Assembly (NCBI GenBank): GCA_960531495.1
Contig: OY482863.1
Location: 6,651,963-6,715,962 of the forward strand
Source: Zeus faber
Lineage: Eukaryota; Chordata; Actinopteri; Zeiformes; Zeidae
Length of the DNA: 64,000 bases
Reading direction: 5' to 3'
This document shows positions 1 through 64,000 of this stretch, in pieces. The notes below the pieces were generated by a model. That model saw only the letters and a program-made list of their open reading frames with translations, was not told the DNA's origin and did not search any database. Numbering within the stretch: position 1 is the first letter of the stretch; every line of letters starts with the position of its first letter. The position numbers and the translations under genes are program-made.

Positions 1-1184
1 TAAACCCACGTGTAATTCGCAACATCTATGTATGACGCTGCACCAGTATAGACAATGCTTGTAACATATACATACATTGCTACACTGGAATTGAAATTGA
101 ACATTTAGGTATTCCAACATTAATGGTATGAGCCACATCTGTGCTTACTTGCTGTGACATCTCGACAAGGGCCCCCCATAAAAAAATGCATATATCCAGA
201 TAGCACTGCAAGCAACGGTAATGCTTATACAAGAGTCATATTCCGAGCTTTGGGCCTGCAATATGTCACCCCTTAAGCAGCATAAATGTATTTTCATTGT
301 ATGGAGAACTAATCTATTTGAATTCAAGGTTTTTCATTATTTAGGTTTTTTTAAACACTGATCTCACTAGGCGTATAAATTAGTTTACTCTTCATATGTA
401 TTGACAAATAACACAAAGTATAAACATATATTTTCACAAAATATGCATTATTATATTAAATTATATTATTTACGAAATGCTAAAAAAATTGATTTTTTTT
501 TTTTGTACAATTCTGTAATGTATTCTTACAGGGATACAATCTTAGTGTGTACCAAGATAGATATGGGCTGCATGCTAACTGTGTTAGCTCAGTGCAAGGC
601 TGCAGGAGGAATGGACCATGCCATGCGATGACACCCGTAGTCGGTGCCATGCCACTGCTCCGAAGGCCCATTGCTCCGAAACCCACAACTCTCTCTAACC
701 CCGACCCTGACCGCTCCACTGAAGCGGAGCCTGACATGCGCTCCATGTCAGGCTCCGTAGAGCAGCGGTTCCCAACCACCGGGCTGCAGACCAGTGCAAG
801 GCATTTGCCACCGGCCAGAAGCAGGCTGTCGGACAAATGGGCTTTTGGTCCAATGGGGCACTTTGTCTCACTCTTCCAAGATGGGAGAGAGTGAGAGGGT
901 GGGAGAGAGAGAAAGTTAACACTGAATACTGCTCTGAAATTAGCACAAGTTCATTGTTTCACTGCTTTGTTTTAGCACAGCACTGATATGGTTTTGACAG
1001 GTTGTAATAAATCTATTACTGTTTTCTGGTGTTGCTTGTTCAACCCCCAGAGTGCTCAATATGTCTATGAAACTTCTTACCTATATTTCTACTCAAATAC
1101 ACACATATATACAGTATATACATATATATAGTATTTAACCCTCAAAATCACTTGAACTTGGCCTAATCATGAAGTGTATTACAT
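1..1184. other. Upstream DNA, no gene seen
   Basis: AT-rich. Around 760-830 a fragment AGCAGCGGTTCCCAACCACC looks like a hAT-type terminal end. The segment at 560-615 resembles another copy at 14885-14930 (TAACTGTGTTAGCTCAGTGC versus TAACTGTGTTTGCTCAATGA). Confidence 0.5.
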
Positions 1185-2250
1185 TTATACTTACACTGCA
1201 TGGTCAAACATATGTGGACACCGGAACATCACACCCATGTGCTCGGTGAACATTAAATTTCAAAACCATAGGCATTCATATGAGGATGGTTCCCGCTTTG
1301 CAGCCTCCACCCTTATGGGACGGCTCTCCACCACATTCTGGAACATGGCTGCAGGGATTTCCTCCCATTCTGAAACGAGAGCATCAGTGAGGTTGGGGCA
1401 GGGTGTTGGGTGATGGGGCCTGGCTCAGCATCCCAATCCATCCCCAAGGTGTTCAATGGGGTTTCAGGTGCGGGCTCCGTTCAGGCCAGTGAATCTCCTC
1501 TCCACACCAGAGTCAGTTAACCCTTTCTTTATTTTTGTGATGGAAAACATTTTGTCAAACAGAAAAGGTGTCCTCACCAAACTGTTTCCCTTCACCGTAG
1601 TGTAATTAAGGGGCCAAGCCCAAACCGTGAAAAACAATCCCAGACCAGTATTCCTCCACCTGCAGAATTTACCAGCTGCCACTATGCATTCAGGCAGGTG
1701 GCGTTCCCCTGGCATCCGCCAAACCCCCATTCGTCCGTCGGACTATCATTTGGTGAAACGTGATTTATCACTGCAGAGAATGCATCTCCACTTCTCCAGA
1801 GAGCAGTGGCGGTCATACTTACACTCTATACACCACTATCGCCGAAGCTTGGCATTGCACATGGTGATCTCAGGCTTGTTTGCAGCTGCTCAGCCATAGA
1901 AACATAGTTCATGAAGCTCGTGAGGAACGGTCCTTGTGCTGACGTTGCTTCCAGAGGCAGTTTGGGACCTGGCGGCGAGACCATTTTTACGCGCATCACA
2001 CATCGTCACCGGGCGGCCCCCGTTCAGCGAGCTGGCGTGGCCTGACGGTCCGTGATCACCGGTGTGGCTCCTCGACGTTTCCACTTCACAACAACAGAAC
2101 TGACAGTTGACTGGGGCGGGTCTAGCAGGGCAGAAATTTGACTAATTTGACTTGGCTTACCTTGACGGCGCCATGTTGAACGTCACCGAGCTCGTTCGCA
2201 GGGCCCATAATACCGAGTCGAGTCAGAGCAATCTGTGGAAGGACATGCTA
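1185..2250 (-). mobile_element. Decayed Tc1/mariner-type transposon, minus orientation
   Basis: Minus-strand translation recalls the fish Tc1-like transposase in shattered frames: MPGERHLPECIV, GLGLFFTVWAWPLNYTTVKG and the catalytic-region remnant around 1480-1700. Flanks resemble the ends of this element class (TGTGGACACC near 1211, GCCATGTTGAACGTCACCGA near 2171). Stops and frameshifts show it is dead. Subfamily not settled. Confidence 0.8.
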
Positions 2251-2393
2251 TCGTGTCGCGCTTCCATTTTTGGTCCACTGGCAAAGTCAAGGGGGTGGTC
2301 AAAGTTTTATTTTAGCTTGACATTGTTTGTTACTGAGAGATTTGAACTGACCCACCACCCTGGAAGGAAGTGGGTCATGTGTGTGTTTATGTG

Positions 2394-2395
<2 letters not shown>

Positions 2396-2444
<49 letters not shown>
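2396..2444. repeat. (GT)n microsatellite
   Basis: About 49 bp of GT dinucleotides; an open frame through it is spurious. Confidence 0.95.
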
Positions 2445-2450
<6 letters not shown>

Positions 2451-2699
2451 TGATGGAGGTCAATGGCCCTTGGATGGCCAGTCGGTCAGACGTGCCCCCA
2501 CCCACACACACGACACATGCAGTACATACATACATGACCCCTTCCCTCAACTTCAACACACACACACCGGACATTTTAAGCACCAAGTAGGCAATAGACA
2601 ACATGAGAAAATGCTCAACCCGGGCTTATAAATAAAATAGACAAAGTTAAGAGCCGCTGGAATAGATAAAATAAATTGTCCAGCGGCGTTTAACAAGGG

Positions 2700-4218
2700 T
2701 TCAACAAGAGTAGCTACTGAGTAATGGCTGCAGGAACGAAGCTATTTTTGTCCCGCTTGGCTCGGCACCTGGGGAGTCTAAACTTCCGACCAGAAAGACC
2801 CACGCGAGCCGGAATTTGCGGTGCAAGGGGTGGGAGTCGCCATTTTTAAATAGAGCCAGGTATCCGCCATGACTGTCCGATGTACAGGGACTACGCCGTG
2901 ACTCACCAATCAGCTTCCGACAGGAGACCGTTTAACGATCTGTTTCGAAGAGTTTGTGTCCCGAGGGACGGACTCCCAAACCATGACCCCAAAGTAGTTG
3001 ATTTCATCTTGAGAACACCGTGGATACAGCATTCAACGGACAGCCTTGTTTGGTTGCTTATTCATGTCTTCATTTTCAAATGACGTCCAGCCCACCTCAA
3101 AGATCACGTCTCGCTATCTCACGCTGACTGGGATTTTTAAAAAGACAAACGACAAACACGGAGAGGTTGGTCATCGACCTCTCGGAAGAGTGTCCGGCTT
3201 CTGCTGGAAGTGGTCATCTCTGCGGTCGCCCCGTTTTGATCCTCCATCCTGTTCACCGGTGAGGTTTAAAAAAAACAAAAAAAAACGACGCAGATTATCG
3301 ACGCCATGTTCAAAGCGTTAGGGACGGTTCCTTCGAGCTCGACTGCCAAACGGATACGCCATCCATCCGAAAGGTCACGCACACATAGGCACACAAATGA
3401 CCTTTACTGGACTCCCTCGCCCCCCCCCCCCCCCCCCCCCCGGCTCTCTCTCTCGGTCTCCATGCGCCTGCATCTGACTGAGTCACGCTCTCATCACCCT
3501 CCTCCTCCGCCTCTCGTCTCCTCTCCCACCTCCGCCTACCCTCTCGTTTCTTCTGCTTCGCACCCTCATCTCTCACCCTCCCTCTCCTGCAAACAACTCT
3601 GAATACAGTGCATCTAAAACTGTATCCTGCATCACCCTCGGTGTCTTTGTCCCCGACGCGGTGCAACAAGGTAGAGATATGGATCTTTCTCTCTTTCCAG
3701 CATCTTGTCTTTGACGTCCGCCCACTCGCAGCGTTTCTTTGCTTGTCTTTCCTGGACTTTCTCCGCTGGCTGGCGAGATACGAACAGCAAAACGCAAACT
3801 CAGGAAACACAATGAGGCTATTTCACTCCTGACTCGGTGCAAACGACAGTCTCTGAGTGGTTTGGCATCCACATTTAATTTGGCGGCGCGGAATTGACTG
3901 AAATCGACTCTCCGGTGGACTGCTTCTTCCGAAGGTCAGCAAAGCCAGAGCCGCTTTGGTCCACGGCACCGTTGTACCCCTCAAAGTTCAACCCAGGTTG
4001 AGCTGCAGGGAAAGACTTTGCGTCACAACCGGAAGCGAGTCCGCTGATCAGTGCAGTGAAATGGATTGAGCGGTGGCGCTCCGGTGTGATTACGTGTCTT
4101 CCAGGTTGCAGCTTGGGAGAGGGAGCGTTGACAGCCAACCGGGCGTCGGCGCTGCCCCTGCCGTTGCACTTGAACGCTCTAACATCTACTCGGAGGCTTG
4201 AGATTGCAAGGTCAAATG
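2700..4218 (+). promoter_or_regulatory. GC-rich stretch, candidate palmd 5' region
   Basis: Higher GC and CpG than the flanks, upstream of the acceptor that precedes the palmd ATG. No splice donor or TATA box could be assigned with confidence, so the 5' UTR exon is not placed. Candidate only. Confidence 0.25.
3420..3441. repeat. Poly-C tract
   Basis: About 22 consecutive C, in a GC- and TC-rich stretch that may belong to the palmd promoter side. Confidence 0.9.
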
Positions 4219-5000
4219 CAGTGGTGCCTTGGTTTACCAGCGCACTAACATACGGGTTTTCCGGGCGACGAGCCGTCGTTCCGTAGATTTTTTTTGTATT
4301 GATTTGCCAGCAATAATGTGGCGAGCGAATCCGGCCGTCACCCCGCGTCTCACTCCTTCACTTGGTGACCTGACCGTGGAAGCATCTCTTTTGTGTTTTG
4401 TGCTCGCGTTTTGTGCTTTTTGTGCAGTTATTTTGACTTTTTTTTTTTTCTAACCGTGGGTCATGATGTCGATTGAATTAAAGCATGAAATCATAGAAAA
4501 ACATGAGCGAGGTGTGCGTGTGATGGAATTGGCGAATTTTTTTAAGTTAAGCGAAAGAAGTGAAAATAAATAAATTGTAGCAATTGAGTTCAGCAATAAC
4601 GTGCAGCAACAAACGAAAGCGATCGAAAAAGCACGAAACGAAACGAACCCCTCCAACCTCCTCCGCCTATCTCCTCCACCCTCCACCTTCGCCAGCATCT
4701 TCCGTTAGTCCAAGTTGTCTGATCTCCAAGGTAAATACACTTCATAAAACCAGTTTATTTCCTTACATTCTCTTTTATTATGTTTTATTATGTTTTTATA
4801 CAACATTTGTTATTTATAAATACATTTTTCTTATTTAAAAACACGTAACAAAAAAAAATTGGGGTGGTTTTTTGGGGGCTGGAACGGATTAATGGCATTT
4901 CAATGAATTTCAATGGGGAAAACTGATTTGCTATACGAGCAGATTGAATTAGGAGCTCTGTCATGGAATGAATTAAACTGGTAAATTCAAAGTACCACTG
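4219..5000 (+). mobile_element. Tigger/pogo-like DNA transposon, truncated inside
   Basis: Inverted ends CAGTGGTGCCTTGGTTTACC and, on the other strand, CAGTGGTACTTTGAATTTACC, with TA following the right end. The interior at about 4463-4560 encodes MMSIELKHEIIEKHERG and VMELANFFKLSE, like the N-terminal helix-turn-helix of Tigger/CENP-B-type transposases, then a stop. Only this N-terminal part of the transposase remains (782 bp in total). Confidence 0.75.
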
Positions 5001-6397
5001 TAGTTGCAACTTTGGCCCAGTTGATGACGACCTTTTTTAAAGTGCTCTCAATCAGGACGCACGGCTTGGACAGCACCAAGACTCCACGACCAAATCGAAA
5101 ACTCTCTTCAGCCCTCGTAGAAGTTGTTCAATTTGTTGTTGCATGTAGAACCAAAAATATTCCTTTTTAATGTAAGTGTGGGTATAGTATAGTATAGCAT
5201 AGTTGTATCTGGTACAAGAAGGGTACAATTTGGGGTAACATGTGTTTTTGATTAAACACTAAGCCAGCACCAAAACCATGTCTCCTGGACAGTCTCTGGA
5301 GAGATCGAAGGGCTCCATCGATTAATTAAATCATGATATTAGTTTCCTGTCGACGATCGGCTGTCAACTCATACAGTAGTTAAAACTTTACGTTTGGCCG
5401 CCAAGTGAGACATTTTGCCAAGGCTCCAGCACGGAGCACCTCCATTGACGGACCCATAGTGTCCAGCATAAGTGCACATCGGCCTTCGAACGGGGACTTG
5501 TGTTGCCAAGTGATTATTTGTCTGGCAAGGCACAAGTGGTGTCTCGTGTTGCCTGGCAGTATTTTTCAGGACAGTAGGGCATGGGGAAAGTTGAGACGAT
5601 GTTTAAGGATGTCTAGGCATTCCCGAATCCGATCCGGTCCGGTTGCTTTCAAGGGCGTGTCTTTTTTTCATTCTTTCTCAAGGGTTGACCACGACCGTTG
5701 TTCCCGACCTCTCCTGGACCCTCCTAAAAAGCAACATAACTTTGTTTGTTGGTTACCAGGAGCTGTCAACATTGCACTTAGAAAATTTTATTTCACTTAT
5801 AAATGATGGAACGACAGAGTGAGATGGTACGTGGGAGTTGTAGTTGCCGACCGGCCACACGGAACAGATTTTTATGGGGTGCTGAATTGGCCTGTTGCAT
5901 TGACATCGTAGTTAACGGTGGTTGGTGAGGAATAGTCATGAGGCACAACGCTCAAGATATTACATCAGAAACATTTATTGGCATTTTAAATGGATTTATA
6001 AACGTATGCTTGGGTTTTGCAGCACAATTTAAGAATCTTTTTTAATCTCAAGACAGATCAGCCTCAACCCCCTCTAAATGTCTTTCAAGCTCTTAAACGG
6101 AACTTGGCTCAACCGACTTTCCCTTGGAGTGGTCCCTGTGTTGGCCCAGTGGTGGTGAGAATCTGCTTTGTTTATCACTGGTTGCCATGGTGCTGCTAAT
6201 ACGTGGGAATTAATGCTGGCTAACCGAAACCCCCGGTTTATATTTGGAGAGAACTTGAGGAAGAAAGGTCATTTTCTTTTTCTAGGTCCGTCGCCCTCTC
6301 TCCATGTCTTTTTTTGTCTTCTAAATTTCTCATCTCTCTCTCTCTCTCTCTCTCTCTCCCCCCGTTCCACCACCACCACCTCCCCCCTGGACCGCAG
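5001..6397. other. Upstream/intron DNA before palmd exon 1
   Basis: No coding exon seen. Ends in a (TC)n tract at 6332-6360 that serves as the pyrimidine tract for the first coding exon. Confidence 0.5.
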
Positions 6398-6404
6398 GGT
6401 CAGC

Positions 6405-6449
6405 ATGGAGGAAGCCGACCTGCTGAAGGAGAGGCTCCAGGCCATCACG
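6405..6449 (+). CDS. palmd: palmd coding exon 1 (residues 1-15)
   Basis: ATG in context GTCAGCATGG; donor ACG|gtaatg, ends in phase 0. Two candidate acceptors lie just upstream (before 6398 and before 6404), behind a long TC tract, so the ATG exon is an internal exon with 4-10 nt of 5' UTR. Confidence 0.9.
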
Positions 6450-9400
6450 GTAATGTCCTCTCACAACGTCTTACAAATCTAAGAAACTGGGCTCCTACCC
6501 CTCTTTCCCTCTTCTCCCTCTTTCTCCCCTCTTCTCTCCTCTTCTCTCCTCTTCTCTCCTCTTCTCTCCTCTTCTCCCCTCTCTTCCTGATCCCTCTCTC
6601 TCTCTTTCCTGCCGTTTCCTTTGTCATCTTGCTCTGCCCCCCCAGATTTAGATTTTTGATTAAATTGTGTATATATTAAAATTTCGACTGAAGAAATGCC
6701 AGTTTTCAGTGAACCTTAGTATTACATGTTTAATTAAAAATATTTCACTCTACCACAAAGTTCATTTTTTTCAGTAAGGGCCGAATGTTTCGGCTGTTCG
6801 GGTGCAGCGCTGCTGCGGAGCTGTCCATGGTCCAATGAGGTTCAAAGCCATCTGTGGCTCAAAGCTAATTTTGACCACTTTATCACTATTCCCTGTAACT
6901 TTTAGTTGTTTTTTTTCTTATATATTTTGAGTTTGCTAGAGATTATCTTATTACCTTTTTGCCAATATTTGTAATGGCTTTTTTGTCCAATAAATTATCC
7001 AAAGTTTCAAGAAGCTGCATTTAGAGTGCGTTTTGAAAACCGTCACAGACTTCTACCTGATCGAGACATCGCTACCATTGGATGCTGTGACAGTAATACA
7101 AATTAGAATAATAACGTCAAAATATTACTCACAGATCACTGGGAAGCCTGTGCGTGACGCGCCTTATAAATGTGTGGTCGGCCCGCGCATAACGCCCCCC
7201 CCGCAACCTCAATGTCACTTTAACTGCATGTGGCTATTAGCGCTGGTATTTGTGAATTGGATGTAGCACCGCGCACCGAGACGCTACTGGCGTGGCAGCG
7301 TGGTTAGGGATGCATTTCACCCTTTGCGGGTGCTGCGCAAGCCACGCAGTCCTTTTGTGACTTCGGCCCCCAGTGTGCAGATCTGAGAGATCGGGCCGCA
7401 GCCGATGTTGAGATCACCTCTTGCCTTTTCACAGAATACGGGCACAGTGTGATTTCTGTATTTCCCTGCCGCCACGACATGTTTTTTTATTTTTTTATTT
7501 TCCACATTAGCAAAGTACCTGACTTTCCTCTCTGTGGAAAGTGATGCCACTTCCGTTGCAGATAGCGTGAGCCTTGTCGTAGATGAAGACTGGGACTGTA
7601 AAGAGAGTAAATGAGGATAAAAATACCCGCAGACGTCACCGCGGACGTCCCCTTTGACTGAGGATTAGAGGATCTGGATCTATTTCGGTGTACAACAATG
7701 CTGCGTCGATATTCAATTGATAATAACAGTCCACATGCCGCAAAGGGTTTGCACGTTTTTTGAAAGTAAAATCAGTAAAACAGGAGAGATCAGATATTTT
7801 TGAAATTATTATTTAATAAGCTTGTCCTACGGTGCCTGCGGTTTGGCGTTTATTTATGGTCAGGAAGTTATGGAAACCATTTAATAGTTATAGGGAACAC
7901 TAGCATGTGCACTCACACATGAATATAATGTCCCCGCTAACGGGTACGGTGAGTGAGGTCGCAAAGGCCGATTCACTCTAAAACAAGCCTGCCATTGGCC
8001 ATCCTGGGCTGACAAGCTTTAAGAGCTTGGAACCGTACAGATTGATCACTATGTTGACATGCAGCTGTTAGGTTAAGGCTGAAGACTTGATATGAAATGA
8101 TGACTGGAGGACTATCTTCCATGGCCCAATTATAAACCATCTGTTTATATATATATATATATAAATATTGAATATTTGTTCCCACAGGACAAACGAAGAG
8201 TTCAGGAGGACATTGCCAAGAAGAGGAGACAGATTGAGGAAGAGAAGTTAAAATTCCAGTACATAAAGGTAATTTTCTGTCACAGCAAGAACCCATTTTG
8301 CACCAGACTGATGGTTTAGGAGTTTACATTTGTGTTCTCTCCAGTGAAGTTTTGGTAGCCTGTAAATTTCATCAATTAAACAGTTTGGCAGTTTTTTTTT
8401 ACTTGCACCGCAGAAGTTGCATCCCATGGGGCAAACCCCCCAACATACTCTTGAATTTCAAAATCATATAGCGTCAGTTCAGGGGCTGGAGACAAACATG
8501 ATGCTGTAGTGACAACAGACAGGTACAGTCTGGACATCGGCAAGGGCGACCAACGGCTCTGGACCAGGAACGGACTGAGCCTCAGCAGCGGCAGCCGACG
8601 GCTCTGAGTAGGGAACGGGCTGAGACTCGGCTGTGGCAGCCGATGGCTCTGGGACAGGAACGGACTGAGCCTCAGCAGCGGCAGCCGACGGCTCTGAGTA
8701 GGGAACGGGCTGAGACTCGGCTGTGGCAGCCGATGGCTCTGGACCAGGAACGGACTGAGCCTCAGCAGCGGCAGCCGACGGCTCTGAGTAGGGAACGGGC
8801 TGAGACTCGGCTGTGGCAGCCGATGGCTCTGGGACAGGAACGGGCTGAGCCTCAGGCCGGGATGGCTGACGGCTGTGGAACAGGAAAGGGTTGACCCTCG
8901 GCAAGGGTGACTGGAGTGACAGGCTCGGTGGAAACGGGAGGCGGAGACTCAGGAGCACCTGGGCGGCAGAGACTCTGCAACACTAGGCAGCGGTGACTCT
9001 GGAGCGCTGGGCAGCGGAGACTCTGGAGCGCTGGGGGACCTGCATGAGGTTGCGCCGCAAGGTCTCACACCTCCGAGATTTTGTGACTTGGTGGGGGAAG
9101 CCAAGGGGCTTTCCCTGGAAATCTATTGGAGGCTATGGGAGATCAGAGTTTTGTTGTTTTATTTATGATACGTTGGCCAAAATTGATCCGCAGCGCAATT
9201 CAGATAAGAAATTAGAAGTCTACCAATTACTTTTTGACGCAGAGACAAAATAGTCTACGCAAACAACTCACTCTGGTTTGGTGAATTTTGGTAAATTAAC
9301 AGAGTTGTTGTTGAGTTCGGTTTACAAATAAAAGGGAACATTTTTACTGGTATTTGTTTCTTTTTAGAAAATCTTGCAATGGGGGGGTGGGATAATTACA

Positions 9401-10044
9401 CATTGTGACTCCATTCTATAGTTCAGTAAGCTCCTCTGATCAGGACACAACTTCAACCTCCGTCTCCTGTCTCTTCATGGAACGGGCGGACCGACCAGCT
9501 CTTTTTCGGGCTCTTTTGTTGGTTCAACCACCATGAACAGCAATTCGTCCAGGGCAAAAACAAGCTCCGGCGCCCCGGGTGCAGCCATGTTTGCTGTCCC
9601 GCGCTCGTCTTTGTTTACTTCTTCCTGCCGCACACGGTACTTTCTCTCTACTGCCACCCGTGGTTTCTGAGAGTACTGCCACGGCGAATGTGCCGACCAT
9701 AAACGCTCTGTGCTCCCTGCGCAGGCGGCACGTGGCGCCGAGACCCGCCTGCGCCAAAGTATAACCGGGGCTTAATGAGTAAGGTGAAGAGGGCTGGCTA
9801 GGACGGGCGTCAGCAGTGGCGTGACATGGGGGGGCAGCGAGGGTGCCCCACCGCGGCGTGGGCCCCGAGCAGCAGCAGCTTCACTGGTTCAAGATTTAAG
9901 AGGTTTATTCGTCACATACATATACATACTTTCATACGTATACTGTATACAGTGAAATGTCCAGTCCAGTGAAATGTTCACTGGCTGCACCGTCGGTACT
10001 TGCGCCGCTGGGTGTCAGCTGTGCAGCGGCAGGAATGCAGAACC

Positions 10045-10078
<34 letters not shown>

Positions 10079-12671
10079 GGAGGGGGGCAAGGAACAGAAT
10101 AACTATAACCAAACATGGAAAAACCAGGAAGAGCATATAGTTGTCACAAAATCGTGACAGAACTATTCAGTGACAGGGAATAAATAAATTAACTTTTGTG
10201 AGAGAAAAATGCACATGATCAATTCTTTGCATGATGTTTTACATGTTTTATACAGGTCAATAGCCTTTGTATGTTACCTAGCTTTAAAAACACATTGCCT
10301 CTGGGTTTTAATGAGTCTGTCAGAGTTTATATGAAGAGTTCTTTCTAAACAATGTCAATTGTAGTATTGATAAACCAGATCACATTCCGTCCTCACTCAA
10401 CCTTGTTTGGAGATAAGGATAACCCCAGGGGGCTTGAAAGAGCATTGTGTGTTTGTTTTATGGCATAGTCTGTGACCGGAGTTTGACTGGTAAATCATTG
10501 TTTGAGGGTAACACCCGGGGGTATGATTGAGGGGCACAGTCTTGTAAATGACACCTGACCAATGGTACACAACCTCTCTTCGGTATGAAGCCCTCTTCGT
10601 CAGTAGTAGGGGCAGACTGAGCAGAACACCGCTTTGAAGCATGACCGTATCTTCCTCTTTATTCTGCAGAATAAATATCTTTAATACTCTCAGTTGTTTT
10701 GTGTTGCTGTAGCGTGCAGATTAACCTCACCCACCAGGCAGGAGAATTTCTCCAACACTTTCTCTCCGAGACATCACACATGATGCTGCAATGATTTCTG
10801 TGCTGACAACCATCTGGTCCGATTGTATTCCCAAAATCACCGTGAATGTCGTGCGGTGTTGAAATGTGCGATCAACAGAAGAAGGCGCTCAGGGAGCAGT
10901 GGTTGATGGACGGCCTCAGCCAGCAGACGGAGGAGGAGCATGAAGCCATGCGGCTCCAGGCCCAAAACGAACAGCAGCAGAGTGTCCAGCTGCAGAGCAA
11001 CATAGACAGGTACACCCCACCCCCCTTTGCTTTTAGTGCTGTGGAATAATTAAGTACAAAACCATAATGTATTGCCAGGCAAGCGGATTTATTCAAATAG
11101 AAAGAAGAATACAAACATGTAATACAACTTTGCACACCCTTGCCAATCACAGCAATAGACTAATGGTAGTTTTAATTACTGGTACCTTAATGGATGTGTT
11201 GTTGTGTTTGTGTGTGTGTGCGTATATATGTTTTGTTCATGGACAAAATAAATATACCGTCGCAAATCTACGACTTCCATTTATGGAAATTGGAGCCGTT
11301 CGTATTCTCACAAAATAGCTGTCCTTGCCCTAATGGTGATGTAATTGCCACGTTATTGCATGCTGCCCAGTGCTCTCGGCCAATAAGATTGCCTGGTGTC
11401 TCGTGCCAGTCACATTCCATTTTGTTCCAATGTAGCTGTCCTGTAAGCCAATCAGATTCTATTTTGGCAATAGCAGGTCAAGGCATTGCATCCCAGCGAA
11501 GACAGTTCTGTTTACTTTATTTTATAATAAAGGCCTGTTACATACCCTACACAAGAATAACACAAAGAGCAAGGAAAGGGCAGTTTCTCACCTTCTCACG
11601 AAGCAAACGTGTGCGTGTAATTCCTCGCTTTTCCCATAGAGGCGCTAAATACAACTACAGGTACTCCTCACTTAACGACCGAGTTCCGTTCCTAGGACCA
11701 GGTGGTTAAGCGGATTGGTCGATAAGCGAGGACCCGTGTTATTTCACAGAAAGGGGGCGTGGCTGGTATATAAAGTGTATATAGTATATATAGTGTATAT
11801 AGCGTTATTTCACGGTAAGAGGGTGTGGCGATTGCGTGTAGTGAATACTGACAGACTGTGGGAACGAGACTGAGACTGAGAACGGTGATGAGATGAGATG
11901 TATACAGTGTATATAGTATATAAAGTATATATAGTATATATAGTGTATGAAGGGTGATGCGTGATGAGCGGCTTGACGCTGAGACGCTGTGGTATTGCAC
12001 ACAGTGTACAATACAGACTGGTCAGAGAGCTGGTCGTACGTCCGAACGGTGTTTAAACAGGAAGGTCCTTAACTGAGTAGTACCTGTACTACTCAACAAA
12101 CTACACAACTGAATAACTAACCCAGAAACATGCACCGAAACGGCAGTGGAAATAACTTGGGTGTACACCCAGTTGTATGACACTGCGTCTCCACTGCATC
12201 GTTGAGAATATACAAAATTCCTCCTACGAAATTAGTGATTTTGGTGCCCCCTTGTGGATTAGCCGTTGTTGACTCCGGCAGGGCCCCAAAAACGCGCGCG
12301 GCAAAAGACTGAGGTCATGAGCCTGTCTGCAAACCACGTTTCAGAGACACTGTAAGGTTAGGGCCCAGGGCTGCATATTTGCTATGAAGGACAAATATAG
12401 GAAAACGCCAACCTCTCTCTCTCTCTCTCTCTCTTTTTCCAAGTCAGCCATTTCCAGTGGAGGTCAGGGGTGCAAAGTGTTAGCGGGATTAGGATCAGAG
12501 AGGGAGCTTACGCCATAACTTTCACCTACTTAACTCCCTGTGGAGGGAGCTCTGTGTGTCAGTTGCCCATCCCCAGACACTTATCCCCCTGTCGCGTTAT
12601 GTAACCAGGCTGCTTGGCCAGACCTCTTCTGTCTGGGCACACACACACAAACACACACACACACTTACAGA

Positions 12672-12714
<43 letters not shown>

Positions 12715-14631
12715 GTATATATGTGTGTGTGAGTGTGTGTGTCGGGATTAACCCAGTTCGGGTTAGGGTAATTTACATACATTATATACATATAAAGTGT
12801 ATATATGTAGGTATATAATATCTATACAAAGATATATACATATATTATATATGTATATAATGTATGTATATGATATCTATGTATATATGTATGTATATTA
12901 GCTTAACCCGAACTCACCCTCTCTTAATACTGTTACCTAGCAGGTAAAAAAACTGACAGAGAGATGAAAGAGATCAAATCATATTCATAAAAAAATAGGT
13001 CATTGTATTGTCATCGTACAATTACTGCATGGTAATTGTCACCCTCCGAACGTAACTAATTTCTTCAATCAAATTTTGTTTTATCTGTTACCCTTTCTGC
13101 ATATGGAACACTTCATTTCAGTGTTTAGTAAAAGGGAAGAAATTGACGTATTGCAATTGATAGATGTATGGTTGTTTACTCACTTGTGTGAACAGCTAGA
13201 GAATGTAAAGCCTTCATTTTTCGGCCCTTGTGAAAAGTTTCAGACCGACACCGCGACTGGAAGCTACCGTTGCCAAGCAAATGCTAACCAGCAGAAACCT
13301 AGGAATATATATATATACTGTATATATAATTAACGGTGGATGTTGCAATATCCACAGTTATTAACAACTGTGGATAATAAATCTGAAGAATTTAATAAAT
13401 CTGAAGAATTGAATTTGTGATGATTGAGAAAAAAAATACATAAACGATGTAAGTTTTTGGAGCTGGTTTCAAACACTGTATAAGAGCCGTTTTGTACCTT
13501 GCATTCAGTGAAAATTGCAAAGGCAAGTTTTGGAAAAACAGAAAAAAGAAAATGACAAGAAGAAATGCAACGTTATGGCCGTTTCGGACAGGAAAGTCTG
13601 CTTGATCTGAAACCTCGGCACATGTCAGCCGACGCCCACTAGTGCAGCAAACACCACCGTCAGATGCGTTTTCGGATTCAGTTTAAATTGGCTTTACACA
13701 GTGGTGCTTCAAAACTGATTTTTTTCGATCAGTATATGACGTTTAACTCTGTATTTCGAATAATAATGAATACAATTGGTGTTGGACAAGCTCTGAGCAG
13801 CATCAGTTATCAAAAGAACATTTTAATTACGCTGCTCTCTGGAACAAGGAAGTGCTGCCTCCCAAGCTGCAACCTGGGCATTCAGGTCAAGCCAGTGGAC
13901 TCCCATCTTGTGTTGACGAGTGTATTAGCGCTGAAAGGAATTTGAAATGCAGTAACCAGAGTCCATGTCGGTGCCCTGCCAACCTCTAAGTGCTGAGAAG
14001 CCCCCCTGCCTCCTCCGGGGAGAGAACTTAGGGAGTCTGCTGATCCATCCATCCGGGAAAAAAAAAAAAAAGCCTAACAGATAAAAGACAAGGCCCGCAG
14101 GCGATCTGTGGAGAGATCCCCCGCTCTGGCCACCGCGACCCATCAGCACGGAGAATGGGATTGGCAGTAAAGCCCCGACCCCCGGCTATGAATGACATAC
14201 AAAGAAAAAATAAATCTCCCCGTAAGTCCTGGCAAAATGGGAGGGAAGATACCTTAAAGCTCATCGCATCCTAGCGATACATGAGACAGGGCCTATTTTC
14301 TCGTTGATGTCTGCAGATTTTTCCTGTTTTTTTATGTTAAGGTTTTTTTAACATGTTAAGGTGTTTTTTACCCCCGCATGGTTCAAAGCTCAGTCCCGCT
14401 CGGTTCATCAAACATATTAAATATAATTTTCAAAATAAATACACAGCAGCTCAACAACATATCAGATGTCATAATAGTTTCTTGCGCATTGATATGTTCA
14501 AAAGCAAAATGAATAAATGACAGGAAAACAAATAAATTAACTGAAAGGCTCATGTTCCCGATGAGCCTAAATGACTACATTACTCAAAGTAAAACCTTTT
14601 ACCTTTTCTGTATCAAAGCATCAAAAATATA

Positions 14632-14686
<55 letters not shown>

Positions 14687-17600
14687 TAAAGTAGTATTAA
14701 TAATAATAATATTAATTAAATTGTATTATCAATTAATAATAATACAATTTCATTGTCAATAATTGTATCATTGAATTATTGAGGCTTTTTGTCTATCTTA
14801 CCCAGATTCAAATGAAAAAAGATCAATGCCAATTGCATCCCTGTGCGTATGGTATACACACTAAAGCAACAGCTTGCGTAGTAACTGTGTTTGCTCAATG
14901 AAAGGCCGCAGGGGGAATCAGCTCGCCTAGCTCCTGTGACAGAGAGATATATATCTGAAAGGTTGAGTTATCTAACTGATACAAGAAAGATAAAAAACAT
15001 TAAAAACCGATCTTCGATGTTTTAAATGCTTCTGCCTTCTGATTTACTTTTGATTAGTGTGGTGTGGAGATGGTGTGGCTTGAACAGCCACACCTGTCTT
15101 GGGCCAGGTATTTTGCCCGGGATCAGGGTGGCTGTTCGCCTGTTGCTTGTTACAGTAATCAACGTGCAACAGGTTAAAACCCCATTCCCCCACACACACA
15201 GGAGAGGAGCCCTTTTCACGACATGTTTCCATCTGCTCTGAGCTTCTTCCACCTTGCCCACCCTCGACAATAAACCTGGTGTGTTTTCATCACCTGTGTC
15301 ATCACCTATGTCTGTGTCGGAGGGCCCTGAAAAGGCTACTGGGGGCATGTGGCAGGAGAAACTGCCACAGCGATCCACCCGCACGGCGCAGCAATCTATG
15401 AAATGGGTATCAACTTTCGCGTCTGAATCTGGGCGCAAGTTGAAACCGAGTGTCCTTCTGAGAACATCAGATCACTTCTTTGCTGGCTAACGGCTAACAA
15501 GCGCTGCTCGCTCCGCAGAATGGAGAAGGAGATCCAGGATTTGGAGACGCTGGAGCTGAGCATCTCCGCCAACGAGGAGGTCACCCTCAAACGCTTGAAA
15601 GAGGTGGAGAGGTCTGCAGAAGACATTATCAAGGTACCCCACCACCCGCCCACACCGCCATTTCAGGACACCTTAGAATTCCGCCTGCGGTGTTCGTTTT
15701 GAGGAGATTGCTGTTTGTGCCTTTTTGTGCTTGTTTGGATGATCTGATTGGATGGTGTTATTGTTGGCATGTCGGCAGAGGTGGACAAAAGTATTGAATA
15801 TTTCTAGTACATTCGCTATGTGTCGTAGTTTTGAACTCAATGAAGAATGTAAAAGCATACTGCCAAGTTTCATTCGAGGCCTCCTGTACCTTTGTATATG
15901 TGAATAGAGATAATTATGTGCATTTGTTTTTCACTGTTAATGATGACGTTCCACCTGACGTTAATTTTAACATTTGCTAAGAATGTGTAAAACATACTCT
16001 AAAACTGCTTTAGTTACTTTTAAAACACCGAAAAACACTTAAGTTCAAATACAATAAATAAGCAAGTTGACAAGCAAGTTAACCTATTCTAGGTTAACTT
16101 GCTTGTCAATTGTATTGGTATTATGTCAACTTATTGTGTTTTATGTCGATTGTGGCAGTTTTCCTACCACGCGCCACCCAATTGGCGTTTTAGGGACCTC
16201 CGGCACAGAGACCCAGAAGACGGGCTGTTGTAAAAAACAGTTTATTGTAGAGAGTTGGCCAGTTTGAATTAGCCAGGAGTAGATAGACATGTGTCATGAC
16301 AGGGCGCCTACCCTGAGTGTGTGTGAGGATGGGGGTTTTACCTGCCGCTCGTTAGACCAACCAACGAGCAACAGGTATGCAGCCACACTGACCCCAATCA
16401 CCTAGATCCAGGTCAGGTGTGGCTTCTCACCACACCATCCCCACACCACTTCGATTTCTGAGCATAATGACATAATGGTCAACAAGAGTAGTGAGGTGTT
16501 TTGAAGGAAAAGGAGTAAACATTGATAACTTTATTGTAATTAGATACTTAAAGCCCTGCTCTGAAGAGACGTAAAAAACAAAAACATTTTATATGATATA
16601 TGAACCAAATAGTGTTCCACCTGTGTATTGTGAGTTACAACCAATAGAGTGATTGAGTTGCGTGTGTCAGCTAATAACTAGGATGGATGGCGTGATGAGC
16701 GGAAGCTACTTTGCTGCCTAACACTCTGCCTCATCCCTCTGCAAATTTCCTGAGGAACATTTTGTCTACTTTTCTAACAACAACATATCCCGTGCTTCAC
16801 CAACAACTAATGTTTGAGCTTGGCATGGTATGGCAGGTAACATGGAATGCTGGGAAAAGCCCTGAGACCTTTGCAAAGAGAAGATGCATCAAAAGAACCA
16901 GATTGATAGCATTGATAACACTAACGCTATCAGAGTGTGATATGCTATGCCGCCGATGTGGCTCTGGAGAGCCCTTTTTCTGACCGAGCTGATGTTAAGC
17001 TTCTGTATCTTCACACACAGGAGCTAAATGATGAGTTCCGAAAAGGTAAAGACTTTTTCACTACCATATTTTTAATTTATACCTTTAACATTATAACATT
17101 CAATAAAGTGCATGATTGCAGTTGATGGTTTTTTCATTTATTTTGTTATGTTTGGTGAATATTATAATATCCGCTTCATCTGACGGGTACAATTTTTTGT
17201 CTTCTCAGATCTGAAGCGTCATGTTCCCTCACCAGTCCCTGATTCACCACCTTGTGTCCTCCCAACGCAATGGACTAAGACTCCAAAACGACAGACTGGT
17301 GGCGGTGAACCCAAGAAGGGTATAACAGCTACATTATCTACCACGTCGCCATTTAAATTCATAAACAACGTCTATGATTTGGATTTGATTGTGATTGATG
17401 CGGAAACGTGTAAGAATTACAGTATACAATCTGATTTTGTATTCATTTCAATCTATAGAGAAGGAGAAGGAGAGCTACTTTCCTCCACATTTTTCTTTTT
17501 TTTGCATTCCGTCTCAGCTCAACCATTACAAAGACAAATCATTTTGTATTCTCAAAGCATTGCTGCCCCTGCTGCCTGCGACTGCCCAGTATGACTGAAG

Positions 17601-19339
17601 AGCCTCTTGTTCCCATTTTGCCTGTTTTTAAAAGCACCATGGAAATTGTAAAGCAATTTGTTTTTCAGTCAGGAGGAGAGAAGCTTCTGCTCAGGGAACT
17701 CCACCGCAGTTGCATTTTGGACAGACTTATCATTATATCTTTGCGATTGTAGCCTGGTTTGAAACCCAACCAGGGCCTCTGTGCAGAGTTTGCATGCTCT
17801 CATTGTGTTCCTTTGGGATTCCTCCAGTTGTTTCCGCCAACACCAAAAAGGAATGCACACACAGTTATACTGTGGCCATTGCCCTCAACCAAACCACTGG
17901 CCTTAAAATGGAGATCCCGGGTCTGTGACACCCATTGATCCTAATAGTTAAGACGGGTAAAATGCAGAGGACACGCACATGGCCAACAGTATAAAGTAAT
18001 TCGTGATTTATCTCTTTTTGAATCAGTAATGCTATGTTTCACTAAAATATTATTTATAAACTATTGTCTTAAGACATTCATCAGTTTCTTTTCTTTCTTC
18101 TTCACTCTCTGGTCAGCTACATTTGCCATGGAGATCAGTGTGGAGCACGACACCCGCACAGGCGAGAGTCAGGTGGTGGCCACAGCCACGATCACCCCGG
18201 AAACTGCCAAGGAGAGGGGCGTGAAAGTCTACGATGACGGCCGGAAGTCTGTGTACGCACTACACCAGGATGCAGGCAAAGTGCCTAAGGGAGCAGTTGG
18301 GGAATTGACGCCGTTAGAGGTAGATGAGCTCCTACGTCAAGCAACAGACAAAAAGGTGCCCAGCGATGTTCAGTACCACCAACCGGTGTACTCTACACCC
18401 TACGATGGGAACAGTAGGCCTTCAACACCGAAGACCCCCAATAAGACACCTAGGCAGACCCCTACCTCCAGCCCGAGCCCCTTCCCTTTCCTTTCCCAAA
18501 ATGAAGCTCAAACCCCCGGAGAGGAAAGCCAGCTCCTCAGTGACCTCCAAGGATTTAGAAGTCCAAGTAAAACACAGAGCCCCAGTCCTCCCCAAATGCT
18601 AAAGGACAGAGGCCAAAGGTTCCACGTTCTAAGGCAGGCACTCACTGACCAACCGCCACTTCCTGCGTCTTTGTCAGCTTGCGTTGTTGGCAAAATTCCA
18701 CCCGGGCTCACCAATGGCCACGAGGAAAGAACTTGTAACAAAGCAGCAGAGCTGGTCTCAGTCAAAGCCAGGTCCGAGGGGATACCGACACCCATTCAGT
18801 CGGTCTACAGGTGTGATGAAGGCCCCAGTCCTTCATCAAGAAGCCGCAAGTCTGGAGACTGCCCCACTCCTGTCCCACTGATAGAGGATGCAACAGAATT
18901 CTGCAGACGTTCACCATTCTACCCGGAGAGCGAGGAGTCGCTCAACTTTGTCAACGCCCTCCCGGAGGACGTTGAGACTGAGCCGGTCACCATGATTTTC
19001 ATGGGTTACAAGAAGGCAGAGGACGAAGAGGAAGAGGAGGACATCCAGGCTGAACTGATAATTATTGGCAACAGCGATGGTGAAGAGGAGAAAAGCGGCG
19101 GCGCTGATGATGATGTGGACGGTCTGCTTTCGTACCATCCCGAGGGATACAGGAGCAAGGTCTTCCGTCCCAAAGTGGCCATGGCCAAAGTGTCTGGGGG
19201 TGCAGACCTCATCAACGACACCTACACAAATTGTGACGATCTGCTGCTGCCGCTGAAGCCAACGTTCATCCACAAGCCCGGGAAACGCAGTCCTTGCCTA
19301 GATGGACAGCAGCGGGTGGCATTGACCTGGAGAAGATGA
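6405..19339 (+). CDS. palmd: Palmdelphin (paralemmin family), complete coding model, 7 exons
   Basis: Paralemmin-family protein, a cytosolic, membrane- and cytoskeleton-associated coiled-coil protein. Joined exons: 6405-6449, 8188-8268, 10879-11009, 15519-15633, 17021-17045, 17209-17319, 18117-19339; 1731 nt, 576 aa plus stop. All six junctions are GT-AG and keep frame. Residues 1 to about 135 are a charged coiled coil starting MEEADLLKERLQAIT, close to the palmdelphin start. Residues about 172-240 hold the paralemmin core (AMEISVEHDTRTGES, GVKVYDDGRKSVYAL, LEVDELLRQAT). Residues about 455-495 carry EPVTMIFMGYKKAED, which separates palmdelphin from other paralemmins. The human protein is about 551 aa. 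The first coding exon is preceded by an acceptor, so a 5' UTR exon lies upstream. Odd point: the usual palmdelphin C-terminal tail is not visible; the exon 7 frame runs on to a TGA after TWRR, or splices onward from a weak donor after 19315. Neighbours FRRS1 and AGL support the identity. Confidence 0.9.
6450..8187 (+). other. palmd intron 1 (between coding exons)
   Basis: Contains a CTCTTCTCTC-type repeat (about 6520-6575) and otherwise unique-looking AT-rich DNA; (TA)n just before exon 2 at 8145-8163. Confidence 0.7.
8188..8268 (+). CDS. palmd: palmd coding exon 2 (residues 16-42)
   Basis: Acceptor cccacag, donor AAG|gtaatt, 81 nt, phase 0 to 0. Encodes a Lys/Arg/Glu-rich coiled-coil stretch (DKRRVQEDIAKKRRQIEEEK). 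Confidence 0.92.
8269..10878 (+). other. palmd intron 2
   Basis: Holds the 90-bp minisatellite and, at about 9890-10080, a fish-type interspersed fragment (AGAGGTTTATTCGTCACATA ... ACAGTGAAATG) followed by a short (GA)n. Nothing else recognised. Confidence 0.6.
8545..8850 (-). repeat. 90-bp minisatellite with an open frame on the minus strand
   Basis: More than three tandem copies of a 90-bp unit in palmd intron 2. On the minus strand it reads as a 30-residue repeat built of EPSAATAESQPVPYSEPSAA and AAEAQSVP; the frame stays open for 159 codons (8479-8958). To the right a second short repeat (CTCTGGAGCGCTGGGCAGCG, 8998-9035) follows. Either a minisatellite with a period divisible by three or the low-complexity part of a lost transposon protein. 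Confidence 0.8.
10879..11009 (+). CDS. palmd: palmd coding exon 3 (residues 43-86)
   Basis: Encodes KKALREQWLMDGLSQQ, matching the family KKALREKWLLDG segment. Donor ACAG|gtacac, ends with 2 nt of codon 86. The acceptor (gatcaacag) has almost no pyrimidine tract, unusual beside the other exons of this gene. Confidence 0.9.
11658..12086. mobile_element. Tigger-like MITE, copy 1 (family A)
   Basis: Ends CAGGTACTCCTCACTTAACG and, on the other strand, CAGGTACTACTCAGTTAAGG, flanked by TA on both sides, the target duplication of the Tc1/mariner/pogo superfamily. The inside has TATATAGTGTATATAG-type repeats and no coding capacity. Other copies at 39815-39955 and 57002-57383. Confidence 0.8.
12660..12900. 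repeat. (TA)n / (GT)n block
   Basis: (CA)n, then (TA)n from about 12676 to 12710, then GT- and ATGTATAT-rich sequence. Strongly self-complementary. Confidence 0.85.
14633..14690. repeat. (ATT)n trinucleotide array
   Basis: About 19 units, followed by imperfect AAT-rich sequence to about 14760. Confidence 0.95.
15055..15310 (-). mobile_element. Interspersed repeat family B, copy 1 (minus)
   Basis: The reverse complement shares CTCTCCTGTGTGTGTGGGG, GGTTTTAACCTGTTGC and CAGGTGTGGCTG with the copies at 16190 and 21830. No coding capacity; class unknown (SINE- or MITE-like). Confidence 0.65.
15519..15633 (+). CDS. palmd: palmd coding exon 4 (residues 86-124)
   Basis: Acceptor ctccgcag, donor AAG|gtaccc. 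Completes Arg86, then MEKEIQDLETLELSISANEE, the conserved paralemmin coiled coil ending in SAEDIIK. Ends in phase 0. Confidence 0.93.
16067..16109. repeat. Perfect 19-bp inverted repeat (hairpin)
   Basis: TTGACAAGCAAGTTAACCT at 16067-16085, five-base loop ATTCT, exact reverse complement at 16091-16109. Confidence 0.95.
16190..16450 (+). mobile_element. Interspersed repeat family B, copy 2
   Basis: Shares GGGGGTTTTACCTG, CCAACGAGCAACAGGTATGC and ACCACACCATCCCCACACCA with the copy at 21830-22105. Confidence 0.75.
17021..17045 (+). CDS. palmd: palmd coding exon 5, 25-nt microexon (residues 125-132)
   Basis: Acceptor tcacacacag, donor AAAG|gtaaag. Encodes ELNDEFRK and ends with 1 nt of codon 133. 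The phase fits both neighbours. A very short exon that ORF scans miss. Confidence 0.8.
17209..17319 (+). CDS. palmd: palmd coding exon 6 (residues 133-169)
   Basis: Acceptor cttctcag, donor AAGG|gtataa. Encodes a Pro-rich linker (DLKRHVPSPVPDSPP, then TKTPKRQTGGGEPKK). Phase 1 to phase 1. Confidence 0.85.
17320..18116 (+). other. palmd intron 6
   Basis: No repeats or exons recognised; a pyrimidine-rich tract precedes exon 7. Confidence 0.6.
18117..19339 (+). CDS. palmd: palmd large exon 7 (residues 170-576)
   Basis: Acceptor ctctggtcag. Holds the paralemmin core and an acidic region (EDEEEEEDIQAELIIIG). The open frame runs to TGA at 19337-19339. A possible donor, CGG|gtggca after 19315, would end the exon in phase 0 and drop the last seven codons (VALTWRR). 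The Thr-Pro and Ser-Pro rich middle (residues about 255-330) is low complexity and poorly conserved. Confidence 0.9.
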
Positions 19340-19873
19340 AGGGGCTCTATATCCATCCATCTATCCATCCATCCATTCTTTCTTTCTTCCTCACTCACTA
19401 GATTGTCCCATCCAGACCTTTGGGTATGTTTGGTTAATAGATCAAAGTTCAATTTTGTGACTTCTCACCCATACTTGCTACTTAGAAACGTAATACTGAC
19501 AGGTTACATCCTATGCCTTCTATGTGGCATTTGCTTTTTGATTTTCCTTTTTCCTGATCATTTTGTCCTAAGTTTGAAATGTAGCTCACCATTTTTGCTT
19601 GGTCAATCAGCATCACTAGCTGTTGGCTTTTCTGCCACATACTGGCAAATATCTTGCATAATTACATCGTCACACTCCCATGACTTCATGATGCAGCATG
19701 CTTATCCCCTCTGTGCCTTTGCTATACTGCAGCTATCAGATGTAATTAAACAAATCCCTCCATCAAAGAAAGATTTAGAGTCACTGGAAATCTGTTAGCA
19801 TCTTACATGGCCGAACACCATTGTATGTTAGGGTATGGATTTTAATCACTAACTGATAAAAGAACGAAACAAT

Positions 19874-19879
19874 AATAAA
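19874..19879 (+). terminator. Candidate polyadenylation signal for palmd
   Basis: AATAAA about 535 nt after the in-exon stop of palmd. A second AATAAA lies at 20344. Presence supports a palmd transcript ending here rather than always reading on into the downstream gene. Confidence 0.4.
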
Positions 19880-20906
19880 CTAAAGACTAAGACTAACTGG
19901 ATTGCTGTGTTGTATCCATTTTCAAAATCACAGTCCATTGTCTCACCATGGGACCAAAACTGAGGAAGTGGCATAACACCACAAGTAGAAATACAAATAA
20001 TACAAAGCCCTCATTTACACTCATGTATAATCCATGTACGTATGCATGAAAACGCCCTTCTTTGCCATTCATAGGTTACATAAATCAGGGAGAATGACAA
20101 GATCTATATATGTATGTATGAGAGAGAGAGAGTGAGAGAAACAGAAAGGGAAACAGAATTAAGTACACTATGTCCCTGTAAATCATTAAAGTGCTTGTCC
20201 TTGGGTCTCTCTCTCGCTCTCGCTCTCTGTCGTTTTAAGGACAGAGTACGGAGGAGGGGGCCGAGAAATCATCTCAGACATAATGCTTCAGAGATGCGGT
20301 TACATAACAACAATTTCCATTTAGCAAGATGAAATTTGGGTGAAATAAAAAAAACCCGGCAGCCTTCAGCTCACATAGTTCTCGTTTGGGAGTCCGTCAT
20401 AGTGTACTTTCATGTCCCTCCTGCCTGATATGTTTTCCTGATATGATTCAAATCTTTTAAGGGCGTGGAGCAGAGAGGCATATTAGTTACCGATGCTGCT
20501 GTCAATTTCTCTCTGGATTTCTCTCGTACAGGAATGCAAAGGACGTGTGCCATCAAAAAAATTGTTTTGAATTTTGTTTCATAATTTGAAATCAGATTGG
20601 CTTTTCAGTTCAACAAATAAATAATAGTTTTTTATTCTGTATTGCTGATAGTATTGATATTAAATCATTTCATTTCACACATTTGACTCCATATTATGTA
20701 TTAGTGCCTTCATAATAAATAGGATGATACTGTAATATTTAATCTATCTTAATTATGTTTAAAATAAAATACTAAATAAAACTAACAGTCTACAGCGACG
20801 CATTGGCACATGTAAAGAGTGATGAAATGTACAGTATGTTTAAATAAATGTCGACACAAAACGACGAAACGTGGGCGTTGTTGCTTGTCTTTGTGTGTGT
20901 TTGTAT

Positions 20907-20909
<3 letters not shown>

Positions 20910-20966
<57 letters not shown>
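20910..20966. repeat. (GT)n microsatellite
   Basis: About 57 bp of GT. Confidence 0.95.
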
Positions 20967-20968
<2 letters not shown>

Positions 20969-21829
20969 AAATGAATGCTGTTGCAAAGCAGCTGATATTA
21001 GAAAGAAAATACACACTGTCGTGCAGTGATTCTCTGCCTGACAGGAACCATCAAATCTATAAGCGTGAGGCCATGGAACCTGTTTCACAAAATGTTGGGG
21101 AAACTATGATCAAAACAGTCATTACTGTGCCTTCTCTAATGGCAACATCTTGAAAATGAAATAACAGTGTAGTTGAAATAAATTAGAAGTTGAAAAAAAA
21201 TTACTTTGAAACACTGTGAAGGGCCCCTGGGGGTCCCCAGACATCAACATTGACCACCGCTGTAGCGTATGTACATTTAGTGAGGCAAGACTCGCAAACG
21301 ATTCGTTTGTAGCGAACAAATCTCTGAAATGACTCTTCCGGGAGTCACTTGACCAAATTTGACTTTTGTTTGTTTAGCTCGTGGCTGGGTAACTGCAGTC
21401 AGGCATTCACCGAGTCTCAACGATTCCTGGACAAAAAGAGCAGTGAGCTGCGAAATGGATGCAGTTGAAACTGAAAATGATTGTCAAGGATCAGGGGCAT
21501 GTAGAGTGAGTGTCTGGGCCTTCAGCCTCAATAAAGCCTTAACTTGAAGTCATGTGACAGTGGTGTAGCTGGTTTATAGCCTAATGTTAGCTTTTTACTT
21601 CTGCTGATTGCATTTACGCTTTCAAAAATCATAGGTGGTGTTCATTTGTGAAGATTATCTTGCTGGACAAAACGTGTACAGATATGATTAACTTTTGTTT
21701 GCCACAGAGCTTTTCTCCTTCAATGATCCAAAATCCAATGGATGAATCCCATTGGCTTTTTGTCGAAGGAACCAGGGTGATACTAACTTCCGGGTGGGCC
21801 TACAAAAATACATCATCCTGCGGCAGTTT

Positions 21830-22105
21830 CAGGGCCCTGCGGCACCGAGGCACAGACGATGGGGTTGAGAAAACACTCGTTATTGTGGAAAGGGGGCTTG
21901 ATACAATAAGCCCCGGAGCAGATGGACACATGTAATGACAAGGACTCCTCTCCTGAGTGAGTGTGGGGATGGGGGTTTTACCTGTTGCCCGTTAGACCAA
22001 CCAACGAGCAACAGGTATGCAGCCACCCTGATCCTAGGCCCCAATTACCTAGACCCGGGACAGGTGTGGCTGCTCAAACCACACCATCCCCACACCACAC
22101 ATCCC
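21830..22105 (+). mobile_element. Interspersed repeat family B, copy 3
   Basis: Nearly matches copy 2 over GGGGGTTTTACCTGTTGCCC to ACCACACCATCCCCACACCA, with upstream similarity (AGCAGATGGACACATGTAAT) to copy 1. Confidence 0.75.
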
Positions 22106-22534
22106 TGCAGCACTCTATGACTCTATCCCCGCTCCCCCAGACACAAACAAAGAGCGAATGGAACCACAACATCCGGTTACCTTCAAAGAGCCATATTCCC
22201 ATCACTACACTTTGCGCTCTGCCAAACAAAATCACTGTGACCGAATGTGATGACTCTTGGGGGAACTCCCTTCACCACTTAGAGCCAAACACTCTTCGTT
22301 CATCCCTCGCCCGCCGGCGTGCCACAGCAACGGGATGACAAAACAATCCAAGAGTTGGAAAATCAAAACCACTCTTTTCACCGAGTGACTCGTCAAGAAC
22401 CGAGTCTCAGAAAAATAAAGAGTCATTTAACATTTCATCACCACGCGCATCAAACGATGACGCTCAGTCATGGTTTCATCCTGTGAGAATCCACATAATG
22501 TTGGAATAGAAAAAAATATTCATAATCAAGAGAG

Positions 22535-24145
22535 ATGTGGAGGGAGGGAGGGGAGGGAGGGATGGAGGGAGGGATGGAGGGAGGGATGGAGGGAGGGAGG
22601 GAGGGAGGGATGGATGGAGGGAGGGAGGGATGGAGGGATGGAGGGAGGGAGGGATGGAGGGATGGAGGGAGGGAGGGAGGGAGGGAGGGAGGGAGGGAGG
22701 GGTGTATTTGGTGTGCCGCATATTGTATGTATCAGAAAAAAAGCGCTGCTATTGGTTCCTCGTAATACACCCCTCCATCCCTTCATCCTTCCCTCCCTCC
22801 TTCCCTCCCTCCATCCCTCCATCCTTCCCTCCCTCCTTCCCTCCCTCCATCCCTCCCTCCATCCCTCCATCCTTACCTCCCTCCATCCCTCCCTCCGTCC
22901 CTCCCTCCTTACCCCCATCCATCCCTCCATTCTTACCTCCCTCCATCCCTCCCTCCATCCCTCCCTCCTTACCTCCCTCCATCCCTCCATTCTTACCTCC
23001 CTCCATCCCTCCCTCCTTACCTCCCTCCATCCCTCCATCCTTACCTCCCTCTGTCCCTCCCTCCATCCTTAACTCCCTCCATCTCTCCCTCCCTCCATCC
23101 TTACCTCCCTCCATCCCTCCCTCCATCCCTCCCTCCTTACCTCCATCCTTACCTCCCTCCATCCCTCCATCCTTACCTCCCTCCATCCCTCTCTCCTTAC
23201 CTCCATCCTTACCTCCCCCTGTCCCTCCCTCCCTCCATCCTTACCTCCCTCCATCCCTCCATCCTTACCTCTCTCCATCCTTACCTCCCCGTCCCTCCCT
23301 CCTTACCCCCCTCCATCCCTCCCTCTATCCCTCCCTCCTTACCTCCCCCTGTCCCTCCCTCCTTACCTCCCTCCATCCTCCATCCTTACCTCCCTCCATC
23401 CCTCCATCCTTACCTCCCCCTGTCCCTCCCTCCCTCCATCCTTACCTCCCTCCATCCTTACCTCCCCCGTCCCTCCCTCCTTACCCCCTCCATCCCTCCC
23501 TCTATCCCTCCCTCCTTACCTCCCCCTGTCCCTCCCTCCTTACCTCCCTCCATCCCTCCATTCTTACCTCCCTCCATCCCTCCATCCTTACCCCCCTCCA
23601 TCCCTCCATCCTAACCTCCCCCGTCCCTCCATCCTTACCCCCCTCCATCCCTCCCTCCTTACCTCCCTCCATCCCTCCATCCTTACCTCCCTCCATCCTT
23701 ACCTCCCTCCATCCCTCCATCCTTACCTCCTCCATCCTTACCTCCCCCGTCCCTCCATCTTACCCCCCTCCATCCCTCCCTCTATCCTCCTCCTTACCTC
23801 CTCCCCTGTCCCCTCCCTCCTTACCTCCCTCCATCCCTCCATCCTTACCTCCCTCCATCCCTCCATCCTTACCTCCCTCCCATCCCTCCATCCTTACCTC
23901 CCTCCTTCCCTCCCTCTGTCCCTCCCTCCTTACCTCCATCTTACCCCCCTCCATCCCTCCATCCTAACCTCCCCCGTCCCTCCATCCTTACCCCCCTCCA
24001 TCCCTCCCTCCTTACCTCCCTCCATCCCTCCATCCTTACCTCCCTCCTTCCCTCCCTCTGTCCCTCCCTCCTTACCTCCCTCCTTACCTCCCTCCATCCC
24101 TCCCTCCTTACCTCCCTCCATCCCTCCCTCCGTCCCTCCCCTCAT
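22535..24145. repeat. GGA/TCC minisatellite in inverted arrangement, 1.6 kb
   Basis: 22535-22700 is purine-only GGGAGGGATGGA-type repeat. After a 68-bp unique spacer, 22769-24145 is its pyrimidine-only complement (CCCTCCATCC, CCTTACCTCC units). The two parts are reverse complements in kind, so the region can fold back. Very long open frames on both strands are by-products of the repeat. Confidence 0.95.
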
Positions 24146-24169
24146 ACCTCAGCCACCACCACCCAGTCC

Positions 24170-24428
24170 AACCCAGCCCCCTCACGTCCGATCACACGCA
24201 GCAGCCGTCAGCGGTGACGCAGTGTGGTGCGCGGCGCGCAGTCACACACTGAGCGGCAGCGTCGCTCCCGCATCAGCCGTCGCGCAGGTCCGGTAGGTTC
24301 CGCTCCGCGCACACCCGCGCCGCACGCATCCGCAGCGGCAAACTTTTGCAAAGACGTCGCTGTGCGGAGGAGCAGTAGACACGACGGCATTATGAATTAA
24401 GAGCGTTGTCTGGAATCTGCGCCGGTCC

Positions 24429-24430
<2 letters not shown>
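24170..24430. promoter_or_regulatory. CpG-rich patch 1 between palmd and AKAP2-like gene
   Basis: Many CG dinucleotides (GCGGCGCGCAGTCACACACT and onward), ending at a (GT)n array. A donor-like TCCG|gtaggt occurs at about 24292. Candidate alternative promoter; no transcript evidence. Confidence 0.3.
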
Positions 24431-24524
<94 letters not shown>

Positions 24525-24533
24525 GTGTGTGTG
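24431..24533. repeat. (GT)n microsatellite
   Basis: About 103 bp of GT with one interruption. Confidence 0.95.
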
Positions 24534-24674
24534 AAATGTATAGAAAAAAAAAAAAAGAGAGATTTATACAGTAAATGGAAAAAATAAATGTGATCACGGA
24601 TGTTCATGAATATGATATATAGAGAGGAAAAAAAAGTATATACTAATTTCTAGACACACAAACAGATATACTTC

Positions 24675-24755
24675 AGATATATACTTGTGATATATACTTG
24701 TGATATATACTTGTGATATATACTTTTGATATATACTTGTGATATATACTTGTGC
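24675..24755. repeat. 13-bp tandem repeat
   Basis: About six copies of GATATATACTTGT, one varied to GATATATACTTTT. Confidence 0.85.
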
Positions 24756-25562
24756 GGATGTTCTGCATGATTTGCTGCAATGTCCCGCAGGCTGTTGCGG
24801 TGCATGTTTCGTTCCGTCCTGGCTGTTAGAACGTGCAGTAGGAGGTGTAGTGTCACCTGGAAGATCCACAACATGTGGTAATGGAGGAGATGGAGGGCTC
24901 CGTGCGCTGCGGTCGTACTTTCTCAACGGGGAGGGGACTTCGATCCCCCCGCATGACAACAGACTCGCCGGTGCCGGTGCCGGTGCCGGTGCGTTTACCT
25001 TCTTTTTTGTTTTGCTTTGTTGTTGTTTTTCCTCGGCGGCGGACGCTCCGATTCCAGCGCATTCGAGTCGGACGTTTTGGGTGTGATCTGAAACCGGTCA
25101 GTTCATTTGTTGAGGTTTGTGTATGTGAAGCAGGTTAATGTGGATTTTCATGAATTACAACGTGTGACCGCATGCGATGAGCCTCACGCGTGGTCGGATG
25201 ATTGTGGGAGAAATAGGATATTAACCACCCATCACTTCTCCAGCAGTCACATGCATTTTAATATCCTCTCTTTTTACGATGCATCCCTGGCTTTGCCTGG
25301 TTAATGACATTACTGTTATTATTATGATCAGTATTGGGATCTATTCGTTAAGGCTTCTCCCAAGTCTCCATGGAGCGTGGATGTTGTTGCACCGAACACA
25401 GATTTGATCTTTTTTTGTTGTTTTTTTTTTAATGCCAAATTTTTTTATGTCAATTTTTTTTAAGTGAAAAGTGGAAAAACTGCATTAAAAAAAATGTCTT
25501 TTAAATGTATTTTATGAGGTAAACTCCAACCTTTGCGACTCATACATCTGCGTCTGTCGTTA

Positions 25563-25998
25563 TGGTGCGTTCAAAAACCTCAAGGTCCCTAAAGTGGCTT
25601 AGATTAAAAAAAAAAAAAAAAAAAAAAAAAATCCAACTGTACTTATACTAGTCAAAACTGGGCTAGATCATAATGAAAAATCGAAACATAATTTCAAACC
25701 CTATTTCAGATTTGTGAAAACTTTATTGTATTTATGAAAAAGAAAAGATGGATTTCACTGTATCTTTTCCACTACCAACAGAACTAAACTAACAGAAATA
25801 AATCTAAGTCTAATATAAAAACACACAGAAACCGTAAACGTCACAACTGAGTATATAAATAGGTTAATAAGGCATTATACACACAGGCCGGGCTTAAAAT
25901 GCAACACAAACTAGACAAATAAAATCTAAGGGTTCCCTGCTCTGTTTCTCTATCCACCAATTGGGCTGAGAAGGTTGAAAATCCCTGCTCTATTGGAT
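25563..25998 (+). mobile_element. hAT-like family C fragment, copy 2 (5' part missing)
   Basis: Matches the right half of the element at 43170-44204: CAGATTTGTGAAAACTTT, GATTTCACTGTAT, CAACTGAGTATATAAA, then an end GAAGGTTGAAAATCCCTGC. Interrupted by a poly-A tract at 25604-25630. Confidence 0.75.
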
Positions 25999-26799
25999 AA
26001 AGAATTTTAGTTAAATTAATTATTTTGGATTTTCTCATAAAGGTTGACCTTTCTTCACCGGACTCAAGTGTATATCTGTATTAAAAAAAAAAAGGGGGGG
26101 GGGGGATTTCAATAGAAAATACATGGCCATCTACAGCCGGAACCACTGAACTGCTAGATCAATGCAGAATAAATAAATGATGCAACATGCGACGTGTTAT
26201 TTCAATGTTTTCCCAAGATAAAAGTCAAAAAAAAAAAAAGATGAAATGGCTTGATATAACTTTGAGACATCTTAAATGGGAGCCTTACATCACCGTCACA
26301 GACACGTCAACACACAAACACACAAACAACCGATAAAGAGACGACAGCGCAAGGAAACAGCAGTAGGTGTCTCGCTGTGTGAAGGCCTGAGTTTCTTGTC
26401 ACCTGCCGCGTTAAATGACGGTGAAAGGAGTCGTTACTGATCACCGCAGGGGGAAGTAGGAAGTTGACTTTTCTCCTCCTGCAGCTGAGGATGACGACCT
26501 GCCACATCAGTAGAGAGAGGGCTCCAGTGTGGGATCTGCACTCACACCATGCTCGCGGTGCGTGCTCATTCGGTGGTGTGAGGATGCGGGGGTCATGGCG
26601 TGTCTCTTCAGCTTTCATTTTTGAAAAAAGACCCATTCGACGGCCATCTCCTCTGTTCATTTAGCCGCAACAAGTTTTTGTTTTTTTTTCCCCTTGAGCG
26701 ATTCACGCAATTTATTTTTTTAAGCGCTGTGGGATAAAACATGGTATCCGAGTCCAATTCTCAAGGGCTGAGAATTGGACGGATTGGAAAAAAACAAAA

Positions 26800-27190
26800 A
26801 ACAATCGCTTAGTCTTCTCCGACGTGGCCCCCGACCCATCATCACCTCACCCCGATCATCACGAGCGCGCCGGAGAGGGGCGGGGGGGTGCGAGGGTGGA
26901 GGGCTGCTAGGTAACGCCTCACCCCCCCGGCCCCCTCTTGGGGCGCACGGGGCTCCTTCAGTGCACTTAGAGGCGGCACACTTGTGGTAAGTGTGTTTTG
27001 GGGTGACTTTCTCACAACGTATTCAGTCATTTCAGACGCATCGACGGCTCCATCGTGCGGGGACGGGCGCGGTCGTCCGGGGCGGGCCCCGTGGTCATTT
27101 TCACCCTCTCTTCAAAACCACGTTTCCCCCCCCGATACGTACGCCGCTCTGCTTGCTCGACGCAGGTTCCAACGCGGTCTGGGCTTCACG
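26800..27190 (+). promoter_or_regulatory. CpG-rich patch 3 with a consensus donor
   Basis: GC-rich with many CpG, followed by a near-perfect splice donor CTTGTG|gtaagt at 26986/26987. Candidate first exon for the AKAP2-like gene 6 kb downstream. Inference only. Confidence 0.35.
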
Positions 27191-27553
27191 CTCGCCCTTT
27201 CCTCTGTTAGTCAGACACCCGTAGATGCTTTTGCGTTGGGCGTCATTCTATCTGTAGGCAGCTGTTTTGGATATGATTCCTCTGACTTCTGTCTGGACGC
27301 TGGGCTGCAGGCTGCCAGTAAATATGGCTTAGTTACATAACATTCTCAGCAAATTGGAGGCTCTTGGCTTAAAACTCCTTGGTCAGCTGTGTACTGTAAA
27401 CATCGATATCCTCTTCCATGTACTTGCTGTGTCATATACTGTGAAACCTACTGTTGCTGGGGAGGAAAGAGGTTTTCTAGGTCTTATCATTGTAGCTCTA
27501 GTACATGTTTGAAGCAGCATTGTTCGCTTTGTTCAGTTTTTGTCTCCATGTGT

Positions 27554-27582
27554 CCCCCAGTAAGCAAAGTGCTTACTGGGGG
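27554..27582. repeat. Perfect 12-bp hairpin
   Basis: CCCCCAGTAAGC, loop AAAGT, GCTTACTGGGGG. Confidence 0.9.
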
Positions 27583-29557
27583 CACCTGGTCCAAGTCCTA
27601 GCTGATACTTCCAAAAACAAAAAATCCACACAGGCTTGGCTAAATAAGGAGAGACCTTCCAAATCAAGGATTATGAGTCTGGCCAGATTTCCGCTTTAGG
27701 CACGAGGCCATATTCTACTGCCTCTGAACTCGGGCCCCCAACCACCGGTCCACGGACCATTACAGTATTTTAAAGTGCTAGAGGTGAAATATGCATAGGG
27801 AATATGCAATACTTATTATATTCCTATAAAATATAATTGCTGCTCGTGGATTTCTTCTGACCTTGGAAGGAACACAGATGGACAAACTTTAATCAGTGTT
27901 TGCTAGAGCTGGGTAAAATGTGGCTAATATATTTTGCTTATTAATAAAAGTAGTTGAAGTATTACTTTACTAGTATCTAGTATCTAAACATATCGACTAA
28001 AGACTAACCCGGGTGGCTCACTCATAAGATACTGTTATCTCTAAATTGCCCTTGTGTCTCTCTGCCTTACATCCATTGTCAACTGGAAGAACCACTGCTT
28101 TGTGATTTGTATTTAGGTTGATCAACTAATCGCCTTCTCGTGTTACATTTCTCGTGTGTCCTCTAAGCAACGCTATGGAACTTTGATGCTTGGCCCCGAT
28201 AATTACGGCTTTTCTTTCCAGGTAAAATTTATAAAAAAAACAAAAACAAAAAAAACCCCAATAAATTATAAACTCGCTGGTCAAAACGTCCGGTAATAAT
28301 GCTCACACAAAACGCGGCCGCTCCGCCTCCTCCACGGCGCGGACGAGACGGGCCAGTGGTGCACCAGCACGTCAGCCGGCGCACGTCAGCCTCACTCTCA
28401 TCGTGCCAAAGAGTTTGTTTCACCTTCTAACTTGCGAGGGCGAGCCGATCTGCCAGGCCGAGCACATCTGGTACCTACGCCGGTAGCACTTTTAAAGCTG
28501 TCTTGGTTCGGCTTCCCTGATAAAAAGACATCCTGGATCTCAATGGGACCGCTGGTTCAATATTAAGGAATATAGACAGCAGTACTGGCCGACTAGCGAC
28601 ATATGCACTTTGAGCTGGTTGGACATAGGTGGTTTGCTCTACAGCAGTGGTTTCTGCCGGGGGTCGGCGGAGCTATTGCAGGGGGATCCCCCATATAATT
28701 TAAAGTCAAAATTATTTTTGTGAAAAAATTTATATTGAGTGTCCAACCCTTTAACACGCGTTTTTCTCCTAGGGTTGAGTACCGCGAGACATGGTATTAA
28801 ACAGGCCCCAGGGCCAAATTATTAAAGACCATAGTATGGATAAGCTCTGACTTTACCGGTACTGTTAATGATATTGGAGAAATTGATAGGATAGATTTTC
28901 TGATTGTTTCTAACTGTCAATAAGATTAAGATATTCGTCTATTTTCATTATTATCAGAAGAGACCAGATTGCGACCAGATTGAGTGCAGATTACGCCCCG
29001 ATCGCCCCCTCCATGCGTAACCGCATGGACTGCTTGTGCGTGCAGCAGATGAGTTATACCATGGGGAGTCCTTGAAGGCTGTTGAATTATGGGATATGAG
29101 ACTGCTGCTTACCCTAACTTTGAACCCTCTGTTTTTCCCCCCTGGAGCAATCAAAGCCGAGCTGGCAAATGCACCGGTGATTATACAAGACGGGAAAGAT
29201 GTAACATTAACTTTGAATCACTTAGCAGCCACTTTTATCAAAAGTGTCTCACACCAAGTACCTTTGTCAGTGACAGTTGAATTGCTTGTGCGTCAACGTT
29301 GTCATCAGCAACGCATTCAACGAAAACAAGGGACATCAGCAGAAGCACAATCATGGGCTGTTTTCTCCAAAGAGGAAATTTCAGATGTGGTTTATAAATC
29401 AGATGTCAGAAGTAGCTTGGAGATGGTTTCATTTCACACTTAGTGGGTATGCCAGCTTTGTGTTTTTTGGCAAAGCGCAGTTTTCAGGAGAAGTGTGTCA
29501 GTTTTATTAAGCACTACTTGAATATACTAAAAATTATTTTGATAATAGAAAAACATT

Positions 29558-30257
29558 AAGGTCTCATCCACATGTATATGGGTATTTTTAAAAACATATT
29601 TTTGTCCCCTCCGTTTAAAAAAATAAATTCCTGTCCATTCCTGTGCTGTTATTGAAAATATTTCCGTCCAAGAGACAGAACAGAAGCAAAAACGGTTGAA
29701 AACACTCAAGCAGGCCAGGCCAGTGGGCAGGGGGGGTCAAACTTGATGTCAAACACAACAGAAGAACATTAGGAGCACATTGATGGGCCTCTTCTTGAGC
29801 GGCGAATACAGAAACACAGCATGGCGTACTTTGAACTCGGGTTGACAGCTATCACATGTGCACATGCATGAACGTGGGTATACTTGGGTGGGGGGGTTAA
29901 AAATGAGGTCACTCTACATTAAACGTAACAGTACTAGCTATACATATACACACCGGTAGTCCGCCATCGATGTACAGTAGGTATCTGCCTCATGCTCAAT
30001 GTGTGAAACAACAATTGCACATGTGTAACAGTCGAGGTCATGACGTCATTGTCTGGCCAAGCCTCCATTTCACCGTTCCGCGGGAATATGGAGAAAGGAG
30101 GGTTTTGAAAACATCTCCACCCTGGAAGTTTTTCCAAAAGCTTTGTTTTTAGTGACCCGAAACGCCGTTCTGGTTTGGACGGAAGGTGAAAACTGTAATT
30201 GTAAAAAAAAATGTAATAAGATAAAAAATATCCACATAGGTGTGGACGAGGCCTAAG
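29558..30257. mobile_element. hAT-like non-autonomous element
   Basis: Inverted ends: AGGTCTCATCCACATGTATA on the left and, on the other strand, AGGCCTCGTCCACACCTATG on the right, each followed by a short run toward GGTATTTTT-like sequence. No transposase. The target duplication is unclear. Confidence 0.6.
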
Positions 30258-31803
30258 AAGCTCAAAATTGAAAAGAATACAGGAGGTTACCTGCCACAAA
30301 CAATTGCAAGGTTGGCTGGTTTAGAGGAAACAAACATAGCGAAAGGTGGAGGGGGCTGAAGATCCTTATGAGGCACAGAGGTCAGTGGAGGAGAAGTCCA
30401 GGTAGATCTTGGAAGAGTTGGATCAACATTTTGAAGGAGCCGCCCTGTCTCAGACTTGATGCGGCATTGACTCAGCCTTTGACTCTGTCTCGGAGAGTTT
30501 GAGTTTGGACTTACAGTATCATTTAAAATGACATGAACATTGAACATAAGAGGAGAGAAATAAATAGCAATGCCACTTTAGGACAGAATGTGGGGGTCTC
30601 TTCACATGGTCAAGTCAATGCCAAGAGACAGCTGAGGTAGAACTGCAGTCTGTTGACACAGAGTCATTCATATTATTGGGACGATTCACGATAAACAGGA
30701 TTGTATCAATTGAAGAGCCACTCCGATGCTTTCAACGCAGCCATCACAGTCAAAGAAAATTGCCGCCACTGGTGACACTTTTTAGACTGGAAGCCACATT
30801 GAGCAGAAGCAAGCGCGCAAAGAGGAATTTGCCTATGGACACCATTCAAAACAGAGGAATGCAAAAGGATTAGGAACTCAGATGGAAGTAGATGAGCACT
30901 GCCACCCTGTTTAATACTGGGAGCTTTGGATTGAAAAGAGCCCACAAGCCCCGGTTAAGCTGCAACATGGCCACTGACCTGACACTTGGCAGACACACTG
31001 GCATGACCTCAGCGTCAGTCAGCAATCCAGATCCAACCAGACCATTCAAGTGGTGTACAACCACAACACAGGCACATTTTATATGACAATTCCAGAACAA
31101 ATTTAAAATAATGTGCGTTTAAGGTTCGGAAGACTTTTTAGTCACTTAAAATATTTCCATTTAAATTAAATGTAAATTTTGGGCTCCCTATTCCCTCAGC
31201 CTTCTGGGTCCAATTTTCCCCACAGTCCTATTTTCCCTCGACCCTATGTTCACTCAACCCTGTGTTCCCTCAGCCATGTTTCTATTATTGTATTCCCTAT
31301 ATCAGTGAAAATATTGACTCAGTGAATGAGTGAGGGACTACCCCGTTCTTTAAATGTGCACATATTGCTGTATATAAATCAATGTAACAAAGTGATCCCT
31401 CATGGCCTCATGTCGAATGTATGGCTGTACTGGTTGCTTGAGGGAACATAGGGTTGAGGCAACACCACCAATACTAATATACCTCAAGAAAAATGGCTAA
31501 TGTTAATCATTTGAGCTGTGCCTTTCTGCGTTGAAGGAAACATGAAACATGAAACTTACCACCAGGTACTTTTGTTTGGATAAACCCTATCGATCAACAG
31601 TGACAGAAAGAGAAACAGTAATTAACTAAAAAATTGTCCATTATACTGATAATAATCAGGGTGTGTGTCTGTAAACACATCAAAGTCACGGCACAGATCT
31701 TATCCAGCTTTTATCTTCTCATTCATTCCTCTTCTCTTTGAGATGTGGCACTGTTGGAAGTAAAGACAGAAATCTAGGGGTTGTGGATAACAGACTGTTT
31801 ACC

Positions 31804-31805
<2 letters not shown>

Positions 31806-31840
<35 letters not shown>
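31806..31840. repeat. (GT)n microsatellite
   Basis: About 35 bp of GT followed by GCGCGCGCACGCG. Confidence 0.9.
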
Positions 31841-31847
<7 letters not shown>

Positions 31848-32947
31848 CACGCGTGTCCTTGAGTTTCCACCCACCCATCCACCCACAATTTCCTCACCCA
31901 CCCATAGAGTGTGTTAAAATGTTCTAAGGAGTTTGTGTGTATACGTGTGCACAGGCGTGCGTGTGCCCATGCACAGAGAAGGAGGCACAGCAAATCATCT
32001 GCAGGGACAATCCAACACGATGTGTGGGCGGCAGACCCCCCACTCCCCCCCCGCCCCCGCAGCCTTACATAAGAGCCACGGCCACTGGATTCAGCGGTGT
32101 GTTCTACGTGCCTTCTTCCCCTCTGTGCTCAACTCACTTTTGCACAGCAGAAGTAAAGGGCTGATATTGTCAAGATGCCACCCCCCCCCCATGCCAAACC
32201 TGAAGGATTTGAGTGTATTGTTTTTTGCTTGATGCGATTTAATTGAAAACAATACCCTTAAAGGTGTGATTTAGCCAAGCTGGATCGTCGACTCCCCATG
32301 ACTTCAAACCATTTCTTCATGCTTGTTCCTCTTTGCGCCTGGGCGACTACTGTCTTTCATCTTTAGTTCATCACTGATTGCCACTGTGTTACAATTGCAT
32401 GGTGTTATTTACCACACCCCAATTTCTCATTACCATTTCAGTGCTGATGCAAATGATGACGAGGAGGATGGTTATAGTGATTATGTTTTTTCCTGTCTTT
32501 TTTAACTTTCATATTTTACAAAAGAAACATGAACAAGTCATGTACGTGATGCAGCCACATGGATTGAATATTTCTAACATGCTCTAGAACGAATAATTGC
32601 CATTGCGGTTTCTTGACTGAAGACACTGTATCAACATTCCTTAAATACAGTATACTGGATTAAATGCCTCAATGCGTCAGACTGCCAGGCTAAGGTGAAA
32701 ATTTGGTTCTACTTGTGAGTTAGGAAATAAGAGGGCATAATAGGAAGGAGATTCGATTGGTGAAAAAACTGGGGTATGACGAATGCTTAAGACAAGGTGA
32801 GGGTTTGGGCCTGAAAGAGTTATTGAATTGTCTCCACAGAATTCACCATCTTTGTGATAATGTATTCCGCCTCAGTGCGAGATAACAACTCCCTCTCTCC
32901 CTTTCTGCCAGTTGAATATACCCCCTCCTTTCTGTTTTTTTCTCCAG

Positions 32948-35213
32948 AAAGCTAATGCCCGAGAGACAAAGGCTGATGGAAAAGAACTGACTGAAGGTTG
33001 CAGTAGCCCAGAGAATAAAAGTGTGAACGGATTGTTCACCTTTGCAGACACACTCACCATGGAAACCACCTTTGAACAATCAGAGGCTGCTGTGACTACG
33101 GACGACTGCAATGTGGAACTTGGTCGGGATGACTCAATTGAACATGGGGCCAACTCAAGTGCTAATAATGAACAAGGGCAAGTTTGCCAACAGACAGACA
33201 TGCCTACTACCCCTGGGGAAACGCCTGAAGATGTAGCTGACCTGCTACCCTCTGCAGTAAGAACTGAGGAGATTGACGACATGACCAATGGTCTCTGTAA
33301 TGATGGTACCTACGGAGACCCAAAGGAAGCTTTGATATTAGAGTTGGGGCATGAGGAGCTCAACAGAAATGAATCCACTGCTTCGTCTGTCTCCGACACA
33401 CTCTCTAGCGCGGACAGTGTCTATGAGAATGAGGCCCATCGTAAGAGACAGGACACCAGGGAACAGAACCCTGAACCTGAGCCTGAGCCAGAACCTGAAC
33501 TTGAGCCAGAACCTGAACTTGAGCCAGAACCTGAACTTGAGCCGGAGCTTGAGCCGGAGCTTGAGCCGGAGCTTGAACCGGAGCTTGAGCTGGAGCTTGA
33601 GCCAGAGCATGAGCTTGAGCCAGAGCTGGAGCCAGAGCTGGAGCCAGAGCCAGAAACAGCCGCCGACGAAGACATGTTAAATCCAGAGGGCGATGGCTAT
33701 AGAAACATGGGGTCTGACACAGAAGAGGACCCCTTGATACACAATATCCCATTTGAACCTCCCATCGGAGAGACAGAAGAGAGCATACTGGAACAGTACA
33801 TCAGAGAAGAGGTCATGTCTGACGTTTCCAATGAATCTTGCCACGAACTGGACCCCAATGACCTGGACGAGTGCTTGAGAGTCGAGATTGGGGCCGCTAT
33901 AGACAGTGACACGGATGAGAAATGGCGGACAATTTTCTCCTCCTCCATTAACAGAGAGGACGATGACTCATACTTGGACAGCCTACAACTGAGTGCTCAG
34001 GAACTCTTTGTGCAGAAATGTGTCAACGTTAGAGACACAATGGAGGACGACGACAGTATGAACATTGAACAAGTGCCGCTTCAGGTTCCACTGGAGGACG
34101 AAGTGATAGAGCAACCTGAAGATGATATCTCCTTTCCAGACCCTCCCCAGGAGGTTACATACAACCCTTTACCCCTTCCCTGTTTGTCCAAAATTTCAGA
34201 AGATGAGAACGAAAATGGGAAAGGACATAACGACACCATCCAACACTACCAGAACTCCCTGCACCTGAACTTAGAAGCTGGCAAGAAGCTACCAAAGGAC
34301 TTCTGTGTGATACAGGAGACCAAGAGTGAGAATGTCAGCACTGAGCATGTGGACTTCCAGGTGGCGCGTAAACAGTGGCTTGAGATGGAGGAGCAAAGCA
34401 AGAACCAGATTGTGTCCCCCACAGCCAAGACACCCAGCTTCCACGGCAGCCACAGTTTCATGTATACGCCAGTGCGCAACGTTGAAAGACCTCAAAAGCG
34501 AGAGCATGAACTGGAGAATTTAAGCCTGGTTGGAGACTACCCTCACACCCAGTTCAGCCCCTGTTCTGAGGATTCTGGCCTGGACGATTTAAGCTACAGG
34601 TCTGGCCCTTATGATGAACCGGATACTCCGGTTGAAAAGGAGATGCGCACAACCACGGAGCGAGAGGACAAGTTCAGGAAGGAGAGGGGATTCTCCAGGA
34701 TGGGAAAATCGGCAGACTGTACCCCAACTTTGCAGAGTTTGCCCAGGTCAACCAGCACCCCATTGACTCCCTCGTTCATCATTACATCCTCACCGACCAA
34801 GGGGCCACTGAAGCACGAGGTTGCTGCCAATAATGTCATCATTCTCGAACCCAGCGACAATTTCCCCTCCAGCCCGAGACATAGCAGAGATGGGGCGTCG
34901 GCTCATGGTAGAGAGCATACAGGCAACCCCAACCTAATCATCCTAGAGACCTCTAATCTGATTATTCGCAGTGCCTCAGAGTTCTCCCTCAACAAGGCCT
35001 GTGATCAGCCCCAGGAGAAGATGTTCCTCAACAACCCCTTCTTCAAGCTACGCTCGAGAAGCACAATGTCTCTGGTGGACGAAGAGATCAGGATGGTGAA
35101 GCAGAGAGAGGAAGAGCTGAGGAAAGAGAGAGCCGATCTATACGGCAAAGACAGGTTTAGCACGGGCGGGAGGTTGTCAAACCACATGGACAGCTTATCG
35201 TTTAATCACTCAG
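32948..35213 (+). CDS. AKAP2-like large exon
   Basis: Acceptor ttttttctccag, donor TCAG|gtgggt. Starts in phase 0 and ends with 1 nt of a Val codon. A 2.27 kb exon, as in AKAP2. The upstream frame is open back to 32912, but that part lies in the acceptor pyrimidine tract and is not coding. Confidence 0.9.
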
Positions 35214-35914
35214 GTGGGTTGACGGGTGTCTGACCACTCACACCTCACACGTTGTGACCTGTGTTTGGATTGTGCCAAGTCATGTTGAACATTGATCTTT
35301 TTCATTTAGTTGATGTACCTGAGAAGTGCAAGTCATCTCCATCGTCACCAATGAAAACGGCTTACAGGATGGACCGCTCTGTTTTATCCTGCGACCACAG
35401 GGTGAGAGTTCACTCACACAGATTTGCAGACCTAAAATTATTTACATAACATTCTATTTACATAATGAAACCTTCCATTGAAGACACAATCCTTTGTAAC
35501 ATTTATATTTGTGGATGAAACAATGAAAGATCATTAGGTTGGCTGTTTATAATGCAGCACAAACAGCGAGTGCGATAATGTATTATCCAAAAAGGATTCA
35601 TGTCTTAAGTCTAACAAAGCTAGTTACTCAGGAATAATGTTTGCCAAACAACTTGAAAAATGACTGTTTTCAATTAAAGACTGACTTGCCTGTCTTTAAT
35701 TCCACATTTAGTCTAAAAACCGGGGAGAGGAGGTGGAGGAAATGGAAAGGGTGGAGGAGGAGGTGAAGGAGGCGGAGGAGGAGGAAGTTCTTTGAAATTG
35801 CAGGTAAATTAAGCAACTTATTTCTCTCAGTTCCCAGAGGTCTACAGCGGAGGAAGACGCAAGAGTGCCATGGCGCTTCGCTGGGAGGCGGGAGAGTTTG
35901 CCAAGAACGACTGA
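32948..35914 (+). CDS. AKAP2/MISP-family protein (AKAP2 C-terminal domain), 3 exons
   Basis: Exons 32948-35213, 35310-35401, 35831-35914; GT-AG junctions keep frame. Translation gives 813 aa from the exon start, or 776 aa from the ATG at 33059 (context caccATGG). Family landmarks, counted from that Met: [18 protein letters not shown] near 428 (compare AKAP2 EQIDFSAARKQF), [12 protein letters not shown] near 504, [20 protein letters not shown] near 658 followed by a Lys/Glu helix, and the terminal [15 protein letters not shown], nearly the AKAP2 end (RRKSALALRWEAG). The family binds actin and, in AKAP2, PKA regulatory subunits; no clear RII-binding helix was seen here. Acidic N-terminal half with a Glu-Pro/Glu-Leu repeat. 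It sits right behind palmd, as AKAP2 sits behind PALM2. Whether it has its own promoter or is the 3' part of a palmd fusion cannot be told from sequence. Confidence 0.85.
33466..33657 (+). repeat. In-frame Glu-Pro / Glu-Leu coding repeat
   Basis: About 64 codons alternating GAG/GAA with CCT/CCA/CCG or CTT/CTG, read as [16 protein letters not shown] then ELEPELEPE units, ending before TAADEDM. Six-nucleotide coding microsatellite inside the large AKAP2-like exon. It also creates spurious open frames on the other strand. Confidence 0.9.
35310..35401 (+). CDS. AKAP2-like penultimate exon
   Basis: Acceptor ttcatttag, donor CAGG|gtgaga, 92 nt. Completes Val, then [20 protein letters not shown] and [10 protein letters not shown]; ends in phase 0. 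Confidence 0.8.
35712..35803 (+). other. Possible purine-rich cassette exon with in-frame stop
   Basis: Flanked by acceptor cacatttag and strong donor GCAG|gtaaat, 92 nt. Read in phase 0 after the preceding exon it gives 27 codons ([14 protein letters not shown], Glu-rich) and TGA at 35793. Inclusion would replace the conserved AKAP2 tail or trigger decay. It could also be just purine-rich intron sequence. Confidence 0.35.
35831..35914 (+). CDS. AKAP2-like terminal exon
   Basis: Acceptor ttctctcag. Phase 0; encodes [20 protein letters not shown], then GEFAKND and TGA. This is the most conserved part of the AKAP2/MISP C-terminal domain and fixes the gene end. Confidence 0.92.
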   Translation, partial: FPEVYSGGRRKSAMALRWEAGEFAKND

Positions 35915-36801
35915 AGAAGCAGTTTGCAGTGACAAGCCGTTGATTTTCAAAGTTCTGTCCGTTCATTCAGAGTTTGATGCGCCGTGGCAAATGCTTTTTT
36001 TATTTTTATTTTTTAATTTATGTTGCAGGCTAACCTGCTTTTGTGATGAAAAAACGTCCAAAGACACGCTGTTTGTGGTCGTGCTCCATTTCGGACAAAG
36101 CCACAAAGATCAGTAAGAGATGCCTATACCTAGAACTGCACAATCTAGGATGGCCGCCAGCAGCTGAAAAGGACGCTTACAATTCCAGGCTTGGTCGTTT
36201 GCTTGCGTTCAGTGGAAATTATCTGCAGAAATGTGTTCAAATTGTTTGTTTGCCGAGATGCCTGAATGTTAAATGAATGTATTGTCGAGTCCGCAGTTCG
36301 CTAACGTTTTCTTGACATTATAAATGTATATTAGATTGAAACAAAGAAAAGATATTTTGATGTTATATCTTGATGAGGAAAATTCTACGTTGCTATACGT
36401 ATATTTATTGTAATTTTGCACTGTGCTTTTATTCGCTGAGAATGATGTTTCAAGACAAACCCAATTAGCATAAATAGAGCACATTATAGACAACAGAGCA
36501 GCAATTTAAGGGGATAGCCCTTTGTTTTAAGTATTAACATTTTTTCTATGTTTTTGACGTGCAGTAGGACAATCCAGTGTGTATTTTTAAAAGATGTACA
36601 ATGCTTTTTGAAGCACTCACACACAGAGGGACAAAGACGCATTAAACCGTACCAACCTGTCAAAACTTACCGGTCCAAAAGTTGAACGTATATTTGGATA
36701 TTTGTGGGAATTACTGGATGGTGGAGGTCACGTGCAAGGAAACCAGATTTTGATTTCAGAATGGAATTATGGTGATCAAAATTCATCAAAAGATTCTGTA
36801 T

Positions 36802-36903
36802 AATAAATATATTGGTGACGGTTTTCACTTCTTAATGCAATGGCGTATTTTGGGTTGTGATGAACACTGAAGGGAGTGTTCAACGCTGCAGATGTAGAAT
36901 AAA
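36802..36903 (+). terminator. Candidate polyadenylation signals of the AKAP2-like gene
   Basis: AATAAA at 36802-36807 and again at 36898-36903, about 0.9-1.0 kb after the stop codon. They suggest a 3' UTR of roughly 0.9-1 kb from 35915, still clear of the convergent frrs1 end. Confidence 0.4.
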
Positions 36904-37924
36904 AGGTTCGAGGTCCGGAACGTTATCACAGTCCTCGATTTCAAGGTCAAACAGAGATGGCCGAGTTTCACAGTAATCAAATAAACACTTACTTAATGGC
37001 ATTTTAAAAACTCCTGCAAAAATGTATAAATTGGCTTTGGTGGTTTTGACTTTTTAATGTGAAGGGAAAATTTGTTGTTTAATTTAAAAAGCACTGAAAA
37101 TATTTTTATCTAACGCATTGATGGTTCCCTTTAAATGTCACACTTTTTCAGCTGGCAAATCATAAAGAATTTAAAGAATAGAAGATAGCGACGGGTGTGT
37201 TTTTCTAGCCACGGTCTAAAGGTTTGGGCTCCATTGAAACAACCTCTCACCGCCCTGCTATTCTAATGCCCTTGTTCTTGTCCTCTCACCGCATTTCGTA
37301 CATGCTTCATTGTTATGGTACGGCTTATAGATGACTAGAGTCTTGTTAAAAAAAAAATAGTGTGATAATCTGGCATTTGAGAGGCTTTGAGGCTTTTTAG
37401 GACATTAATATTGGCATTTTGTATTCTTTGTATCCATCATGCAAGTGTTCATGACATCCATGCAACAATAAAAAAACGTTTATGCATAAAGCATAACTCC
37501 GCCTACTTTTATCACTTTGGTGCACTTCCCGGCTACACAAGAACGTCCCTGTACGACAAAATGTTTTTGGAAACTCAAGAGGTCGTAGTGGCTTCAAAGA
37601 CGGAACTCGATGAATTGGACAACATTGTGGTAATGATTGGTTTAATACCTCGTCCGATAAACTCCCCCGTTGTCTGTTTTCATTCTTTCCACCCCTTAGT
37701 ATTCTTCAACTACTTTCTGCGAAAAATTGGGTTCGGGTGATTATTAGTCTTATTGCAAAAGAAGTCTTATTGCGTAATGACGCTAGATGCTGAATGATGT
37801 CCATTTTTATTGATTGATTTTATGTTCATGGCACACACGGCAAGTAAATAACGTAGGATATTCATCTGTTTATTTCTGGCGGAGTTTCAATTAATCCACG
37901 CGGATTGATTGGTTTTCAGGTATA

Positions 37925-37930
37925 TTTATT
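37925..37930 (-). terminator. Candidate frrs1 polyadenylation signal
   Basis: AATAAA on the minus strand, about 197 nt after the frrs1 stop. Another copy lies at 37869-37874. It leaves about 1 kb to the end signals of the convergent AKAP2-like gene. Confidence 0.4.
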
Positions 37931-38126
37931 CGCATTTTTCCATCAACCAAAAATTGATGGAAGCCTTTAAAAGTCCCTGTGAAGCAACAATAAATAGGTG
38001 TTCCGAGTTTGTCACACCCCAGCCAAATTTGAATGAGCAGAAATATCGCCAAATATACAATAGTTATATATACATAATAATTCAGCATTTAAATCTTAGA
38101 ATGACTTTTAGGAGTACAAAACTACA

Positions 38127-52084
<13,958 letters not shown>

Positions 52085-53149
52085 TGCCTGAGATGTGATG
52101 AGAGAGTGGATAAGAGGAAATAACACTGAATCGGGGGAAAACCGAAATGCCGTAAAAATCAAAATGATACTCCAGGAGAGGGGGGGGTTTCCGATGTATT
52201 CTTATGAAATGGAGAAGTTGCAGTCATCTTTTCATTACACATGAGAAGTGAGAGGGGTGAGACGGGAGTTGTCTGGCCCTCATGTGCCCTACTGCGGCAC
52301 ATATAATTCGGCAGCAGAGCAAACTTACTCAAACTCCTGCCGAGATAACGGCAGCCGTGGGTGCGGTCTCCGAGTCTGTGCGTACAGATTAGTTTTCGAA
52401 CAATACTCCATTGCTCCGTAACAGTCATCACAGCAATGAAGCATGAAAAGTAAAAATAAAAATTCTAAAAAGTTCTCAATTGTAAATAAGTTTCTTGTAA
52501 GACGTGATGGAATGTAATCGGTGTTAGTTTGAATGGTCTGTTTGCCATTTAATTGTTAAGTGCCTCTCATTCCATCCTTATGTCTATTATGTGATTAAGG
52601 GTATGATGTACAGTATAATGAGATACTAGACCGCTTGATGTGTAGTGTGGCTCCCTGGCTTTTCCTGCCTTTGAAAATAGAAAATGATTGAAAAGAAACA
52701 CAACACTGCGATAATATTGATTTGTTTGACATTAACGCTCCTCCGATTAACCTCGTTCTGCGCTGTAATTAGACGTGTCTCTCATTTACAGAGGATTCGG
52801 GAAAAAAAAAACTTCACAAGTATTCCACCGGCAAATGAATAACAGACCTCTGTGAGGTGACTGTAAAACGTGCACGGATCGGAGGCGCTGACATTTAACC
52901 GAACAGTGTCAGTATAGCTCGTTTCATTTTCACATTGACGACCCGAAAATAAAGCGAAATATAAAAAGTTTGTAGCTGACCGGGTGGATCGAACTCAGAT
53001 AATAATAACAATAATAATAATAGGGTGACAATAAAAAAAACAAATAAAAGCAATATGCAATAAACTGAAGAAAAAAAAACTGTCAATTATAAACGATAAA
53101 ATGAACGTAAAAACTGAACTTGTCACGGAGTTCGGAGGCAGGACGCCTG
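52085..53149 (-). other. frrs1 5' UTR intron
   Basis: Between the CpG-rich 5' UTR exon and the ATG exon. AT-rich, no exon recognised. Confidence 0.5.
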
Positions 53150-53755
53150 GCTCACCTGGCCTCGCGGGGAGCTGTGGGCGCGGGGGGAGGGTGACGTGCG
53201 CCCTTCACCCTCCAGGGGGCAGTCCCCCTGCAGCTGCATTCGGGTAAAACTCGGAAATCGCCGCGTCCCGATCGGCGGGCCCTCCCCTCCGCCATCCCCC
53301 CGAGCCCACCGAGCCCACCGTGCCCCCCCCCCCCCCGCCGCCGTGCTGGTGCAGGCTCACGTGTTAAAGCTGCGGCGGCGCCGGTGCTAAAACTGCCGCG
53401 TTTTCGATGGAATTTAGACGCGTTTTCAGCTAAAATCCGATGCGAATGGGAAATTCGGTCGCCGGTTGACGTTGCGAACGACAACACTTCGCTGCTTGGG
53501 GTCCGCTGTCTCGGCAAACTCGGACCCGAACAATCTGCCCGGAACACCCGACCAATCTGCCCGGAACACCCGACATACACGGCGGCTCCTTTGCACTGTT
53601 CCCTCCGGTCACACGCTCCGCTCCCAGGTCGGGGGTTGAATTTCCTCGAGGTCAAACGTCCCTTGAATGCAGCAGTGGGAGCTTTGGCGATGACGTCATT
53701 TTGTAGGCGCACCCGGAAGTGGAGCGCAGGCCAGCGCCTGCCCCAGCGGGGGGCG
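53150..53755 (-). promoter_or_regulatory. CpG-rich frrs1 promoter with 5' UTR exon donor
   Basis: Sharply GC- and CpG-rich compared with the flanks. On the minus strand a donor GGCCAG|gtgagc leaves an exon ending at 53156, about 1.07 kb before the acceptor just upstream of the frrs1 ATG. No TATA box stands out, typical of a CpG-island promoter. The transcription start is not determinable. The distal edge abuts a long AAT array at about 53757. Confidence 0.55.
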
Positions 53756-53756
53756 C

Positions 53757-53758
53757 TG

Positions 53759-53802
<44 letters not shown>

Positions 53803-53817
53803 CATAATAATAATGAC

Positions 53818-53856
<39 letters not shown>

Positions 53857-53871
53857 CATAATAATAATGAC

Positions 53872-53907
<36 letters not shown>

Positions 53908-54230
53908 CATCATCATCATAATAATCATAATAATCATAATAATAATAATCATACTAATAATGACAATAATAAAAATCATAATATTAATAAAGATAATAAT
54001 AATTATAATATTAATAATAATAATCATAATAATAATAATAATGATGATAATAATAATAAAAATAATCATAATAATAATAATGATAATAATAATCATAATA
54101 ATAATGATGATAATAATAATAAAAATAATCATAATAATAATGATGATAAGAATAATAATAATAATCATAATAATGATAATAATAATAATAATAATAATAA
54201 TCATAATCATAATCATAATAATAATAGATA
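53757..54230. repeat. (AAT)n array, about 470 bp, with CAT/GAT/AAA variants
   Basis: ATAATAATA units with scattered ATC, ATG and AAA triplets; gives 200-370 codon open frames on both strands that are not genes. Followed by a short TACA repeat. Confidence 0.95.
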
Positions 54231-54240
54231 CATACATACA

Positions 54241-55142
54241 TACATAACAAAACGCAAGCGTATAGGAATTACTCATACAAAGACCTTGAAAACATTACAA
54301 GCATTTATTGTTTACTGCTGTTTTGGTTTTTTTTAGGTCAGAATACAGTAGTTGCTAATCACAGTTCAAATTCCTTTTTGAAAACAATAAAAAAGTGGCT
54401 TTTTGTTTGTAAACTTGCACTTAAAGTAACTTAAAGCAAAAAGTAACATCATTAATATGACATTCTGACTAATTATTAATTGTATGTTAATTTTTTCCAA
54501 ATTCCACATCATTCCATATTCCTTTGCACCTTTATCTTTGTATTCAAAGCAACCAAGTACAATATTCTTGTTATGAAGTGTGAAATCTTGAAATGGTAAG
54601 TTGAAACCTTTTTCCATAGGATTTGGACTATCTATAGATAGATTGATATTTTTACCAGAAGACAATTGGATTAAACAAAGTGTATTAAACGTCATTAATA
54701 TATGTGCTTTTGAGGACAACTGACACGCACCAGAGTACGTTTCTCTACAAAATGAAAACCCAATAACATCACTGTCAGAATCTATAGACATTCCAGAGAT
54801 ATATACAATCTGCCTGAATTATAATTACTGGTAACAATAACCTAAAGCCCTCAATGCCCACCCCGAATGACACTGCTGGTCCTCGCTATATTGACTAAAA
54901 TAATCGTGATTATCATTTCAGCCATTATCATGCAGCCCTAGCTCGGAATGATAACCACCGTTAGTTGCGACGTAGGACACCCACCCCCAGCTGCAAACAC
55001 CGCCCGATCCCAAAATGACACTGTAACCAGGCCACAACAAATGAACTTCTGCACAAAACACACCCGAACAGGGAACCAAAGCACACCTGTCCATTGAACT
55101 TTATCAACTACCCTGGACCCTGTGTATTGAGGTCTGCAGATA

Positions 55143-55174
<32 letters not shown>

Positions 55175-55329
55175 GTTAATTATAATATTTACAATAATGA
55201 TGTATTTCATACACACAGCACAAAGCAGCTCAACAAGCTTCTTCACATTCAGTGAAATAAAATCAGGAACAACTTAAAACGTCCGAAAAAAACAAGTCAA
55301 TAAAATAATCAATAAAATCAAATGAAACC
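54241..55329. other. frrs1-agl intergenic DNA
   Basis: AT-rich with an (ATT)n at 55146-55174. No gene supported. Confidence 0.55.
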
Positions 55330-55620
55330 GATCAGCGCCCCAAGTTTACGCGCGGGTGTTCATGTCGCGCAGGGTGGGGACTGCGGAGCACACGGTCGCT
55401 GGACTCGACGGGGCGACGACATTTCGGTGCAACCGCACGCTGTTGGTGTTTCCAGCTGCAGCGGGTGGGTGTGGGCGTGGGTGTGGGCGTGGGTGTGCGC
55501 GTCGGCGGGCGGTGGAATCCGGAGACCTGGCCCTGCGCGCATGTAAAGGGCAGCCTTAAAAAAGCTGCGCCAAAATGGTCCGGGCCACCAGACAGAGCCG
55601 AGTGCTGCCCCTCAACGACA
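55330..55620 (+). promoter_or_regulatory. CpG-rich agl promoter and 5' UTR region
   Basis: GC- and CpG-rich stretch leading into the agl ATG at 55575, including a short GGGTGTGGGCGT-type repeat around 55465-55500 that offers GC-box/KLF-like sites. The exact start site is unknown and a separate 5' UTR exon is possible. Confidence 0.5.
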
Positions 55621-55659
55621 TGGAACGACTGGAGAGAACTCTGTTCCGCCTGGAGCAAG
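55575..55659 (+). CDS. agl: agl coding exon 1 (residues 1-28)
   Basis: ATG in context CAAAATGG. Donor CAAG|gtaccg, phase 1. Encodes the conserved [10 protein letters not shown]. Confidence 0.95.
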
Positions 55660-58600
55660 GTACCGTGGGCCGTCGACTTGCTGACTTCATTTGGATCGTG
55701 ATGTCGACGTTGTATCGTTTAAATGTCCTGCCCTTCGTGGCCCCCGAGGCCTCACCGGACGTGAAGGTACAGATTGATGGCGTTCACTTCTTGTCGAACT
55801 GGAGCTCTCTATCTCCTGGCCGCCAGGAGGCCGCGACTTGGCAGAAATTGTGCTTGTTAAATGTTCCACATAAACTTTGTCTGGACACTGAGTTGCTGGA
55901 GTTCGCCTCCATTTTGGTTCGGGATTGGGGAACCTTTTTAGGTGACATTTACGGAAACGGGAATGAAATGAAAACTGTCTGATAAGGTTATTACTTTAAA
56001 GTGGTAATCCATAAGAGGCGGTCCAACCCTGTTGGGTGCATTGCACTGCAAGTCCCGGAATTTTATATATATATAAAAAATAAAAAAAATAAAATAGAAA
56101 TCAAATATGGGATTTTTTTTCTCTACAGAATAATCTTACAGATTACCAGTTTCAATCATCTGCCTAAAGTGTTAGAGTTTGTCGTCAGGAGCTAGAGACC
56201 TCTCCCCTGGCATCGCCAGACCAATTCACAGCTGCATATCGGTCTGGAATCTCTCCTTTCATTTAAATCTCCAAGGGGTGTTACCAACGGGGCGCAGACC
56301 AAAATGTGTCTGGACGCATTGGAACCAATCAAAGCATTGGAAAGAGCTACAACCAATCAAAGCATTGGATAGACCTACAACCAATCAGAGCATTGGATAG
56401 ACCTACAACCAATCAGAGCATTGGATAGACCTACAACCAATCAGAGCAACGGAACGTGTGACGCTGAGCAAGTGAGTTGGTAAATTAGACTTTGACCAAA
56501 TCCCGTCAGAAGTATGACAAACATCTTTCTTATCAGCAAAAAGCTTTTTAGAGAAAATAATACGTCCAGTTTGTTTCATGCTGTTGCAAACGTCAACAGA
56601 CCGTGCCACATCAGCGGCAGCCATCTTGGTAAGGTGCGTCAATGGCTCTGCATCGTCGTCATATCAAACCCGCCTCATGTTAGATAAGCGCTTGTGATTG
56701 GCCCGACCCTGGTAAGGTGGGGTGGAAATCTGTTTGAATGGGAGGGTGGCTAGAGGTATTCTGCATTCTGCAACATATGAAACATGAGCTGAGATTCGTC
56801 TGGTTCCCAGGCTTATAGACCTTAATGTTCTGGCCACAAATTGGCGAGAGGTGGTTCTACGTTAAGCCTTATGCCTGGTCAATTACGCCAATGTTTTATT
56901 TGATTAAAAATGTATATGCGGATACTACAAATGTATGGCCTTGTTGGTGTTTCACAGCCTCAGAATCAATTTAATTTGCCAGTTACCCACATTTACATAC
57001 ACAGGTACACCTCACTTAACGAGCGCATTTAGTTCCTAGGACCAGGTTGTTAAGTGAATTGGTTGATAAGCGAGGACCCGTGTTATTTCACAGCAAGGGG
57101 GCGTGGCTGATATATATATATATATATAGTGTGTGTATATATAGTATATATAGTGTATATAGTGTTATTTCACGGTAAGGGGGCGTGGCCATTGCAAACG
57201 CTAGTGTAGTGAATACTGAGAGACTGCGGCAACGAGACTGAGACTGAGAACGGTGATGAGATGAGATGCTTGACGCTGAGACGCTGTGGTATCGTACACA
57301 GTGTACAATGCAGACTGGTCAGAGAGCAGGTCGTACGTCCGAACGGTCGTTAGACAGGAAGGTCCTGAAGTGAGGAGTACCTGTATTAAGAATTAGCTCT
57401 GGTGAGGTTTGGTGCGCTACACTGCGGAATGCCACGTTGCTATGTATTTTTGACGCATTTTTTCTTTTTTTATGTTGTTTATGTTTTTAGGCTCATCAGT
57501 GATTCTGTTTGGGGTGATTCAGAGGCGTGTTCCCCAAATCTTTCTAGGATTAGGCGACGACAAACGGTGATAGCGTCAATTACGTGAGCCCCAACTTCGC
57601 TGTCGGAGCTCAAATTGTTCCCGTGACATCACCGGGAGCTCATTCAGTCTGACTCAAGTCAGGTCATGACAATTAGTTCGGATTGTTAGGAATCAGTTTG
57701 AAAAGTAAAAAGTAAACCATTTGCATTCGAGCCAGAGGTGGGGGCCTATCGCTGCCACATAAGGCTGCAAGTCACAAATAGAGATTATGATCCCAGTGAA
57801 CGTATACCTTTCGTAAAGACATTGGTGTCGCAACCGAAATAGGTCTATTCTGTCCCAAAGGCCCAGGAACAGTCGTAAGTTCTGTAACCTCAGTGAAGGT
57901 TACTAACACTCATGAAACAAATTTTGTCCTGCCCGTCATCATATCTGGTGACCGCTCGACCCACTTCCCCCTCCAGGCTTTGAACTCCAGTTCCGTTTGG
58001 GCCCGACCCTGCAGGGGAAGCACGTGCGTGTTCACACCAACTACCCGGCCGAGGGCAAGGGGTACGACCGGCTCAGGTTCCGTGCCTTGGAATGGGTGAA
58101 CCCCACAGGCAGGGAGGACGACTGCGACAAGTACTGCAGATTGGACCTGCAGGTAGCCGGTTCCTACCAGTACTATTTTGGCTGCGGGTAGGTAGAACAC
58201 ACACACACAGACACAATAGGTTCCAAGCCTGAATTACGCTTCTCCAAACCTACACGTAGACCTCTCTGCGGAGCCAGGGAGGGAAGGGGGCGATGGGGTA
58301 ACCACAGCTTGGAAGAGGCTCACATCACACCTCTGAATGACGCCCGTGCACGTTTGTTTACGTGCAGAGGGAGAAGCATAATCCAGCTTTCATGTCTTCA
58401 TTCCTTTGTGTGTATGCCATTGTACATTTTGGCTGCGGGTGTATTCGGTTTGTGATGGATTCCGTGTATGTAAAAGTGTATAATGCCTGGATCAGACTAC
58501 ACCATACTTTTGTCTCTCACGATGGTCACCGTGTCAGATGAGGCGAGCGTTGTGCCGTACATTCTTGCCGTGCCTTGGTCGAGAGACTGGCAACACTATG

Positions 58601-61600
58601 AGTATTGACCCCCGACCGAAAAACATGGCTACGGAAGAGCTATGCGTGATGCTGGCGGTCTTGTTTTCCGGAAAGAAAAGGAGATTGTGGACCCGTTCCA
58701 GTGTATATCCGATCGTTTGGAGAATCTGTTTCGGCAACATTTCGGACGTACAATCGGAATCGGTTTAGTTTTCCACCTCCCCGTCTCCCCGCTTCCTCCC
58801 AGACCGACTCGCTTCCCTCCGCTGACGGAGCCCGGTTCCCCGAACGCGCCCGGAGCACATGGCTCATTATTATGCAGAATGACGTCATCGGATCTTCCCG
58901 GGTGCGGTGGGACATTTTTGGGGTTTCAGAATTAAGGGGTGTCGGAACAAGGGGCAGCCCCCGCGGCAACAGCGGTGTCCCATCTCCTTGCCATGTTTAC
59001 GTACAGCTAAGTGCACCTAGAGCGCTCTGCGTCGTAGAACTCGGCAGGAAAATACAAAAACCCGGACATGCTAGTCTTTTCGTCGGGGTGTCGTGGGGCA
59101 TTCGTCGATCACGTCGCACTGCACGGCTCAAGACGCCCGTTCGTCGTTCCCAATGTTCATATTCGGGCCCGACGGCGGAAGTTTGTCGGCCACGACAAAA
59201 CCGGGTCAAAACGGAGCTGAATTTGTGTCGTCCGACCCCGGCATCAAACGCATTCTTGCGTTAGGGGGGTTTTGTAGCAGGCGGAATCAGGCTTTGCTCT
59301 TCTGCTCTCGGCCTGGGATCCACATTTGTCCAAAGTCATTAGGTCATAACTGAAACAAAATTTAAGATGTGAACCATTCTGATTTATTTCACAAAAATAA
59401 TAGAATCCATAATAATTTTTTTCGCTGTTTAAAAAAAAAAAAAAAAAAAGAGGGAGCAGTTTTGATGTGGGAAGTTTGCAAGTCATGGTCAAGATTAGCT
59501 CGGCTTGGATTTGACCTGGCCAACAGCCGTGTGGTGGTGTGAGCTGGAGGAGGTTTGTGACATGAGGTCATGACAGCTACATGGAGCAGCTGGAAACTGA
59601 AGTTGTAGCACAGTATCGTAAATTCATTTCGATTTTTGAAGAAGTGGATGCATGTGCCCATGGCCGACTAGAAATGGACCCACAATCCAGATTTGGAAAC
59701 CACAAGATCGACAAAACGCAAAAGATGATTGACGCAAACACAGAAACAGTTTAAACATGCGGCGCGGTGCAGGAGGATGGTGCCATATTCGTCGCTGAGG
59801 AAAATTCCGCAACTTCACTGCAAACTCAATTTTGTCATCTGTATCAACCTCCACTATGCATATATTTGGTGTTGGTCGGAAAGGCAAGCGTATTATCTTT
59901 CGGCCACGTCTCTTCCTTCTTCAGTGAGATGTCGAGAATCGTTTTCCAGTACGTCAAAAAGACCTCGCTAGCGTCCTGAACTCGAATGGGGGGTTCATGG
60001 AGATGGTATAGAGATGACAGTTGAATGCTATGGGTGTAGTGCCCCTACAACCAACCTGAGTTGTCGGTCTCTGGTGTTGTGTTGCGTCATAACAATACCA
60101 GGAAACTTTGTTGGTTGAGGTTACTTTTATGGTGGAGGGGATCTGACCCCGGTTTCGCGGCGTGAACATGTGTTTGTCATGTATCAGCGTGCACTTGGGA
60201 AAACATGCATCATTTTATTACTGCTGTGCTTTCACTTCTGACAGGGACGATGAGAGGGTGGGCAGTGGGTACATTGTGGTGGACCCCGTGCTCAGGGTCG
60301 GAGACGACGATCACGTTCTCCCGCTGGACTGCATTACCATCCAGACCTATCTGGCAAAGTGCCTGGGCCCCCTGGATGAATGGTCTGACAGGCTCAGGGT
60401 CGCCAAAGAGACTGGTAAGGATTTATTTTTTTTGTTCTTGTTAAAGGGCAGTAGAGCTGAAATGTAGGTGTGGTTGTATCCGTTTCTGGAGTAAAATCTC
60501 CATTCATTTTTCTCGTAAACGATGCTGACACACAGCTGTCTGGGTATTTCGAGGCCTCGGATCGGCCTGAAACTATTCTGGATGACTCATCGGTACTTAC
60601 CTTCAAAGTCACAAAACTGTTTGCAAGCCATGTAAGAACTGATAACGTAATTACGATGCAAAATATAATTACTGTGCATAATGTAATGAAAAAAGTAATA
60701 ACATAAATACATGTAATAACTGGTTGATAATGTAATAAAAGTTCTGAGCAGATAATGTAATAACTTTTTGCACATATTGAAATAACTTATTACATTATAC
60801 ATACATTAGGTCATGTGTAATAATAACACAATAAAATCACTATTTTAATGGTTTGAAATGTCACAGAAGGCCCGAAATGTAGGTTACATTCTATTTTTCT
60901 TTTATTGCACTATATCAGCTTCTGATGTAGATATATTTACATGTGATTCAGTGGATGCTTTTATCCATAAAAACTAATATTAGTGTGGGCGCATACAGAT
61001 GTATGGGTGGCCCCAGCAGGAATCAAAACAAAACCCTATACTACATGAGCTGGATGGACCGCTCAAAATCTCACTTACCAGGAAAGGGTCATGGACGTCC
61101 AAGGCTCATTGATGTATGTGGGGAGTGAAGTCTAACTTGTCTGGTCCGATCCCACAGAAGAGCTGCTGTAGCACTAATTTGCACCAACAATTTGCACCAA
61201 AACTTATCACGTTATCTGCTCAGCAGTTTTATTACATTATTGACCAGTTATAACATTATGAGTTTGTATTACATTTTTTATGACGTTATACACAGTAATT
61301 ACATTTTGCATCGTTATTACATTATTACTTCTTACAAATGCCACCTTAAGGGGATAAACAGGAAGCTCACACCATTGTCCGACATTCTTTATATGTTACA
61401 CCGACACCAAAGATGGTTGGAAACCGTGCATTTAATTCAGGGTTTTATTGACTCCTATTTTTCACTTGGCACTATTTTGCACTAATCAGCTGTTTTGACT
61501 TTGCAGTCATTGCAAAAAATAGTTTTCAATAAAGCGTCATATTTCCGTCATTCAAAACAATACACTGAATATAATGAGAGATTCCGGTTTGGAAAAAAAA

Positions 61601-62173
61601 ATAGATGAATGTTTTTAATGCAGACATAATGTCTCCTCAGACTGCATTTAAACACAGTGAGAAGCTGCAGCCAAGTCTCAATTGTAAAGCGTTCAGCGAG
61701 GTATGACTATGAAAAGTTATAAATAATGGATACCGACATTTTCATAAGGCCTGAGTTGAAAAATTGCAAACCAATCCTTTAATTGTTTTTGTTAATGGAG
61801 CAAATACCCCAATAAATTTAATTTAATCTCTTTAATCTCTAAACCCAGATTTATGGAGCTGGTGATCAGAAAGAGCTCAGAGTTCATGATCAGAAAATCC
61901 CTCGCAGATTGTCTTTCACATGGTATTAAGGTGTTAAACTTGCTTCACCTTGGTCCTGGCCCACTCTAGGCTACAACATGATCCACCTCACCCCGCTTCA
62001 GAAGCCGGGCCTCTCTCGCTCCTGCTACTCCTTGGCCGACCAGTTGGCACTCAACCCTGCGTTCTCCCCCGAGGGGAAGCGCTACACCTGGTCGGATGTT
62101 GGTGATCTGGTGGAGAGGCTGAGGAAAGAGTGGAGCATGATCTGCATCACCGACGTGGTCTACAATCACACAG
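55575..62173 (+). CDS. agl: Glycogen debranching enzyme AGL, 5' part (residues 1-223)
   Basis: Cytosolic bifunctional enzyme: 4-alpha-glucanotransferase in the N-terminal half, amylo-alpha-1,6-glucosidase in the C-terminal half, removing glycogen branch points. Exons 55575-55659, 57977-58187, 60245-60414 and 61970-62173 give 223 codons plus 1 nt; all junctions keep phase. Start [20 protein letters not shown], then [69 protein letters not shown]; end [11 protein letters not shown], the GH13 conserved region I. Identity to human is high throughout. The rest of the roughly 1530-aa protein, with its catalytic residues, lies beyond the right edge. No further exon was found between 62174 and 64000. 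Divergent from frrs1, with promoter regions about 2 kb apart. Confidence 0.97.
56206..56811. mobile_element. Non-autonomous DNA transposon-like element with a CCAAT array
   Basis: Imperfect inverted ends: CCTGGCATCGCCAGACCAAT on the left; CCTGGGAACCAGACGAATCT on the other strand at the right. No coding capacity. Confidence 0.5.
56320..56455. repeat. 28-bp tandem repeat, each unit with CCAATC and ATTGG
   Basis: CCAATC at 56325, 56353, 56381, 56409 and 56437; unit ACAACCAATCAGAGCATTGG plus ATAGACCT. Five copies, the first and last imperfect. Confidence 0.9.
57002..57383. mobile_element. Tigger-like MITE, copy 3 (family A)
   Basis: Left end CAGGTACACCTCACTTAACG; right end, other strand, CAGGTACTCCTCACTTCAGG; TA follows the right end, CA precedes the left. 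Confidence 0.8.
57977..58187 (+). CDS. agl: agl coding exon 2 (residues 29-98)
   Basis: Acceptor cccctccag, donor GCGG|gtaggt, phase 1 to 2. Encodes [20 protein letters not shown] and [18 protein letters not shown]. Confidence 0.95.
58188..60244 (+). other. agl intron 2
   Basis: Contains a CpG-rich transposon-like element (58483-59244) and a poly-A run near 59430-59450. No exon recognised. Confidence 0.6.
58483..59244. mobile_element. CpG-rich DNA transposon-like element
   Basis: Imperfect inverted ends, about 15 of 20 matching: ATGCCTGGATCAGACTACAC on the left, ATGCCGGGGTCGGACGACAC on the other strand at the right. A short frame [20 protein letters not shown] near 58625 could be a transposon-protein remnant. 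Superfamily not assigned. Confidence 0.5.
60245..60414 (+). CDS. agl: agl coding exon 3 (residues 99-155)
   Basis: Acceptor ttctgacag, donor ACTG|gtaagg. Encodes [19 protein letters not shown] and [12 protein letters not shown]. Confidence 0.95.
60415..61969 (+). other. agl intron 3
   Basis: Dominated by a long inverted repeat (60629-61342) enclosing a Tc1 scrap. No exon. Confidence 0.65.
60629..61342. mobile_element. Foldback-type element with about 150-bp inverted arms
   Basis: Left arm 60629-60780 and right arm 61189-61342 are reverse complements at high identity by eye: both contain AACGATGCAAAATGTAATTA-like, TAATGTAATAAAA and CTGAGCAGATAA segments. The centre includes a Tc1 scrap at about 61000-61160 (GRPRLID remnant, GGACGTCCAAGGCTCATTGA). 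Confidence 0.8.
61970..62173 (+). CDS. agl: agl coding exon 4 (residues 156-223)
   Basis: Acceptor ccactctag, donor ACAG|gtagga, phase 1 at the end. Encodes [35 protein letters not shown] and the GH13 region I DVVYNHT. Confidence 0.96.
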
Positions 62174-64000
62174 GTAGGATGAGCACAGATCCAACTGTAC
62201 ATAAGGCTAGACGCAGCCTGTCCAGAGGGAAACGTACGACAGAAGTTGAAGATGCCAAAAATCGGAGCGAAAGTCCTTTGGCGCACAACTCGAGCAATGT
62301 CACGTGAATCGGTAGCGGCGGGCACCAACTGTAGCAAGACAGCAAGTCGAAAAATATAAACCTGCCACCAGAGTTGGCCTTTTCCACCTGGCAGACCTTT
62401 CAGCTGCGGCCGTGGCTCTTGCATCGCTTTCTCGGTTTCCCTTCCAGCATTTAGCCGCTGTTCTCTCTAAAGGTCAGACGGACAGACCGGGAGGGGAGGA
62501 TCCCCTCAACTGAAAAGCATTTCGTCCTCCCACTGTATGTCTCCACCTCCACCTTCACAGGGTGCTAAAGGTCGCCGCGCGTCCATCACATTCCGATCCG
62601 AGGCCGGCAAAAGAAATGCAACATCTGCGTCGCCAAGTGCCCACGTGGCCTAGCGCTTCCAAAGACTGCCCAAGAATCCGGAATATGATATATTTTCTGT
62701 TTAAGATAAGTCCACTGGCCTAGACTCAGGGTTTACAATGATGTAGTTGGTCTGAGACAATATGTCGTAATTGATATCTTAAACTCTAGAATTAAAAATA
62801 GTGTTTTCTTTAAGGGAATTAAGTAGCTTTTCACAACAGAGATCAGAAGAATATACAGAGTATTTTAAGACCATTCCATTATTATACTAATACAATGGTC
62901 CGTCAGTTGTTTCATAAGATCAAGATCATTTAAGATCTTCTCTTGTTCTAAGCAAGTGAAATTATCTCACCATCATTTTGCTCCGTTGACAATTTTTGAT
63001 CTAAATCCATTTTTTTTTTCCTTTTTTGTTGAGTTTCTTTTTTTTTGGTTATTGTTTTTTTTTAACCTGTGCTGTCAGCATGCTGGGCATACAACACAGA
63101 GTATTTGTACGCCATTGCGTTCAGGACAGAGTTAGTCTGCAAGTGGAGTTCAAGTTCTCAGCCTGCAATGCAACTCTTTATTCATTCTTAAATCATCAAG
63201 AACTGCTGCAATAGTTGAGTTTCAACAGTTGTGACAAAGACACGTCGAAGAGGCGAGCAATTATTTCACTTTTCTCACTCTCTGCCTCCCCCGTAAGACC
63301 CTGGGCCCTGCCTCAATAAACTAAGGATAGACTCAGGGCCCTATTTTAAGTGGCCCAGTTTGCTGAAACAACCTACAGCGGCCTGGGATGGGGTTACCCT
63401 GTCACACATTAACACTACCATCTCCAAGATTCTGTTACCTCCTCAATGTGACAGCGGACCACTTCTAGCTATCATTCCAATATATTGATAGAACACAAGT
63501 AATAACACAATCGTGTTATCAATGCGTGGTGAGAATAAAGAATTGATTTAAAATGATTTGACAGCAGAGTAATGTGCTAAATTTGATTTGGGTGGAATAA
63601 ATGGTTTGATTTCAATTGTCTCTGGGGTTGATTATGTCGTCAACTGCTGAATAGCATTATTATAGTAATGGCCTCAAGCCAGTTTTGACAGAATGTCCGC
63701 CCAACGTCTAAGTTGTGTTTTTTTTTTCTGTTTTTGCACTTTATACAAACTTCCCCCGACTCATCTGATCCTGATTGTAATTGCTCTCACCTGGGCTTTT
63801 CCTGTTTTAGGATGCAAAACAGGGATGTCAAATTTGTCTTTCCTTATTCATGCCGGGCTGTTGGAATAATTTTGGTGATTAGTTCCTTTGGAGTCAGTAC
63901 TTCTATGTATCACTCTATGAACCGTACATGCAAAGGTTGTTGGCCCTGTTGCTACAGGGGTGATTGGTCCAGAGAAATTCCTTGTGGCTGGTAACCAGAA
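62174..64000 (+). other. agl intron 4, to the window end
   Basis: No next exon found (the expected continuation after VVYNHT was looked for and not seen). No clear repeat apart from T-rich tracts near 63010-63065. Confidence 0.6.

Follow-up and report, generated by a model that had tools for sequence, protein, structure and literature searches.

Organization of the palmd-PDG4 locus

We analyzed a 64,000-nucleotide stretch of the Zeus faber genome (assembly GCA_960531495.1, contig OY482863.1, positions 6,651,963 to 6,715,962 of the forward strand). This stretch is referred to here as the window, and all coordinates are positions within it. Its proximal part carries palmd on the + strand, four coding exons of which were located by tblastn. 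The first coding exon (6405-6449; MEEADLLKERLQAIT; donor ACG/gtaatg), which is common to the predicted fusion described below, was recovered with the homologs P0065, P0089, P0158 and P0164 as queries. It is followed by a coiled-coil exon (8188-8268; cacag/GAC ... AAG/gtaatt), an exon containing REQWLMDG (10876-11009, with an approximate 5' boundary; donor ACAG/gtacac) and the last coiled-coil exon (15519-15633; MEKEIQDLE...SAEDIIK; CCGCAG/AATGG ... AAG/gtaccc). Further along the same strand, the palmd core region (18035-19330, limits approximate) matches the Pfam Paralemmin family with 102 bits (E 5.5e-29). A simple pattern search for a CaaX end on the + strand of 19201-32947 returned none, the last exons of palmd being unmapped.

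A three-exon gene, here called PDG4, lies 13.6 kb beyond the palmd core exon and is also encoded on the + strand. The large exon 1 (32948-35213; ctccag/AAAGCT ... CTCAG/gtgggt) was delimited by its splice sites, its open frame and its homologs, and exon 2 (35310-35401; ttag/TTGATG ... CACAGG/gtgaga) by its tblastn match to relatives. Exon 3 (35831-35914; ctcag/TTCCCA ... GAC TGA) encodes the conserved RWEAG end and the TGA stop, and is 92.6% identical to P0065 over 27 residues (tblastn). Splice sites are ordinary at all three exons and 813 codons precede the stop, this frame being the one, among the exon-boundary and frame combinations listed for the locus, that runs into the conserved C-terminus. 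The original prediction of a three-exon AKAP2/MISP-family gene directly behind palmd is thus borne out by the splice sites, the open frame, both of the AKAP2 C-terminal signatures that it quoted, which are present in the translation, and the order of the genes, with palmd at 6405-19330 and PDG4 from 32948 onwards.

Codon 38 of exon 1 is the likely start codon of a stand-alone PDG4 (33059-33061, + strand; cacc ATG G; METTFEQSE), and a similar MET start is found in P0062, P0064 and P0013. From this codon, the likely stand-alone product would be about 776 aa long. The exon 1 frame is also open from ATG 33059 back to the 5' splice site. An alternative first exon of the MISFW type, present in 9 of the 172 homologs listed, was sought by tblastn across the window, with chance-level matches only, and by a pattern search of 15634-32947, with none. 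The base-composition table of the window gave no usable promoter signal, and the sigma-70 scan represents a bacterial model.

Downstream of PDG4, an open reading frame on the - strand (51770-52198) matches the Pfam Reeler domain with 22.8 bits (E 1.5e-4, cut-off 21) and is probably FRRS1. This fits the predicted placement of PDG4 between PALMD and an FRRS1-like gene.

Family membership and homologs

The Pfam family AKAP2_C (PF15304) matches the last 378 aa of PDG4 with E 9.4e-6 and 25.5 bits, the last 154 aa with 24.3 bits and exon 1 alone with E 5.8e-4 and 19.6 bits, all of which fall below the curated cut-off of 27. The whole 813-aa protein matched no Pfam family at E 1e-3. The AKAP2 C-terminal match anticipated by the original prediction was obtained with parts of the protein, below the cut-off, and not at full length; it is real but weak. 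A search for the AKAP2_C family in the species' own genome gave no match, and is uninformative because none of 14 control genomes matched either. MISP and AKAP2 are described as having a C-terminal domain in common (PMC9145010, available part).

Homology of PDG4 is independent of Pfam because there are many strong relatives in fish. A first homolog search, restricted to protein lengths too short for fusions, gave 61 relatives at E <= 1e-3, the best with E 2e-179 and 74% identity over 99%. A second search with the C-terminal 378 residues gave 400 matches, the best with E 1.8e-194 and 79% identity over 99%. Both searches combined, with the second contributing the best 120 of its 400 matches, yielded 172 unique homologs. 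All named homologs among the matches listed are teleosts, and many rows are nameless. No relative with a solved structure was found for PDG4.

The protein ends in RWEAG, the C-terminal motif of the PDG family with its invariant WE, and the R, W and E are common to 80%, 100% and 100% of 11 misp3/MISP-labelled rows, respectively. In total, 47 window residues occur in at least 60% of both 10 PDG4A rows and these 11 rows, including NPFFKLRS, an RE-EL helix, a TP-E-E-R block and RWE-G. MISP3 and MISP have NPFFKLR, the RE-EL helix and the RWE-G end in common with PDG4, but they form separate branches in the 29- and 27-row trees.

Phylogenetic placement and identity

The window protein falls within a PDG4A-type group in all three trees, with support of 94/75 (28 rows), 97/98 (29 rows) and 99/98 (27 rows). 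Its nearest row in the 28-row tree is Gadus (100/98), and its nearest rows in the 29-row tree are Gadus and Muraenolepis (95/98); this affinity to cod-like fish was not recovered in the 27-row tree. All three trees consist of fish proteins, and AKAP2 is in none of them. Fish proteins labelled misp3 or MISP lie on branches apart from the PDG4A group in the 29- and 27-row trees. In the latter, P0241, P0243 and P0247 were labelled 'misp' by hand yet grouped with misp3, and the counts for the labels 'misp' and 'misp3' (4 changes each) depend on this manual labelling, so that the names of the MISP and MISP3 branches are provisional. A second teleost PDG4 group, taken as PDG4B, forms its own clade; its members have a similar architecture and about 40-45% identity in the C-terminal part of full-length rows, and six listed rows start with MISFWLLCWKLLRAT.

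The framework for this family was laid out by Hultqvist et al. in 2012, who coined the term 'paralemmin downstream genes' (PDG1-4) for four clades adjoining PALM1, PALM2, PALM3 and PALMD (PMC3405040). Their paper, as far as its available part extends, places PDG4A and PDG4B beside PALMD-A and PALMD-B in several teleosts, with PDG4B inverted except in zebrafish and with teleost PALMD-A devoid of a CaaX end. The same part of the paper gives no PDG4 beside tetrapod PALMD, in line with the original prediction that the PALMD partner is apparently missing in mammals, no PDG3 beside tetrapod PALM3, and no AKAP2 homolog found in lamprey or elephant shark. The putative ohnolog (2R) age of PDG4 rests on the tree and synteny published there (PMC3405040, available part). 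Among the matches listed in the open-licence literature, we found no other papers on PDG4. The original prediction places MISP3 beside human PALM3. If this holds, it stands against the reported absence of PDG3 beside tetrapod PALM3, and the reported absence of PDG4 from tetrapods may likewise be incomplete.

Compared with the published PDG4A, the window gene is alike in its position behind palmd, its strand, its AKAP2-like C-terminus and its WE motif, and no difference was found in the part of the paper available (PMC3405040). We are highly confident that the window gene is the PDG4A ortholog, the paralog of AKAP2, MISP and MISP3 that accompanies palmdelphin. PDG4A is the best name, because PDG4 and palmd are both on the + strand and no CaaX pattern was found behind palmd in 19201-32947. 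Many teleost proteins of the PDG4A group carry the database names palmdb or palmdelphin; NCBI calls many PDG4A relatives palmdb, and the letters A and B may differ between sources.

The original prediction had proposed a fourth paralemmin-AKAP2/MISP pair kept in this fish. The sequence, the trees and the available part of PMC3405040 uphold the pair, whereas its apparent newness does not stand, the pairing having been published in 2012. Its absence from all other fish is contradicted by the many fish relatives with a palmd fusion or the name palmdb, and by the reported occurrence beside PALMD in several teleosts (PMC3405040, available part). The pairing thus has been known since 2012, and the remaining interest may lie in how broadly the palmd-PDG4 fusion is conserved. 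The locus also backs the little-followed claim that an AKAP2-like neighbour originally stood behind each of the paralemmin genes.

A probable in-frame palmd-PDG4 fusion in teleosts

The last palmd coiled-coil exon ends in phase 0 (AAG/gtaccc) and PDG4 exon 1 begins in phase 0 (AAA GCT), so that the reading frame continues across the junction. A conceptual fusion of the four palmd coiled-coil exons with PDG4 comprises 938 codons with no internal stop, and its splice bypasses the palmd core exon. This same arrangement recurs among the homologs. Of the 172 listed homologs, 49 have the coiled coil of palmd, with the junction at EDIIK or a near-identical sequence, all of them among the best 120 of the 400 matches of the second search, while the palmd core was detected by pattern in none of the 172. 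The fusion rows span teleosts as varied as milkfish, shad, carp, salmon and spiny-rayed fish. Many fish thus appear to splice palmd and PDG4 into one fused protein.

Most of these fusions come from annotated databases and are mostly gene predictions, in which neighbours may be wrongly joined; two are different. P0120 (917 aa, longest contig 3591 bases) and P0172 (876 aa, longest contig 3948 bases) are complete fusions, and their contigs are far shorter than the 29.5 kb covered by the fusion exons in the Zeus faber window, which makes spliced RNA their likely source. Both are likely cDNA-like contigs, with a genomic retrocopy as the alternative. They belong to 39 listed relatives tagged 'lgn', a tag undefined at its source that we read as contigs assembled from raw reads; only 5 of the 39 include the terminal RWEA, and P0120 and P0172 are 2 of these.

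Fusion of this kind has precedents. In human and mouse, the PALM2-AKAP2 read-through likewise splices a paralemmin N-terminus to a downstream AKAP2-family gene, although it involves a different paralog pair (as cited in the available part of PMC3405040). For palmd itself, three zebrafish ESTs are reported to join PALMD-A to PDG4A, with a Table 1 footnote in the same paper giving PDG4B, and the available part reports fusion ESTs in zebrafish and in no other teleost (PMC3405040). What the present analysis appears to add to the earlier work is one specific in-frame palmd-PDG4 splice that recurs across teleosts.

These observations have to be weighed against a rival view, in which palmd and PDG4 work separately, the fusion reflects noise from read-through transcription, and the stand-alone PDG4 binds actin as MISP does. 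Such a view would agree with the good stand-alone start at 33059, with the annotated isoforms P0062 and P0064 that begin at the equivalent position, and with the 123 of 172 listed relatives that lack the coiled coil by pattern, many of these rows being fragments and the first search being length-restricted. Against it stand the identical in-frame junction in fish as different as milkfish, shad, carp, salmon and the spiny-rayed fish, and the two cDNA-like fusion contigs. Moreover, the 37 residues that precede the PDG4 start show much the same conservation as the 133 that follow it (0.51 and 0.50 mean column identity), a comparison biased by rows that were picked as fusions. Taken together, we regard separate genes with read-through noise as doubtful, while a real fusion transcript very probably exists in teleosts. 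Its expression in Zeus faber is presumed.

Conservation and predicted structure of the fusion

To describe the fusion protein, an alignment was made of the window sequence with 47 of the 49 fusions (P0065 and P0160 were omitted). In this alignment, the coiled coil has a mean column identity of 0.83, and two blocks within PDG4 reach 0.95 and 0.94. Low conservation (0.36-0.40), together with the largest share of gaps among relatives, was seen at an acidic Glu-Pro-Leu tandem repeat within the PDG4 coding exon (33470-33654, + strand), which was identified by Tandem Repeats Finder.

An AlphaFold model of the fusion ortholog P0067, based on an alignment of 35 of the 49 fusions, predicts a confident helical hairpin (residues 2-52 and 60-115). 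Beyond the hairpin, which alone is reliable in a model with a mean pLDDT of 46, the protein is mostly disordered and interrupted by short helices at 410-421, 599-614, 689-708 and 839-862. The REQWLMDG sequence is located at the tip of the hairpin, where it fits the spacing of R51, W54 and L55 in the putative counterpart, the paralemmin motif of Palm1 (PMC11887803).

One of the short helices bears on another proposal, namely that PDG4 anchors protein kinase A in the manner of AKAP2 through a conserved helix that binds the RII subunit. The kinship with AKAP2 speaks for such a role, as does the low-confidence helix 410-421 of P0067, which lies in a stretch with a mean column identity of 0.67. However, PDG1, PDG3 and PDG4 reportedly have not preserved the RII site of AKAP2, with binding still considered possible (PMC3405040, available part), and we consider kinase anchoring unlikely. 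It is highly improbable that PDG4 is a recent AKAP2 or MISP duplicate that landed beside palmd: the trees contain no AKAP2, which leaves room for this idea, but nesting inside MISP was not seen in the 29- and 27-row trees, in which PDG4 is apart from the misp3/MISP-labelled proteins, the gene is fused to palmd in fish as distant as milkfish and spiny-rayed fish, and a four-clade tree has been published (PMC3405040, available part).

Possible function of the fusion protein

Under the preferred explanation, PDG4A would yield two products, the stand-alone protein of about 776 aa and the conceptual palmd-PDG4 fusion of 938 aa, and the fusion would act as an adaptor of the cortical cytoskeleton. 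More specifically, the coiled-coil hairpin with its paralemmin motif may dock the fusion to the skeleton under the membrane. Binding to actin or associated proteins may fall to the long disordered arm, via the short helices in common with MISP and AKAP2. This proposal is made because of the role of the Palm1 motif, its retention in the fusion, and actin bundling by MISP. Palm1 reportedly cannot be recruited to the actin-spectrin lattice without W54, and its core domain interacts with beta-II-spectrin in yeast two-hybrid assays yet hardly affects lattice recruitment (PMC11887803, available part); MISP is described as an actin bundler (PMC11101845, available part). The fusion keeps the paralemmin motif and lacks the beta-II-spectrin-binding core, and this absence counts against the adaptor reading. 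The adaptor mechanism itself is accordingly put forward as tentative, somewhat short of an even chance. The full explanation, comprising the PDG4A identity, the two products and the adaptor, appears reasonably probable as a compromise judgement.

A more far-reaching reading is that palmdelphin-A and PDG4A are effectively one teleost gene with two 3' ends, with an alternative-splicing switch after the coiled coil. Selection would then favour the fusion, as opposed to the stand-alone proteins, and thereby hold the two genes together. We consider this speculative and somewhat unlikely. The switch in this one-gene arrangement would pick either palmdelphin with its spectrin-binding core or a form with an AKAP2/MISP-type arm in place of the core.

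Were the palmd-PDG4 fusion functional, a single shared transcription unit would be a simple explanation for the linkage of the two genes, and zebrafish would offer a way of testing the roles of PALM-AKAP2-type fusions. The fusion also accounts for some of the wrong database names of PDG4 proteins.

Alternative N-terminus and further relatives of PDG4

A pattern search of the 172 unique homologs listed from two protein searches revealed a hydrophobic alternative N-terminus, beginning MIS[FY]W, in nine of them (P0022, P0024, P0026, P0036, P0039, P0042, P0119, P0168 and P0170). This start is recurrent and is present in both teleost groups of the paralemmin downstream gene PDG4, the palmd-linked PDG4A type and the second copy taken as PDG4B. 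An exon of this type was not found in the window by tblastn, which returned only chance-level matches, or by the pattern within positions 15634-32947.

The PDG4-like homolog P0018 does not resolve into either teleost group in the tree (28 rows), and this protein may represent a PDG4 copy from outside the teleosts or from an early teleost. The Periophthalmus database protein P0231 consists of a paralemmin core and a cysteine-rich stretch, followed by a MISP/MISP3-like tail, making it a possible read-through of another paralemmin/downstream-gene pair. Among the matches listed, some PDG4 orthologs carry misleading database names, for example titin, DNA ligase 1, FK506-binding protein 5, uro-adherence factor A and mediator subunit 15.

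Tandem repeats

Between palmd and PDG4, Tandem Repeats Finder identified a 1.4-kb CCCT-rich tandem array (22771-24140), overlapped by long ORFs of low complexity and preceded by a GGAG array (22539-22701). The same program located a 45/90-bp tandem repeat within a palmd intron (8555-8855), with frames open on both the plus and minus strands, as well as a degenerate CCCTAA array (39335-39761) that resembles an interstitial telomeric repeat.
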